This document shows, piece after piece, positions 1 through 64,000 of a stretch of DNA of 64,000 nt. Numbering within the stretch: position 1 is the stretch's first letter; every line of letters begins with the position of its first letter. Source of the stretch: Rhizobium sp. BT04. GTDB lineage: Bacteria; Pseudomonadota; Alphaproteobacteria; Rhizobiales; Rhizobiaceae. Position numbers and translations under genes: made by a program. Location: positions 496,001-560,000 of the forward strand of contig NZ_CP125652.1 in NCBI RefSeq assembly GCF_030053135.1, written 5' to 3'. Below the pieces are notes generated by a model that was not told the DNA's origin, made no database searches, and saw nothing but the letters and a program-made list of their open reading frames with translations.

Positions 1-1
1 G

Positions 2-280
2 GGCCCGATCATCTTGGAAATGCTGACCTATCGCTATCGCGGTCACTCCATGTCCGATCCGGCGAAGTATCGCTCCAAGGAGGAAGTGCAGAAGATGCGC
101 TCCGAGCAGGATCCGATCGAACAGGTCAAGGCGCGCCTCATCGAAAAGGGTTGGGCTTCCGAAGACGATCTGAAGGCGATCGACAAGGATGTCCGCGACA
201 TCGTCGCCGACAGCGCCGATTTCGCCCAGGCCGATCCGGAGCCGGATGCATCCGAGCTCTATACCGACATTCTGCTCTAA
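2..280 (+). CDS. pdhA: Pyruvate dehydrogenase E1 component, alpha subunit (3' part)
   Basis: C-terminal part of the thiamine-diphosphate E1-alpha subunit; the 5' end lies outside the window and the reading frame is open from base 2. The stretch YRYRGHSMSDPAKYRS is the conserved loop of E1-alpha that in mitochondrial enzymes carries the phosphorylated serine and that shapes the active site. With E1-beta it decarboxylates pyruvate and acetylates the lipoyl groups. It ends 15 bases before pdhB on the same strand, as expected for a pdhABC operon. The identity is firm because of the motif and the two following genes. Confidence 0.95.
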   Translation, partial: GPIILEMLTYRYRGHSMSDPAKYRSKEEVQKMRSEQDPIEQVKARLIEKGWASEDDLKAIDKDVRDIVADSADFAQADPEPDASELYTDILL

Positions 281-295
281 TCGGGGAGGGAACCC

Positions 296-1681
296 ATGCC
301 TATCGATATCCTCATGCCCGCCCTCTCTCCGACGATGGAAGAAGGCACGCTGTCCAAATGGCTGAAGCAGGAAGGTGACAAAGTCACCTCCGGCGACGTG
401 ATTGCCGAAATCGAAACCGACAAGGCGACGATGGAAGTCGAAGCCGTCGATGAAGGGATCATCGGCAAGCTGCTCGTCGATGCCGGCACCGAAGGTGTCA
501 AGGTCAACACCAAGATCGCCGTGCTGCTGCAGGACGGCGAATCCGCTTCGGACATTTCCGCCGCTAAGCCGGCCGCCGCGGCAGCGCCCGCTGTTGCCCA
601 GGAAGAGAAGCCGACCAATACCGGTTCCGCCTCCGCACCGCTTCCGGCCGAGCCGAAGGCCGTCGTTCCGAACGATCCCGAAATCCCGGCCGGCACCGAA
701 ATGGTGTCGACGACCGTGCGCGAAGCGCTGCGCGACGCCATGGCCGAAGAAATGCGCGCCAGCGAAGACGTCTTCGTCATGGGCGAGGAAGTTGCCGAGT
801 ACCAGGGCGCCTACAAGGTCACGCAAGGCCTGCTGCAGGAATTCGGCCCCCGCCGTGTCATCGACACGCCGATCACCGAGCACGGCTTTGCCGGCGTCGG
901 TGTCGGCGCCGCGATGGCAGGCCTTCGCCCGATCGTCGAATTCATGACCTTCAACTTCGCCATGCAGGCGATCGACCACATCATCAACTCGGCCGCCAAG
1001 ACGCTCTATATGTCCGGCGGCCAGATGGGTGCTCCGATCGTCTTCCGCGGCCCGAACGGTGCGGCTGCCCGCGTCGGCGCCCAGCACAGCCAGGACTATG
1101 CGGCCTGGTACAGCGCCATCCCCGGCCTGAAAGTCGTCATGCCCTACACGGCCTCCGACGCCAAGGGCCTGCTGAAGGCGGCGATCCGCGATCCGAACCC
1201 GGTCATCTTCCTCGAAAACGAAATTCTCTACGGTCAGCACTTCGACGTGCCGAAGCTCGACAATTTCGTCCTGCCGATCGGCAAGGCCCGCATCCATCGT
1301 TCGGGCAAGGACGCCACGGTCGTCTCCTTCGGCATCGGCATGACCTATGCGACCAAGGCGGTTGCCGAACTCGAGAAGATCGGTATCGACGTCGAACTGA
1401 TCGACCTTCGCACCATCCGCCCGATGGATCTTCCGACGATCATCGAATCGGTCAAGAAGACCGGTCGCTTGGTCACCGTCGAGGAAGGTTATCCGCAGTC
1501 GTCGGTCGGGACTGAAATCGCCACCCGCGTCATGCAACAGGCCTTCGACTATCTCGATGCGCCGATCCTGACGATTGCGGGCAAGGACGTGCCGATGCCC
1601 TACGCCGCCAATCTCGAAAAGCTCGCCCTTCCGAACGTCGGCGAAGTCGTCGATGCGGTGAAGGCTGTTTGCTACAAATAA
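296..1681 (+). CDS. pdhB: Pyruvate dehydrogenase E1 component, beta subunit with N-terminal lipoyl domain
   Basis: 461 residues. Residues 1-80 form a biotinyl/lipoyl domain with [10 protein letters not shown], lipoylated lysine expected at K43. An Ala/Pro-rich linker (about 85-135) follows, then the transketolase-like E1-beta domain (from about 140, [13 protein letters not shown], and the C-terminal transketolase domain with [10 protein letters not shown]). A lipoyl domain on E1-beta is an established feature of many alphaproteobacteria and explains the length, well above the roughly 330 residues of ordinary E1-beta. The first 80 residues closely resemble those of the E2 gene that follows. 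A GGGAGG ribosome site precedes the ATG. Confidence 0.96.
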
Positions 1682-1696
1682 GGGGAGGGTATCTCG

Positions 1697-3043
1697 ATGC
1701 CGATCAATATCACGATGCCCGCCCTCTCTCCGACCATGGAAGAAGGCAATCTTTCCAAGTGGCTGGTCAAGGAAGGCGACACGGTCAAGTCTGGCGATGT
1801 GATCGCCGAGATCGAGACCGACAAGGCGACGATGGAAGTCGAAGCCGTCGATGAAGGCACGGTCGCCAAGCTCGTCGTTGCCGCCGGCACCGAGGGCGTT
1901 AAGGTCAATGCGCTGATTGCCATTCTCGCCGCCGATGGTGAGGATGTCGCCGCTGCCGCAAGCGGCGCGGGTGCCGCCGCTCCGGCGCCCAAGGCTGAAG
2001 CCGCACCTGCGCCGAAGGCCGAAGCTGCACCGGCTGCGGCCCCGTCCGCACCGGCGCCTGCCGTCGCACCCGCGGCGGTTTCGGCTGACGGCAACCGCAC
2101 TTTCTCTTCGCCGCTCGCGCGCCGTCTGGCCAAGGAAGCCGGCATCGACCTCTCGGCCGTCGCAGGCTCCGGCCCGCATGGCCGCGTCGTCAAGAGCGAT
2201 GTCGAAGCTGCCGTTGCCGGCGGTGGCGCCAAGGCTGCGGCCGCACCGGCGGCCGCTCCGCAGGCCGCCGCAGCCCCGGCCCCGGCCGCTGCAGCGCCGA
2301 AGGGCGCTTCCGAGGAAGCCGTTCTCAAGCTCTTCGAGCCGGGCTCCTACGAGCTCGTGCCGCATGACGGCATGCGCAAGACCATCGCTCGGCGCCTGGT
2401 CGAATCCAAGCAGACGATCCCGCATTTCTACGTCAGCGTCGATTGCGAACTCGACGCTCTGATGGCGCTGCGTGCCCAGCTGAACGATGCGGCGCCGCGC
2501 AAGGACAACGCTCCGGCCTACAAGCTCTCGGTCAACGACATGGTCATCAAGGCCATGGCGCTGGCGTTGCGCGACGTTCCCGACGCCAACGTATCGTGGA
2601 CCGACAGCAACATGGTCAAGCACAAGCATGCCGATGTCGGCGTCGCCGTCTCGATCCCCGGCGGCCTGATCACGCCGATCATCCGCAAGGCCGAGCAGAA
2701 GACGCTGTCTGTCATCTCCAACGAGATGCGCGATCTCGGCAAGCGGGCCAAGGACCGCAAGCTGAAGCCCGAGGAATATCAGGGCGGCACCAGCTCGGTT
2801 TCGAACATGGGCATGATGGGCGTGAAGAACTTCGCCGCCGTCGTCAATCCGCCGCATGCGACGATCCTCGCGGTCGGCGCTGGGGAACAGCGGGTCGTCG
2901 TCAAGAAGGGCGAAATGGCGATCGCCACCGTGATGTCGGTCACGCTGTCGACCGACCATCGCTGCGTCGACGGCGCGCTCGGCGCCGAGCTGCTCCAGGC
3001 CTTCAAGGGCTATATCGAAAACCCGATGGGCATGCTTGTCTGA
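1697..3043 (+). CDS. pdhC: Pyruvate dehydrogenase E2, dihydrolipoamide acetyltransferase
   Basis: 448 residues forming the core of the pyruvate dehydrogenase complex, which moves the acetyl group from lipoate to CoA. Domains in order: lipoyl domain (1-80, lysine K43), Ala/Pro linker, peripheral subunit-binding domain (about 138-175, [20 protein letters not shown]), a second Ala-rich linker, and the catalytic acyltransferase domain ending with the active-site [11 protein letters not shown]. It starts 15 bases after pdhB, behind GGGGAGGG. Because both E1-beta and E2 carry lipoyl domains, the complex would hold extra swinging arms. Confidence 0.96.
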
Positions 3044-3062
3044 TAGCAGCGCGGAGGCGGAA

Positions 3063-3704
3063 ATGACCAAGACCGTTCTTTGCTATGGTGACTCGCTAAC
3101 CTGGGGTTATGACGCCGAGACGATCGGCCGTCATGATTACAAAAACCGCTGGCCGAGCGTGCTCCAGGCAGTGCTCGGCAGTGAGGCGCGTGTCATCGCC
3201 GAAGGCCTGAATGGGCGCACGACCGCTTTCGACGACCACCTCGCCGATTGCGATCGCAACGGTGCGCGCATCCTGCCGACGATCCTGCAGACGCACGCAC
3301 CGCTCGATCTCGTCATCCTGCTGCTCGGCACCAACGACATGAAGCCGGTTGTATCAGGTTCCGCCTTTGCCGCGTGCCAAGGCATCAGCCGGCTCGTGCG
3401 GCTCATCCGCAATCATGCCTGGCCCTTCGAATTCGATGGGCCGGAGATCTTGATCGTGGCGCCGCCGGCGATCTGCGCGACGGGCAATGTGCCCTTCGCC
3501 GCGTCGTTTCCCGGTGGCATCGAGGAATCGGCAAAGCTCGCAACGCTTTATCGTGATCTTGCCGACGAACTCGGCTGTGGCTTCTTCGATGGCAATTCCG
3601 TTGCCCAGACCACGCCGATCGATGGCATTCACCTCGATGCGGACAATACACGGGCGCTCGGGCGCGGGCTGGAATCGATCGTGCGGATGATGCTGGGGAT
3701 CTGA
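3063..3704 (+). CDS. SGNH/GDSL arylesterase-like hydrolase
   Basis: 213 residues of the GDSL/SGNH hydrolase fold: block I CYGDSLTWGYD with the nucleophile serine, the GTNDMK block III, and the C-terminal DGIHLDADN with catalytic Asp and His. No signal peptide is visible, so it is probably cytoplasmic. This rhizobial arylesterase-like family cleaves short esters in vitro; the natural substrate is unknown. The ATG at 3063 was chosen over an in-frame upstream start at 3036 because GCGGAGG precedes it and the upstream start would overlap pdhC. It sits inside the pdh-lpd cluster, though no functional link is obvious. Confidence 0.85.
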   Translation: MTKTVLCYGDSLTWGYDAETIGRHDYKNRWPSVLQAVLGSEARVIAEGLNGRTTAFDDHLADCDRNGARILPTILQTHAPLDLVILLLGTNDMKPVVSGSAFAACQGISRLVRLIRNHAWPFEFDGPEILIVAPPAICATGNVPFAASFPGGIEESAKLATLYRDLADELGCGFFDGNSVAQTTPIDGIHLDADNTRALGRGLESIVRMMLGI

Positions 3705-3706
3705 GC

Positions 3707-4288
3707 ATGACCGCCTTCATCGCGCTGCGGCAGGCCTCACGGCGCGATGCCTCGGAGCTGGCGATCCTGGCGGATATCGCATCGCACGGTTTTGCCTCCT
3801 GGCTCTGGTTCGCCGATGTGGCGAACGGCGTCAGCGACACGCCGCTGGAGCGGGGTCGGCTGAAGATGAGCGAGGAGGAGGCCGTTGGCGGCTGGCGGGA
3901 TGCCGTTATCGCCGAGGCCTATGGCGAAGTGGCAGGCGTGGCGATCGGCCATCCGCTGGAGGAGGGCATAGCCGATATCGAGGCGAGCATCCCGGCGATC
4001 GAACCGATGCTCGCCCTGCAGAAAACGGTTGTGGGAAGCTGGTTCATCGGCAGTCTCGGCGTTTACCGCCATCTGCGCGGCATCGGCATCGGGCGCAGGC
4101 TGCTAGACGATCAGATCGACAGGGCGGATTGCCGCCCCGTCAGTCTCATTACCGCAAGTGATAACGAGGCGGCTCTGTCGCTTTATGGAAGAAACGGATT
4201 CCTGGAGGCTGCGCGCGCCGATGCCGTGCCGCTTTTCGACAACAGCAAAAGACATGCGTGGGTGCTCATGACCCGCAGCGCAGCGTAA
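3707..4288 (+). CDS. GNAT-family N-acetyltransferase
   Basis: 193 residues. The C-terminal half has the acetyl-CoA binding motif of the GNAT fold (VYRHLRGIGIGRRLLDDQI at about 124-142) and the typical late strand (ITASDNEAALSLYGRNGF). The substrate cannot be read from the sequence. It follows the esterase stop by two bases and precedes lpdA by 16 bases, so the three are probably cotranscribed. Confidence 0.85.
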   Translation: MTAFIALRQASRRDASELAILADIASHGFASWLWFADVANGVSDTPLERGRLKMSEEEAVGGWRDAVIAEAYGEVAGVAIGHPLEEGIADIEASIPAIEPMLALQKTVVGSWFIGSLGVYRHLRGIGIGRRLLDDQIDRADCRPVSLITASDNEAALSLYGRNGFLEAARADAVPLFDNSKRHAWVLMTRSAA

Positions 4289-4304
4289 CAAAGGCAGGAA
4301 ACAC

Positions 4305-5768
<1,464 letters not shown>

Positions 5769-5822
5769 TAATTTCCCAATCCGCCCTGTATCACGGAGTG
5801 GAAAAAACGAAAGGAAATCATC

Positions 5823-6077
5823 ATGTCTATGGAGACGCAGGCGTTGCTGGTGTTTTTGCTGATCGGCCTGGTTGCAGGCTTCCTCGCAAGTTTGGTCGTC
5901 GGTGGCGGCGGCTTGATAAGATGCCTGCTCAGCGGCATCATCGGCGCCTTCGTCGGCGGTTATCTGTTCAGCGCGCTCGGCATTTCGCTGGGTATTGAAA
6001 ACGCGCTTGTTGTGCAGATCATCCACGCCACGGTCGGCGCCATCGTCGTGGTGCTGATCGCCAGGGCGGTCGCTTAA
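5823..6077 (+). CDS. GlsB/YeaQ/YmgE-type small membrane protein
   Basis: 84 residues, almost wholly hydrophobic with three likely membrane helices. Glycine-rich turns (GLVAGFLASLVVGGGGLIRCLLSGIIGAFVGGYL) are characteristic of the transglycosylase-associated / YeaQ family of stress-linked inner-membrane proteins. Function is unknown. A ribosome site (GAAAGGAAATC) precedes the ATG. A relative lies immediately downstream. Confidence 0.75.
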   Translation: MSMETQALLVFLLIGLVAGFLASLVVGGGGLIRCLLSGIIGAFVGGYLFSALGISLGIENALVVQIIHATVGAIVVVLIARAVA

Positions 6078-6094
6078 AGGCAAAGAGGGCAGGC

Positions 6095-6343
6095 ATGGAA
6101 GGCGTCGGCTGGATTTCGGCAATCATCATCGGCGGACTGGCGGGCTGGCTGGCCGGCAAGCTGATGGAAGCGCGCTACGGGATTTTCCTGAACATCGTGC
6201 TCGGCATCGTCGGCTCTGTCGTCGCCAGCGCCATCCTCGCGCAGTTTCATGTCGCGGTGGTTGGCGGGCGGCTCGGCTACTTCGTGACGGGTTTCCTCGG
6301 CGCCTGCCTGTTGATATTCCTTGCGCGGCTGGTGCGGCGCTAG
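6095..6343 (+). CDS. GlsB/YeaQ/YmgE-type small membrane protein, second copy
   Basis: 82 residues with the same pattern as the gene 17 bases upstream: WISAIIIGGLAGWLAGKLMEARYGIFLNIVLGIVGSVVA is the classic YeaQ signature. It matches the family consensus better than its neighbour. The two form a small tandem pair of three-helix membrane proteins between lpdA and lipA. Confidence 0.78.
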   Translation: MEGVGWISAIIIGGLAGWLAGKLMEARYGIFLNIVLGIVGSVVASAILAQFHVAVVGGRLGYFVTGFLGACLLIFLARLVRR

Positions 6344-6380
6344 ATTTGCCGCATAGGAGCGGTAGAAAGCTGAAACTGCA

Positions 6381-7352
6381 ATGGTGACCATCCTCGATAC
6401 GATCAATCCCGACGCCAAGCGCGTGCGTCATCCCGAGAAGGCGCATCGGCCAGATACGGAGGTCATGCGCAAGCCGGACTGGATCCGTGTGAAGGCGCCG
6501 ACCTCCAAGGGTTATGCCGAGACGCGCGCGATCGTGAAGGAGCACAAGCTCGTCACCGTCTGCGAAGAGGCCGGCTGCCCGAATATCGGCGAGTGCTGGG
6601 ACAAGAAGCACGCCACCTTCATGATCATGGGCGAAATCTGTACCCGCGCCTGCGCCTTCTGCAACGTCGCCACCGGCAAGCCGAATGCGCTCGACATGGC
6701 CGAGCCGGAGAACGTCGCCAAGGCGGTCAAGGAGATGGGTCTGTCTCACGTCGTCATCACCTCGGTCGACCGTGACGATCTGGAAGACGGCGGCGCCGAA
6801 CACTTCGAAAAGGTGATCTGGGCGATCCGTGCGGCCTCGCCGATGACGACGATCGAGATCCTGACGCCCGACTTCCTGAAGAAGCCTGGGGCGCTGGAAC
6901 GTGTCGTCGCCGCCAAGCCCGACGTCTTCAACCACAATATGGAAACGGTGCCCGGCAACTATCTGACCGTTCGCCCCGGTGCGCGTTATTTCCATTCCAT
7001 CCGCTTGCTGCAGCGGGTGAAGGAACTCGATCCCACCATGTTCACCAAGTCGGGCATCATGGTCGGCCTCGGCGAGGAGCGCAACGAAGTGCTGCAGCTG
7101 ATGGACGATCTGCGCACCGCCGATGTCGATTTCCTGACGATCGGCCAATACCTGCAGCCGACCCGCAAGCACCATCAGGTCATGAGCTTCGTCACGCCCG
7201 ACGAGTTCAAATCCTACGAGACGGTCGCCTACAGCAAGGGCTTCCTGATGGTCGCCTCCAGCCCGCTGACCCGCTCCTCCCACCACGCCGGCGACGATTT
7301 CGCTCGGCTGCGTGCGGCGCGGGAGAAGAAGCTGCTGATGGCGGCTGAGTAG
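6381..7352 (+). CDS. lipA: Lipoyl synthase
   Basis: 323-residue radical SAM enzyme that inserts two sulfurs into octanoyl groups on lipoyl domains. Both cluster motifs are visible: the auxiliary [4Fe-4S] site [13 protein letters not shown] and the radical [11 protein letters not shown]. The late motif [17 protein letters not shown] carries the conserved RSSYHA-like serine ligand. It serves the lipoyl domains of PdhB and PdhC encoded just upstream, so substrate and modifying enzyme are clustered. Confidence 0.96.
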
Positions 7353-7375
7353 GTCCGGCACTTGCTTTTTGATTG

Positions 7376-7406
7376 AACCGCGGCGATTTTTGCCGCGGTT
7401 TTTCTT
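7376..7406 (+). terminator. Rho-independent terminator after lipA
   Basis: Nine-base-pair GC-rich stem (AACCGCGGC / GCCGCGGTT) around a seven-base loop, followed by a T-rich tract. It lies 24 bases after the lipA stop and probably ends the pdh-lpd-lip transcript. Confidence 0.75.
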
Positions 7407-7419
7407 TGAGCAGTCGACG

Positions 7420-8011
7420 ATGAAAGTCATCTGCGGTTTGAAATCGACGCTGATCGAAGCCGACCGTATTCTGGTGATCGGCTGCCCCGGCAGCGGCAAA
7501 AGCACGCTGGCAAAGCGGCTCTCGCAAGCGCTCGACCTTGACTACATCTCCATGGACCGCGATTTCTACTGGCTACCGGGCTGGAGAAAAAGGCCGCGCG
7601 ACGAGATCGACCGCCGGATCGCCAAGGCGGTGGCGGAAGTGGATCATGGATGGGACGGGCCTCAGCTCCTTCCATCTTCGCCTGCCGCGCGCAGACGCCG
7701 TCATTTGGCTTCGGCTGCCCAGATATGCATGCCTGTACGGCGCCATCTCGAGAGCGTTCCGGTATTTCGGGCGCAACCGCCCCGAACTGCCTGCCGGCAG
7801 CCCTGAACGCCTCTCGCGGGACGCGCTTGCCTATATCTGGAATTTCGAGCGCGATGCCGTACCCTTGATCGAAGCGGCGCTTCAGGAACACGGGCTTGCA
7901 GATTCCACCGTCATCATAAGATCGCGCAAAGCAGCTAACCGGTTCGCCGCTGGCCCTGGCGTGCCCGGTTCTCCAGCTAAAATCCCGCGGCCAGATGCGC
8001 GAGCTTCTTGA
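7420..8011 (+). pseudogene. FlaR/adenylate-kinase-like P-loop protein, frameshifted
   Basis: Frame one, from the ATG at 7420, gives a P-loop kinase N terminus with Walker A GCPGSGKSTLAKRL, then DYISMDRDFYWLPGW and RDEIDRRIAKAV, as in the FlaR / topology-modulation protein family. After about base 7640 the conserved continuation (WIMDGTGLSSFHLRLPRAD, WLRLPRYACLYG) is in the next frame and runs to the stop at 8011. A single frameshift near 7640-7650 (AEVD to WIMDG) explains both halves. It is either a decayed gene or a sequencing error. The neighbours are intact. Confidence 0.75.
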
Positions 8012-8042
8012 TCTTCTTCGCCGGCCCGCTTAAGTGCCGCCT

Positions 8043-8495
8043 ATGCCGCAATTCGAAACGCACCGTCCCGTCCCGCACACGCCCGAACAGATGTTCGACC
8101 TCGTCGCCGATGTCGAGCGTTATCCGGAATTTCTGCCGCTCTGCGAAGCGCTGGCCATCCGAAGCCGCAAGGAACGCGACGGCAAGATCTTGCTCGTTGC
8201 CGACATGACGGTCGGCTACAAGGCGATCCGCGAGACTTTCACCACACAGGTGCTGCTGAACCGGGCCGAGCACGTCATCGAGGTCAAATATATCGATGGC
8301 CCATTCAAATATCTCGACAATCGCTGGCATTTCGCCGAGACGCCATCTGGCGGCTGCACCGTCGATTTCTTCATCGATTACGAGTTCAAGAGCCGCATCT
8401 TGGGCGCGTTGATGGGCTCGATGTTCGATCGCGCCTTCCGCATGTTCACCGAAGCCTTCGAGACTAGGGCAAACAGGATCTACGCTGCGGTCTGA
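8043..8495 (+). CDS. Coq10/RatA-type START-like protein
   Basis: 150 residues of the polyketide cyclase / START-like (SRPBCC) fold: HTPEQMFDLVADVERYPEFLPLCEALAI at the N terminus and the amphipathic C-terminal helix FDRAFRMFTEAFETRANRIY. In mitochondria and bacteria this family (Coq10, RatA) binds ubiquinone and aids respiration; toxin activity of RatA is described only for some members. ATG 8043 preferred; a GTG at 8034 is in frame. In rhizobia this gene commonly follows lipA, which fits here apart from the broken kinase gene between them. Confidence 0.85.
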   Translation: MPQFETHRPVPHTPEQMFDLVADVERYPEFLPLCEALAIRSRKERDGKILLVADMTVGYKAIRETFTTQVLLNRAEHVIEVKYIDGPFKYLDNRWHFAETPSGGCTVDFFIDYEFKSRILGALMGSMFDRAFRMFTEAFETRANRIYAAV

Positions 8496-8515
8496 GGGGG
8501 CGATTGCAGGCGCCC

Positions 8516-9019
8516 TCAGCCTGCCAGGAGCGAATGCACCATCTCCAGCGCCGTCCTCACCGTTGCCAGCCGAACCTCGCTGCGGCCGATATCGCCGTAA
8601 AGCATCTTTCGGTGGATGAGCGCGCCGGCGCGCGATTTGGCGGCGAGATGCACGAGGCCGACCGGCTTTCCAGCCGATCCGCCGCCGGGACCGGCAATGC
8701 CGGTGACGGCAACGGCGATCGCGGCACGCGAGCGGAAGAGGGCGCCGTGCACCATCTGCCGGGCGGTTTCTTCCGACACTGCTCCGAACCGCAGCAATGT
8801 TTCCTCCTGCACGCCGAGCAGCTCGATCTTGGCTGTATTCGTATAGGTGACGAAGCCGCGGTCGACGACGGCGGATGAACCGGATATCTCGGTCAGCGCC
8901 CCGGCGATCAATCCGCCGGTGCAGGATTCGGCGGTCGAGAGCATCAGCCCGGCGGCCGTGAAGTCGCGGATGATCGCCTCCGCCGTCGAAATGATATCCT
9001 GAGGGAAAAGGCTCATCAT
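8516..9019 (-). CDS. CinA-family nicotinamide-nucleotide amidohydrolase domain protein
   Basis: 167 residues matching the C-terminal (PncC) domain of Cin[34 protein letters not shown], and [21 protein letters not shown]. PncC deamidates NMN in NAD salvage. The N-terminal MoCF-like domain of full-length CinA is absent, as in stand-alone rhizobial copies. The start codon at 9019 overlaps the ispDF stop (ATGA), showing translational coupling. The long upstream open frame in this register is only an overlap with ispDF. Confidence 0.88.
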
Positions 9020-10233
9020 TTCCTTCCGCGATAGACGACGGTCGCAGTCGCGATCGCCGCAATGCCTTCGCGCCGGCCGACGAAGCCGATCGTCTCGTTG
9101 GTCGTCGCCTTGACCGAGCAGCGCTCTATATCGATGCCGAGATAATCCGACAGTTTCGCCCGCATGGCGTCGCGATGCGGACCGACCCTCGGCGCCTCGG
9201 CGATCAGCGAGACGTCGGCATTCATGATCGTGCCGCCGTGCTCGCGCACGATCCGGGCGGCATGCTCGATGAAGATTTTTGAGGCTGCGCCCTTCCATTG
9301 CGGGTCGGACGGCGGGAAATGATCGCCGATATCGCCGGCGCCGCAGGTTGCCAGCAGCGCATCCGTCAGCGCATGCAGCGCCACGTCGGCATCAGAATGG
9401 CCTTTCAGCTTCTGATCATGCGGAATGAACACGCCGCAAAGTGTGACGCCATCGCCCGCTTCGAGCTGGTGCACGTCGTAGCCATTGCCGGTGCGCACGT
9501 CCGGCAGCAGGCACGCCGACAGCTTGTCGTCGGCCATTGATATATCGCGCTTGACGGTCAGCTTGACGTTATCGGGCGTGCCCTCGACGATCGTCACCGG
9601 AATGCCCAGCCATTCGGCGATCGAGGCATCGTCGGTGAAATCGCTTCGCCCGCTCGCCGCTGCCTTCTCATGTGCATCGAGAATCGTTTCGAAAGCGAAG
9701 GATTGCGGCGTCTGCGCCGCGTAAAGATGCTCGCGTGAAACCGTCGTCAGCACCGTGCCGGCGCTGTCGGCGCGTTTCAGCGTATCGGTCACAGGCGTTG
9801 CCGGCAGCACTGCCGCCGCGCCGTCGCCAAGGCTCTCGGCAATGCGGTCCAGTAGCCCATGGTCGAAGAACGGCCGCACGGCATCATGGATCAGCACATG
9901 GCTGACATGCTTGTCCTTGAGATATCTGAGGCCGGCCAGCACGGATTGCTGCCGGGTCGCACCGCCGTGCACGGTTTCGATCGGCGTTGCCGAAATGATG
10001 TGACGGAACGCTTTGGCAAACAGCGCCTCGTCGTCGGGATGAATAACGACGACGATCTGAGTTGCCAGCTCCCATGTCATGAAGTTTTCAAGCGTATGGA
10101 CGATAACCGGCTTGCCGCCGATCAGGCGATATTGCTTGGGGCCTTCCTGGGAGGCGCCTGCGCGCTCGCCGCGGCCGGCGGCAACGATGACAATTCCAGC
10201 CGATATCGGTTGCTTAGAAGGCATTTGCAGCAT
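9016..10233 (-). CDS. ispDF: Bifunctional IspD/IspF of the MEP isoprenoid pathway
   Basis: 405 residues. The N-terminal cytidylyltransferase IspD domain (about 1-235) has [25 protein letters not shown] and the [10 protein letters not shown] motif. The C-terminal MECDP synthase IspF domain (about 245-405) has [35 protein letters not shown] with the metal-binding residues, and the terminal [19 protein letters not shown]. Fusion of steps 3 and 5 of the pathway is known in alphaproteobacteria. The start is MLQMPSKQ; the internal ATG three codons later is equally possible. Confidence 0.95.
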
Positions 10234-10378
10234 AAATCCCCTAAAATATGCGGAATTGATCCGAGTGCTCTAACGTCTTGCTTTGGCCTTTTCCAGCATC
10301 TGCCCGAAAAATATCAATTCCCATCCCAGCCCCCTTGGCAAGCTAGGGAATAATGGCTAAAAATAATGCAGTTCTATT

Positions 10379-11395
10379 GTGTGCCCGAAAGATAATCATT
10401 TGATTTCCAAGGACCTCGCAGCGCCTTTCCGAATCGGACCCGTGTCCGTGCGGAACCGTGTTGTGCTGGCGCCGATGTCCGGCGTCACGGACATGCCTTT
10501 CCGCGAGCTCGCCTGGCGCTTCGGCGCCGGCCTCGTCGTCACCGAAATGGTGGCGAGCCGCGAACTGGTCAATGACACGGCTGAATCCTGGTCGCGGCTG
10601 CGGGCGGCCGGCTTCCGGCCGCATATGGTGCAGCTTGCCGGCCGAGAGGCGCACTGGATGGCGGAGGCGGCCAAGATCGCCGCCGATCACGGCGCCGATA
10701 TCATCGACATCAACATGGGCTGCCCGGCCAAGAAGGTCATCGGCGGATACTCCGGCTCGGCGCTGATGCGCGATCCAGATCACGCGCTCGGCCTCATCGA
10801 GGCGACGGTCAAGGCTGCCGATATTCCCGTGACGCTGAAGATGCGTCTCGGCTGGGATGAGAATTCGATCAACGCGCCCGAGATCGCCCGCCGCGCCGAG
10901 GCGGCCGGCATTCAGCTTGTGACCATTCATGGGCGCACCCGCATGCAATTCTACGAAGGTCGCGCCGATTGGGACGCGATCCGCGCCGTCCGCGAGGTGA
11001 TCTCCATTCCGCTGATTGCCAATGGCGATGTCGAGACCGCGGAAGATGCGCAGGAAATCCTGCGCCGTTCCGGCGCCGATGCCGTGATGATCGGCAGGGG
11101 CTGCCAGGGCAGGCCATGGCATGCCGGCGTCATATCAGGTGCCGCCGAGCCGCGATCACAGGAGATCGCCGATATTGCCGTCGAACACTATGCGATGATG
11201 CTGGATTTCTACGGGGAGGCGGTGGCGATCCGCCACGCCCGCAAGCATCTCGGCTGGTATCTCCAGCGTTTCGCCGCTGATCTCGCCGACGACGAAAAGG
11301 CTGCGATCATGACCTCGCGCAATCCCAGCGAGGTGGCAGCACGGCTTTACGATGCATTGGCGGCAGCTGTTGTCGACAGCCGGGAGGCGGCATGA
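10379..11395 (+). CDS. dusB: tRNA-dihydrouridine synthase (NifR3 family)
   Basis: 338 residues of the flavin TIM-barrel Dus family: [41 protein letters not shown] with the catalytic Cys, and [12 protein letters not shown]. It reduces uridines in tRNA. In rhizobia it is called nifR3 and heads the ntrBC operon, whose start codon overlaps the dusB stop here. The first codon may be GTG at 10379 or a TTG six to seven codons later; no ATG precedes the conserved region. Confidence 0.93.
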
Positions 11396-12546
11396 TGAAG
11401 GATATGACATCTCCGTCCGATCAGGCCGGCGGAACCGTCGCCATGGCCGTGCTCAACGCCATCCAGAACCCTGTCATCATGGTCGACGAATCCGGCTTCG
11501 TCGTGTTCGCCAATTGGGAGGCGGAGGCCTTCTTCGGCGCCAGCGCCTCGCATCTGGCGCGTTACCGCATCTCCACCTTCATTCCCTTCGGCAGCCCGCT
11601 GCTCGCCCTGATCGACCAGGTGCGTGAGCGCAAGGCCCCGGTCAACGAATATCGCGTCGATCTGAGTTCGCCCCGCCTCGGCCAGGACAAACTCGTCGAT
11701 CTCTACGTTGCCCCCGTGCTCAGCGAGCCCGGCGCTGTCGTCATCGTCTTCCAGGAACGCTCGATGGCCGACAAGATCGACCGGCAGCTGACGCATCGCG
11801 CCGCCGCCCGCTCAGTCACCGGTCTCGCCTCGATGCTGGCGCACGAGATCAAGAACCCGCTCTCCGGCATCCGCGGTGCCGCCCAGCTGCTCGAACAGTC
11901 GGCGGTCGACGACGACCGGGCGCTGACCCGGCTGATCTGCGACGAGACCGACCGCATCGTATCGCTGGTCGATCGCATGGAAGTCTTTTCCGACGAACGC
12001 CCCGTCGACCGCATGCCGGTCAACATCCATTCCGTGCTCGATCATGTGAAGGCCGTCGCCAGGGCGGGTTTTGCCCGCAACATCCGTGTCACCGAGAGTT
12101 ACGACCCGTCGCTGCCGGCGGTCTATGCCAATCGCGACCAGCTCGTCCAGGTCTTCCTCAATCTGGTGAAGAACGCCGCCGAAGCGGTCGGCGATCGGCC
12201 GGATGGCGAGATCATGCTGACGACGGCCTATCGCCCCGGCATCCGGCTCTCCGTCGCCGGCACCCGTGAAAAAATCTCGCTGCCGCTGGAATTCTGCGTC
12301 CACGACAATGGCCCCGGCGTTCCCGCCGATCTGCTGCCGCATCTCTTCGACCCCTTCATCACCACCAAGCCGAACGGCAGCGGCCTCGGCCTGGCGCTGG
12401 TCGCCAAGATCATCGGCGATCACGGCGGCATCATCGAATGCGACAGCCAGAACAGCCGCACGACATTCCGCGTCCTCATGCCGGCGTCGAAGGACGCCTC
12501 GCTCGAAGACGCCTCTTCCGCAAGCTCGACAGGACCTTCTCGATGA
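11392..12546 (+). CDS. ntrB: Nitrogen regulation sensor histidine kinase NtrB
   Basis: 384 residues, cytoplasmic. PAS domain (about 15-125), then HisKA with the phosphorylated His in [19 protein letters not shown], the N box [14 protein letters not shown]1 DNGPGVP and G2 GSGLGLALV. In enteric bacteria and rhizobia, PII signals nitrogen status to NtrB, which phosphorylates or dephosphorylates NtrC. The gene overlaps dusB by four bases and ntrC by four bases, so the three are translationally coupled. Confidence 0.95.
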
Positions 12547-13994
12547 CAGCCACGATCCTCGTTGCAGATGATGATGCGGCCATCCGGACCGTGCTCAACC
12601 AGGCTTTGAGCCGCGCCGGTTATGACGTCCGCATCACTTCCAACGCCGCTACCCTCTGGCGCTGGATTTCGGCAGGTGAGGGCGATCTGGTCGTCACCGA
12701 TGTGGTGATGCCCGACGAGAACGCCTTCGACCTGCTGCCGCGCATCAAGAAGGCGCGCCCCGAACTGCCGGTCCTGGTCATGAGTGCGCAGAACACCTTC
12801 ATGACCGCCATCAAGGCCTCCGAGAAGGGCGCCTACGATTACCTGCCGAAACCCTTCGACCTCACCGAATTGATCGGCATCATCGGCCGCGCGCTCGCTG
12901 AGCCGAAGCGCAAGCCCGCCAAACTCGAAGACGACGTGCAGGACGGCATGCCGCTGGTCGGCCGTTCGGCGGCGATGCAGGAAATCTATCGCGTTCTCGC
13001 CCGCCTGATGCAGACGGACCTGACGCTGATGATCACCGGCGAATCCGGCACCGGCAAGGAGCTCGTCGCCCGCGCCCTGCATGACTACGGCAAGCGCCGC
13101 AACGGCCCGTTCGTTGCGATCAACATGGCGGCGATCCCGCGCGACCTGATCGAATCGGAACTCTTCGGTCACGAGAAGGGCGCCTTTACCGGTGCGCAGA
13201 CCCGGTCGACCGGCCGCTTCGAGCAGGCCGAAGGCGGCACGCTCTTCCTCGACGAGATCGGCGACATGCCGATGGATGCCCAGACCAGGCTGCTGCGTGT
13301 CCTGCAGCAGGGCGAATACACCACCGTCGGCGGCCGCACGCCGATCCGCACCGACGTGCGCATCGTCGCCGCCACCAACAAGGACCTGAAACAGGCGATC
13401 AACCAGGGCCTGTTCCGCGAGGATCTTTATTACCGCCTCAATGTCGTGCCGCTGCGGCTACCGCCACTGCGCGACCGCGCCGAGGATATTCCCGATCTCG
13501 TGCGCCATTTCATCCAGCAGGCCGAAAAGGAAGGCTTGGGATCCAAGCGCTTCGATCAGGAAGCGCTGGAATTGATGAAGGCCTATGCCTGGCCGGGCAA
13601 CGTCCGCGAGCTGGAAAATCTCATCCGCCGTCTGATGGCGCTCTATCCGCAGGATGTCATCACCCGCGAGATCATCGACGCGGAGCTGCGCTCCGACGTA
13701 CCCGACAGCCCGATCGACAAGGGGCCGATCCGCAGCGGCTCGATGACGATCGCGCAAGCCGTCGAGGAAAACATGCGCACCTACTTCTCGGGCTTCGGCG
13801 AAAGCCTGCCGCCGCCCGGCCTCTATGATCGTGTGCTGACGGAAATGGAGTATCCGCTGATCCTCGCCGCCCTGACGGCGACGCGCGGCAACCAGATCAA
13901 GGCGGCCGATCTTCTCGGTCTCAACCGCAATACCTTGCGCAAGAAGATCAGGGAACTGGGTGTCTCGGTCTATAGGAGTTCCCGCACCGCCTGA
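12543..13994 (+). CDS. ntrC: Nitrogen regulator NtrC, sigma-54-dependent activator
   Basis: 483 residues. Receiver domain 1-120 with phospho-acceptor D53 in [16 protein letters not shown]+ domain with Walker [21 protein letters not shown] sigma-54 contact loop and [14 protein letters not shown]-terminal Fis-type helix-turn-helix ([20 protein letters not shown]). ATG 12543 overlaps the ntrB stop; an upstream in-frame start is ignored. The last 191 coding bases are part of a perfect repeat found again at 22633, so the reading frame is intact even though an insertion begins directly behind the gene. Confidence 0.96.
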
Positions 13995-14000
13995 GCGCGT
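13804..14000 (+). repeat. 197-bp perfect direct repeat, left copy (ntrC 3' end)
   Basis: Bases 13804-14000 are identical by eye to 22633-22829 over 197 bases. They span the last 191 coding bases of ntrC and six bases behind the stop. The bases just outside differ on both sides. This copy belongs to the full-length ntrC. Confidence 0.93.
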
Positions 14001-14172
14001 TCGCGCTTGTACGGTGCTCCCGGAAATCTTAGGACTACCCATCTAAGTGGTTGAGACAATTATATTTCTTGCGATAACGTTCTGCGAGCGTCTGGCGCTG
14101 ATTTCGGCCCCCAGGCACCCAATTTAGCGCTCGCAATCGGGTGACCGCTGACGTCATCGACGGTTACACTCG

Positions 14173-15156
14173 TCAAAATCCCGCAAGCCGCTGAACCAGC
14201 CAGAACGCCGACACCGATCCAATCACGTACGCGAGACGGAGGCGCAGCCGGAGAATGTCGGCCACCAACAGTCGAACACCGGCCATCGTCAGCAGGGCCG
14301 CGGCAACGAAGACAAGCTGTCCTGCCTCGACCCCTAGATTGAAAGTAAGTAGTGCCAGCGGCACGTCCTTCTGCGGCAAACCGATTTCCCGCAAGGCACC
14401 GCCGAAGCCGAAGCCGTGCAACAAACCGAAGAGGAAACTTATGATCCATGGATACCGGCTTGAGAGATCCCGCCTTCCTTGATCTGACCGAATGATCTCC
14501 GCGCCGACGAACATGATGCTGAGCGCTATCAGCGCTTCTACCGGAGGCTGCGGCACGGCCGCGATCCCGAGCGTGGCGAAGGCGAGCGTCACCGAGTGCG
14601 CTACCGTGAAGGAGGTAATGGTCGCAAGTAGCGCCCTTGGATTCCCGATCAAAAGCAGGAGCGCGAACACGAACAGGAGATGGTCCACGCCCGTCACGAT
14701 GTGCTGGACGCCGAGTACGAAATACGTCCGGGCCGTGGCCATCGCAGTTGGCGTCGCGGCGATCACGACGTCCGGATAGTCGGGCGAAACGCGGCTCGTC
14801 TGCGTTGTGCCATCGAAATTGACCACTCTGATCAGCGCATCCGTGTAGGTCGACGCGAGGCCGTTGATGGCGACCACGCCGCCCGCCAGACCGCCCTCGC
14901 ACACCGCCTGCCAGCGGGTGATGAAAGCATTGTCGATGAAACCGCCTGCGCGGTCGCCGTCCTGCATGCAGGACGGAGGGAGGAGCACGTCGAGCGCCAT
15001 CTTGTAGTCGCCCTGGGCGGGAACCTTCCACGTCAATGCGTAGTGATGCGTTGCAACCTCGTTGATCTCGAGGTAGGCCGGCCTCAGCTCATGCGCACCG
15101 GCTGCGGAACAGGCGAGAAGAACGAAGCCGATGATAAGGTAGATGAATCGGGTCAT
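14173..15156 (-). CDS. HupE/UreJ-like membrane protein with periplasmic N-terminal domain
   Basis: 327 residues. An N-terminal signal sequence (IGFVLLACSAAGAHELRPAY) leads to a periplasmic region of about 130 residues. Then comes a five- to six-helix membrane domain with HupE/UreJ signatures: VLGVQHIVTGVDHLLF, SFTVAHSVTLA and SFLFGLLHGFGFGGALREIG, plus LTFNLGVEAGQ. HupE and UreJ are linked to nickel handling for hydrogenase and urease, but this longer signal-bearing subfamily has no known metal role and no such enzyme is nearby. It overlaps the upstream PPIase gene by four bases. Confidence 0.85.
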   Translation of the reverse strand: MTRFIYLIIGFVLLACSAAGAHELRPAYLEINEVATHHYALTWKVPAQGDYKMALDVLLPPSCMQDGDRAGGFIDNAFITRWQAVCEGGLAGGVVAINGLASTYTDALIRVVNFDGTTQTSRVSPDYPDVVIAATPTAMATARTYFVLGVQHIVTGVDHLLFVFALLLLIGNPRALLATITSFTVAHSVTLAFATLGIAAVPQPPVEALIALSIMFVGAEIIRSDQGRRDLSSRYPWIISFLFGLLHGFGFGGALREIGLPQKDVPLALLTFNLGVEAGQLVFVAAALLTMAGVRLLVADILRLRLRLAYVIGSVSAFWLVQRLAGF

Positions 15157-16034
15157 CTGACCCCCGATGTCTTGATTGCCGATGCGGACATGCCGGTCGG
15201 CCAGACCACGCGCACCTCGTAGTGCTTCTTCATGTCTTCGTAGCGCTGGGCGGCGATCTGCGACCGTCTTCCACTCTCCCAGTCAAGCCGGACAGCCTCT
15301 CGCACATCCGCAAGCGGCGGCGTGCCTCCCTCTTTCTTCTCATCGACATAGACCAGGTGGCCGCCGAAAGGAGAGTTCAAGGGTCCGACCCACTCGCCTT
15401 CGGGGACGAGTTTCAGGGCCGCGACGAAGTCCTCGCCGAAGATGCTGGCAACGACGTCGGCATCCGACAGTTCCATTCGTTCGGGAAGAAGGGTCGGATC
15501 GCCAGCGGTTTCCTCTGAAGTCGCAGCTGTTTCGAGGCGCGCCCGGACAATTTTCGCTCTTTCTACGGTGCTCTCGGATGAAACTTTGCCGTCGAAGAAG
15601 ATCTGGCGGAACGCCAACCTGTCCTGAGTGCGGAACTTTCCGGCATTTGCCGCGAGATACGCCTCCAGTTCTCCCTCCTTCGGTATCAGTTCTTCAGCGC
15701 TCGGTTCGAGCAGGAACTCCATCTTCTGCTGCATGCGACGCCGCACGAGGGTGTCGTCCTTGTCGAGGCTCATCTTCAATCCCTCCCTGTAGAAGACCTC
15801 CTCCTTGACGCGGCTGTCGACCATGTTTGCGAACTCCGCTTCGGTCGGCGGTCGCTGCCAGGTTCGCGAGAAGCTCTCGAACAACTGGCCGAGCTCGCCC
15901 TGTCCGAGCTCGATCACCTGGCCATCCGCCGACACCGGCGAGCGGGTCACGGCCGAATACAGACCGAAGACCGTGACGCCCAGCAGTAGAAAGTGCACCA
16001 ACGGTTCCCTAATGATCGTTTTGAGGATCTTCAT
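15153..16034 (-). CDS. Membrane-anchored parvulin-type peptidyl-prolyl isomerase
   Basis: 293 residues. A single N-terminal membrane helix (PLVHFLLLGVTVFGLYSAV) anchors a periplasmic region. Residues about 60-120 form a SurA/PrsA-like chaperone helix bundle (VDSRVKEEVFYREGLKMSLD), and about 135-260 a PpiC-like rotamase domain with FRQIFFDG and VGPLNSPFGGHLVYVDEKK. Such proteins assist folding of exported proteins. It lies 46 bases downstream of the DUF3604 gene and overlaps the HupE-like gene, so it may serve this operon's products. Confidence 0.82.
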   Translation of the reverse strand: MKILKTIIREPLVHFLLLGVTVFGLYSAVTRSPVSADGQVIELGQGELGQLFESFSRTWQRPPTEAEFANMVDSRVKEEVFYREGLKMSLDKDDTLVRRRMQQKMEFLLEPSAEELIPKEGELEAYLAANAGKFRTQDRLAFRQIFFDGKVSSESTVERAKIVRARLETAATSEETAGDPTLLPERMELSDADVVASIFGEDFVAALKLVPEGEWVGPLNSPFGGHLVYVDEKKEGGTPPLADVREAVRLDWESGRRSQIAAQRYEDMKKHYEVRVVWPTGMSASAIKTSGVR

Positions 16035-16080
16035 CCCAGGCTCCTGGCTGTCCGTAAACTCGGCATGCGCACGGTGGTCC

Positions 16081-18054
16081 TCATGCTGGATTGTACCAGA
16101 TCGGCGAGGTGTAGGCCCGCTCCTGGGTCTTCATCCGCACCTCGGGTCCCATCTCGATGCCGAAATATTTGGCGTCGTAGGCGGTCCACCGCGGCGTGGG
16201 AATTTCGAGAACGCGACCATAGTAGAACGCCCTCTGGCTCGGATCGAATTCAGGGTCCTTCCAGAACGCGATCAGTTCGGAGGAGCCGATCGTGTTCGTG
16301 AAGGTGGCGTTGGCGACATCGACGGTATCGCCGACGGGGGGCAGCTTTCCATCCGCCCCTGGTTTGCGCGCGTCGGACCAGGCGACGTCGTAGACCTTCT
16401 CGTGGACTTCGCCCGCCGCATCGAGCCAGCCCTTCACCACCTGGTAGCGGTCGAGGTTGGCACCGATCGGATCCTTCAAAGCGGCGACCAGGAAGGTGGG
16501 AACCTTTTCGTTCGGAGCGGGGCCGATGTCGCCGCCCATTGGGACACCCTTCGTATATCCGGCGATTGCCGGGCTGCGGCTGGTGGCGTCGGCCTCATCG
16601 AAATCGAACCCGCCGAAGAAACGCACCAACATCCGTGGTCCCGTGGTCGCATAGGTTTCCCGCCGTTTCATCGCGTCGAAGATGGATGCGCGGGTGTTGT
16701 CTTGCGCCCAGACTGCCGCGTAGCCAGATGCCGTCTGCTCCCAGCCCGTAATGGTTATGCCAAGGCTGGGATTCTTCATGAACGGATGTTTCCAGCGCTC
16801 GGCATTCGGCTCATTGCTCGAGATCTTTCCCCAGAAGTTGTCGTCGTCCGCGGTGGAAAGGCCGGTATGGGAATCCGTGCTGCCCACCAAACCGAACTTG
16901 TAGGGATTGACCCCGAGTTCCTTTTCGAGCTTCAAGCCGGTCTGAAGCGCGGAGCGGGTATACTCGTACTGCAGCATGTCAGGCGTCTTCTTCTGGCTGA
17001 CATCCAGATTACCCTTGTCCCAGCGCTCAAAATTGGCGAATTCGTCGTTGGGAGAAAGCAACGGGTGCGTCTCGCCGTCGCCTTTCATCTGGGTGGTCTC
17101 GTAGAGAACCTCCCAGCGCGTGCGCTGCTCCGCATATTCCCGGTCGATGGGTTTGCCCGTGAACGACTCGATGATCGGGAACATGGTACCGTTGCTGAGA
17201 TTGCCGTTATGGGCGATCGCCAGCGCCTGGCCGCCTGTCTTGTCCTCATAGGCTGCAAGCCACTTCCACAGATCGCGGGGATTGTTGCTGCCGAGAGGCG
17301 GCTGGGTAGTGTAAGGCTCGATCATCGCCGCCTTGTCGCCGTTGTCACGGAAGATGACGTTGCGGTGGAGGTTGTTGCCCGTGGCAAGCGACGTCCATTC
17401 GTAGCCGATCAGCGCGGTGAAGCGGCCCGGCTCATTCGCCTCCTCGGCGGCATCGATGATGCTCTGCCAGGTGGACCTGTAGGCGGCTGTTCCGGGTCGA
17501 TAAAGGAGATCAGGAGGGAATTTCCCTTGGGAGAACGTGGTGACGATGTCGTAGGCGGCCGCCGCCCCTTGGCCATTCTGGATCATGTCGAACCAGCTCC
17601 GGGCCTGGGCGTTCTTCAGAATCTCCGGCTTGCCTGCCATAAAGTCGGCAATGAAGCCGAGATTGTCGGAGTGATCGGTGACAACCAGGAAGTCGAGGGG
17701 CCTTGAGAGCTTGACCGGCTGGCCGCTCGAGGCGGTGATCTCCGCACCCTTTGCAAGTCTATAGGCCTCGCGCGGCCCTATCCTGGCCCCTGCCGCGCCC
17801 GCGTCGAACGACAGGTTGGTATGCAGGTGGGTGTCGCCGAAGAGCGGCCGCATCGGAAAGTTACGTCCGGCCCAGGGCGAATAGGGCCGCTTCTTCGGAA
17901 AGATATCGGCACCGGTGGCCTTGGTGATGTCACCGATGTCGGTATGAACTGCATCCTGGGACCAGACCGGGTGAGGCATTCCGGCGGACAGAAGTCCGAC
18001 CAAGGCGATACCCGTCCACAAGTCGCGTCTGTTACGACTGCTCTTCAAGTACAT
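16081..18054 (-). CDS. DUF3604 protein, exported PHP-like metal-dependent hydrolase
   Basis: 657 residues with a signal peptide (LWTGIALVGLLSAGMPHPVWSQD). The DUF3604 family shares PHP-domain metal ligands: GDTHLHTNLSFDA (about 73-85), DFLVVTDHSDNLGF, ALAIAHNGNLSNG and VGSTDSHTGL. PHP proteins usually cleave phosphoesters with a multi-metal site, but DUF3604 substrates are unknown. The gene heads the minus-strand group DUF3604-PPIase-HupE-like. All visible metal-ligand motifs are intact, so it is probably active. Confidence 0.88.
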   Translation of the reverse strand: MYLKSSRNRRDLWTGIALVGLLSAGMPHPVWSQDAVHTDIGDITKATGADIFPKKRPYSPWAGRNFPMRPLFGDTHLHTNLSFDAGAAGARIGPREAYRLAKGAEITASSGQPVKLSRPLDFLVVTDHSDNLGFIADFMAGKPEILKNAQARSWFDMIQNGQGAAAAYDIVTTFSQGKFPPDLLYRPGTAAYRSTWQSIIDAAEEANEPGRFTALIGYEWTSLATGNNLHRNVIFRDNGDKAAMIEPYTTQPPLGSNNPRDLWKWLAAYEDKTGGQALAIAHNGNLSNGTMFPIIESFTGKPIDREYAEQRTRWEVLYETTQMKGDGETHPLLSPNDEFANFERWDKGNLDVSQKKTPDMLQYEYTRSALQTGLKLEKELGVNPYKFGLVGSTDSHTGLSTADDDNFWGKISSNEPNAERWKHPFMKNPSLGITITGWEQTASGYAAVWAQDNTRASIFDAMKRRETYATTGPRMLVRFFGGFDFDEADATSRSPAIAGYTKGVPMGGDIGPAPNEKVPTFLVAALKDPIGANLDRYQVVKGWLDAAGEVHEKVYDVAWSDARKPGADGKLPPVGDTVDVANATFTNTIGSSELIAFWKDPEFDPSQRAFYYGRVLEIPTPRWTAYDAKYFGIEMGPEVRMKTQERAYTSPIWYNPA

Positions 18055-18127
18055 TCTCGTTCTCCTCTAGCGAACACAGTTTCGGCTTCCATGTCGGAAT
18101 CTCGAAATCGCAAGTTCCAGGTTTTGA

Positions 18128-18316
18128 TCAGTCCACATTGACGACGACGTAGCGGCGCCCGGCGGACTGATAGTATGCTCCTCCACATCGCCAGACGACC
18201 GCTCCGCCGACGCTCGTCTTCGCACAGCCGGCAGGCAGGGCGGCGACATACATCGAAGTACGACGGATGGTTCTGCGCGTTGTCCGGCGAGCCACGCCTG
18301 CCACGCTGCCTGGCGT
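18128..18316 (-). pseudogene. 3' fragment of a small secreted SVAGVARRT-type protein
   Basis: Reading the minus strand gives SVAGVARRTTRRT, then VAALPAGCAKTSVGG, WRCGGAYYQSAG and YVVVNVD, ending at 18128. This is the C-terminal part of a small exported protein of a type I recall from rhizobia, with Arg-Thr repeats and a Cys/Tyr-rich tail. The signal peptide half is missing: at about 18317 the sequence changes to an ntrC tail on the other strand. A relative with the missing N-terminal half lies at 19587-19799. Confidence 0.65.
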
Positions 18317-18397
18317 CGCAAGAAGATCAGGGAACTTGGCGTCTCGGTCTACAGGAGTTCCTGCACCGCCTGAGCGTGTCCGGGTTTGCACGGTGTG
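18317..18397 (+). repeat. Third, diverged copy of the ntrC tail and downstream region
   Basis: Bases 18317-18373 encode [17 protein letters not shown] and a stop, matching the ntrC C terminus with one Arg-to-Cys change and silent changes. Another roughly 24 bases resemble the sequence behind the resident ntrC stop (GCGTGTCCGGGTTTGCACGG against GCGCGTTCGCGCTTGTACGG). It is diverged, so it came from another strain or is older than the perfect repeats. Confidence 0.85.
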
Positions 18398-18542
18398 CTG
18401 CGGTGAGCACGGGGAGGATCGCTCTGTGATCCTCATCCATCAGCGTTCCATGCGCCGCGGCAAGCGGCATCAGCCGAAAAGTCATGAGCTTCATTGACGT
18501 CTCCACCGTACCAAACTCGATCTGCTGTTCCAGGCGTCGTTC

Positions 18543-19331
18543 TCAGAACTGGATGACGACGCCGAGGATCGGACCCTGCTGGACGACGTCGAAGACAAAG
18601 CCGTCGTTGTCGTAATCAACGCCGAGTGCGCGGTATCCCGCAACGGCCGAGATCGTGTCGGTGAACTTGTAGCCGAGCGCGAGCGCCAGATCCCAGTCTA
18701 GATCCGCGCCGCCGGCGCCGACGAGACCCCATCCTGTCAGATAGATCTCCGGCGTGAAGAAGTAGTTGCCTCGGACGCCGACCAGACCGTCGACCCAGGT
18801 CGCGCTGTCATCGGCCTCGACGCCACCGAGGATCCCGCCATGGAAGGAGATGTTGGTGTCGACCGACCACACTCGGATGCCGCCGACGACATCGAGGTGT
18901 CCCGACTGGTCCTCCAGCACCGAGTAGCCGACCCCGAGAAGTCCGGCGAAGGTCTTTGAGGTGACGTCGACGCTGTCGGCGAGAATGCCAAGCGGCGTAT
19001 TCGCGTCTGCGCCAAGCTTGGTGTAGATGATGTCGCCGAAGATGCTGAACCGGTCGTACCGCGCTTCACCGGCGGCCATGAAGGCGAAATCGAGGTTCTG
19101 CAGGATGTCGCCGAAATCGGAGTCGATATGAACCTCCGGCAATCCGAACTGTGCAATGTCTCCGGAAATCCCTGCCATCCAGAAATACGGCGCGACGGTG
19201 AAGGTCCAGCCGCTCGGGCTCTCGACTACTTTTGCATCGGGTGTTAGCGGCGTCGGATCGGCTGCCCAGCCGGGCGAGGTTGCCACGAGACCCGCGCAAA
19301 GGACCGCCGCGCGTAGAAGAAAAGCCGTCAT
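18543..19331 (-). CDS. Predicted outer-membrane beta-barrel protein
   Basis: 262 residues from the ATG at 19331; an in-frame start 18 codons upstream would precede the signal peptide. Signal peptide FLLRAAVLCAGLVATSPGWA. The mature part has alternating strands rich in Gly and aromatic residues (WTFTVAPYFWMAGISGDI, YSVLEDQSGHLDVVGGIRVW, LALALGYKFTDTISAVAGYR) and ends in a terminal Phe (GVVIQF), typical of outer-membrane barrels. I do not recognise a named family with certainty. It may export or bind the ligand of the surrounding envelope system. Confidence 0.72.
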   Translation of the reverse strand: MTAFLLRAAVLCAGLVATSPGWAADPTPLTPDAKVVESPSGWTFTVAPYFWMAGISGDIAQFGLPEVHIDSDFGDILQNLDFAFMAAGEARYDRFSIFGDIIYTKLGADANTPLGILADSVDVTSKTFAGLLGVGYSVLEDQSGHLDVVGGIRVWSVDTNISFHGGILGGVEADDSATWVDGLVGVRGNYFFTPEIYLTGWGLVGAGGADLDWDLALALGYKFTDTISAVAGYRALGVDYDNDGFVFDVVQQGPILGVVIQF

Positions 19332-19586
19332 GAAAGTCCCCCCTGCTTTGTCGGTCTCCATCGTGGTCGCCGACCAATCGAACATATCATCGATCTCCGC
19401 TCAACTCTGGCGCAACACCCGCCTGCGGATAAGTATGTTACAGTAGCATCTGTCCGTCTGTGGCATTGCCCGCATTTGTCCCGCCGATGTCGGAGTCAGG
19501 GTCTGCAGCTCGGCGTTGGGCGTACCTCGTCCTAGCTTTTCCTTCATGCTGGGCGCTTGTCGAATGCGTTCGCCAGGCCAGTTTTT

Positions 19587-19799
19587 CTAGCAATAATAGA
19601 CGCCGGCGGCGCAACGCCGGACCGTGCGGCGCGCAACTCCAGCGACACTCACAGGCGTCAGCGGGCGGCCAATCCTGGCCTCTGCTGGCGTGAAGACCCC
19701 ATCCACTCCCGGGATCGAAAGCCCGTTTCCAAGTTCGAGGCCGGACACGCCGATCGCCGTAGCGAGCAGCAGGGTTTTCAGTTTTCTTACGACGGTCAT
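19587..19799 (-). CDS. Small exported SVAGVARRT-type protein, probably shortened
   Basis: 70 residues: signal-like N terminus KTLLLATAIGVSGLELGNG, then ARIGRPLTPVSVAGVARRTVRRCAAGVYYC and a stop. The fragment at 18128-18316 shares SVAGVARRT and continues about 50 residues further, so this copy has lost, or never had, the Cys/Tyr tail. Its ATG overlaps the stop of the DUF2092 gene (ATGA), which indicates translational coupling. Confidence 0.55.
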   Translation of the reverse strand: MTVVRKLKTLLLATAIGVSGLELGNGLSIPGVDGVFTPAEARIGRPLTPVSVAGVARRTVRRCAAGVYYC

Positions 19800-20605
19800 T
19801 TGGTGCCTCCCATGGCAAGGTGATCAGGAAGCTCGTCAATATCGGCAAGCTTCGTCAGGTCGACTTTCTCGGCGTTCGTGATGTTTTTGAAACCGAAATC
19901 GTCAGCAACGACATCGGTGCCTGTCTTCCAGTCACTGATCTGGATGCTGTATTGTGGGCTTTGATCCACCTGGCTTGCGGTGATGACATATCGACAGGGA
20001 TATGGATGCTCGCCCTGAGCGATCCATATCTGCCAGTCGACTTCCTTGGTGCGGAATGCAAGGTGGTCGCATTCGACGCCGCCGATCACACCGCTGCCGA
20101 GGTCCTTGACGTCGACCACGTCGCGCATCAACTCGTCATAGGCATCCGGGAGCAGAAGATCGGCACCCGGAACGGGTCTATGGAGCTTGTCCCGCAATTC
20201 GTCGATCAGGTGATCTATGGTGCCTGGAACTTCTGTCTGGGCATAGAGGTTGGCGTTCTTGCCGAGCAGCGAGAGCGTCTTGCCGTCGAATGTGACCTCG
20301 ACGTTGGCGAACCCACCAAACCGGGTAACCCGGAGTTTATCCGGTCGGCCCATTTCAATCTTGCCGGAACTTGCCAGCAGAAGCTTCTGATGGTCGACGG
20401 TGACCACCTCCAGGTTGGTGTCATACGAAAAGGAGATCGCCTTTTCTGCGGCCAGGTAGTCGGACATGGTTTTAACGAGCTTCTTGGCGTCTGCGTCGGC
20501 TGCGCTTGCAGCCGATCCACATCCCAAGGTGACCATCAAGCCGAGTGCCGCGGAAGACGCCGCCGCCACGGCAGGGTGCAAGGCTCGCTGGGGTGCTTTG
20601 GTCAT
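19796..20605 (-). CDS. DUF2092 exported protein
   Basis: 269 residues with a signal peptide (AAASSAALGLMVTLGCGSAASAAD). The mature part matches the DUF2092 family, which resembles LolA/outer-membrane carrier folds: LVKTMSDYLAAEKAISFSYD, KIEMGRPDKLRVTRFGGFAN, FDGKTLSLLGKNANLYAQ, and GVECDHLAFRTKEVDWQIWI. Function is unknown; a LolA-like lipid- or lipoprotein-binding role is only a structural guess. It is coupled to the downstream small exported protein. Confidence 0.82.
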   Translation of the reverse strand: MTKAPQRALHPAVAAASSAALGLMVTLGCGSAASAADADAKKLVKTMSDYLAAEKAISFSYDTNLEVVTVDHQKLLLASSGKIEMGRPDKLRVTRFGGFANVEVTFDGKTLSLLGKNANLYAQTEVPGTIDHLIDELRDKLHRPVPGADLLLPDAYDELMRDVVDVKDLGSGVIGGVECDHLAFRTKEVDWQIWIAQGEHPYPCRYVITASQVDQSPQYSIQISDWKTGTDVVADDFGFKNITNAEKVDLTKLADIDELPDHLAMGGTK

Positions 20606-20775
20606 CGACGAATCCCTTCGAATTGGTTTGGTCGGACGACTGAGATCGCTCCATGGGTCCCGAGTATGAAAGAACGACTGTCAGCGACCTACAGCCTACA
20701 CGGACAGGACGGCGCGCGCGTGTAACATCGGGTATGTTCTGTTGGCAGTTTTCCTGACATCCGCTTCTACAAGCA

Positions 20776-22085
20776 CTACCGCGGCTCAAGGGCCTCGGAG
20801 CCGTCGATCGGCCGCGACATCGTCGCCTGCGCCTCGTCCATTGCAAGCAGTCCGGCCGTTCGCAGATCGGCGATCACCCGTGCGCGGTCCTGCGGCTGGA
20901 AATTGCGCGTGTTGAGTTCGGCCACGATGTTCGGAATGAAATCGGGTCTCATTTCGTTGAACCGCGCGGCCTCTCTGCGGGCGCCCTCAATCATTCCGGC
21001 GTCGACGTAGATGACGGCAGCCACCGCATGGAATAGCGGGAACTTCTGCAGGTCCGCCTGCCTGATGTCGATGACCGCAGTCTTGTCGTCGTGCAGCATG
21101 TAGGCTGCGAGTGCGCGCGTTCCGCGATAGTAGCCGCAGCCGGCAGGGTTGAGAGCAATGGCACTATCCAGCAATGCGGCCCCGCGCTGCCACTCCCCGC
21201 TCATCGCCAGCCGGGTGCCAAACTCTCCTAGCAATTCGGTGTCGTTCGGATTGGTCGCCAGTGCCCGTTCGCCGATCTGAAGTGCTTCCGGAACCCGCTG
21301 GCTGAAAAACAGCGCCGTTGCCGGGATCCAGTTGAACGGCACGGCGGGCGGCCTGAAAGCTGCGATCTATCGGCGCGGACGAAATGGGCTTCCGATTGAA
21401 CCTGAAACGATCCTCGTCGAGATAGAGGATGGACAACATCGCCCAGGCGGTCGCAAAGGATGGATAGCGGGCGACAGCGCTTTCGAGGCAGTTTCGAACC
21501 TCGCCGTGCCGCTCGGTGCTCAACTCGGCACGGTAAGCATAAAAGCTCAGCGTGCAGCCGTAGACGCCGAGATCATCAGGCGGGTTGGAGACATCGGCCT
21601 GGGCGATGATGCCATAGGGCTGCGCCACCGCGGTCGCAACCTTGTTTGCGACGTCGGACTGGATGGTGAACAGGTCGCGGACGCCGATGTCGTCGTCGTA
21701 GGTCTGCGACCAGAGGATCTCATCGGTCTCTGTGTCGAGCAGACGTGCCGTCACACGCACTCGGCTTCCGGAAACGCGGACACCGCCTGCCAGCAGGAAA
21801 CGTACGCCAAGTTCCCGGCGAATCCGCGATGTCTCCACCTCTGGCGGCAACGATTTGGACGTCTCGCGACCCGAAGACCCTGATCTCCTTGAAGCGGGGA
21901 AGGGCAGTGAGCAGTTCCTCTGTCAGGCCAGTCTTGTAGAGTTCCGCCTGAGGACCATCACCGAGATTAGCAAATGGAGCGATCACCAATGTCGGGCCAT
22001 CAGATCCCGCTATGTCGGCAGTCGGGAAGGGCCAGATCCAGCCAAATCGAATGGAGGTCAAGTCGGCCAGGGCTGCAGCGCCGCC
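20776..22085 (-). pseudogene. TolB-like/TPR signalling protein (cyclase-regulator type), broken
   Basis: Three frames are needed to read it. From about 22061: TLVIAPFANLGDGPQAELYKTGLTEELLTALPRF, a FlgO/TolB-like domain. A one-base insertion in the CCC run at about 21870 shifts to REL..RFLLAGGVRVSGSRVRV and LDTETDEILWSQTYDDDIGV. Near 21320 a small deletion shifts again to ALFFSQRVPEALQIGERALATNPND, the TPR part. Such modules follow DNA-binding or adenylate cyclase domains. That N-terminal part is missing: upstream of about 22085 the sequence becomes an arylsulfatase fragment. Confidence 0.78.
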
Positions 22086-22088
22086 TGA

Positions 22089-22385
22089 TTGGAACAGCCG
22101 GACGGTTGGACAGGCAACACGGTGAAATTGGACGTGCCGACCGTTGTAAACCTGCGCCTTGATCCGTTCGAGCGTACGGCCTTTTTCAAGGGTAACGTTG
22201 GTTCACAAGAATACTTTGAATGGTACAAGTTCGAGTTTTGGCGTTTCGTCCTCGTTCAGCAAAAAGTTGAAGAGCTGGCGAAGACTGCCATTGAATTTCC
22301 GCCGATGCAGAAGGGCGCAAGCTTCGGAATAGACGCAGTCAAGGCACAAATCGCCGAGGCCATGCGCAAGCAACACGCACAGTAA
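22089..22385 (+). pseudogene. Arylsulfatase, C-terminal fragment
   Basis: About 98 residues: VPTVVNLRLDPFERTAFF, EWYKFEFWRFVLVQQKV, AKTAIEFPPMQKGASFGIDA and KAQIAEAM. These match the C terminus of periplasmic arylsulfatases of the AtsA type. The catalytic N-terminal domain with the formylglycine Cys is absent. It lies divergently beside the broken TolB/TPR gene, and both have lost their 5' ends at the same junction (about 22085), so one deletion probably removed both starts and the shared promoter region. Confidence 0.75.
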
Positions 22386-22506
22386 GCCAAGTTGCACGTC
22401 GCATGGCGCGGCACGTCAATGCGGGTGGAGGGCTTTTCTGCCTCCAGCCGCATTGAACCAGCTTTTGTCGAGGGACGGCGTCAAGCCTCCTCACGCCGAT
22501 CGGCTT

Positions 22507-22823
22507 GCGGCCGCACGCTGATCCGCACCGATGTGCGCATTGTTGCCGCCACCAACAAGGACCTGAAGCAGGCGATCAACCAGGGCCTCTTCCGCCAGGA
22601 TCTCTATTACCGCTTCAATGTCGTGCCGCTGCGCCTGCCGCCGCCCGGCCTCTATGATCGTGTGCTGACGGAAATGGAGTATCCGCTGATCCTCGCCGCC
22701 CTGACGGCGACGCGCGGCAACCAGATCAAGGCGGCCGATCTTCTCGGTCTCAACCGCAATACCTTGCGCAAGAAGATCAGGGAACTGGGTGTCTCGGTCT
22801 ATAGGAGTTCCCGCACCGCCTGA
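22507..22823 (+). pseudogene. Chimeric, internally deleted ntrC 3' fragment
   Basis: Bases 22507-22632 match ntrC 13331-13457 with about 11 mismatches, mostly silent (one Glu to Gln and one Leu to Phe). The sequence then jumps in frame to ntrC 13804 and is identical to the end of the gene. The deletion removes roughly 350 bases of the AAA+ C-terminal part. Junction at a short shared CTGCCGCC-like run. No start codon of ntrC is present, so a functional product is unlikely, though the frame stays open to the stop at 22823. Confidence 0.9.
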
Positions 22824-22829
22824 GCGCGT
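22633..22829 (+). repeat. 197-bp perfect direct repeat, right copy
   Basis: Identical to 13804-14000. It lies at the right edge of the inserted segment and forms the second half of the chimeric ntrC fragment. Confidence 0.93.
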
Positions 22830-23421
22830 CGAGGGCGCGATAAAAAAGAAGGCGGCGGGCCCTCATGTTTGCCCACCGCCCACCCCTCCCGGCGTCCGCC
22901 GCCACGGTCGGGAGGAGAGGTGAGCCTATCTGAGCCAGGTCGCGGTTTATATCCAAGCAGAGAAACAAAACTGCGGTGTCATTCTACAGTCACATAAGTA
23001 TTTGTGAGGAGTGATTTGACGCCAGGCGAATGTCATTGAAGTTGCTGCGGTCGTCGTCGCCTTGCCTGTGGATAAGCTGTGGATATCCGGTGGACGACAC
23101 GATCAATCAGCGGTCGATAACGTCGCCGATTCCAATCGCATGTTGCCTATCCGTTCCGAATCTCATTATTTGCCGTTGCTGCCGTCGACCTCCGCCGCAA
23201 ACGTCGTCGATCGCATGCCACGGGCGCTCCGACTGTTGTCGTGGAGCGCCCTTTTTCTTTACGCTCAGGGGCTGACGGGAACTGCGACATCGTGTTTTGG
23301 TCAACTTGGCGGGATGAGCCTCGCATATCGTTGCGCATGCCATAGATTACGCGAGTCGGTCGTCGATCGATCGCGCGACGCCGGTGATCGGCCGGCCCAG
23401 TTCAAAATTTTCGGGAGCTGC
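22830..23421. other. 590-base intergenic stretch with a strong terminator
   Basis: No convincing protein gene; the open frame covering 23062-23421 is only an upstream extension of the reductase frame. A strong terminator at 23222-23260 has no gene before it, so the stretch may hold an untranslated RNA or the remains of a lost gene. Confidence 0.5.
23222..23260 (+). terminator. Strong Rho-independent terminator without an upstream gene
   Basis: Perfect nine-base-pair stem GGGCGCTCC / GGAGCGCCC, 12-base loop, then TTTTTCTTT. The closest upstream coding sequence is the ntrC fragment ending at 22823. Confidence 0.8.
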
Positions 23422-23424
23422 ATG

Positions 23425-24414
23425 ATGGAATATCGTCGTTTGGGAAAGTCGGGGCTGCAAGTGAGCGAGTTCTCCTTCGGCTCATGGGTCACGTTCGGCA
23501 AGCAGGTCAACGGCGGCGACGCCGTCGACCTCATGAAGCTTGCCTATGACAACGGGGTGAACTTTTTCGACAATGCCGAAGGTTACGAAAGCGGCAAGTC
23601 CGAAATTGTCATGGGCGAGGCGCTCAGGTCGCTTGGTTGGAGCCGCGACAGCTTCGTCGTCTCGAGCAAGGTCTTCTGGGGCGGTCAGAAACCGACGCAG
23701 CGCGGTCTGTCGCGCAAGCATGTGACCGATGCCTGCCACGCGGCGCTCAAGAGGCTTCAGGTCGATTACCTCGACCTCTATTTCTGCCACCGCCCCGACA
23801 TCGACACGCCTGTCGAGGAAACCGTCCGGGCGATGCATGATCTCGTCGCCCAAGGCAAGGTGCTCTACTGGGGAACGTCGGAATGGTCCGCGCAGCAACT
23901 GACGGAAGCCTACGCCGTTGCCCGGGACCTGCGCATCACGCCGCCGACCATGGAGCAGCCGCAATACAACATCTTCGAACGCCAGAAGGTCGAGTCCGAC
24001 TATCTCAGACTCTACGACCTCATCGGCCTCGGCACAACGATCTGGTCGCCGCTCGCCTCCGGCGTCCTGACCGGCAAATACAACAACGGTGTGCCGGCCG
24101 ACAGCCGCATGAACCTGCCGGGCTACGAGTGGCTGAAGGAAAAATGGTCCAGCGATGCCGGCCGCGCCCAGCTCGCACAAGTTGGCGAACTGGCAAAGCT
24201 TGCCGACGAGATCGGCATGTCGATCACCCATCTCGCGCTTTTGTGGTGCCTCGCCAATCGGAACGTCTCGACCGTCATTCTCGGCGCGTCGCGCGCCAGC
24301 CAGTTGCAGGACAATCTCGCGGCCCTCCAGCACAGGCACAAAGTCACGTCCGACGTGCTGGATCGGATCGACCTGATCGTTGGAAACAAGCCGGAAGAAC
24401 CGCGTCGCTTCTAA
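23425..24414 (+). CDS. Aldo/keto reductase (YghZ / potassium-channel-beta type)
   Basis: 329 residues with the NADPH-dependent aldo/keto reductase TIM barrel: EYRRLGKSGLQVSEFSFGSW, FFDNAEGYESGKSEIVMGEAL with the catalytic Asp and Tyr, VVSSKVFWG with the Lys, LDLYFCHRPD with the His, and the C-terminal cofactor motif ILGASRASQLQDNL. The substrate is unknown. ATG 23425 fits GGGAG at 23413; ATG 23422 is also possible. The long upstream extension lacks similarity. It sits between the ntrC fragment and ntrY; whether it is native here cannot be decided from this window. Confidence 0.9.
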   Translation: MEYRRLGKSGLQVSEFSFGSWVTFGKQVNGGDAVDLMKLAYDNGVNFFDNAEGYESGKSEIVMGEALRSLGWSRDSFVVSSKVFWGGQKPTQRGLSRKHVTDACHAALKRLQVDYLDLYFCHRPDIDTPVEETVRAMHDLVAQGKVLYWGTSEWSAQQLTEAYAVARDLRITPPTMEQPQYNIFERQKVESDYLRLYDLIGLGTTIWSPLASGVLTGKYNNGVPADSRMNLPGYEWLKEKWSSDAGRAQLAQVGELAKLADEIGMSITHLALLWCLANRNVSTVILGASRASQLQDNLAALQHRHKVTSDVLDRIDLIVGNKPEEPRRF

Positions 24415-24620
24415 AAACTGTGACGGGCCGAGGGCATGCACGGCTTGACAACGTGACGGGGTGCGTTGCATTTTCGCCACAATGCGTTGCTTAAAGGTCA
24501 CGCAAGGGTTTTGGTATTTCGCTCCCGATCGAGTCGTTAGCGCGCTGGCTTTCTTAAGCCGGCGTTGCTCGGTTTCGATCGGATGGCGAAGGCGGCGGCT
24601 GCCGTCTGAAGAGAGGCCGA

Positions 24621-26891
24621 ATGACGCAGGATGGGGTATCGCCGGCGGCGGCAGGCGAGGCGGTGACGACGGTGACCGATCGTCGCGCCCTTTTCGCCGT
24701 GCCCGGCCTGGTGCTTGCCGGCGGCGCGCTTCTCTGCGCCACGGTGACGCTTTTCGTGCTGCTTGGTCTCACCCCGATCGCGCCGAGTTCGCATGTCGTC
24801 ATCACCTCGGTGATCGTCAATTCCTTCTTTGTCCTGACGCTGCTGGCGCTGATCGGGCGCGAGGTGGCAAGGCTGCTCAAGGCGCGTACCCGCGGCCGTG
24901 CGGCCGCCCGTCTGCACATCCGCATCGTCGTGCTGTTCTCGATCGTCGCGATCACCCCGGCGATCCTCGTCGCCATCTTCGCCAGTATCACGCTGAACGC
25001 CGGTCTCGACCGCTGGTTTGCGCTGCGCACCCAGTCGATCGTCAGCTCGTCGCGCAATATCGGCCAGGCCTACATGATGGAGAATGCCAGCTATCTCCAG
25101 GGGCAGACAGTCTCCATGGCCAACGATCTGGAGCGCAACCGGGCGCTCTATAGCCTCGACCGGACGGGTTTTGCCGACCTGATGACACGCCAGGCGAGGG
25201 GCCGCGGCCTGCTCGGCTCCTTCCTCGTCGAGCGCGACGGCTCGGTGATCGTCCAGGCTGACATCGCCACCGAAAAACCGTTGCCGGCGATCCCGCAGGA
25301 TGCGCTGGAAAAGGCCGCTGCCGGCCAGCCGACGCTGATCCCGCCCGGCGTTACCAACCTCGTCGGCGCCATCATCAAGCTCGACGCCATCCAGGGCACC
25401 TTCCTCTATACGGTGCGCGCCGTCGATCCCAAGGTCATGGGCGCCATGCGGATGATGGAGGAGAACGCCACCGAATACCGGTCGATGGAGGCCAACCGCT
25501 TCTCGCTGCAGGTCGCCTTCGCCGTGCTCTACATCGGCTTCGCGCTGATCGTGCTGCTCGCGGCGATCTGGACGGCGATCGCCGTTGCCGACCGCATCGT
25601 CCGGCCGATTCGCCTGCTGATCACCGCGGCCGACAGCGTCGCATCGGGCAATATGGATATCGTCGTGCCGGTGCACGCCGTCGATGGCGACGTGGCCAAT
25701 CTGTCGCGCACCTTCAACAAGATGATCTCTGAGATCCGCACCCAGCGCGACGAGATCCTCGAAGCCAAGGACGAGGTCGACGACCGCCGCCGCTTCATCG
25801 AAGCGGTGCTGTCGGGCGTCACTGCCGCCGTCATCGGCGTCGAGCAGGATCGTCGCGTCGCCATCGTCAACAGTTCGGCCGAAACGCTGATGTCGCTATC
25901 GGCCGACGAGATGCTCGGCAAGCAGCTGGTCGACATCGCGCCTGAGGTCGATCACGTGCTGACCGAGGCGGCGTCGCGTCATCGCGGCGATTTCCGCAAG
26001 CAGATCGCGTTGGTGCGTGGCGGCACTGTGAGGACGCTGAGCGTGCAGGTCACCCGCGAGGAAGTGCGCGATATGAGCGAATCCTATGTGATTACGCTCG
26101 ACGACATCACCGACCTCGTCATCGCCCAGCGCTCGACCGCCTGGGGCGACGTGGCAAGACGCATCGCCCACGAGATCAAGAACCCGCTGACCCCGATCCA
26201 GCTTTCCGCCGAGCGCATCCAGCGGCGTTACGGCAAGCAGATCGACCCGAATGACCGGACCGTCTTCGACCAATGCACCGATACGATCATCCGCCAAGTC
26301 GGCGATATCGGCCGCATGGTCGACGAATTCTCCGCCTTCGCCCGCATGCCGAAGCCGACCAAGGAGCCGAGCGACTTGCGCGACATCCTGCGCGACGCGA
26401 TCTTCCTGCGCGAGATGGGCAATCATCATGTCAGCTTTGCGCAGGATTTCGGCGAGCAGCCGCTGGAGGGCCTGTTCGATAGCCGCATGCTCGGCCAGGC
26501 TTTCGGAAATCTGATCAAGAATGCCGTGGAAGCGATCGAAGCCGTTCCGAGCGACGAACGGGACGAACGCAAGATTCTCGTTCGCGCCGCCTTCGATTCC
26601 GGCCGCGACCGGTTCACCGTCGATGTCATCGACAATGGCCGTGGCCTGCCGGTGGAGAACCGCCACAGCATTCTGGAACCCTATATGACGATGCGCGAGA
26701 AGGGCACCGGCCTTGGCCTCGCCATCGTCAAGAAAATCATCGAGGAACATGGCGGGCAGCTCGAACTGCACGATGCGCCCGCCGATTTTGACCGGGGAAG
26801 AGGGGCCATGATCCGCGTGCATCTGCCACGCCTGGATCCGACACCCGCTGCTCCCGCAGCCAATGACAAGGAAAGCGTTTATGGCCTCTGA
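24621..26891 (+). CDS. ntrY: Nitrogen regulation sensor histidine kinase NtrY
   Basis: 756 residues. Several N-terminal membrane helices (about 25-110) and one near 300-325 flank a periplasmic sensor region. Then HAMP (about 325-378), PAS (about 390-490), HisKA with [20 protein letters not shown], and the ATPase with LIKNAVEAIEAV, DNGRGLP and GTGLGLAIVKKI. NtrY is reported to respond to nitrogen and redox conditions and signals to NtrX, whose gene overlaps by 11 bases. Confidence 0.94.
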   Translation: MTQDGVSPAAAGEAVTTVTDRRALFAVPGLVLAGGALLCATVTLFVLLGLTPIAPSSHVVITSVIVNSFFVLTLLALIGREVARLLKARTRGRAAARLHIRIVVLFSIVAITPAILVAIFASITLNAGLDRWFALRTQSIVSSSRNIGQAYMMENASYLQGQTVSMANDLERNRALYSLDRTGFADLMTRQARGRGLLGSFLVERDGSVIVQADIATEKPLPAIPQDALEKAAAGQPTLIPPGVTNLVGAIIKLDAIQGTFLYTVRAVDPKVMGAMRMMEENATEYRSMEANRFSLQVAFAVLYIGFALIVLLAAIWTAIAVADRIVRPIRLLITAADSVASGNMDIVVPVHAVDGDVANLSRTFNKMISEIRTQRDEILEAKDEVDDRRRFIEAVLSGVTAAVIGVEQDRRVAIVNSSAETLMSLSADEMLGKQLVDIAPEVDHVLTEAASRHRGDFRKQIALVRGGTVRTLSVQVTREEVRDMSESYVITLDDITDLVIAQRSTAWGDVARRIAHEIKNPLTPIQLSAERIQRRYGKQIDPNDRTVFDQCTDTIIRQVGDIGRMVDEFSAFARMPKPTKEPSDLRDILRDAIFLREMGNHHVSFAQDFGEQPLEGLFDSRMLGQAFGNLIKNAVEAIEAVPSDERDERKILVRAAFDSGRDRFTVDVIDNGRGLPVENRHSILEPYMTMREKGTGLGLAIVKKIIEEHGGQLELHDAPADFDRGRGAMIRVHLPRLDPTPAAPAANDKESVYGL

Positions 26892-28245
26892 TATTCTCGT
26901 CGTCGACGACGAGCACGATATTCGCGAGATCGTTTCCGGCATTCTCTCGGACGAGGGCCACGAAACGCGCACGGCCCACGACAGCGACAGTGCGCTGGCG
27001 GCGATATCCGACCGCGTGCCGCGGCTGATCTTCCTCGATATCTGGATGCAGGGCAGCAAGCTCGATGGTCTGTCGCTGCTCGACGAGATCCGGACCCGCC
27101 ATCCGGATCTGCCCGTGGTGATGATATCAGGCCATGGCAACATCGAGACCGCCGTCTCGGCGATCAAGCGCGGCGCCTTCGATTTCATCGAGAAGCCTTT
27201 CAAGGCCGACCGGTTGATCCTGATCGCCGAGCGGGCGCTGGAAAATTCCAAGCTGAAGCGCGAGGTCTCCGAGCTGAAGCGCCGCACCGGCGACGCGCTG
27301 GAGCTGATCGGCACCTCGGTCGCCGTTTCGCAGCTGCGCCAGACGATTGAGAAGGTCTCGCCGACCAACAGCCGCATCATGATCCTCGGCGCATCCGGCT
27401 CCGGCAAGGAGCTGGTGGCGCGGATGATCCACAAGAAGTCGGCCCGTGCCAACGGCCCCTTCGTGGCGATCAACGCTGCCAATATCACGCCCGATCGCAT
27501 GGAGGTGGCGCTGTTCGGCACCGAGGGGACGCCCGGTCAGGCGCGCAAGATCGGCGCGCTTGAGGAAGCCCATCGCGGCATCCTCTATCTCGACGAAGTC
27601 GGCGAGATGCCGCGCGAGACGCAGAACAAGATCCTGCGGGTGCTGGTCGATCAGCAGTTCGAGCGCGTCGGCGGCTCCAAGCGCGTCAAGGTCGATGTCC
27701 GTATCATCTCCTCGACCGCCTATAATCTTGAGAGCCGCATCACCGAGGGCTGGTTCCGCGAGGATCTCTATCATCGCCTCGCCGTCGTGCCGGTGCGGGT
27801 GCCGGCACTTGCCGAGCGGCGCGAGGACATTCCCTTCCTCGTCGACCAACTGATGCGCCAGATATCAGAGCAGGCCGGCATCCGTCCGCGCCGCATCGGC
27901 GACGACGCCATGGCCGTGCTGCAGGCGCATGATTGGCCGGGCAACATCCGCCAGTTGCGCAACAATATCGAACGGCTGATGATCCTTGCCCGCACCGACG
28001 GGCCGGATGCGCCGATCACTGCCGACATGCTGCCGACCGATCTCGGCGACATGCTGCCGAAAGTTTCCGCCAAGAACGATTATCACATCATGACGCTTCC
28101 GCTGCGCGAAGCCCGCGAGATGTTCGAGAAGGACTATCTGATCGCCCAGATCAACCGCTTCGGCGGCAATATCTCGCGCACCGCCGAATTCGTCGGCATG
28201 GAGCGCTCGGCGCTGCACCGCAAGCTGAAGTCGCTCGGCGTCTGA
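26881..28245 (+). CDS. ntrX: Nitrogen/redox response regulator NtrX
   Basis: 454 residues. Receiver domain with D53 in IFLDIWMQGSKLDGLS; AAA+ domain with Walker A GASGSGKELVARMI and RGILYLDEVGEMPRE; Fis-type HTH at the C terminus (GGNISRTAEFVGMERSALHRKL). The GAFTGA sigma-54 contact loop is replaced by TEGTPGQARK, as described for alphaproteobacterial NtrX, so it probably does not activate sigma-54 promoters in the usual way. ATG 26881 overlaps ntrY. Confidence 0.94.
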   Translation: MASDILVVDDEHDIREIVSGILSDEGHETRTAHDSDSALAAISDRVPRLIFLDIWMQGSKLDGLSLLDEIRTRHPDLPVVMISGHGNIETAVSAIKRGAFDFIEKPFKADRLILIAERALENSKLKREVSELKRRTGDALELIGTSVAVSQLRQTIEKVSPTNSRIMILGASGSGKELVARMIHKKSARANGPFVAINAANITPDRMEVALFGTEGTPGQARKIGALEEAHRGILYLDEVGEMPRETQNKILRVLVDQQFERVGGSKRVKVDVRIISSTAYNLESRITEGWFREDLYHRLAVVPVRVPALAERREDIPFLVDQLMRQISEQAGIRPRRIGDDAMAVLQAHDWPGNIRQLRNNIERLMILARTDGPDAPITADMLPTDLGDMLPKVSAKNDYHIMTLPLREAREMFEKDYLIAQINRFGGNISRTAEFVGMERSALHRKLKSLGV

Positions 28246-28310
28246 TCCTTTCCGGCGCTGCCGACGCCGCGCCGTGCCCCTTATATCGCCCCCGGAAGAC
28301 CAGGTTTCCC

Positions 28311-29174
28311 ATGCCGAGAATTGCCTATGTGAATGGCCGTTACGTCAAACATTCCGATGCCAGCGTGCATATCGAGGATCGCGGTTATCAATTTGCCGAC
28401 GGCGTTTATGAGGTCTGCGAGGTGCGCCATGGCTATATCGTCGATCTCACCCGCCATCTGAACCGTCTCGACCGTTCGCTCGGTGAACTCAGCATCGGCT
28501 GGCCGATGGGCCGGGCGGCGCTGACCCAGGTCATTCGCGAGACGCTGCGCCGCAACCATGTCCGCAACGGGCTTTTTTATATGCAGGTGACGCGCGGCGT
28601 GGCGCGGCGCGATCATGTCTTCCCGGCCGAGGGAACGCCGCCTTCGCTTGTCATCACCGCCAAGAGCACCGATCCCAAAATCATCGCCGCCAAGAATGCC
28701 AACGGCATCAAGGCAATCACAGTGACCGACAACCGCTGGGACCGCGTCGACATCAAATCCGTCGGCCTGCTGCCGAATGCCTTGGCTCGCCAGCAGGCCA
28801 AGGAGGCCGGCGCCCAGGAGGCGATCTATGTCGATGGCGACGGCATGGTGAAGGAGGGGGCGGCGACCAATGTCTGGATCGTCGATTCGAATGGAACGCT
28901 GGTGACGCGGCCGGCCGAACACGGCATTCTGCGCGGCATAACCCGCACCACCTTGATCGACGTCGCGGCCAAGCTCGGATTGCCGATCGCCGAGCGGAAT
29001 TTCTCCGTTTCAGAAATGCTCGCGGCCCGCGAGGTCTTCCTCACCGCAGCCACAAGTATTTGTTTTCCGGTCGTTTCCGTCGATGGCCAGACCATTGCCA
29101 ACGGTCATCCCGGCAGCCTCTCGCAGAAAGTCCGCGAGGCTTTTTTCGACGTTGCGGAAAAGATTGCGATTTGA
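28311..29174 (+). CDS. dat: D-amino acid aminotransferase (class IV)
   Basis: 287 residues of fold-type IV PLP aminotransferases: RIAYVNGRYVKHSDASVHIEDRGYQFADGVYEV, KSVGLLPNALARQQAKEAGAQEAI around the PLP lysine, EGAATNVWIV and the cofactor phosphate motif GILRGITRTTLID. The overall pattern fits D-alanine aminotransferase better than branched-chain or lyase relatives. It is commonly found between ntrX and hfq in rhizobia. Confidence 0.88.
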   Translation: MPRIAYVNGRYVKHSDASVHIEDRGYQFADGVYEVCEVRHGYIVDLTRHLNRLDRSLGELSIGWPMGRAALTQVIRETLRRNHVRNGLFYMQVTRGVARRDHVFPAEGTPPSLVITAKSTDPKIIAAKNANGIKAITVTDNRWDRVDIKSVGLLPNALARQQAKEAGAQEAIYVDGDGMVKEGAATNVWIVDSNGTLVTRPAEHGILRGITRTTLIDVAAKLGLPIAERNFSVSEMLAAREVFLTAATSICFPVVSVDGQTIANGHPGSLSQKVREAFFDVAEKIAI

Positions 29175-29286
29175 TACCAAGATTTGCTGGACAGGTGGAA
29201 TGAGGGTGCCGCCGGTCTTCGCATGGTGAGGTTGATTGATATTCTACCGGCCAGATCAGGTCGGCAATAAAGAAAGAAGCGGCGCG

Positions 29287-29529
29287 ATGGCGGAACGTTC
29301 TCAGAATCTGCAGGACTTATTTCTCAATACTGTTCGCAAGCAAAAGATTTCCCTGACAATCTTTTTGATCAACGGCGTGAAACTCACGGGCGTTGTTACG
29401 TCTTTCGACAATTTCTGTGTTCTTCTTCGCCGTGACGGCCATTCGCAGCTCGTGTATAAACATGCGATCTCGACGATCATGCCGGGCCAGCCCATGCAGA
29501 TGTTCGAGAGCGAAGAAGCAGCGTCCTAA
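29287..29529 (+). CDS. hfq: RNA chaperone Hfq
   Basis: 80 residues. Sm1 motif ([34 protein letters not shown] split over 18-50) and Sm2 motif [12 protein letters not shown]. The C terminus is short, as in alphaproteobacteria. It forms a hexamer that pairs small RNAs with mRNAs. The NtrX-Dat-Hfq-HflX order is the standard rhizobial arrangement. AAGAAAGAAGCGGCG precedes the ATG at 29287. Confidence 0.96.
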
Positions 29530-29606
29530 CAGGATCAGCCGTCATTTCGACACGCGATACCAAGAACGATTCGATCATCCCTGAGGCCGCCAAGCACAGG
29601 GACGAC

Positions 29607-30932
29607 ATGCGCGCGACTGTCGTCGTGCCGGTTCTGAAATCGCGCAGTCGCGGCGGCCAGAGTGAATCGGCCTCGACCCGCACGCCGGAAAGCCGTCTCG
29701 AGGAGGCGACGGGCCTGGCCCAGGCGATCGACCTCGATGTCGTCAATGGCTCGATCGTGCCGGTCAATGATCCGAGACCGGCGACGCTGCTCGGCACAGG
29801 CAAGATCGAGGAGATCAAGGCGCTGCTCGATGAGCGCGATTCCGGTCTCGTCATCGTCGATCATCCGTTGACGCCGGTGCAACAGCGCAACCTCGAAAAG
29901 GAATGGAACGCCAAGGTCATCGACCGGACGGGCCTCATCCTCGAAATCTTCGGCCGCCGCGCCTCCACCAAGGAAGGCACGCTGCAGGTCGATCTCGCCC
30001 ATCTGAACTACCAGAAGGGCCGACTGGTGCGAAGCTGGACCCACCTTGAACGCCAGCGCGGCGGCGGCGGCTTCATGGGCGGCCCCGGCGAAACCCAGAT
30101 CGAAGCCGACCGGCGGCTCTTGCAGGACCGCATCATCAAGCTCGAACGCGAGCTGGAGCAGGTCGTGCGCACCCGCCAGCTCCACCGCGCCAAGCGCCGT
30201 AAGGTGCCGCATCCGATCGTGGCGCTCGTCGGTTATACCAATGCCGGCAAGTCGACGCTGTTCAACCGCATCACCGGCGCCGGCGTGCTGGCCGAGGACA
30301 TGCTCTTTGCCACGCTCGACCCGACGCTGCGGCGCATGAAGCTGCCGCACGGCCGCACCGTCATCCTGTCCGACACCGTCGGCTTCATCTCCGACCTGCC
30401 GACCCATCTCGTCGCCGCCTTCCGGGCAACGCTCGAAGAGGTGCTGGAAGCCGATCTCATCCTGCATGTCCGCGACATGTCAGATCCCGACAACCAGGCG
30501 CAGAGCTCCGACGTCATGCGCATCCTGAACGACCTCGGCATTGACGAGGCCGAGTCCGCCAAGCGGCTGATCGAGGTCTGGAACAAGATCGACCGGCTGG
30601 AGCCCGAAGTACACGACACCATGGTGCAGAAATCATCAGGCGCCAGCAACGTGGTGGCGGTGTCTGCCGTCAGCGGCGAGGGCGTCGGCACGCTGATGGA
30701 CGAGATCAGCCGCCGCCTCTCAGGCGTGATGACCGAAGCAACGATCCGCCTTCCCGTCGACAAGCTGGCGCTGCTGCCCTGGCTTTACGACCACGCGATC
30801 GTCGACGGCCGCGAGGATAATGAGGACGGCACGATCACGCTCGATCTGCGGCTGTCCGAGACCGAGGCGACCGAACTCGAACGCCGCATCGGCAACGGGC
30901 CGAAGTCTGGTAAGGAAGATTGGGAGCGGTAA
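29607..30932 (+). CDS. hflX: Ribosome-associated GTPase HflX
   Basis: 441 residues. N-terminal HflX domain (LLGTGKIEEIKALLDE, VDHPLTPVQQRNLEKEW, LAHLNYQKGRLVRSWTHLER), the glycine-rich linker GGGGFMGGPGETQIEADRR, and the G domain with GYTNAGKSTLFN, DTVGFISDLP and NKID. HflX splits stalled 70S ribosomes. The ATG at 29607 is used; the open frame extends upstream for about 25 codons without a usual start codon. Confidence 0.94.
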   Translation: MRATVVVPVLKSRSRGGQSESASTRTPESRLEEATGLAQAIDLDVVNGSIVPVNDPRPATLLGTGKIEEIKALLDERDSGLVIVDHPLTPVQQRNLEKEWNAKVIDRTGLILEIFGRRASTKEGTLQVDLAHLNYQKGRLVRSWTHLERQRGGGGFMGGPGETQIEADRRLLQDRIIKLERELEQVVRTRQLHRAKRRKVPHPIVALVGYTNAGKSTLFNRITGAGVLAEDMLFATLDPTLRRMKLPHGRTVILSDTVGFISDLPTHLVAAFRATLEEVLEADLILHVRDMSDPDNQAQSSDVMRILNDLGIDEAESAKRLIEVWNKIDRLEPEVHDTMVQKSSGASNVVAVSAVSGEGVGTLMDEISRRLSGVMTEATIRLPVDKLALLPWLYDHAIVDGREDNEDGTITLDLRLSETEATELERRIGNGPKSGKEDWER

Positions 30933-30976
30933 GGCGCGCGTGGCGCTTGTGCCACTGCTGTCCGGTTGGCGCTAGT

Positions 30977-31112
30977 GCCTGCCCCTAACCCTCTCCCCGT
31001 AAACGGGGCGAGGGGACGTGCCCTGCGAGAGGTGAGCGAGGAATCGAGAGGTCGCGGTTATCCCCCTTCGCCCCGCAGGCGGGGAGAAGGTGGCGGCAGC
31101 CAGATGAGGGGC
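30977..31112. repeat. Rhizobial intergenic mosaic (RIME-like) repeat, copy 1
   Basis: GC-rich repeat with the hairpins CTCTCCCCGTAAACGGGGCG and CGCCCCGCAGGCGGGG, bordered by GCCTGCCCCT and ATGAGGGGCTGG. The same order recurs at 52173-52345. This class of element is widespread between genes in Rhizobium. Confidence 0.85.
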
Positions 31113-31135
31113 TGGCCAAAATCGCCGACATTAAC

Positions 31136-31981
31136 TCACTCCGCCCCAACCACGATCGCCCGCTCGATCGCCTTGGCCGCCTGCCAGATTTCTTCCATCC
31201 GTTCCAGCGTCGCGTCTTCCAGCGTCTCACCTTCCGCTTCAAGAACGTTCTCTATATGGCTGAACCGACGCCTGAATTTCGTATTCGTCCCGCGCACTGC
31301 CTGTTCCGGATCCGCCTTCACATGCCGGCCGATATTGACGACCGCGAAGATCAGGTCGCCGAGTTCGTCGCTGACCTTCGCCCGATCGCCTTCCCGAAGT
31401 GCGGCCCGCAATTCGCCGATCTCCTCCTCGATCTTGTCGAGGATCGGTTCGGGGGCCGACCAGTCGAAGCCGACCTTGGCGGCGCGTTCCTGCAGCTTCA
31501 GCGCTTCCGTCAGAGCCGGGAAACTGCGCTGCACCGAGCCGAGGAAACCGCTCTTGAAATCCTCGCTGATGCCGCGCCTTGCCCGGCGCTCGGCGCGCTC
31601 GCGTTTTTCCGCCTGCTTGATCTCGTCCCACTGGATCTTCACCGCGTCGGGCGTGTCCGCCGCCGAGCGGGCAAAGACGTGCGGGTGGCGGCGGATCATC
31701 TTGGTGGTGATGGCGTTGACCACGTCGCCGAAGGAAAATTCCCCGGCCTCCTCCGCCATGCGGGCATGGAAGACCACCTGCAGCAGGAGGTCGCCGAGTT
31801 CGTCGCAGAGATCGTCCATATCGCCGCGCTCGATCGCATCGGAGACCTCATAAGCCTCCTCGATCGTATAGGGCTTGATCGTCTCGAAGTTCTGCTCGAT
31901 GTCCCAGGGGCAGCCGGTTTCGGGATGGCGCAGCGCCGCCATGATCTCGATCAGCCGTGAAATATCTTTGGAAGGTTCCAT
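31136..31981 (-). CDS. mazG: Nucleoside triphosphate pyrophosphohydrolase MazG
   Basis: 281 residues with two MazG domains. The N-terminal one has CPWDIEQNFETIKPYTIEEAYEV and ELGDLLLQVVFHARMAEE; the C-terminal one has KIEEEIGELRAALREGD and DELGDLIFAVVNIGRH, each with the ExxE...ExxD metal ligands. It hydrolyses NTPs to NMPs and pyrophosphate and is linked to nucleotide housecleaning. Confidence 0.93.
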   Translation of the reverse strand: MEPSKDISRLIEIMAALRHPETGCPWDIEQNFETIKPYTIEEAYEVSDAIERGDMDDLCDELGDLLLQVVFHARMAEEAGEFSFGDVVNAITTKMIRRHPHVFARSAADTPDAVKIQWDEIKQAEKRERAERRARRGISEDFKSGFLGSVQRSFPALTEALKLQERAAKVGFDWSAPEPILDKIEEEIGELRAALREGDRAKVSDELGDLIFAVVNIGRHVKADPEQAVRGTNTKFRRRFSHIENVLEAEGETLEDATLERMEEIWQAAKAIERAIVVGAE

Positions 31982-32001
31982 GGTTCCTCGGTTCAGGGGC
32001 C

Positions 32002-32595
32002 TCAGTTAAGAGGAATATCGTTGGCGCTCTTCGACGACTGGTAACTGGACGACAGCGCATCGTAGCGTGCCTTGATGCGGGCGGTCTGCGCCTTCAGCGC
32101 GGTCTTCAGAGAAGCCTCTTCGGTCTCGACGAGATCGGCGATGGCAAAGCTGTTCCAGAAGGCGTTTTGCCTGCGATAGCCGCCGGGTTCAAGCCCAAAG
32201 ACCTCCTTCAGGATCTTCAGGTCGTGCGGAATGGCGAAGGCATCGCGGGAATCCTCATGGCTGAAGAAATAGTAGAAATTGTCGAAGCCTGCCCAGGTGA
32301 TCGCCGACATGCACATGGTGCAGGGTTCGTGCGTCGACAGGAAGATCAGGTCTTTGGTCGCCGGCTTGTCGCCAAGCTCGTAGAAGCGCTTCAGCGTATG
32401 CACCTCGCCATGCCAGAGCGGGTTCTCGAGTTCGTTGTTGGTCTCGGCGACGACGAGTGACAGATCGGATTTGCGCAGGATTGCCGCCCCGAACACCTTA
32501 TTGCCGAGCGAAACCCCGTGCTCGGTCAACGGCAGGATATCCTCTTCCATGACCGCAAGCAGGCGGGAGGCGATGGTCTTGTCAGGCATGGACAT
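32002..32595 (-). CDS. Nucleoside deaminase-like zinc enzyme
   Basis: 197 residues with the cytidine/deoxycytidylate deaminase zinc site: HGEVHTL (His and catalytic Glu) and PCTMCMSAITWAGF (two Cys). The long C-terminal tail (about 135-197) with a helical EEASLKTALKAQTARIKARY segment distinguishes it from TadA and guanine deaminase. Substrate unknown. The start is ATG at 32595 or 32589. Confidence 0.8.
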   Translation of the reverse strand: MSMPDKTIASRLLAVMEEDILPLTEHGVSLGNKVFGAAILRKSDLSLVVAETNNELENPLWHGEVHTLKRFYELGDKPATKDLIFLSTHEPCTMCMSAITWAGFDNFYYFFSHEDSRDAFAIPHDLKILKEVFGLEPGGYRRQNAFWNSFAIADLVETEEASLKTALKAQTARIKARYDALSSSYQSSKSANDIPLN

Positions 32596-32866
32596 CTCCG
32601 GTTTTCCCTCAGTCTATCGCCTTGGCGGCGCGAGTGAAATGCGCCAAACGCTGGTGGACGCCGTTTGTCACAGGCTTTACACTGCGCTGCAGCAATGGGC
32701 CAGGGTGGGGCAGTTGGTGAGGCATTTTTGTCAGCATGGGTGACTTTTCTCAAATCATTGATCGCGCGAGCAAAAGAATACGCGCTTGCCTGGGCTTTCG
32801 GATTTCTGTTCCTTCAATCGCTTGTCGACAAAGGGCATATTCCGGCAACTTCGAAGTGGATTCGTG

Positions 32867-34303
<1,437 letters not shown>

Positions 34304-34305
34304 AT

Positions 34306-34620
34306 ATGGGTGACAAGGTTCTGACGGCCAACCGGCTGACGGATGGCATTGCCGTCTGGCTGGATGCGAACGGGAAGTGGTCCACCTCGCTGCAGGAGGC
34401 GCTTGTCGCCCGTCACAACGAAGCGGTTGAAGCGCTGGAGGCGATCGGCAAGAAATCATACGCCGACAACGAGGTGGTTGACGTCGCCGTCGTCGACGTT
34501 CAGGAAACCGACGGCATTTTATGGCCGCTGCGCCTTCGCGAGCGCATCCGCGCCCAGGGCCCGACCATGGAATATGCCCCGGGCTACGCTCCGGCCGATC
34601 CCGAATTCATTGCAGTCTGA
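34306..34620 (+). CDS. DUF2849 protein of the sulfite reduction operon
   Basis: 104 residues (VLTANRLTDGIAVWLDANGKWST, EALEAIGKKSYADNEVVDVAVV). DUF2849 proteins are regularly encoded between cysG and cysI in alphaproteobacteria. No enzymatic motif is visible. Starts three bases after the cysG stop and ends eight bases before cysI, so it is cotranscribed. Confidence 0.88.
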   Translation: MGDKVLTANRLTDGIAVWLDANGKWSTSLQEALVARHNEAVEALEAIGKKSYADNEVVDVAVVDVQETDGILWPLRLRERIRAQGPTMEYAPGYAPADPEFIAV

Positions 34621-34628
34621 GGAAGACG

Positions 34629-36299
<1,671 letters not shown>

Positions 36300-36309
36300 G
36301 GAGGGGATG

Positions 36310-36822
36310 ATGACCAAGATCTGGAGAGAAACCGGTTTTGTCGAAAACGATCCCTGGGTGATCGAAACCGACGAGGTGAAGGCGACCGGGGAGCAGAAGC
36401 CGCTGCTCGGCCTCGACGAATTGATCGCCAAGGCCGATGAAAGCAACGATGTCGGCCTCGGCGTGCTGATCAAGCCGGCCGACGATGTGCGCCGGCTGGA
36501 GCCCTACCTCGATCGCCTCGCAATCGTCGCCGTTGCCTTTCCCGCCTTCAACGACGGCCGCGCTTTCAGCCATGCCTCGCTGCTGCGCCAGCGCCTGGGC
36601 TATGCCAACGAGCTGCGCGCCGTCGGCGACGTGCTGATCGATCAGGTGCCGCTGATGCTGCGTGTCGGCATCGACAGCTTTTCCGTCACCAACGCCACGG
36701 CACTGAAGCGGCTTTCCGAAAACCGTCTTCCCGCCATTCCCCATCATTATCAGCCGGCGGTGCGTGACGCCGACGCCGGCAAGGGCTATAGTTGGCGCCG
36801 TCAGGCGAAACCGGCCGCATAA
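36310..36822 (+). CDS. DUF934 protein, sulfite reduction accessory
   Basis: 170 residues (TKIWRETGFVENDPWVIETDE, FNDGRAFSHASLLRQRLGYANELRAVGDVL). DUF934 genes almost always follow cysI and are thought to assist sulfite reduction or electron delivery; the mechanism is not established. AAGGAGG lies just ahead of the tandem ATGs at 36307 and 36310; the second has better spacing. Confidence 0.88.
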   Translation: MTKIWRETGFVENDPWVIETDEVKATGEQKPLLGLDELIAKADESNDVGLGVLIKPADDVRRLEPYLDRLAIVAVAFPAFNDGRAFSHASLLRQRLGYANELRAVGDVLIDQVPLMLRVGIDSFSVTNATALKRLSENRLPAIPHHYQPAVRDADAGKGYSWRRQAKPAA

Positions 36823-36860
36823 GCGGCCGGTCCGCCTTTTTACGATGGCGGAATGATAGC

Positions 36861-38069
36861 ATGAAGAGATTCGAAGTGGCGGTGATCGGTGGCGGTCTCG
36901 CCGGCATGATCGCCGCAATCGCGCTCGCCCGCGGCGGTCGCAGCGTGGCGCTGGTGGCACCTTCTTCGAATGAAGACCGGCGCACCACGGCGCTGATGGA
37001 TCAGTCGATCCGCTTCCTCGATCGCCTGACGCTCTGGGAAAGGCTGCGCCCGTCAGCCGCGCCTCTGACCAGCATGCGCATCATCGACGGCACCGACCGG
37101 CTGCTGCGCGCGCCGACGACCACGTTTCGCGCCGCCGAGGTTGGCCTCGATGCCTTCGGCTATAATTTTCCCAACAAGGTTTTGACCGAGATCCTCGAAG
37201 CGGCCGCGGCCGGCGAGGGCAATATCACCCGCTTCACCGACCTAGCCGAATCGATCGGCGTTACCACCGAAGCCGTTTCGATCACGCTTGCCGGCGGCGA
37301 GACGCTGACGGCCGATTTTGCCGTCGGCGCCGATGGCCGTGGCTCGAAATTGCGCGAAACGGCTGGCATCGACACCCGCAAGTGGTCCTATCCGCAATCG
37401 GCCATGGTGCTGAACTTCGCCCATTCGCTGCCGCACCAGAATATCTCGACCGAGTTCCACACCAAACACGGCCCCTTTACCCAGGTGCCGCTGCCGGGCG
37501 GCCGTTCCAGCCTCGTCTGGGTGCAGGATCCTACCGAGGCGGCTGCCCGCATGGAATTGCCGCTGCCCGAACTTGGGCTGCTCGTCGAGGCGCAGATGCA
37601 GTCCATGCTTGGCAAGGTTGATGTGGAGGAGGGCGTCCAGGTCTGGCCGCTGTCGGGCATGATGGCGCATCGTTTCGGCAAGGGACGCATCGCGTTGATC
37701 GGCGAGGCCGCCCATGTCTTCCCGCCGATCGGGGCGCAGGGGCTGAACCTCAGCCTGCGCGATATCATGGCGCTTGCCGATATCCTCTGCGACAGGGCCG
37801 AATTGCCGGTGCCGGCCGATGCCGGCGACAGCTTCGAGCGCCGACGCCGCGCCGATATCATGACGCGCACGGCAAGTGTCGATCTTCTCAACCGTTCGCT
37901 GCTTTCGGATTTCCTCCCCGTCCAGATGCTGCGGGCTGCGGGCCTGCATATCCTCTCGGCCATACCGCCGCTGCGCAACATCGTCATGCGCGAGGGCATC
38001 GAGCCCGGCCGCGGTTTCCGCGATATTCCCGATGCGCTACGGGAAAAGCTGAAGCGGAAGAAGGCCTGA
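36861..38069 (+). CDS. UbiH/UbiF/Coq6-family FAD monooxygenase
   Basis: 402 residues. GxGxxG motif VIGGGLAGMIAAIALARGG, the DG motif ADFAVGADGRGSKLRE and the GD motif IGEAAHVFPPIGAQGLNLSLRD are those of ubiquinone-biosynthesis hydroxylases. Which carbon it hydroxylates cannot be told from the sequence. The coding end overlaps the convergent AEC transporter by 33 bases. Confidence 0.88.
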   Translation: MKRFEVAVIGGGLAGMIAAIALARGGRSVALVAPSSNEDRRTTALMDQSIRFLDRLTLWERLRPSAAPLTSMRIIDGTDRLLRAPTTTFRAAEVGLDAFGYNFPNKVLTEILEAAAAGEGNITRFTDLAESIGVTTEAVSITLAGGETLTADFAVGADGRGSKLRETAGIDTRKWSYPQSAMVLNFAHSLPHQNISTEFHTKHGPFTQVPLPGGRSSLVWVQDPTEAAARMELPLPELGLLVEAQMQSMLGKVDVEEGVQVWPLSGMMAHRFGKGRIALIGEAAHVFPPIGAQGLNLSLRDIMALADILCDRAELPVPADAGDSFERRRRADIMTRTASVDLLNRSLLSDFLPVQMLRAAGLHILSAIPPLRNIVMREGIEPGRGFRDIPDALREKLKRKKA

Positions 38070-38999
38070 GCGGATCGCGATCAGCCAGAGCGAAACGCTT
38101 GCCACCGAGAGCACCGTCGTGATCAGGATCGTCGCCGAGGCGCGCTCCTGCCAGACGCCATATTGCTGGCCGATGACGAAGACATTGGTCGCCGTCGGCA
38201 GGCAGGCGAGCAGCACGGCCGCATAAATCCACACCGGCTCGAAACCGCCGACAACGGTCAGCGCCAGGAAAACCGCGATCGGATGCAGGATCAACTTCGC
38301 CGGCACGATATAGCCGATCTCAGCTGGAACCCGTTTCAGCGGCCTGAGCGCCAGCGTCACGCCCATGGCAAAGAGGGCGCACGGGGCGGCGGCCTGGGCG
38401 AGATAATCGACGAGGCGCTGAAACGCCAGCGGCTGATCAATGTGCAGGGCGGCGACCGCAAAGCCTGCAGCCGTCGACAGGATGAAGGGATGCAGGGCGA
38501 CCTTCCGGGCGATATCGGCGGCAAGCCGCCCGGCCGAACGCTTGTCGTCGCCGGCCGCCGCCATCAGCGCCGGTGCGACGATGAAATGCAGCGCGTTCTC
38601 GAAGCAGATGATCAGCGCCACCGGCACGGCCGCACCTTCGCCGAGCGCCAAGAGCGCCAGGCCCGGTCCCATATAGCCGATATTGCCATAGGCGCCGGCA
38701 AAGGCCTGGATGGTGCAATCGGCAAGCGAATTGCCGCGCAGGAAGCGGCCGATGGCGAAGAGCAGGATGAAAATCGCATAGGTCGCTGCGATATCGGTGA
38801 CGATGAAATCGACCCGCGTCAGCTGTTCGATCGGTGTGCGCGAGACGAGCTTGAAGAACAAGGCGGGCAGGGCGGCATAGATGATGAAGGTGTTCAGCCA
38901 GCCAAGCGCCTCGGCCGGCTGCTTCGTCGCCTTGCCGGCGATGAAACCGATCAGGATCAGGCCGAAGAACGGCAGCAGCAGGCTGATGATATCGGCCAA
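38037..38999 (-). CDS. AEC (auxin efflux carrier) family transporter
   Basis: 320 residues, about ten membrane helices in two five-helix repeats. Family signatures: LLPFFGLILIGFIAGK at the N terminus and NVFVIGQQYGVWQERASATILITTVLSV at the C terminus. Bacterial AEC proteins carry malonate, malate or other organic anions; the substrate is unknown. The start is a TTG at 38999 with GGAAG ahead of it; the long upstream frame overlaps ccdA and is not coding. Confidence 0.85.
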   Translation of the reverse strand: MADIISLLLPFFGLILIGFIAGKATKQPAEALGWLNTFIIYAALPALFFKLVSRTPIEQLTRVDFIVTDIAATYAIFILLFAIGRFLRGNSLADCTIQAFAGAYGNIGYMGPGLALLALGEGAAVPVALIICFENALHFIVAPALMAAAGDDKRSAGRLAADIARKVALHPFILSTAAGFAVAALHIDQPLAFQRLVDYLAQAAAPCALFAMGVTLALRPLKRVPAEIGYIVPAKLILHPIAVFLALTVVGGFEPVWIYAAVLLACLPTATNVFVIGQQYGVWQERASATILITTVLSVASVSLWLIAIRSGLLPLQLFP

Positions 39000-39040
39000 G
39001 AGGTCTTCCAGTGGACGGGAACGATCGGCGGGTAAAAGCT

Positions 39041-39790
39041 CTAACCGATTTGCATCAGAATCGGAAAGGTCTGCTGGAACCAGATCGCCACATCGCTGAC
39101 CCAGCCGAACAGGAAGGCGAGGCCGGTGAGGATGAGGAAAACGCCCATCACTTTCTCCACCGTGCCGAGATGGCGGCGGAAGCGCGACAGGAAGCGCATG
39201 AAAGCGCCGGAAAAGCCGGCGGCGATCCAGAAGGGAATGGCCAGGCCGAGCGAATAGACGGCGAGCAGCCCGGCGCCGGAGCCGACCGTCTCGCGCGAGG
39301 CGGCAACGCCGAGAATCGCGCCGAGCACCGGGCCGATGCAGGGCGTCCAGCCGAAGGCGAAGGCAAGGCCCATGATGTAAGCGCCCGTCAGCGTCGCCGG
39401 CCTGCCGCCGCCCTGGAAGCGCGCCTCGCGGGCAAGCAGCCCGATTCGGAAGAGGCCGAGGAAATTCAGCCCCATGACGATGATGATCAGCCCGCCGAGC
39501 TTGGAGAGCAGATCGAGATGCTGGCGAAGCGCCATGCCGATGCTGGAGGCGCCGGCGCCGAGCGCGACGAAGACGGTGGCAAAGCCGAGCGTGAAGAGCA
39601 GCGCCGAGAACAGCACGCCGCGCCTGATATCGGGCGAGACCGCCACCGCGCCGCCGCCGCGGAACTGCTCGACTGAAATGCCAGCCATATAGCAGAGATA
39701 GGGCGGGACGAGGGGAAGCACGCAGGGCGAAAGAAAGGAAAGCGCCCCTGCTATCAAGGCGCTCCACAGGGAAATATTGGCAATCGACAC
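39041..39790 (-). CDS. ccdA: Cytochrome c biogenesis / thiol transport protein CcdA
   Basis: 249 residues, six membrane helices. The two thiol motifs are visible: LSPCVLPLVPPYLCYMAG in helix 1 and GWTPCIGPVLGAIL in the fourth. CcdA passes electrons from cytoplasmic thioredoxin to the periplasm for heme attachment to cytochrome c and disulfide handling. Confidence 0.92.
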   Translation of the reverse strand: MSIANISLWSALIAGALSFLSPCVLPLVPPYLCYMAGISVEQFRGGGAVAVSPDIRRGVLFSALLFTLGFATVFVALGAGASSIGMALRQHLDLLSKLGGLIIIVMGLNFLGLFRIGLLAREARFQGGGRPATLTGAYIMGLAFAFGWTPCIGPVLGAILGVAASRETVGSGAGLLAVYSLGLAIPFWIAAGFSGAFMRFLSRFRRHLGTVEKVMGVFLILTGLAFLFGWVSDVAIWFQQTFPILMQIG

Positions 39791-40000
39791 GCATTCTCTC
39801 CGGCTGCAATCTGCGTGATGTTCCTAGCTTTGCAGGCCCATCATTGCCAATCACCTTTTTGCGCACGCAGGCAATATGCCTCAAGCTCGGCAAGAAATGT
39901 GCCGATCGCCGAAAAAAGCCGAATTTTTCGGTTGACCGCAATGGGTCGCCTGCCTATGTTCCGCCCACTTCCGGCCGGGGTGGTCACATCCGCGGAGAGG

Positions 40001-40076
40001 GAGAGCGTAGCTCAGCCGGTAGAGCAACTGACTTTTAATCAGTAGGTCTCGGGTTCGAACCCCGACGCTCTCACCA
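40001..40076 (+). tRNA. tRNA-Lys (anticodon TTT)
   Basis: 76 bases with a seven-base-pair acceptor stem GAGAGCG / CGCTCTC, D-arm GCTCAGCCGGTAGAGC, anticodon stem ACTGA / TCAGT with TTT at 40034-40036, T-arm GGGTTCGAACCCC, and an encoded CCA. The 3' end is followed within about 120 bases by an integrase remnant, so it has probably served as an attachment site. Confidence 0.97.
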
Positions 40077-40192
40077 ACAAATTCAAAGGCTTGCGGCCTT
40101 GGATTAGCCAGATTACCGGCTATAATGCCCTCACACATGTCTCGCACAGTCTGAGGGGATGAAATGACCTCGCGCTCCGGGGCAAAAGCCGG

Positions 40193-40984
40193 GTGGGTCA
40201 GCTGAAGCAGGAAAGAACCTTTGCCGACGCGGCCAAGCAGTTCGTTCGGGAATATGTGCCGCTGACCAATGGCGAACGAAATCCGCGCTACGTGAAGGAC
40301 CACGAGGCGCGGCTGGACAACCATCTACTCCCTTACTTCGGCGCCATTGGGCTCAGTGCTCTGACGGCGGGCAAGGTCCAGGAATACCGGGTCATGCGGC
40401 TCCAGCCGCACCCGGTGACTGGCAAAGTGCCGACACGCAGCACCCTGCATCATGAAACGGTGACGCTCCGGCAGGTGATGAAAACCGCCCTGCTGCATGG
40501 CTGGCTCAGCCACCTGCCGGACTTTTCCGCGCCGTATCGGGCGTCGGGTAAAGTCAGCTACCGGGCGTGGTTCTCGCCCGAGGAATACAAGCGGCTCTAC
40601 ACCTATACCCGCGGCCGCGTCACCGCGGTCCACGGCGAAAGCTATCAGCATGCCGTTGAACAGTTGCACGACTATATCCTCTTCATGGCCAATACCGGCC
40701 TGCGGCCCGACGAAGCCAACCGGCTGGAATACCGAGACGTGACCATTGAAGAGGATGCGGGTAGCGGTGAGCGGATATTGCTGATCGAAGTGCGTGGCAA
40801 GCGTGGCGTCGGCTACTGCAGGAGCACCACCGGTGCGGTGCATCCCTTTGAGCGGCTTGTGAAACGGAACACTCCCAAGCCTACCGACCTGGTTTTCCCC
40901 CAAGACCACAAAAAGCAGTTCAACAGGGTGCTGGCGGATTGTGAATTGAAATTCGACCATGAGGGCAACAGGCGCTCGGCCTGA
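40193..40984 (+). pseudogene. Tyrosine recombinase (integrase), truncated
   Basis: 263 residues of a phage-type integrase. The SAM-like core-binding part is present (FADAAKQFVREYVPL, LRQVMKTALLHGWLSHLPDFS). The catalytic domain reaches the first Arg (FMANTGLRPDEANRLEYRDV) and the following Lys region (VRGKRGVGYCRSTTGAVHP). It stops after NRRSA, where the HxxR and the catalytic Tyr should follow, and it also lacks the usual N-terminal arm. It is therefore inactive. It lies just downstream of, and in the same direction as, tRNA-Lys. Confidence 0.85.
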
Positions 40985-41050
40985 TAAAGGTCTAGTCACG
41001 TACGCAATTCAGTCTGGCTAGTGTTAGACGAATTCGCCTGTGATCTGAGG

Positions 41051-41070
41051 TGTGACCCCATTTTCTGGAC
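41051..41070 (+). repeat. Possible insertion-sequence terminal remnant
   Basis: TGTGACCCCATTTTCTGGAC resembles the terminal repeats of IS3-group elements (TGACCCCATTTT..GGAC). No transposase is nearby. It lies 67 bases past the integrase truncation. Weak evidence. Confidence 0.3.
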
Positions 41071-41209
41071 GCGGCGTAACATCTTCGGTTCGGATGGAGG
41101 CATGCACTGCGTATAGTAGGAGCTTACTGTCGTACCTTATTCTCCAGTCGCCAACCCAAACGGTCGTTGGCGAGAGATTGCATTTCGCTCCGGGTGTCCG
41201 GGTAGGCGG

Positions 41210-41608
41210 TTAACAGGGGGCGGCTACTTTGTTCGTCACTCGCCAAGCCAGGGACTTTTCTATGCGAGCGATATCGATCCTCGACGCTTTGCCTTTCTCA
41301 AGTATCAGCATAGCCGGTGTTGAACCGTATGCACAAGCTCTTCGAAGAGCCTTGAGAACAGGGCCATTTATGAGCAGATAATCACCCAGATCAACGCAGT
41401 TAGGTTCGCCTGTGTCAATCAGATTGCCGTTGGAATCACACCTTTGAGTATAGTGGAAATTGTTTGCTGCAGCTGAAAGCCGATTAACGGCAGCGGTCGC
41501 GCTGAACATATCCCAGAAGAAATATGTGACAACAGCAATACAGCCGACGAGTACGCTGACCCTGTAAAGGCCACGAGCAAGACTAGGATTGGCTTCATTA
41601 TCCTGCAC
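41210..41608 (-). CDS. Hypothetical protein with one membrane helix
   Basis: 132 residues; one N-terminal membrane helix (GLYRVSVLVGCIAVVTYFFWDMF) and a soluble tail with three or four cysteines (RCDSNGNLIDTGEPNC, RRACAYGS, C-terminal Cys), suggesting disulfides outside the cytoplasm. I do not recognise a family. Confidence 0.5.
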   Translation of the reverse strand: MQDNEANPSLARGLYRVSVLVGCIAVVTYFFWDMFSATAAVNRLSAAANNFHYTQRCDSNGNLIDTGEPNCVDLGDYLLINGPVLKALRRACAYGSTPAMLILEKGKASRIDIARIEKSLAWRVTNKVAAPC

Positions 41609-41834
41609 TATGTGCTACTCCAAGCTGGGGAAAAAACGTGAAATGTGGCGGACACTATAGGCTTCGAAGGCAAACACAATGGCTAGAATTGCCGCACGAG
41701 CGATCGAACAGCGGGGAATTCTGCCGCGTTTGCCACTCGGTTCGATATAGCCTTGACGTCATTTTTTACCTGTGAGGCAATGGGTTGCGATCATCTAGAA
41801 CCGCACCAATCCCACCCAATGAAAGTCATTGCTC

Positions 41835-42230
41835 ATGGAAGCATTGCACGCGCTTGTCCTGACCGATGCGCAATTGCACGAGATGCTGACCGAGGCCGCC
41901 AAGCGAGGGGCGGCTTTGGCCGTCGCCGAGCTTCGTGCGCAGCTCCACCAGGCGCCGGACGATGCTACCCTGCAAAAGCTTCGAACATATCTGGCCGACC
42001 CAGCTTCCCTTGCCAACCCGCACGATCATTGGGCGCACAGTGGTATCATCTGCCAGATCGCGGCCACGGCACGCGGCAAGCCCAAATCCACTGCGTGGTT
42101 CATGAAGTTCCAGCGCGAAACAAGCCTGAATGAGTGCTTCAATCGGCCGAGCCCGGCCTACGGACGTCGCCGGGAATGGACGTTTTTTGACATCAAACTG
42201 GCGTGGGACGCCTATTATCGCCGGCGGTAG
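41835..42230 (+). CDS. Hypothetical protein, DNA-associated type unclear
   Basis: 131 residues from ATG 41835. The N-terminal helical part (LTDAQLHEMLTEAAKRGAALAVAELRAQL) is followed by a basic C-terminal part (SPAYGRRREWTFFDIKLAWDAYYRRR). The pattern recalls small accessory proteins seen in rhizobia, but no function can be named. It lies in the accessory stretch behind tRNA-Lys. Confidence 0.5.
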   Translation: MEALHALVLTDAQLHEMLTEAAKRGAALAVAELRAQLHQAPDDATLQKLRTYLADPASLANPHDHWAHSGIICQIAATARGKPKSTAWFMKFQRETSLNECFNRPSPAYGRRREWTFFDIKLAWDAYYRRR

Positions 42231-42457
42231 GACAACCGCCGTATATCAACCGATGAAACGAACGTGTCACCAACGGCCGTGACAGACCTTGAGCAAGGTG
42301 TCCGGCCTGCCATGAAACCACGGAACGCCGGGTACGCGGCGACAAGTGCGATATCCCGATTACTTCGGGCCGATTGTGCAAGCCGTTGCGGCAGATACGG
42401 CCATATGGCATGATTCATATGTTCGTTAACGACCCGCGCCGCAACAGCGTGGGACAT
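42215..42457 (-). CDS. Possible small protein, uncertain
   Basis: 80 residues starting MSHAVAARVVNEHMNHAIW, preceded by CGGAGATAATCGCG on the minus strand. No domain is visible and Arg/Ser content is high. The stretch 42231-42607 has no better candidate on either strand. Low confidence. Confidence 0.25.
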   Translation of the reverse strand: MSHAVAARVVNEHMNHAIWPYLPQRLAQSARSNRDIALVAAYPAFRGFMAGRTPCSRSVTAVGDTFVSSVDIRRLSYRRR

Positions 42458-42607
42458 CGCGATTATCTCCGAGACCTTTTATGTCCTCATCCGCCTGCGG
42501 TCGTTCCGCCGGGGGCGTCTCTGCATCCAATCGAATCCCCATTTTGATAATGAAACGGAGACCCTCGGCCATGCGCCGATCGCCGCCACCAGGATGAAGG
42601 AGATCCT

Positions 42608-42778
42608 ATGCCATCCAATAACCTCCTGAAGCTCTATGCCAAGCTCGCCGGCTTCCGATTGGCCGTCCTCGCGAGCCGTGCCTGCTCTGACGGCGATTTC
42701 TCTCGAGTGTTGCATGACCGCATGGTTGATGGGCTCGATGCCGCGGTTGCCGCGATCTCAGATCAGCAGTCGCATTAA
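42608..42778 (+). CDS. Small hypothetical protein, 56 residues
   Basis: MPSNNLLKLYAKLAGFRLAV, followed by LASRACSDGDFSRVLHDRM and a helical end (LDAAVAAISDQQSH). AAGGAG lies five bases before the ATG, the best ribosome site in this stretch. Mostly helical and without a signal peptide. Function unknown. Confidence 0.5.
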   Translation: MPSNNLLKLYAKLAGFRLAVLASRACSDGDFSRVLHDRMVDGLDAAVAAISDQQSH

Positions 42779-42792
42779 TGCGGCCTCAGCCT

Positions 42793-43080
42793 TCACCCCT
42801 GCTGGTACGCATGGATAACCCGCCGAGCCAGATCTTCGCGCTCGGTATCTGTTGTGATTTGTCGCACCGAGCTGATGTGGTCAAACACTCTCTTGCAGAG
42901 GGCAACGTCTTCGTCGCTCAACACGGTCTGTGCGTCGGCTATCTGGGATCGGATCACGATCGCCCTCGCTTCCTTCGGATCGATGGGAGGATGGAACATC
43001 TCCCTTTTAAGCGCATGGAGGGAGACAAGGTCGTGAGGTCTCACCCCATTGTCGTGATAGGTCTTTGTCTCATCTAGCAA
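42793..43080 (-). CDS. Hypothetical soluble protein, 95 residues
   Basis: DETKTYHDNGVRPHDLVSLHALKREMF and AQTVLSDEDVALCKRVFDHIS, then a helical end (REDLARRVIHAYQQG). The N-terminal start would be a TTG at 43080, directly behind the stop of the upstream gene, so it may be translated by coupling. No family recognised; the composition looks like a genuine protein. Confidence 0.5.
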   Translation of the reverse strand: MLDETKTYHDNGVRPHDLVSLHALKREMFHPPIDPKEARAIVIRSQIADAQTVLSDEDVALCKRVFDHISSVRQITTDTEREDLARRVIHAYQQG

Positions 43081-43275
43081 CTAGTTCTCGTTCGGCCCGC
43101 TCCACACATATGCAGAAGCCGGCTTTCTCTGGGCATTCCAGATCACTTCGTACCCTATCTTCTCAAGTGAGAGTAAAGCGCCAAGCCTTTCGTCATCTGA
43201 CAGGCTTCGCAAAGAAACGTTAAGTGCGTCCAGGCCACCTAAATTGTAGAGGTTTACGAATACATCGAGTGCCAT
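43081..43275 (-). CDS. Hypothetical protein, 64 residues
   Basis: MALDVFVNLYNLGGLDALNV, LSDDERLGALLSLEKIGYEVIW and a terminal ASAYVWSGPNEN. GAGGAGAGG precedes the ATG at 43275. It forms a tight pair with the downstream 95-residue gene. Function unknown. Confidence 0.5.
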   Translation of the reverse strand: MALDVFVNLYNLGGLDALNVSLRSLSDDERLGALLSLEKIGYEVIWNAQRKPASAYVWSGPNEN

Positions 43276-43527
43276 TGTTCCTCTCCTCGTGGCGCAGTAT
43301 AGCACAAGAACGGAGGAATATTTGTTTCATACACGAATAAATATTTTGTACATCTATTAGTTATTAACGAATTATTTACGATTTTCTTTGTGGGGCGTAG
43401 ATATTTGACATCGGTAGCGCCTTGCGTCTGCCGCAGGAATTGAGTTTCGCGGAAATCCGCTGAAACTGAGGAACCAACTTCCCTTGCGGTCCGTTTTCTT
43501 CTCATCCACAAACAGGAGAAATCGATC

Positions 43528-43731
43528 ATGGACTGGAATCGTATCGAAGGAAATTGGAAGCGGGCGAAGGGCAAGATCAAGGAGCAGTGGGGCAAACTCA
43601 CCGACGATGATCTCGACCAAATCGCCGGCAAGCGCGACCAACTGGAAGGTAAGATCCAGGAGCGGTACGGCATCGAAAAGGACCGTGTTAAACGCGATAT
43701 CGATGACTGGAGCGGTCGCCAGAGCTGGTAG
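43528..43731 (+). CDS. CsbD-family stress protein
   Basis: 67 residues: MDWNRIEGNWKRAKGKIKEQWGKL and DLDQIAGKRDQLEGKIQERYGI are the repeated CsbD motif. Small acidic-basic stress proteins of this family are induced by general stress regulators (sigma-B in Bacillus, RpoE/EcfG in alphaproteobacteria). A GGAAATTG... no: the ribosome site is AGGAGAAATC before the ATG. A terminator follows directly. Confidence 0.92.
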   Translation: MDWNRIEGNWKRAKGKIKEQWGKLTDDDLDQIAGKRDQLEGKIQERYGIEKDRVKRDIDDWSGRQSW

Positions 43732-43738
43732 TGCCAAA

Positions 43739-43765
43739 CAAAAACCCGGTGAAAACCGGGTTTTT
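43739..43765 (+). terminator. Rho-independent terminator after the CsbD gene
   Basis: Stem AAACCCGGT / ACCGGGTTT with a GAAA tetraloop and a following T run, eight bases behind the stop codon. Confidence 0.85.
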
Positions 43766-43804
43766 GCTGTTGAGGAAGCTAAGGCTGCCAAGGGCTGTCT
43801 TTTC

Positions 43805-44053
43805 TCATGAATATCCACCAACAGCTAGGAGAAACGCACCGGCCACGATAATCGCGAGGGCTGGCCAGTTTTTCGATAAGCCGAGGAACCTGAGACCTTG
43901 GCGTCGTGGTTCCAGCGTGGTGCCGCCCTGGGGCAATTGATGCGGATTGCTCGGCTTTCGACCAAGCGCCGAAGAGAAGAGAAAGAGAAGTCCGCCGATG
44001 ATAAGGGCGGCACCTGTCAGGATTGCCAACATAGTGGCCTCCGCGAACGACAT
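43805..44053 (-). CDS. Small two-helix membrane protein
   Basis: 82 residues: N-terminal helix MLAILTGAALIIGGLLFLFSS and C-terminal helix WPALAIIVAGAFLLAVGGY, joined by a basic linker. The ATG at 44053 gives MSFAEATMLAI; an upstream in-frame extension is unlikely. It converges on the CsbD gene. Function unknown. Confidence 0.6.
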   Translation of the reverse strand: MSFAEATMLAILTGAALIIGGLLFLFSSALGRKPSNPHQLPQGGTTLEPRRQGLRFLGLSKNWPALAIIVAGAFLLAVGGYS

Positions 44054-44697
44054 GGATGTTGGGTAAACAAGATCGCGACCTGATCGTTCCGTGAATGGCA
44101 ACTCGCGTTTAAAGCCCCCGCGTCGGAACCCAGAGCGCTCGCATTGAATCTGACCGTTTTGCAATCCTGGAGATCCCGATGGACAAGACACCGAAGACGG
44201 CTATCCGCGGAATGTGTTGTACGTACTGGCGCTTCTCGCCCTGGGCATTCTCGCGGGCGCCCTGTACACAATCTACGGCCATCCCGGCGATCCGTCTGAG
44301 CGACCGGCTGCCGAGACGATTCCGGAAAAAGCCACGGCTCCCCAGTGAGATAGGTCGTACCGGGGAATCGACAGGTCGCCCTTCGAGAACAAAGCATGAC
44401 CGGGGAAAGCGCCTGCCGTACCCGGCGTGCACCTGGTCAGGTCGTGCTGAAAAGCCTGTGCGCGATTGCAGAAGATCAGCAAGCTGCAACTGATATCGCT
44501 TTGGAAAGCAAGGCAGAAATCCTGTCGCAAGTCCTTCCAACCAGTAGAGAGCTATATTTATAGGGCGAACAACCTGCGACACCGAAATCGGTGCCTGGGT
44601 CTGGACCTATTGAATTGTCGTCCCAGGTGCCATCGGGCAGGTCTGCCTGGGACGCTGAGATATTGCGCTCGGACAGTCTGAACAGAGGAGTGTTTGG
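44054..44697. other. Stretch with no convincing larger gene
   Basis: Only the possible 44-residue membrane protein is supportable. The 104- and 157-residue frames crossing it are Arg/Ser-rich shadows of each other and of the membrane ORF. Confidence 0.5.
44214..44348 (+). CDS. Possible 44-residue membrane protein
   Basis: From a GTG start: LYVLALLALGILAGALYTIYG, then a Pro/Glu-rich tail to TAPQ. The hydrophobic helix is clear, but the ribosome site is weak. An ATG at 44179 lies in another frame, so the original start may have been lost by frameshift. Low confidence. Confidence 0.3.
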   Translation: MLYVLALLALGILAGALYTIYGHPGDPSERPAAETIPEKATAPQ

Positions 44698-46191
44698 ATG
44701 AGAGAACATGCGGTCGCGATATCCGGAGGCGGGCCGACCGGGCTGATGCTGGCGGGTGAATTGGCTTTGGCGGGCATCGATGTCGCCATCGTCGAACGTC
44801 GCGAGAACCAGGAAATCGTCGGTTCGCGGGCCGGCGGCCTGAGTTCGCGCACGCTCGAGGTACTCGACCAGCGCGGCATCGTCGATCGGTTCCTCAAGGA
44901 AGGGCAGATCGCCCAGGTCACGGGATTTGCGGTCACACGGCTTGATATCAGCGACTTCCCGACCCGGCACAATTACGGGCTGGCGCTGCGGCAGAAACAT
45001 ATCGAGCGCATCCTGGCCGGTTGGGTCGGCGAGCTGCCGGTGCCGATCTATCGCGGCCGGGAACTGACGGGTTTTGCTGAGGACGGGACAGGTCTCACCG
45101 TCGAGCTCTCCGACGGTTCAGAGCTCAGGGCAAGCTATCTCGTCGGCTGCGATGGCGGTCGCAGCCTGGTTCGCAAGATTGCGGGCATTGCGTTTCCGGG
45201 ATGGGATGCGACGACCAGCAACATTCTCGCCGAGGCCGAGATGGAGGCGGAGCCGCCGCTCGGCGTCCATCGCACCGCCCTCGGCATGCATGCCTTCGGC
45301 CGCGAGGAATACGAAATTCGCGACGGCAAGGTGGTCTTTGCCAGCGAAGGTCCGATCAACGTCATGGTGACGGAAAAGACTGCCGGCGGCACAGGCGAAC
45401 CGACACTTGGCGATCTCAGGCAAGCGCTGATCGATGCATGCGGAACGGATTACGGAATCCACAGCCTGAAGTGGATTTCGAGGTTCACCGACATGTCGCG
45501 CCAGGCGGCAACCTACCGCAAGGGGAGGGTACTCCTCGCCGGCGATGCCGCGCATGTCCATTCTCCGGTGGGCGGGCAGGGCCTCAATACCGGTGTGCAG
45601 GATGCGGTGAATCTCGGTTGGAAGCTGGCCCAGGTGGTGAAAGGAATATCGCCGGAAACCTTGCTCGACACCTATCACGCCGAGCGCCATCCGGTGGCCG
45701 CCCGTATGTTGCACACGACGATGGCGCAGGTCGCGTTGCAGCGCACCGACGATCGCACCGAAGCCTTGCGAGACATCGTATTGGAGCTGCTCGCCATGGA
45801 AGAGCCGCGCAAAAAGATCGCCGCCGAAATGTCCGGACTGGCCATCCATTACGACCTCGGCGAGGGGCATCCGCTGCTCGGCCGCCGCATGCCCGACCTT
45901 GAGCTGGCGACGCCCGATGGCCGCTTACGTGTCTATACGCTGCTCAAGAATGCGCGGCCAGTGCTCCTCGATCTCGGCGCGCCCGGCAGCCTCGAAATCA
46001 CGCCGTGGTCAGACCGTATTCGGTTGGTGCACGCCGGCTATGGCGGGCCATGGGAGCTGCCGGCGATCGGTGCGGTCCCGGCGCCCGCCGCAGTCTTGAT
46101 CCGGCCCGATGGCTATGTGGCGTGGGTAGGCGATGGGACGCAGGATGGTCTCCGCGAGTCGATGAACGCCTGGTTCGGATCGCCCGGCTAA
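44698..46191 (+). CDS. FAD-dependent aromatic monooxygenase (PheA/TfdB, rifampicin-monooxygenase-like)
   Basis: 497 residues. FAD motif AISGGGPTGLMLAGELALAG, DG motif LVGCDGGRSLVRKIAG, and GD motif LLAGDAAHVHSPVGGQGLNTGVQDAVNLGWKL. The C-terminal thioredoxin-like domain (about 385-497) ends with LIRPDGYVAWVGDG. This family hydroxylates phenols, tetracyclines or rifamycins; the substrate here is not decided by the sequence. It starts at the ATG behind AACAGAGGAGTG. Confidence 0.88.
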   Translation: MREHAVAISGGGPTGLMLAGELALAGIDVAIVERRENQEIVGSRAGGLSSRTLEVLDQRGIVDRFLKEGQIAQVTGFAVTRLDISDFPTRHNYGLALRQKHIERILAGWVGELPVPIYRGRELTGFAEDGTGLTVELSDGSELRASYLVGCDGGRSLVRKIAGIAFPGWDATTSNILAEAEMEAEPPLGVHRTALGMHAFGREEYEIRDGKVVFASEGPINVMVTEKTAGGTGEPTLGDLRQALIDACGTDYGIHSLKWISRFTDMSRQAATYRKGRVLLAGDAAHVHSPVGGQGLNTGVQDAVNLGWKLAQVVKGISPETLLDTYHAERHPVAARMLHTTMAQVALQRTDDRTEALRDIVLELLAMEEPRKKIAAEMSGLAIHYDLGEGHPLLGRRMPDLELATPDGRLRVYTLLKNARPVLLDLGAPGSLEITPWSDRIRLVHAGYGGPWELPAIGAVPAPAAVLIRPDGYVAWVGDGTQDGLRESMNAWFGSPG

Positions 46192-46222
46192 GGAGCGAAT
46201 CAGAAAGGTCGCGACGCGCGTC

Positions 46223-46960
46223 TTAGGCGGCAAGCGAAATCGAACCGCACTCGGCTATCGTCTCGGCCTCCGGCATCGGTTTGCCGCGGCGTTCCCAAGT
46301 CCGGCGGCTGATGCCGAATGCCTCCCATGGGCGCACCTGGCTGACGGAGTTGGCGAGATAGTCGGCTCTGGAAATCCCGCCTGCGGCGCGGCGTTGCTCT
46401 TCTTTCCGGCTTCGGTCCCGCTGCCGCCGCTTTTCCTTTTGGAGCTTTGCTCTTTTCCGTTTCGGCACATCGAAGGCACCGATCGTGCGGATATCGAGGG
46501 CGCACCGCTCAGCGTAGCTCAAATGCAGGGCGTGACCGAGCGCGTCGGCGGACAAGGGAGAAAAACGCACCTTCGTCCGCTCGTAGATGACTTCCTCTAT
46601 GCAGGCTTTGCCGGCCCATGGGAGCCATCGCGCCGACCAGCCGAGAACCACCTCGGCAAACTCTTGCCGGAACTCGACAAACGCGAGGCCGGCGATCACC
46701 TCGACATAGATCAATGCGTCATCGGCCTCGGGCACGATCGCTCCGTGACGATGCCTGATCAGCCTTTCGATCTCGCGCATCCGACCATGGAAATGGTTCC
46801 AACGGCCACCCCGCGCGCGGCGCTGAACGGCCTTATAACCCAGCAGGCAGTCGCCGAGCTTGATCGCCGTAAGATCCCGCGCCAGACCAGCCGGTTGCTC
46901 CGCTTTCGAAGCTCGTTTCTCCGATTGAGCCGCTTCATCTGCGCCAACAAGGCGATCCAT
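46223..46960 (-). CDS. Hypothetical protein with C-terminal HTH-like segment
   Basis: 245 residues from ATG 46960 (an upstream in-frame start would give 270). The middle part contains IYVEVIAGLAFVEFRQEFAEVVLGW; a basic region (KRKRAKLQKEKRRQRDRSRKEE) follows; the end PWEAFGISRRTWERRGKPM looks like a helix-turn-helix of the type that selects restriction or plasmid-linked regulators. No family can be named. Its composition is unlike random sequence and it is on the minus strand with a ribosome site. Confidence 0.55.
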   Translation of the reverse strand: MDRLVGADEAAQSEKRASKAEQPAGLARDLTAIKLGDCLLGYKAVQRRARGGRWNHFHGRMREIERLIRHRHGAIVPEADDALIYVEVIAGLAFVEFRQEFAEVVLGWSARWLPWAGKACIEEVIYERTKVRFSPLSADALGHALHLSYAERCALDIRTIGAFDVPKRKRAKLQKEKRRQRDRSRKEEQRRAAGGISRADYLANSVSQVRPWEAFGISRRTWERRGKPMPEAETIAECGSISLAA

Positions 46961-47202
46961 CGATTTCCCCTGCGATCTGCCCTGAAAGGTCGAAACACCG
47001 GATCGTACACGAAGACCGAGGGGGTGATCATCCACTCTTGATGCTGTTCACACGCCATTCTATGGATGCGGAAGAGGCGGCGGTCGAGCAGGATTCGACC
47101 CCGACGCTACATCTGTAAATACCAGAGCATTGCAGCTACACTCGGCGGATCGCCGAGCGGAGAAGGCGCGGTTGACCGCCATATTGACGTTCGCGTCTGC
47201 AA

Positions 47203-47277
47203 TCAGCGGAAGCCGAAGAAGCTCAAGATCGCGAGCACAATAACGACAGCGCCGACAAGCCAGATCAAATTGTTCAT
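47203..47277 (-). CDS. 24-residue membrane protein
   Basis: MNNLIWLVGAVVIVLAILSF and the end FGFR. AGGAGAACGG lies ten bases before the ATG. One membrane helix with a basic tail; very similar tiny proteins are often overlooked in rhizobial genomes. Function unknown. Confidence 0.6.
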   Translation of the reverse strand: MNNLIWLVGAVVIVLAILSFFGFR

Positions 47278-47440
47278 GGGAACCGTTCTCCTGTTCGAGT
47301 TGAGTCATCCGCGACCCAATGACTTAACTGCGGCGCAGGGCTTGCGGTTCCCGACCAATCGATCGCAGCAGCGCGCCTCTCGCGAATCCGGCTCCGCGCA
47401 ATGCGCGGTTCTGCAGCCGCTTTAGATCATCTCTTGTCTT

Positions 47441-47623
47441 TCAGTAGCTGCAGGAGCGAGCATTACCGGGTCTGAATCCACCCGCGCATGCCGGATTGAT
47501 CGAGCTATTCCGTTGATACTGAAAATCCTCGTTGTTGTGGCTCACGGGCGATGTGCAGGAAGAGGCAATCGCTGCCACAGCAAGCAGCGCCCCGGCAGCT
47601 GCAAATGTGAGAAATCGGTTCAT
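47441..47623 (-). CDS. Small lipoprotein-like exported peptide
   Basis: 60 residues: signal sequence FLTFAAAGALLAVAAIASSC with a lipobox-like ASSC, then a short polar tail with two further cysteines (PACAGGF, RSCSY). GTAAGGAGAGG precedes the ATG. Probably exported and disulfide-bonded or lipidated. Confidence 0.65.
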   Translation of the reverse strand: MNRFLTFAAAGALLAVAAIASSCTSPVSHNNEDFQYQRNSSINPACAGGFRPGNARSCSY

Positions 47624-47652
47624 GTAAGCCTCTCCTTACGAGTTTGGCGTGG

Positions 47653-47889
47653 TCAAAATCCGCATGCCATCGCAAGCCTGATACGACAACTGTCGACACG
47701 CTTGATCACGTGCACTTGATCCGAAACATTCCTGTGATTGATCAACCAATCTGAATTCGTGATGTGTCGAACCGCATCGATGATCAGATACGCTTTATTG
47801 TAATCGAATTGGGCTATTCCGTCGTTATGGAAAGTAGTTTTAACTGCGTCGGGAGCTGGGGTTGGCCGATTTTGTCTTGAAATTATCAC
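47653..47889 (-). CDS. Possible hypothetical protein, 78 residues
   Basis: AQFDYNKAYLIIDAVRHITNSDWLINHRN is protein-like, and no other frame covers 47624-47940. There is no clear ribosome site. Low confidence. Confidence 0.25.
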   Translation of the reverse strand: MIISRQNRPTPAPDAVKTTFHNDGIAQFDYNKAYLIIDAVRHITNSDWLINHRNVSDQVHVIKRVDSCRIRLAMACGF

Positions 47890-47940
47890 GTTTTTTCAGT
47901 AAATTTATAGCATAAAAAGTAATATAAATGGGAGGATACT

Positions 47941-48234
47941 ATGACTGAAACTCGGTTTGATCCGGTTTTGCTTCATCGCAACCATTTCGTCGCTGAAATC
48001 ACGTGTCTCGACGAAATTTTCGATTTTCTGGATGAGTGGCCGGAGGACAAACGAGGTTTGGCATATGACACCCTGTTGAGGGCGTGCCGGGATGCGGCCA
48101 ATGGCCGTTTCCCGCTGAGTGCTGCGCGCGAGAATTTCCGGCGCTTTCTGAAGATGTCGGGCGTGCTGGCAAAGGTCGAGGGCGCCCCCAAATTCGAGCA
48201 GCTGATGGGCGATCGAAATATTGGCAATGCTTGA
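47941..48234 (+). CDS. DUF982 protein
   Basis: 97 residues. VAEITCLDEIFDFLDEWPEDKRGLAYDTLLRACRDA is the DUF982 core, a family largely limited to rhizobia and relatives, of unknown function, usually in many copies. GGGAGGATACT precedes the ATG. A second member is at 49633. Confidence 0.85.
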   Translation: MTETRFDPVLLHRNHFVAEITCLDEIFDFLDEWPEDKRGLAYDTLLRACRDAANGRFPLSAARENFRRFLKMSGVLAKVEGAPKFEQLMGDRNIGNA

Positions 48235-48371
48235 TAGGATAGGGTAGCCGAGAGCGCGCCGTCACATCATGTGCGGCGCGTTCTGGTTTCGATATCGGCT
48301 GCCTTCCGCGCGCCGATCTCTTCGCCACAAAAAGCGCGAAAAACCGCAGATGGCGATCCTCTCGACACATC

Positions 48372-49199
48372 TCAGGCAGGGCCGCCATTCATCCAGTCGC
48401 ATCGGAAGACCAGCATAGGCTTCGAAAAGCCCTTGAGGCGTCGGCGTGAGGCGTGACCGAAGAGATCGGCGGCGCCATATTCCCGAAAGATATTCTCCGA
48501 GACGAGGATCTGGTCGCTGGCGGCTGCCGCGCAGAGACGTGCCGCAAGCTGCACGGTCGAGCCGAAGAGGTCGTTGCTGTCCTCGACGGGCTCGCCGCAA
48601 TCCAGCCCGATGCGGACATGGATCGGCTCGGTGTTTCCACCGTTGTAATGCTCGAATTCCTGCTGGATCCTCATGGCGCATTTGACGGCGGCCGCTGTTG
48701 CGGAAAAGGCGGCCATGATGCCGTCGCCGGTGTGCTTCACTTCCCGGCCTGACGTCTGGCCGAGGCATCGGCGCACGATCGCGTCATGGGCCCGCACCAT
48801 TTCGGTTCCGATGCGGTCGCCGAGCCGCGCTGTCATCTCGGTCGACCCGACGATGTCGGTAAAGAGGATTGCCCGGTGACCGGGATCCACGTCGGCGGTG
48901 GATTGGCCCGGCGCCGGCTCGGGATCATGAATTCGGCCGAGAAAAGCCTCGACCGCAGACAACGCGACCTCGACGATCTCGCCGGCGACGAAGCCGTGTG
49001 CCTCGCGATGCACGCATTGGGCGGTTTCCATGTCAGGCGCATCCACGAGACAGAAGGCGGTCCCGCGCCGCTGATCGAACCAATAGGTGAGAAACTTGAC
49101 GCCGTAGCGATCCTGAATGTCGAGGTCCATGCGATGTGCCCGGGCAACGTCGGCTGCCGACGTTCCCTCGAGAAAGTGCCGATCCATGAAGATAGGCAT
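48372..49199 (-). CDS. DUF4242 domain fused to class III adenylate/guanylate cyclase
   Basis: 275 residues from the ATG at 49199 (CGGGAGG-type site upstream). The N-terminal 90 residues (PIFMDRHFLEGTSAADVARAHRMDLDIQ, TYWFDQRRGTAFCLVDAPD) match DUF4242, a small ferredoxin-like domain. The C-terminal cyclase domain has ILFTDIVGSTEMTARLGD with the metal Asp, GREVKHTGDGIMAAFSAT and RIGLDCGEPVED. The cyclase residues look intact. The ligand of the DUF4242 part is unknown. Confidence 0.85.
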   Translation of the reverse strand: MPIFMDRHFLEGTSAADVARAHRMDLDIQDRYGVKFLTYWFDQRRGTAFCLVDAPDMETAQCVHREAHGFVAGEIVEVALSAVEAFLGRIHDPEPAPGQSTADVDPGHRAILFTDIVGSTEMTARLGDRIGTEMVRAHDAIVRRCLGQTSGREVKHTGDGIMAAFSATAAAVKCAMRIQQEFEHYNGGNTEPIHVRIGLDCGEPVEDSNDLFGSTVQLAARLCAAAASDQILVSENIFREYGAADLFGHASRRRLKGFSKPMLVFRCDWMNGGPA

Positions 49200-49632
49200 C
49201 GCGGGTCCTCCCAGAAATCCGTCACGTGCAAGAACCGGCATTGTACGATCCAGATGCGGCTCCGTCCACCTTTGGGACAATCAAGAAGTGATTATTAGGC
49301 CCGTTGCATTGAGGAAATCCTACGCGTTGCTGTAGATCCTATAGAATACGAAAGGAATGGTTGCGTTTTAATCAGTGTGATTTGCGTGAAAGCCCGATAT
49401 TTACCATAATCGGCCGTTTAAAGACTGGTCATGGGGTTTTCCTGGCTATTCCGCTTCCGGCGCTCCGCGGTTTCAAGCGCCTGGGAATCCGGAGGGATGA
49501 AGAGCTACGTCTGTTATGGTCATTCTCAGCCAAAGATCAAAGCCGCACGCCGGCAGGGAAGGTGGCCCGCCAAAGGCACGAAAATTGCATCGCACCCCAT
49601 AAGCCCACCAAAACTGGAAAAGCTGTAGCAAA
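49200..49632. other. Stretch of about 430 bases with no convincing gene
   Basis: Two overlapping frames (49361-49636 and 49431-49628) have no recognisable domain. A 43-residue frame from 49497 has GGAGGG touching its ATG. None can be supported. Confidence 0.4.
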
Positions 49633-49890
49633 GTGAGACAGACGGCAAACTTTCGACCGGTTGGCTTGGCCTCAATGGGGCTCGGCCATTATGCCGTCAT
49701 TAACTCTGTATGGGATGCCGCGCGCACGCTGCTGCACGACTGGCCGGTCGACGACGGCGAAGAATATTTCGAAGCCGTAAAGTCATGCCTGGATGCGATT
49801 ATCGGCGATCTCCAGCCGGATGAGGTGCGGGCATCCTTCATCAGGGCCGCACATGAAGCCGGCATCGCCGTCATCGAAGCTGCGGATTGA
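49633..49890 (+). CDS. DUF982 protein, second copy
   Basis: 85 residues from a GTG, or 71 from the ATG at 49675. VWDAARTLLHDWPVDDGEEYFEAVKSCLDAIIGDL is the DUF982 pattern. It is distant from the copy at 47941. Function unknown. Confidence 0.75.
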   Translation: MRQTANFRPVGLASMGLGHYAVINSVWDAARTLLHDWPVDDGEEYFEAVKSCLDAIIGDLQPDEVRASFIRAAHEAGIAVIEAAD

Positions 49891-49956
49891 ACGCCCCGCT
49901 CTGTTCGACGCAAGCTCCGGTTTGACCGTCCATCCCGAACAGTTGATCGTTCTATC

Positions 49957-50000
49957 TTGACATTTCCGGCCGGCGTTCTAAATTAGAACAAAACAGGAAC
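49957..50000 (+). promoter_or_regulatory. Promoter with alphaproteobacterial LexA (SOS) boxes
   Basis: TTGACA (49957-49962), 16 bases, then TAAATT (49979-49984). Overlapping and following the -10 is GTTC-N7-GAAC-N7-GAAC: GTTC 49975-49978, GAAC 49986-49989, GAAC 49997-50000. GAAC-N7-GAAC is the reverse complement of the known alphaproteobacterial SOS box GTTC-N7-GTTC. LexA bound there would block the promoter. Confidence 0.7.
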
Positions 50001-50007
50001 ATTGGAG

Positions 50008-50184
50008 ATGGTCATGACGCATACGGAACAGGTGATCGCCAACGCCCTAGCCCTTGTCGAAGCGTCTCGTGCAGCGCGCGAGCGGGATCAGCAGCGGCGT
50101 GCCGCCTGGCAGAGAAAGGTCGAACTCAGCCGGCCGCTGCCGCCCTTGCCGCGTCCGGTTCAATTACCATTGGCGCTGAACTGA
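50008..50184 (+). CDS. Small protein of a predicted SOS operon
   Basis: 58 residues (MVMTHTEQVIANALALVEAS, AARERDQQRRAAWQRKVELSRP, ending PVQLPLALN). The C-terminal QLPLAL resembles clamp-binding peptides of the QLxLF type, which would suit a DNA-repair role, but that is an inference. ATG 50008 follows GGAGATGG; 50002 is also in frame. The stop overlaps the next start. Confidence 0.6.
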   Translation: MVMTHTEQVIANALALVEASRAARERDQQRRAAWQRKVELSRPLPPLPRPVQLPLALN

Positions 50185-50435
50185 TGCAGCCCGCAAAAAA
50201 ACTGCAACCCGACCCGGCTTGGCCCGATCAAGCATGGCCCGATCAAGCGTGGCCCGATCAAGCATGGGAAGTCGAAGCCGTGCTGGCCTGGCATGACGAC
50301 GATGCCAAGGCGACGATCCGCTCGCTGCTTGACGACTGCAAACATCTCCGCCAGCAACTGGCGCTGGCCGAATGCGCGATGAGCCGGGGGATGACACGCG
50401 GTTGGACGCCCCGATACGAGCGTGACGCCCTTTGA
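50184..50435 (+). CDS. Small protein with PDQAW tandem repeats, SOS operon
   Basis: 83 residues. AWPDQAWPDQAWPDQAW near the N terminus is encoded by three 15-base units; the rest (LAWHDDDAKATIRSLLDDCKHLRQQLALAECAMSRGM) is a probable coiled helix. TGATG overlap couples it to the upstream gene. No family recognised. Confidence 0.65.
   Translation: MQPAKKLQPDPAWPDQAWPDQAWPDQAWEVEAVLAWHDDDAKATIRSLLDDCKHLRQQLALAECAMSRGMTRGWTPRYERDAL
50220..50264 (+). repeat. 15-bp tandem repeat, three units
   Basis: Unit TGGCCCGATCAAGCA repeated three times (one base change in the middle unit), in frame within the preceding gene, encoding WPDQA. Confidence 0.95.
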
Positions 50436-50500
50436 ACCCGGCGCCCTCGGAAGCACGCAGCTCTGGATGCTGATCGGGATTTCGGGAGCCGGCAAGGATG

Positions 50501-51075
50501 TCAGCCACCTGCCGCCTTTGCCGCCGGACCGAGGCCGACATTGGCGAAATAGGCCTCCAGCGCCGAAGCTTCGCCGGAGGCGACGATAGCGCCGACATAA
50601 CCGTCCGGGCGCACCAGCACCCAGTCGCCTGGCGTCAGGGCGTAGGCGTCGTCGTTTCTTCGCCGTACGGACCCCTGAGCCGGGCGGTGACCACAGTCTC
50701 ATCCTGTTCGAAGCCGATGAGTTCGCATCCGAATTCGGGCCGATGCCCAAGTTCGAGCAGGCGCTCGCGCATCACGCCTTCGGTCAGGAACTGCGGCGCC
50801 ATCAGGGCGAGATGATAGGGTTCGGCAGCCGTCGGTTCCTCATGGGGCACGACGTCGGATTCGGCAAAGCTTCCGTCGACGCGATATTCCCGCTGCCGGG
50901 GATAGACGCCGCCGAGCGCGACGATCCGGTCGAGAATGCCGAGATCTTCAAAAACCTCCTGCGTTCGCGGCTGGATCCCCTTGCCGTGGGAGCCGCGGAA
51001 CGGGTCGTTCAATTTTTCGATCAGGCGAAAGGATACGCCGCGCCGCGCCAGCTCGATCGCCAGCGTCACACATAT
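50501..51075 (-). pseudogene. FAD aromatic monooxygenase, 5' and internal parts deleted
   Basis: From about 51075: TLAIELARRGVSFRLIEKLN, GSHGKGIQPRTQEVFEDLG and MRERLLELGHRPEFGCELIG, an FAD monooxygenase missing the start and the GxGxxG motif. At about 50640 the frame breaks and continues as ALTPGDWVLVRPDGYVGAIV to AAKAAGG and the stop at 50501, the family C terminus. Some 300 residues are gone. It is related to the intact monooxygenase at 44698. Confidence 0.8.
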
Positions 51076-51085
51076 CAGCGAAAAA

Positions 51086-51556
51086 TTGCGCGAACTGCAT
51101 GGGGCTTTGATCGAGATCCTCAGCGTCATGAACCGCCCGCAGCCCGATGAGCAGATGGTCCGGGAGGCAGGAATTTCGCTTGATCGCGCGCTGTTTCCGC
51201 TGCTCGTCACGATAGAACGGCTCGGTCCCATCGGGGTGGTCGAACTCGCCGGGCGTGACTACACCACCGTCAGCCGGCAGGTCGCCAAGCTCGAAAGCCT
51301 CCATCTGGTCGAGCGCCGGGGCAATATTGCCGACCGCCGCGTGCGCGAGGCGGTCATCAGTCCGAAGGGCAAGGCAATGACCGATCGCATCGACGTCGCC
51401 CGCGAGCGGATGGGCCGCGCCATCTTCGAGGGCTGGGAGGAACATGACTTCAATGAACTCGTGCGGCTCATGCGGAAGTTTGCCGAGGATATCAGCGGCG
51501 ATATCGGCAAGGGCGCGGGAGAAACTGAGGGCGAGGGCGGACCGCAGGCGGATTAG
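51086..51556 (+). pseudogene. MarR-family regulator, 5' end lost
   Basis: Residues RELHGALIEILSVMNRPQPDEQ, LFPLLVTIERLGPIGVVEL and DYTTVSRQVAKLESLHLVERRG show the MarR winged-helix core. The conserved start is missing (a TTG at 51086 or ATG at 51129 may be used), and a few residues are lacking before DYTTVSRQ. It faces away from the broken monooxygenase; the shared promoter region has been deleted together with both 5' ends. It may still be translated, so pseudogene is probable rather than certain. Confidence 0.65.
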
Positions 51557-51667
51557 TCTCTAAATTCCTCCCTGATATGTCGGGTGAATTCGCCGAAGCC
51601 ATTGCGCCGGCGTGTTTGCAATGGTTTTGTAGCGTCCTGCAATCGCAACGTTTTCCGGTGATTCCCC

Positions 51668-52144
51668 ATGTTCGATATTCTGTGGCGCGGCCTGGTGATC
51701 GGCGCCGGCGCAACCATCCTCATGGACCTCTGGGCGATCCTGCTCACCCAGTTCGGCCAGGCGGCGCCCAACTGGGCACCTGTGGGGCGATGGTTCTGGC
51801 ACCTCCGACGCGGCAAGGTCTTTCACGAGAGCATTGCGGATGCTGAGCCCTATGCCAATGAACTGGCGCTCGGCTGGATCAGCCATTACGCCGTCGGCAT
51901 TCTCTATGGACTGATCTTTGCCGTCATCATGGGGCCGGCCTGGCTGGCGGACCCGACATTTCTTCCCGCCTGGATCTTCGGCATCGTCACCGTCGGGGCG
52001 GGGTGGTTCCTGCTACAGCCGGGCCTTGGGCTCGGCTGGGCCGCCTCCAAACATCCGACCCCGAACAAGGTCCGCTGCTTTAACCTGCTGGCTCATACGG
52101 TGTTTGCGCTGGGGCTTTACGGGACGGCGTTGATTATTGGGTGA
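51668..52144 (+). CDS. DUF2938 membrane protein
   Basis: 158 residues, four membrane helices. MFDILWRGLVIGAGATILMD, the loop GRWFWHLRRGKVFHESIADAEPYANELALGW, and PNKVRCFNLLAHTVFALGLY match DUF2938. Function unknown. Confidence 0.85.
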   Translation: MFDILWRGLVIGAGATILMDLWAILLTQFGQAAPNWAPVGRWFWHLRRGKVFHESIADAEPYANELALGWISHYAVGILYGLIFAVIMGPAWLADPTFLPAWIFGIVTVGAGWFLLQPGLGLGWAASKHPTPNKVRCFNLLAHTVFALGLYGTALIIG

Positions 52145-52172
52145 GCGCGGGGTCGGCTCGCTCTGAAATTGC

Positions 52173-52345
52173 CGCCTGCCCCTCACCCTAACCCTCTCCC
52201 CGTAAACGGGGCGAGGGGACGTGCCCTGCGTTGGCGAGGAACGGAGAGGTCGCGGCATCCCCCTTCGCCCCGCAAGCGGGGGTCCGAAGGACGGGTCGAG
52301 ACCCGTGGCTCGACCCCGGTCGGTGGCGGCAGGCGGATGAGGGGC
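52173..52345. repeat. Rhizobial intergenic mosaic (RIME-like) repeat, copy 2
   Basis: Same order of hairpins as 30977-31112, with an added hairpin (GGTCGAGACCCGTGGCTCGACC) before the GGTGGCGGCAG border. It fills the gap between DUF2938 and the convergent ThuA-like gene. Confidence 0.85.
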
Positions 52346-52408
52346 AACCCTTGCCAGAGGGCTCCATGTCTTGGCCCCTCATGCGGCATCCGCCTCAACA
52401 GCCTAACC

Positions 52409-53050
52409 CTACCGCGCCGCCCAGTTGGCGCCGCGGCGGAAGATGGTCTTCATCTCCGGCACGTCGAATTCCTTGGCCTGATGGCCGAGCGAGGAATAGA
52501 AGACGCGGCCCTTGCCGTATTTGCGCTTCCAGACGACCGGCATGACGACGCCGTCGATCCAGTAGGCGTGATCGCCGGTGAATTTCGTCGTTGCCAGAAC
52601 CTCGTTCGAGGGGTCGACATGCATGTAATATTGCTCTGACGTATAGGGGAAATCGGCAATCCCTTCCACGAGGGGGTCATCGGGCCGGGTGATGTTGACG
52701 GTATAGTCGATGATGTTGCCGGGGTGAGCCACCCACTGGCCGCCGATGATGAACTGGTAGTCGACGGAATCGCGGAAGGCATCGCCCGCACCGCCGTGAT
52801 AGCCGGCGATACCGACGCCGCTTTCGATCGCCGTGGCGAGGTTCTTGACCTCCTCCTTCTCGATCTTCGACATCGTCATGATCGGCACGACGAGGCTGAG
52901 ATCGTGGACGGAAGGGTCGGCAAGGGCCTCGGTGCCGTGTTCGAGATAGACCTTGAAACCGTCTTCCTCGAGCATGGTCTTGATGATTTCGGCGCATTCC
53001 TGCGGCTCATGCCCGCTCCAGCCGCCCCAGACGATCAGTGCTTCACGCAT
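52409..53050 (-). CDS. ThuA-like glutamine-amidotransferase-fold protein
   Basis: 213 residues. IVWGGWSGHEPQECAEIIKTMLEEDGF, GIAGYHGGAGDAFRDSVDYQFIIGGQWVAHPG and YMHVDPSNEVLATTKF match the ThuA domain, first described for trehalose use in Sinorhizobium. The exact reaction is not established. It follows the Gfo/Idh/MocA gene on the same strand by 18 bases, as ThuA and ThuB do. Confidence 0.88.
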   Translation of the reverse strand: MREALIVWGGWSGHEPQECAEIIKTMLEEDGFKVYLEHGTEALADPSVHDLSLVVPIMTMSKIEKEEVKNLATAIESGVGIAGYHGGAGDAFRDSVDYQFIIGGQWVAHPGNIIDYTVNITRPDDPLVEGIADFPYTSEQYYMHVDPSNEVLATTKFTGDHAYWIDGVVMPVVWKRKYGKGRVFYSSLGHQAKEFDVPEMKTIFRRGANWAAR

Positions 53051-53068
53051 AGTCTTTCCTCCTGAATT

Positions 53069-54169
53069 TTATTTCGCCAGCCGTCCGTCGACGATGGAAT
53101 CGGACAAAGGGGCAGGGCGCTCCGTTGCCGTGGTGATCGTGACCGTTCGGCCGGTTGCGGCAGCGGTGTGGAAGGCTTCCATGACTTCGAGCACATGCAG
53201 TGCCAGATCGCCATTGGCGCGGTGCCGCCGGTTGGAGCGGATCGCATGTGCCAAGTCGGCGACGCCGAGCGAGCGATAATTGCCGTCGGCATAGGGTGCC
53301 GTCACCGGCTGGTCCTCGAACGAACCGCCCTTCTTCAGATATTCCACCGGGCCGGCGAATTTGTTTGGATCGGGAACGATCAGCGTGCCCTCGGTTCCGT
53401 AGACTTCAAGCGGCACATGCTTGTGGCCGGCGACATCGAAGCTCATGGCGATCTGGACGACCGCGCCGTTGGCAAAGGCCATCATGCCGGCAACATGGGT
53501 CGGCACATGCACGGGAATGCTCTCGCCACGACGCGGCTCGCTGGTAACAAGCCGTTCCGATCGCGGCGTCGTCGCAAAGCCGGCAACTTGCGAAACCGGT
53601 CCGAGAAGATTGACGAGATCGGTGATGTAATAGGGGCCCATATCGAGCATCGGCCCACCGCCGACTTCGTAGTAGAAGGCCGGGTTCGGATGCCAGCGCT
53701 CATGCCCGGGGCACATGAAGGTCGCCGTGCCGCCGACCGGCTGGCCGATGACGCCCTGGTCGATCAAGGCGCGGGCCGTCTGGTGGCCGCCGCCGAGGAA
53801 GGTGTCGGGCGCGGCGCCGATACGCAGATTCCTCGCTTTGGCGACCTCCGCCAATTTTTTCCCTTCCGCGAAATTAATCCCCAGCGGCTTTTCCGAATAG
53901 GTGTGTTTGCCGGCTTCGAGCGCCTGCAGCGCCACTGCGACATGCGCCTTCGGGATCGTCAGATTGACGATGATTTCGACCTTGGGGTCGGCGATAAGCT
54001 CCTCGACGGATTTGACCGGAACGTTGAATTCGGCGGCCTTTGCCTCTGCCAGCTCCCGATTGAGGTCGGCGACGCCGCGGATGTCGAGAATGGGGAAGGA
54101 TGCCATCGCGGTGAGATAGGCGCCCGAAATATTGCCGCATCCGATGATGCCGATACCGACTTTGTCCAT
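53069..54169 (-). CDS. Gfo/Idh/MocA-family sugar oxidoreductase (ThuB-like)
   Basis: 366 residues. Rossmann motif GIIGCGNISGAYLTAM, the EKPLG catalytic Lys motif (SEKPLGINFAEGK), and the substrate-binding half with GGGPMLDMGPYYITDLVNLLG. It probably oxidises a sugar or glycoside together with the ThuA-like protein. ATG 54169 with GAGGAATTC upstream; the longer frame overlaps the ROK gene. Confidence 0.88.
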   Translation of the reverse strand: MDKVGIGIIGCGNISGAYLTAMASFPILDIRGVADLNRELAEAKAAEFNVPVKSVEELIADPKVEIIVNLTIPKAHVAVALQALEAGKHTYSEKPLGINFAEGKKLAEVAKARNLRIGAAPDTFLGGGHQTARALIDQGVIGQPVGGTATFMCPGHERWHPNPAFYYEVGGGPMLDMGPYYITDLVNLLGPVSQVAGFATTPRSERLVTSEPRRGESIPVHVPTHVAGMMAFANGAVVQIAMSFDVAGHKHVPLEVYGTEGTLIVPDPNKFAGPVEYLKKGGSFEDQPVTAPYADGNYRSLGVADLAHAIRSNRRHRANGDLALHVLEVMEAFHTAAATGRTVTITTATERPAPLSDSIVDGRLAK

Positions 54170-54203
54170 GAATTCCTCCATTAAATCTTGATTGTGCCGC
54201 CCG

Positions 54204-55403
54204 TCAGAGCGCCGGCCCTGTCGTGCTCCAGGGCGATTCGTAGAGTTCGTATAGCGCCACCGCAGCCGCACCTTGGGCCCAGAAATCATCGCTGGAATCG
54301 TCGAAGACGAGTTCGCTCACCCCGCGCAACGACGGCGGAATCGCGAGCGCATAGGCATCACGCAGGCTGTTCAAAAACGGTTCGCCGAGCGCCAGGCTCG
54401 ACCCCACAAGAATGACCCGCGGCGGCGCAAACAGCGTGACGATATTGGCGATGGTCAAGCCGACGGCTTCGCCGGCGCGGATGGCGGCGCCGATCAGCCG
54501 ATCGTCATCGGCCTTGATCAGCGCCTGGGCATGGGTCATGCCGCGGCCGAGCCGGATCGCCTCGGCAAAACGCCCGTCGGCCTGCTGTTCGCCGAGGATG
54601 GCGCTTTCGCCGGCCTGGCTGAAAAGCCGGACGACGCCATTCGGTCCCATGCCGAGCACGAGATCGCCGAGATTGTGGCTGAGGCCGCCGGCGCCGCGAA
54701 ACAGGCTGTTGCCGTGCAGGACGCCGAGCCCCAGCGTCTGTTCCAGCGAAATCAGCACCATATCCTCGAGATCGCGGGCTTTGCCGAACCAGTGATGGCC
54801 GAGCGTGATGGCATGGGCGTCGCTTTCGACAATGGTCGGCGTTGCCAGCCGCGCCGACATCTCGGCGGCGAAGTCGACATTGGTGTCGCGAAAGATCGGG
54901 CTGCTTCTGATATAGCCGGTGCGGTGCTCGATAACGCCGGGAAAGCCGAGGCAGACACTGTCGACATCCTCCAATGACAGCCCGGCATCGACGACGCAGC
55001 GCCTCACTCCATCCTCGACCAGATCGGCGATGACGCCGATCGGCTGCCGGTCGATGCGGATCGGCAGGGCGAGCTTCGACAGCACGTCGCCGCGGAAATT
55101 GGTGACGACGAAGACCATCCTGTTGGCAGCGATCTTGGCGCCCACCACGCGGGCCGCATCAGGATTGAGCTCCAGCATCACCCGCGGCCTGCCACGCACC
55201 GCCTCGTTGCGGATATCGCCTTCGTGACGCGGCAGGATCAATCCGTCGTCGAGCAGCGAGGCGGTGATGGCGGAAACGGTCGTGGTGGAGAGTTCGGTGC
55301 GCTCGCTGATCTCGATGCGCGAGATCGGACCATGGCGCCGGATGGTATCGAGCACGGTCAAGCGATTGATCGCGCGCATTAATTCTGGATCTGCGGTCTT
55401 CAT
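54204..55403 (-). CDS. ROK-family transcriptional regulator
   Basis: 399 residues. N-terminal winged helix (RLTVLDTIRRHGPISRIEISERTELSTTTVSAITASLLDDGL) and a ROK sugar-kinase-like domain (CLGFPGVIEHRTGYI, NLGDLVLGMGPNGVV). The canonical ROK zinc CxCGxxGC motif is not seen. It faces the ABC operon across a 202-base gap and probably represses it and the catabolic genes in response to a sugar. Confidence 0.88.
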   Translation of the reverse strand: MKTADPELMRAINRLTVLDTIRRHGPISRIEISERTELSTTTVSAITASLLDDGLILPRHEGDIRNEAVRGRPRVMLELNPDAARVVGAKIAANRMVFVVTNFRGDVLSKLALPIRIDRQPIGVIADLVEDGVRRCVVDAGLSLEDVDSVCLGFPGVIEHRTGYIRSSPIFRDTNVDFAAEMSARLATPTIVESDAHAITLGHHWFGKARDLEDMVLISLEQTLGLGVLHGNSLFRGAGGLSHNLGDLVLGMGPNGVVRLFSQAGESAILGEQQADGRFAEAIRLGRGMTHAQALIKADDDRLIGAAIRAGEAVGLTIANIVTLFAPPRVILVGSSLALGEPFLNSLRDAYALAIPPSLRGVSELVFDDSSDDFWAQGAAAVALYELYESPWSTTGPAL

Positions 55404-55445
55404 TGGGTCTAGCCAGGCGATCGTTTCGTTGGTGCGGAACCCAAA

Positions 55446-55472
55446 TATTTATAACGGGTTACGAAATAAATA
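55446..55472 (+). promoter_or_regulatory. Candidate ROK operator (inverted repeat)
   Basis: TATTTAT (55446-55452) and ATAAATA (55466-55472) form a perfect seven-base inverted repeat with a 13-base centre, in the gap between the ROK gene and the ABC operon. It is AT-rich, unlike its surroundings. Confidence 0.5.
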
Positions 55473-55526
55473 GCGGGCAATTCGGCGGCTCTGTCAAGCG
55501 CATTTGATAAAAATAGCGGCATTGGG

Positions 55527-55555
55527 TTGACATTGGGTCAAAGCTCCGTTGAATT
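55527..55555 (+). promoter_or_regulatory. Candidate promoter of the ABC sugar operon
   Basis: TTGACA at 55527-55532 and TGAATT about 17 bases on, 50 bases before the first gene. The -10 is poor. Confidence 0.4.
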
Positions 55556-55605
55556 AATCCGCATAGGGGAAAAATTGTGAGGATAGCCCCCTGGGAGGAA
55601 AAATC

Positions 55606-56910
55606 ATGAATTTTATGAAGAAGAGCGCCGCTCTCGGCGGTAGGCGTATCGTATCCATGGCCGTGGCAGCCGGGATGCTTCTGGCCGGGGCAGGTGCCGC
55701 CTCGGCGACGACGGTGGTCAAGTGGCTGCATCTCGAGCTCGACCCGAAATATGTCGCGGCCTGGGAAGACATCGTCAAGAAATACGAAGCCCAGCATCCC
55801 GACGTCGACATCCAGATGCAGTTTCTGGAAAACGAGGCCTTCAAGGCCAAGCTTCCCACGCTGCTGCAGTCCGACGACGTGCCGGATTTCTTCTTCAGCT
55901 GGGGCGGCGGCGTCCTGAAGCAGCAGTCCGAAACCGGCGCGCTCCAGGATGTGACGCCGGCGCTGGATGCCGATGGCGGCAAGTTGCGTAGCGCCTATAG
56001 CCCGGCGTCGGTCAGTGGCCTGACATTCGATGGCAAGACCTGGGCCATTCCCTACAAGGTCGGCCTGGTCAGCTTCTTCTACAACAAGGAACTGCTTGCC
56101 AAGGCCGGCGTGAAGGCCGAGGACATCAAGAACTGGGCTGACTTTCTCGCCACGGTGAAGAAGATCAAGGCTGCCGGCATCGTGCCGATCGCCGGCGGCG
56201 GCGGTGAAAAATGGCCGATCCACTTCTACTGGAGCTATCTCGTCATGCGCGAAGGCGGCCAGAAGGTCTTCGAAGCAGCAAAGACCGGCCAGGGCGAAGG
56301 TTTCCTCGATCCGGCGATCATCAAGGCCGGCGACGACCTCGCCGAACTCGGAAAGCTCGAACCGTTCCAGCCCGGCTATCTCGGCTCGACCTGGCCGCAG
56401 GCGCTCGGCGTTTTCGGTGACGGCAAGGCTGCAATCATCCTCGGCTTTGAAAATACCGAAGCCAACCAGCGCAAGAATGCCGGTGACGGCAAGGGCCTCG
56501 CACCCGACAATATCGGCCGCTTCGCCTTCCCGGCGGTCGATGGCGGCGCCGGTAAGCCGACCGATACGCTGGGCGGTCTGAACGGCTGGGCCGTCACCAA
56601 GAAGGCCTCCAAGGAAGCGATCGATTTCCTCGCTTTCCTGACGAGTGCAGACAACGAGCGGGCGATGGCCAAGGCCGGGATGCTGCTGCCGGTTGCCGTC
56701 GGCGCCGGTGACGGCGTCACCAACCCGCTGCTTGCCGAATCGGCAAAACAGCTTGCCGCCTCGACCTGGCATCAGAACTATTTCGACCAGGATCTGGGTG
56801 CTGCGGTCGGCCGCGTCGTCAACGACGTGTCGGTGGAAATCGTCTCCGGTCAGATGAAGTCCAAGGACGGCGCCCAGATGATCCAGGACGCTTTCGAGCT
56901 GGAACAATAA
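55606..56910 (+). CDS. ABC transporter sugar-binding protein (family 1)
   Basis: 434 residues, signal peptide ending AAGMLLAGAGAASA. Features of carbohydrate-uptake (CUT1) binding proteins: EDIVKKYEAQHPDVDIQMQFL, VPDFFFSWGGGVLK, GLTFDGKTWAIPYKVGLVSF and LNGWAVTKKASKEAIDFLAF. The ligand is unknown; the ThuA-type neighbours suggest a disaccharide or glycoside. GGGAGGAAAAATC precedes the ATG. Confidence 0.92.
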   Translation: MNFMKKSAALGGRRIVSMAVAAGMLLAGAGAASATTVVKWLHLELDPKYVAAWEDIVKKYEAQHPDVDIQMQFLENEAFKAKLPTLLQSDDVPDFFFSWGGGVLKQQSETGALQDVTPALDADGGKLRSAYSPASVSGLTFDGKTWAIPYKVGLVSFFYNKELLAKAGVKAEDIKNWADFLATVKKIKAAGIVPIAGGGGEKWPIHFYWSYLVMREGGQKVFEAAKTGQGEGFLDPAIIKAGDDLAELGKLEPFQPGYLGSTWPQALGVFGDGKAAIILGFENTEANQRKNAGDGKGLAPDNIGRFAFPAVDGGAGKPTDTLGGLNGWAVTKKASKEAIDFLAFLTSADNERAMAKAGMLLPVAVGAGDGVTNPLLAESAKQLAASTWHQNYFDQDLGAAVGRVVNDVSVEIVSGQMKSKDGAQMIQDAFELEQ

Positions 56911-56992
56911 CCAGCGCCTGCCGACCCCTCCCGGCGCTCTTGCTGAAAGCGGGCGCCGGGATTGCTGCCGACGAGATGCGAAAGCAGGAACC

Positions 56993-57931
56993 ATGGCCAA
57001 TATCTCAGTCCCATCGATAACGACGGTCGCAAGGCCGGCAAGAAAAGTCGCCAACAGCAGAAGCTCGGTCGCGCATGACCGGCTGACTGTGCTGTTGCTT
57101 TTCCTGCCGCCGGCGCTGCTGCTTTTCACGCTCTTCGTCATCATGCCGATGGGCGAGGCGGCCTGGTACAGCCTCTACAAGTGGAACGGCTACGGCACGC
57201 CGACCGAGTTCATTGCGCTGCGCAATTTCCAGGTTCTGTTCCGAAATGCGGCCTTCACGCAGGCACTGGTCAATAACGGCCTGATCATCGTCATCTCGAT
57301 CTGCATCCAGGTGCCGCTCGCCATCTGGCTGGCGACCATGCTGGCGCACCGCATTCCGGGTGTCGTCGGCTACCGGCTGATTTTCTTCCTGCCCTATGTG
57401 CTGGCGGACGTTGCCGCCGGCCTGATCTGGCGCTTCGTCTATGATGGCGATTACGGCTTGTTTGCCGCCGTTTCCAACTTCTTCGGCTTCGCCAACCCTT
57501 ATGTGCTCGCCGACAAGGACGTGGCAATCTATGCCGTGCTTGGCGTGATCGTCTGGAAATATTTCGGCTTCCACATGATGCTGTTCATCGCCGGCCTGCA
57601 ATCTGTCGACAAAAGCGTGCTGGAGGCCGCCGAAATCGACGGCGCCACCGGCTGGCAGAAGTTCCGTTACGTCACGCTGCCGCTGCTCGGCTCGACCTTG
57701 CGTCTTTCCATCTTCTTTGCCGTCGTCGGCTCGCTGCAGCTCTTCGACATGATCATGCCGCTGACGGGCGGCGGGCCGTCCAACTCCACCCAGACGATGG
57801 TCACCTTCCTCTATACCTATGGCGTCATGCGCATGCAGGTCGGCCTCGGCAGCGCCGTCGGCGTCGTGCTCTTCATCATCTGCGTGACGCTCGCCTTCGG
57901 TTACAAAAGGATATTCATGCGCCATGACTGA
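56993..57931 (+). CDS. ABC sugar transporter permease (MalF-like)
   Basis: 312 residues, six membrane helices. The EAA loop is EAAEIDGATGWQKFRYVTLP (about 219-238), typical of CUT1 permeases. It overlaps the second permease by eight bases. Confidence 0.92.
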   Translation: MANISVPSITTVARPARKVANSRSSVAHDRLTVLLLFLPPALLLFTLFVIMPMGEAAWYSLYKWNGYGTPTEFIALRNFQVLFRNAAFTQALVNNGLIIVISICIQVPLAIWLATMLAHRIPGVVGYRLIFFLPYVLADVAAGLIWRFVYDGDYGLFAAVSNFFGFANPYVLADKDVAIYAVLGVIVWKYFGFHMMLFIAGLQSVDKSVLEAAEIDGATGWQKFRYVTLPLLGSTLRLSIFFAVVGSLQLFDMIMPLTGGGPSNSTQTMVTFLYTYGVMRMQVGLGSAVGVVLFIICVTLAFGYKRIFMRHD

Positions 57932-58772
57932 TATGAGCTCTTCCATCCGCATGAGCACGTCCACACGCGTCTATCTCTACGTGTCGCTGAGCCTGATTGC
58001 CGCGATCGTGCTCGTGCCGCTGCTGACGACGGCGCTCGGCGGCTTCAAGACGCTGGGCGACCTGCGCACCAATCCCTTCGGCCTGCCGACGGAGTGGCAA
58101 TGGGCGAACTATACCGATATTCTTTTCGGTGAACGCTATTGGCTGCAGATCGGCAATTCGCTGGTGATCGCGTCGCTTACCGTCCTCCTGACGCTGATCG
58201 TCTCGTCGATGGCGGCTTTCGCCTTTGCCCATGTCCGGTTTTTCGGATCGTCGTTCCTGCTCAATTATTTCCTGCTCGGCCTGATGTTTCCGGCGGCGAC
58301 CGCGATCCTGCCGCTCTTCATCCGGATCCGCGATCTCGGCCTGCTCGATACCTATTGGGGCGTGGTGCTGCCGCAGGTGGCTTTCGGCCTTGGCATGAGC
58401 ATCCTGCTGTTTCGAAACTATTTCCGCAACCTTCCGGAGGAATTGTTTCAGGCAGCCTTCGTCGACGGCTGCGGCTATCTCCGCTTCTTCTGGCACATCT
58501 CGCTGCCGCTTTCCCGGCCAATCGTCGCCACCGTCAGCATCATTTCCTTCGTCGGCAGCTGGAACAGCTACATCCTGCCGCTGATCATGCTGAACTCGGA
58601 ATCGAAATATCCCTGGCCGCTCGGCATCATGGTCTATCGCGGTGAGTATGGCACGGAGTGGCAGCTGGTGCTGGCCTTCATCACACTGACCATCCTTCCC
58701 ACCATCATCGTCTTTTTCGTCGCCCAGAGACACATCATCGCCGGACTGACCGCCGGCGCCGTGAAGTCCTGA
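57924..58772 (+). CDS. ABC sugar transporter permease (MalG-like)
   Basis: 282 residues, six membrane helices; EAA loop [21 protein letters not shown] (about 176-196). It pairs with the preceding MalF-like permease. Confidence 0.92.
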
Positions 58773-58794
58773 GCCGAACCGTTGGAGTGCAATC

Positions 58795-59868
58795 ATGGCA
58801 TCCGTTGAACTCACCGATATCAGCAAGACCTATGGCGCCGTCGACGTCATCCATGGCATTTCGCTTCATATTGAGGATGGCGAATTCGTCGCGCTCGTCG
58901 GCCCGTCCGGTTGCGGAAAATCGACGCTGCTCAGAATGATCGCCGGCCTCGAGGAGATCACCGATGGCGAGATCGCCATCGGCGGCAAGGTCGTCAACAG
59001 CATGACGCCGCGCGAACGCAACATCGCCATGGTCTTCCAATCCTATGCGCTCTATCCGCACATGACCGTGGCTGAAAACATGGGCTTCAATCTGAAGCTC
59101 GCCGGCGTTGCCAAACCTCAGATCGAGCTCCGCGTTGCCGAAGCGGCGCGCATGCTGGATCTCGCCCAACTCCTCGACCGCAAGCCGGCCCAGCTTTCCG
59201 GCGGCCAGCGCCAGCGCGTCGCCATGGGCCGCGCCGTCGTGCGCAATCCCGCCGTCTTCCTGTTCGACGAGCCGCTCTCCAACCTCGATGCCAAGCTGCG
59301 CGTGCAGATGCGCTCGGAAATCAAGACGCTGCACCAGAAGGTCAGGACGACCTCGATCTATGTCACCCATGACCAGATCGAGGCGATGACGCTTGCCGAT
59401 CGTATCGTCGTCCTCAATCAGGGCAGGGTGGAGCAGCAGGGCACGCCGCTCGAACTCTACAAGAAACCGGCCAATCTCTTCGTCGCCGCCTTCATCGGAT
59501 CGCCAGCGATGAACATGCTCGAAGGCACGGTCGACGGCGAAAATGGTGGGCCTGCTGCTCGTCTCAGCGACGGAACGGCGATCCGCATCGCGCCCGACCG
59601 CAAGGTCAAGCCCGGCCAGGCCATCACCATCGGCCTGCGCCCCGAACATCTCGTTCCCGGCATATCAGGCGGCACGCCGCTTGCCGGCCGGACGACGCTG
59701 GTGGAACCGACCGGCGCCCAGACCCATGTCGTCTTCGACCTCGCCGGCCAGCAGGTGACCGCCATCGTCGACGGCGAATATCCCGCCCGCTACGGCGCGG
59801 TGTTCGAGGCAAGCATCACCAGCGATCAGGTCCACGTCTTCGATCGCGGCACCGGTGTGGCGCTCTAG
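58795..59868 (+). CDS. ABC sugar transporter ATP-binding protein (UgpC/MalK type)
   Basis: 357 residues. Walker [13 protein letters not shown], signature [16 protein letters not shown], Walker [16 protein letters not shown], and a C-terminal OB-type TOBE domain (about 240-357). It completes the CUT1 importer. Confidence 0.93.
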
Positions 59869-59884
59869 CAGGCGAGGGATCACC

Positions 59885-60676
59885 TCAGAGCGTGTCGATC
59901 AGTCCTCCGTCCACGCGCATGGAAGCCCCGGTCGTCGCGGATGCCAAAGGCGACGCCAGATAGGTTACGAGGTTGGCGATTTCCTCGACGCTTGCAGCTC
60001 GCTGGATGATCGAACTGCCACGATGCTTCTTGACGAAGTCCGCCGCGATCTCCTCGATCGGTTTGCCCGTCTTCCTGCGCTCTTCGGCAAGCATCGCCTC
60101 GACGCCTTCGGACAGTGTTGGGCCGGGGAGGACCGAGTTCACGGTAACGCCCGTACCAGCCATGCGCTTGGCGAGCCCGCGGGCAACCGCGATATCGGCG
60201 GTCTTGCTGACGCCGTAGTGAATCATCTCCACCGGAATGTTAAAGCCGGATTCCGACGCGATGAAGATGACCCGACCCCAGTCGACGTTCTGCATGCCCG
60301 GAAGGTAGGCACGCGAAAGCCTGACGGCCGACATGACGTTTACCTGCCAATGGCGATCCCACACCTCGTCGTTCGCCTCGAAGAAGTCGAGCGGCTGGAA
60401 GATGCCCGCATTGTTGATCAGGATATCGACATGAGGAACCTTGGCGACGAGAGCACCGCACCCTTCAGCGGTTGCGACATCGGCTGCGACGGCGGCTACG
60501 GTGCCCCCGACACCTTCGCCTTTCAGGCGGTCGGCGGCCTTTGCGGTCTTTTCTTCAGACCGTCCGTTGATCACCACGTCCGCGCCAGCCCTCGCGAGCT
60601 GGCGGGCGATCGCGTAGCCGATGCCTTCGGTAGATCCAGTAATCAGAGCGGTCTTGCCTGCGAGGTCGATCTGCAT
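59885..60676 (-). CDS. Short-chain dehydrogenase/reductase
   Basis: 263 residues. TGSTEGIGYAIARQLARAGADV cofactor motif, NNAG, the catalytic Ser in ASESGFN, and YGVSK. The substrate is unknown. ATG 60676 with AAGGAGCAGC upstream; the preceding frame is not coding. Confidence 0.9.
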   Translation of the reverse strand: MQIDLAGKTALITGSTEGIGYAIARQLARAGADVVINGRSEEKTAKAADRLKGEGVGGTVAAVAADVATAEGCGALVAKVPHVDILINNAGIFQPLDFFEANDEVWDRHWQVNVMSAVRLSRAYLPGMQNVDWGRVIFIASESGFNIPVEMIHYGVSKTADIAVARGLAKRMAGTGVTVNSVLPGPTLSEGVEAMLAEERRKTGKPIEEIAADFVKKHRGSSIIQRAASVEEIANLVTYLASPLASATTGASMRVDGGLIDTL

Positions 60677-60699
60677 CTGCTGCTCCTTCTGAGGTTGGA

Positions 60700-60879
60700 T
60701 CAGAGAACGTATGACCTGGCGGTCGGTCTCGCAACAGCCCGTTTCTTTATCCAATCGTGTGTCTGTTGAGGAGCGGTGGCAGCGTTCATTTGCAAGTACC
60801 AGCCATCCTCGGCAAGCCGAACCTTTTCTGTTGCAGAAGCCCCTGAAAAGGGCGGCAATGGGGGTTTTGTGGCGTCCAT
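60700..60879 (-). pseudogene. DUF1348 (NTF2-like) N-terminal remnant
   Basis: 59 residues. PPLPPFSGASATEKVRLAEDGW is the start of a DUF1348 protein. The rest (expected DSRWRNR and following) is missing and replaced by unrelated sequence. The ATG overlaps the upstream stop (TAATG). Confidence 0.55.
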
Positions 60880-61505
60880 TATTTTCCTCCCAAGGCCTCG
60901 AGCCGAGTACGCAATTCTACATTCTCCGACTCCAATTCGGCCAAGCGTTCCCGCAACGGTGCTACCGCTTTTTCGACCTCGTGTTCGGTGTAACGCGGTG
61001 TGATATGTTGAGGGCAGTTCCAATCGAAGGCTTCCAGCCGAAGCCGGAAAATCCGTTCTGCCTTTGCTCGGTAGCCGGCGTCGAAAACAAGGTCGGTCAG
61101 TGCCGGGTCGGCATCGAGTGTCAGCTTCTCGACATGCATATATATTTTGAGGCGGGCTCGTCGCGGATAATCCACCAGAAAGAGACAGGCCCGGTCATTT
61201 GCGGCAAAGTTTCCGGTACTGATATATTGGCGGTTGCCCCTGTAGTCGGCAAAAGCCAGCGTTTTCTTGTCGACTATTTTCAGAAAGCCCTGTGGCCCTC
61301 CGCGATGCTGAACATATGGCCAGCCACTTTCCGACACAGAGGCAATGTAGAAGCTGTCCCGTGCAGAGATGAAAGCCAGTTCGCTGTCGGTGAAGCTGTC
61401 GGATTCTCGATGGTGGTCGCCTAACCAAATCTGGTCGGCAGCCATTTCAGCTTGTGCAAGCCGTACATTCGGAGTGATTGCAACTTCCAAAAAGTGGTAC
61501 GGCAT
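60879..61505 (-). CDS. Pyridoxamine 5'-phosphate oxidase-like flavin protein
   Basis: 208 residues. FISARDSFYIASVSESGWPYVQHRGGP, FADYRGNRQYISTGNFAAND and CLFLVDYPRRARLKIYM match the split-barrel FMN-binding family. A C-terminal helical tail (EKAVAPLRERLAELESENVELRTRLEAL) is a coiled coil. Function unknown. The downstream DUF1348 remnant is coupled to it. Confidence 0.85.
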   Translation of the reverse strand: MPYHFLEVAITPNVRLAQAEMAADQIWLGDHHRESDSFTDSELAFISARDSFYIASVSESGWPYVQHRGGPQGFLKIVDKKTLAFADYRGNRQYISTGNFAANDRACLFLVDYPRRARLKIYMHVEKLTLDADPALTDLVFDAGYRAKAERIFRLRLEAFDWNCPQHITPRYTEHEVEKAVAPLRERLAELESENVELRTRLEALGGK

Positions 61506-61589
61506 GGGGGATCTCCAACATCTGGAATTTAGTAACCGCTGTTCAGCGGTGCGACCTCAGCTTGGCGGAACCTTGGTCGCACCTGATGG

Positions 61590-62564
61590 TCACTTCTTTG
61601 CGACGTTGCGATCCAGGAAGTCGTTGATTAGCGGAGCAGCGACGTCCAGCTTTTCTTCGAGCAGGAAGTGACCTGAGTTCAGGATATGAATTTCGGCATC
61701 CGGAAGATCCGTGAGATAAGGATGAGCGCCGGCCTCAGGAAAGATATAATCGTTCTTGCCCCAGACGATGAGCGAGGGCGGTTTGCGTTCACGAAAGAAA
61801 CTTTGGAACGCAGGGTAAAGCGGCACGTTGGTGCGATAATCATACAACATATCGAGCTGGATATCCTTGTTGCCTGGCCGGTCCAGAAGGGCCTGGTCGT
61901 GAACCCAGTTGTCAGGGCTGATGCGCGACACGTCTTCCATGCCATCGGTATACTGGAACTTGGTCGTTTCGAGCGTGACCAGACCGGAGAGCGCCTCACG
62001 GCTCTTCTCTGACCCATCGGACCAGTAGGTCTTGATGGGATCCCAAAATTCCTTCAGCCCTTCATCATAGGCGTTGCCGTTCTGGATGATCAGCGCACTC
62101 ACCCGTTCCGGATGTTTCAGCGCCAGGCGGTATCCCACCGGTGCACCATAATCCATGACGTACATCGCGTAGCTTTTGACCGCCAAATGATCCAGCAACT
62201 GGTCGACGATATCGGCGACCCCGGCAAACGTATAGGCAAATTTGCTACGATCGGGAGATGCACTTTGTCCATAGCCCGGATAGTCCGGCGCGATGACGTG
62301 GTATCGGTCTGCAAGGAGCGGGATCAGATTGCGGAACATGTGGGAGGACGTCGGAAAACCATGGAGCAGCAGCACGACCGGAGCGTCGGCCGGACCGGCT
62401 TCTCGGTAGAAGATATCGAGGTCCTCGATTTTCGCAGTTCGGTAGTGGATGGGAACCGGAGTTTCGCGGACGCCCGTCGCGGCGTGCGCAGGAAGCGCGC
62501 TTGCCATTGTTGCCGCGGTCATGCTGGCGGTCGCCAACATCAGGCACATAATCAAACTACGCAT
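61590..62564 (-). CDS. Exported alpha/beta hydrolase (epoxide-hydrolase/dehalogenase-like)
   Basis: 324 residues. Signal peptide [40 protein letters not shown] oxyanion-side motif, nucleophile elbow [15 protein letters not shown] with Asp, and a C-terminal [11 protein letters not shown] with the catalytic His. An Asp nucleophile points to epoxide hydrolase or haloalkane dehalogenase-like chemistry. Confidence 0.87.
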
Positions 62565-63003
62565 GATAGTCTCCCCATAAGTCGAGATAAAACGAAAATT
62601 GGTTTCGAGTGAGGGCTGCTTTGGGCCGTTCAGCCTGAGTAAACGCCGTCGCGATAAACAAGGTCACCGGAGGCTGTGCTCCGGGCCAGGAAATGGCGGT
62701 GATGTAGAATTTCAATGCACGTTCGATGTGAAGGCGAGGACGGGCCTGCCGGCGTCGCCATTCATCAAGGGCCTATGTGTAGGAGTAAGCGGGTTTCTAA
62801 TCGCTCTCAATTGCGATCTAGGTCACGTGCAGCTAGACGATGGCATTGCAACCATAGACCTTCGTATATCGATTTGTCCTTACGCAACGCCTGGAAATCC
62901 CGTAACTATTTCCGGCGGACGATTGGCCACCCTTCTCTATTTCCTGACATTGAGTCGGAACTTCTAGGCTCCGGCACGTCTCAAACTCTGAACGGAGAGT
63001 GCG
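62565..63003. other. Gap of 439 bases with no convincing gene
   Basis: A 122-residue frame (62599-62967) has no domain and overlaps other open frames. The end of the gap carries the ribosome site GGAGAG of the PAS gene. Confidence 0.4.
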
Positions 63004-64000
63004 GTGGAACGAGAGCCGGAAACCGATCCCATTATTGATCTGATCCCCGCCATGGTGTGGTCCGCAACGTCGGAAGGCATGCTCGATTTTGCCAACCAGC
63101 ACTTTCTCGAGTTTATCGGAGCGCCACTTGAGGAAATCTCTGGAGTGGGATTCTATAAGCTATTTCATCCCGACGACACGTCACATCTTGCTTCGGAATG
63201 GCGTGACATCATGGCCTCGAAGCATGCCAGAGAGGTCGTGGGCAGGCTCAGGCGCGCAGATGGCCAATATCGTTGGTGCACGCTTCGGCAGAAGCCGCGG
63301 CTCGATGCCGAAGGAACTGTCTTGAGATGGTATGGTGTGGTCCTCGATATCGAAGACCGCAAACAGGCCGAAAACGCATTGAAGGAAACGAAGACTGCAC
63401 TTGCGGCCAGCGAGCAGAACCTTAGCCTTATCATCAATTCGCTGCCTGTTCTCGTATGGTCAGCGCGACCGGATGGCAGCGCCGATTTTGTCAATAAAAG
63501 CTGGCTGGACTATGCAGGCCGTCCTGCTGACCAAATTCTCGACTGGGGCTTCCTGGAGCTTTATCACCCGGACGATATTCCCGGTATGGTGGACATCTGG
63601 AAGAGAGACCTTGAGCATTCCGACCACACTGTTTTGAAAGGACGCATTCGCGGAGCAGACGGAAAATACCGTTGGTTTTACTTCTCAGGGCGAAAGCTAG
63701 TCGATGCCAACGGCGTCGTTCGTTGGTTCGGTGTCAACATCGATATCGAAGACCTGCAACGTGCGGAGAATGCTCTTCGGGAAAGCGAAGCTGCGCTCAG
63801 AGAAAGTGAACACAAGCTCAGTCTTATCATCAACACGATACCCGCCATGGCGTGGTCCTGCACCTCGGACGGCCAGCTTGAATATTTTAATCGAAATTTG
63901 ATCGATTATGTCGGTCTACCTTTTGAAGAGATCGTCGGCTTCGGCTTTTATCGCATGTTTCATCCTGATGATGTCGAGCCGATGCGTATGGCTTGGGACG
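63004..64000 (+). CDS. Multi-PAS sensor protein, 5' part
   Basis: Starts at a GTG behind GAACGGAGAG and runs off the window. At least three PAS domains of one type are seen (LIPAMVWSATSEGMLDFANQ, SLPVLVWSARPDGSADFVNK, TIPAMAWSCTSDGQLEYFNR), each followed by a YRW..W(Y/F)G(V)..DIED C-terminal PAS motif and short coiled linkers. The output domain, probably a histidine kinase, lies outside. The PAS ligand is unknown. Confidence 0.85.
   Translation, partial: MEREPETDPIIDLIPAMVWSATSEGMLDFANQHFLEFIGAPLEEISGVGFYKLFHPDDTSHLASEWRDIMASKHAREVVGRLRRADGQYRWCTLRQKPRLDAEGTVLRWYGVVLDIEDRKQAENALKETKTALAASEQNLSLIINSLPVLVWSARPDGSADFVNKSWLDYAGRPADQILDWGFLELYHPDDIPGMVDIWKRDLEHSDHTVLKGRIRGADGKYRWFYFSGRKLVDANGVVRWFGVNIDIEDLQRAENALRESEAALRESEHKLSLIINTIPAMAWSCTSDGQLEYFNRNLIDYVGLPFEEIVGFGFYRMFHPDDVEPMRMAWD

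Follow-up and report, generated by a model that had tools for sequence, protein, structure and literature searches.

In the 64,000-nucleotide stretch of the Rhizobium sp. BT04 genome analyzed here (the window), the DNA directly behind the nitrogen regulator gene ntrC consists of two gene blocks, Z and X, plus the relic of a third, Y, set apart by displaced copies of the ntrC 3′ end. We give odds slightly better than even (roughly 55%) to the reading that this arrangement arose through a homologous crossover in ntrC combined with an illegitimate far joint, a process repeated so that blocks stack and followed by gene conversion and deletion. The locus is a recurrent feature of a known kind, that of sequential displacement arrays in integrase-free hotspots, with a new anatomy. 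Its features are as follows, other genomes of our sample being designated by G numbers:

12543..13994, plus strand: ntrC, intact, 483 aa (translation and ORF list)
13804..14000, plus strand: 3′ end of the intact ntrC, equal to 22633–22829, with the last 166 bp foreign relative to G083
13938..14016, plus strand: 79-bp stretch of ntrC tail and 22 bp past the stop, recurring at 18317–18395 with 9 mismatches
14017..18316: block Z, with HupE/UreJ, PPIase, and DUF3604 genes
14017..14176: left part of Z, source not found by similarity search
14173..15156, minus strand: HupE/UreJ-like protein, block Z (Pfam PF13795)
15153..16034, minus strand: PpiC-type peptidyl-prolyl isomerase, block Z (Pfam PF13145)
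16081..18054, minus strand: DUF3604 protein, block Z (Pfam PF12228)
18128..18316, minus strand: leftover end of a small gene truncated at the Z right joint (longer ORF in the G037 copy)
18317..18395, plus strand: displaced ntrC tail at the Z/X junction, 79 bp, 89% identity
18380..22472: block X, decayed and shortened relative to G027 (pairwise matches, right end compared)
18543..19385, minus strand: DUF481-like protein, block X (Pfam PF04338, at its cut-off)
19796..20605, minus strand: DUF2092 protein, block X (Pfam PF09865)
20776..22061, minus strand: TPR gene split into three ORFs, block X (a single 612-aa ORF in G027)
22392..22823, plus strand: 143-aa ORF across the right-hand remnant, encoding HTH_8 and part of the sigma-54 interaction domain (Pfam)
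22473..22511: 39-bp relic, left part of block Y (by-eye comparison with G104, G009, G008, G006, and G065)
22507..22829, plus strand: displaced ntrC remnant with an internal deletion, joint at 22633–22642, containing the 197 identical bp
22830..23000: native sequence following ntrC, probably a terminator region, matching empty-site genomes such as G083
23422..24414, plus strand: aldo/keto reductase (Pfam PF00248), found in the clade even where the blocks are lacking
24462..24481: conserved 20-bp block 5′ of ntrY, kept with at most 2 substitutions
24621..26891, plus strand: ntrY (ORF list and 600-bp search)

The ntrC–ntrY interval is a hotspot within one clade. Our sample comprised 148 genomes of the genus, among them a near clade of 50 (the window's genome counted) with ntrY at least 89% identical. 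Outside this clade, the ntrC and ntrY matches lie 178–363 bp apart in 94 of 98 genomes, the four left out of the count (G095, G123, G134, and G144) having no ntrC place among those listed. Within it, the interval is longer in 31 genomes, reaching 24 kb (for G068, about 18 kb as taken from the positions of the ntrC-tail and ntrY matches), measures 1.78–1.93 kb and holds the aldo/keto reductase gene in 16, and is shorter in 3. The main extra DNA in the 31 sits directly behind ntrC in 12, before the reductase in 7, and after the reductase in 12. A few clade genomes also carry additional smaller extras in the interval. The near relative G083 represents the empty site: its interval spans 1,803 bp vs 10,627 bp in the window, which is 8.8 kb longer. 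Fixed core flanks, varying content, and no mobility genes in the parts of X, Y, and Z that were checked are the marks of an integrase-free hotspot, and in our literature searches we recognized no report of the ntrC–ntrY locus as a hotspot. On an ntrC tree of 56 rows, 10 changes account for the 12 genomes with DNA directly behind ntrC, and the tail-bearing genomes are scattered, with 6 changes for 6 genomes. When those 12 are set against only the genomes with other insertions, 8 changes are counted (shuffled mean 9.8, with 76 of 500 shuffles as low); the label is therefore not significantly clustered, and repeated gain, transfer, and loss are indistinguishable in these counts.

Three copies of the ntrC 3′ end are present in the window, in the intact gene, at 18317–18395, and at 22507–22829, and the order downstream from ntrC is Z, tail, X, Y relic, and ntrC remnant. 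An earlier note on this DNA had described a perfect 197-bp repeat bounding an 8.6-kb insertion into the ntrC–ntrY operon, with the ntrC frame preserved. The repeat itself is confirmed, 13804–14000 being identical to 22633–22829 in a comparison of the window with itself; these two are the only full-length matches in the 6.99-Mb genome, a third being partial. The frame is likewise kept, as translation of 12543–13994 runs through all 483 aa without interruption. There is also extra DNA behind ntrC that the empty site of G083 lacks, but it amounts to at least two insertions, given a third tail copy and a right-hand copy that extends beyond the repeat. In this remnant, 22507–22642 matches ntrC 13330–13465 at 92% and is followed directly by the 197 bp, with about 0.34 kb missing between the two parts relative to ntrC. 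Because the neighboring sequence is only 92% identical, the perfect repeat is better read as the result of later gene conversion; it looks like homogenization and not like an original boundary. The middle tail, together with the longer, diverged right remnant, rules out a single 8.6-kb insertion within the 197-bp repeat. The genes on either side need not be the halves of one broken operon, either, as all 56 fetched loci retain the 20-bp block 5′ of ntrY. At the internal joint of the remnant (22633–22642), ten bases, GCCTGCCGCC, are common to both matches. They are found at 13456–13465 in 45 of 56 aligned ntrC genes and are absent there from the window's own ntrC; at 13804–13813 they occur in 2 of 56, the window's ntrC included.

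The 143-aa ORF at 22392–22823 is the sole ORF of the scanned set spanning the right-hand remnant. We considered whether it might yield a free NtrC DNA-binding domain that competes with NtrC, a reading that is very unlikely because tail starts vary among genomes and because bases unique to displaced tails all fall at codon positions 1 or 2, as in decay.

Comparison with related genomes, proposed in the earlier note, gave a divided picture, and the finding that the note had named as counting against its reading is borne out in part. Tails are kept in 6 of the 12 genomes with DNA directly behind ntrC (two in the window's genome and one each in G104, G027, G030, G014, and G008), and block genes stand without a detected tail in G001, G065, G031, G032, G006, and G009; at E ≤ 1e-3, the loci fetched for the 44 clade genomes outside the six tail bearers show no displaced tail. 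Genus-wide, at least two matches to the ntrC tail were found in 11 of 148 genomes, among which G075 and G043 hold one tail match each in their fetched loci, and G069, G102, and G103 lie outside the set of loci taken with their flanks. The seven tails begin at five points, in window numbering at about 13938, 13330, 13872, 13890, and 13781, the last shared by three genomes.

Six comparisons of a displaced tail with the intact one in its genome yielded 49 coding differences, with G008 left out for its gapped tail and the identical 197 bp contributing none. At 39 of these 49 the displaced base is found in another genome's ntrC, vs 24% expected from random changes (binomial p = 2e-16, with sites treated as independent and tails that are related to each other, and with later replacement of the intact tail expected to look alike). 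Whereas 37 of the 39 fall at third codon positions, none of the 10 bases unique to displaced tails does so. By these patterns, displaced tails belong mostly to other ntrC alleles, once under selection and then starting to decay. The resident tail in turn is foreign relative to G083: the two ntrC genes differ at 19 of 1263 sites outside the tail and at 12 of 194 near the end, all 12 within the final 166 bp (Fisher p = 3e-4), as if incoming DNA had crossed over inside ntrC, although later replacement would give the same picture.

Block Z points to how the other end was joined. A 94% copy of Z lies elsewhere on the chromosome of G037, and dN/dS for the three gene pairs is about 0.14, 0.18, and 0.06; the pairs have therefore been under purifying selection. 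In G037, with genes named by their likeness to the window's proteins, the Z genes run on into a small gene followed by one DUF2092-like, one TPR, and one barrel gene, and the window's Z breaks off within the small gene, abutting the ntrC tail at 18317. Because the right end of Z cuts a gene, it looks like an illegitimate joint. Insertion by homologous recombination, as the earlier note had suggested, thus agrees with the foreign ntrC 3′ end but not with the far end of Z. Z lies between two tails that disagree at 9 of 79 sites, with 3 of the 4 coding differences at third codon positions. A search of the 148 genus genomes for the source of 14017–14176 returned only the segment itself and one weak 42-bp match.

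Block X has a counterpart of about 14.8 kb in G027, and R. leguminosarum ATCC 14479 has a stretch resembling it at 91% on a plasmid of 1.23 Mb. On pRle248d, relatives of X and Z genes adjoin each other, accompanied by an arylsulfatase, a formylglycine-generating enzyme, DUF1254, and others, and such plasmid neighbors point tentatively to a sulfatase-related locus for the cargo. No ntrC tail was seen beside these relatives among the best places listed. From the 39-bp relic, we infer that Y formerly stood between X and the ntrC remnant and was lost by deletion at a 5-bp shared sequence.

In the reading we prefer, gene blocks would enter at the ntrC 3′ end. DNA arriving with another strain's ntrC 3′ end and further genes behind it would pair with the resident ntrC and cross over inside it, and its far end would be joined illegitimately to resident DNA, often within the old ntrC tail. 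The product would be an intact hybrid ntrC followed in turn by the newly arrived block, a displaced fragment of the former tail, and the earlier content. Repeated rounds would stack the blocks, with Z ahead of X ahead of Y, while old blocks would shrink through deletions at short shared sequences and tails could be homogenized by gene conversion. We infer that left joints were homologous and right joints illegitimate at entry, that Y entered before X and X before Z, and that gene conversion has acted on the tails. Ku-protein end joining may have been the agent of the right joint, and the host genome contains four Ku matches.

A more tentative idea is that the displaced tail is itself a mobility module: a second ntrC 3′ end on the far side would give an islet homology handles at both ends, and such integrase-free, self-anchoring islets could then move from one species to another, or excise and reinsert, through the host's normal recombination. 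Possible examples are G014 and G008: both carry a Y remnant with the 13781 tail start also seen in G030, and their displaced tails are G030-like at first and then show their own allele.

The same switch in G014 and G008, from a G030-like start to native sequence, would also follow from a Campbell-type event, in which a single recombination between the resident ntrC and a circle that bears an ntrC 3′ fragment and a block leaves the fragment in two copies. The circles could arise by recombination between two tails in another strain, and they would give the same layout without need of an integrase and account for tails of other alleles. We nonetheless regard this route as unlikely: it explains neither where the ntrC piece of the first circle came from nor the five tail start points, and in G014 the change between native and foreign sequence falls close to the stop in the left copy, yet much earlier within the right-hand tail, whereas one crossover predicts the same point.

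The direct repeats around the blocks, from 79 bp to more than 200 bp long, recall insertion with long target duplication, a pattern known for restriction–modification genes, in which a block comes to lie between long direct repeats of its target (Nobusato et al. 2000, cited in PMC1643837). Long direct repeats are shared with that pattern, but here the gene end is kept on the left and a displaced tail is mostly of another allele than the intact one. The tails flanking Z are far less alike (9 of 79 sites differing) than the window's ntrC and that of G083 outside the tail (19 of 1263). A single target does not appear to be the source of both repeats, though later replacement of the intact copy could be responsible, and we consider this explanation improbable.

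Integrative elements at gene 3′ ends, and their cis-mobilizable remnants, restore the gene end on the left, leave a fragment on the right, and accrete in tandem. The blocks could accordingly be remains of a site-specific element mobilized in cis by an integrase acting in trans, with an attachment site in the ntrC 3′ end, the tails being attachment sites and the blocks tandem additions. The invariable use of one gene end, the intact gene on the left and fragment on the right, the tandem stacking, and the roughly 20 bases just past the ntrC stop common to the left ends of X, Y, and Z would all fit. However, as the earlier note had observed for the inserted segment, no integrase was found: Pfam returned no integrase or transposase in 46 ORFs (≥60 aa) of 13990–22840, in 57 ORFs (≥80 aa) of the G027 block, or in 31 ORFs (≥80 aa) in 6.9 kb of Y from G001, with Y covered by this segment and selected ORFs of G104, G009, and G001 and serine recombinases by the Pfam scans only. 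All 89 PF00589 matches in 7 of the 12 genomes (the window's genome, G001, G006, G009, G027, G065, and G104) fall outside the interval. By eye, no common right arm stands upstream of the tails of different blocks, tail starts and lengths vary, and Z ends in the middle of a gene. The 22-base stretch past the stop was found at 10 places in the 148 genomes, 8 of them at ntrC and the other 2 elsewhere with 3 mismatches, compared with 4 for a reversed-pattern control; the window's own copy, at the left edge of X, lies beyond 3 mismatches. This distribution gives no support to a dispersed element end or IS end. A site-specific origin is accordingly doubtful at best.

An assembly artefact is scarcely credible: exact repeats are prone to mis-assembly and the locus was judged from assemblies, but the assembly has 7 contigs and the window lies within one of 4.68 Mb, the remnant and the middle tail have diverged in sequence, and five other genomes have the same kind of layout at the same place.

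Our preferred reading, of homologous entry at ntrC with an illegitimate far joint, has close parallels. In T6SS effector–immunity and Rhs arrays, modules enter at a conserved anchor, push older remnants downstream, and stack, with homology-facilitated illegitimate recombination as the proposed mechanism (Kirchberger et al. 2017, PMC5361080). The single entry point, downstream remnants, stacking, and proposed mechanism are shared with the ntrC locus; in those arrays the effector system supplies the anchor and immunity genes make up the remnants, whereas here the anchor is the ntrC 3′ end, the remnants are ntrC pieces, and the cargo is made up of envelope or periplasmic genes. Homology-facilitated illegitimate recombination has been seen during conjugation with small plasmids in E. 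coli (PMC3240628), where one homologous and one illegitimate joint, as proposed here, were observed directly, while at ntrC they are deduced from sequence.

Many gene-acquisition hotspots lack an integrase, and the initial entry of new genes into such places is described as unsettled; recombination in the flanking core genes accompanies such hotspots (Oliveira et al. 2017, PMC5635113). The ntrC–ntrY interval resembles them in its two core flanks, changing content, lack of mobility genes in the scanned blocks, and flanking core-gene recombination. Displaced core-gene tails are not in themselves predicted by that model, whereas at ntrC the tails appear to mark single entries. The displaced tails may therefore offer a readable record of the order of entry and of which side was joined by homologous crossover and which by the blind joint. 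For the organism itself, the array suggests that passing DNA is rewriting the 3′ end of a central nitrogen regulator without loss of the gene's reading frame.

The displaced, internally deleted copy of the ntrC 3' end (window 22507-22829) is overlain by an open reading frame at 22392-22823, which, as judged from a Pfam match to HTH_8, still encodes NtrC's Fis-type DNA-binding domain in full. A second core-gene end may perhaps have undergone the displacement proposed for ntrC, in which gene blocks enter behind a gene and its old tail is pushed downstream: in G056, another genome of the comparison set (locus L037), a 51-bp piece resembling the 3' end of the aldo/keto reductase gene (82%) lies ~1 kb downstream of that gene.

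Repeats are also found elsewhere in the window, including a 227 bp direct repeat with 81% identity (283-507 vs 1682-1908) and a ~100 bp repeat of intergenic type (30983-31084 and 52186-52281) that has 51 matches within the BT04 genome and is probably a dispersed rhizobial repeat element. The same genome (G000) holds four Ku gene matches, arranged as two pairs on contig C6 (C6:149684-151092 and C6:3689900-3691585).

On plasmid pRle248d (locus L107), genes for arylsulfatase, formylglycine-generating enzyme, DUF2092, adenylate cyclase, DUF1254, DUF3604, PPIase and HupE are grouped within 6046-23692, making this gene group a candidate functional unit.
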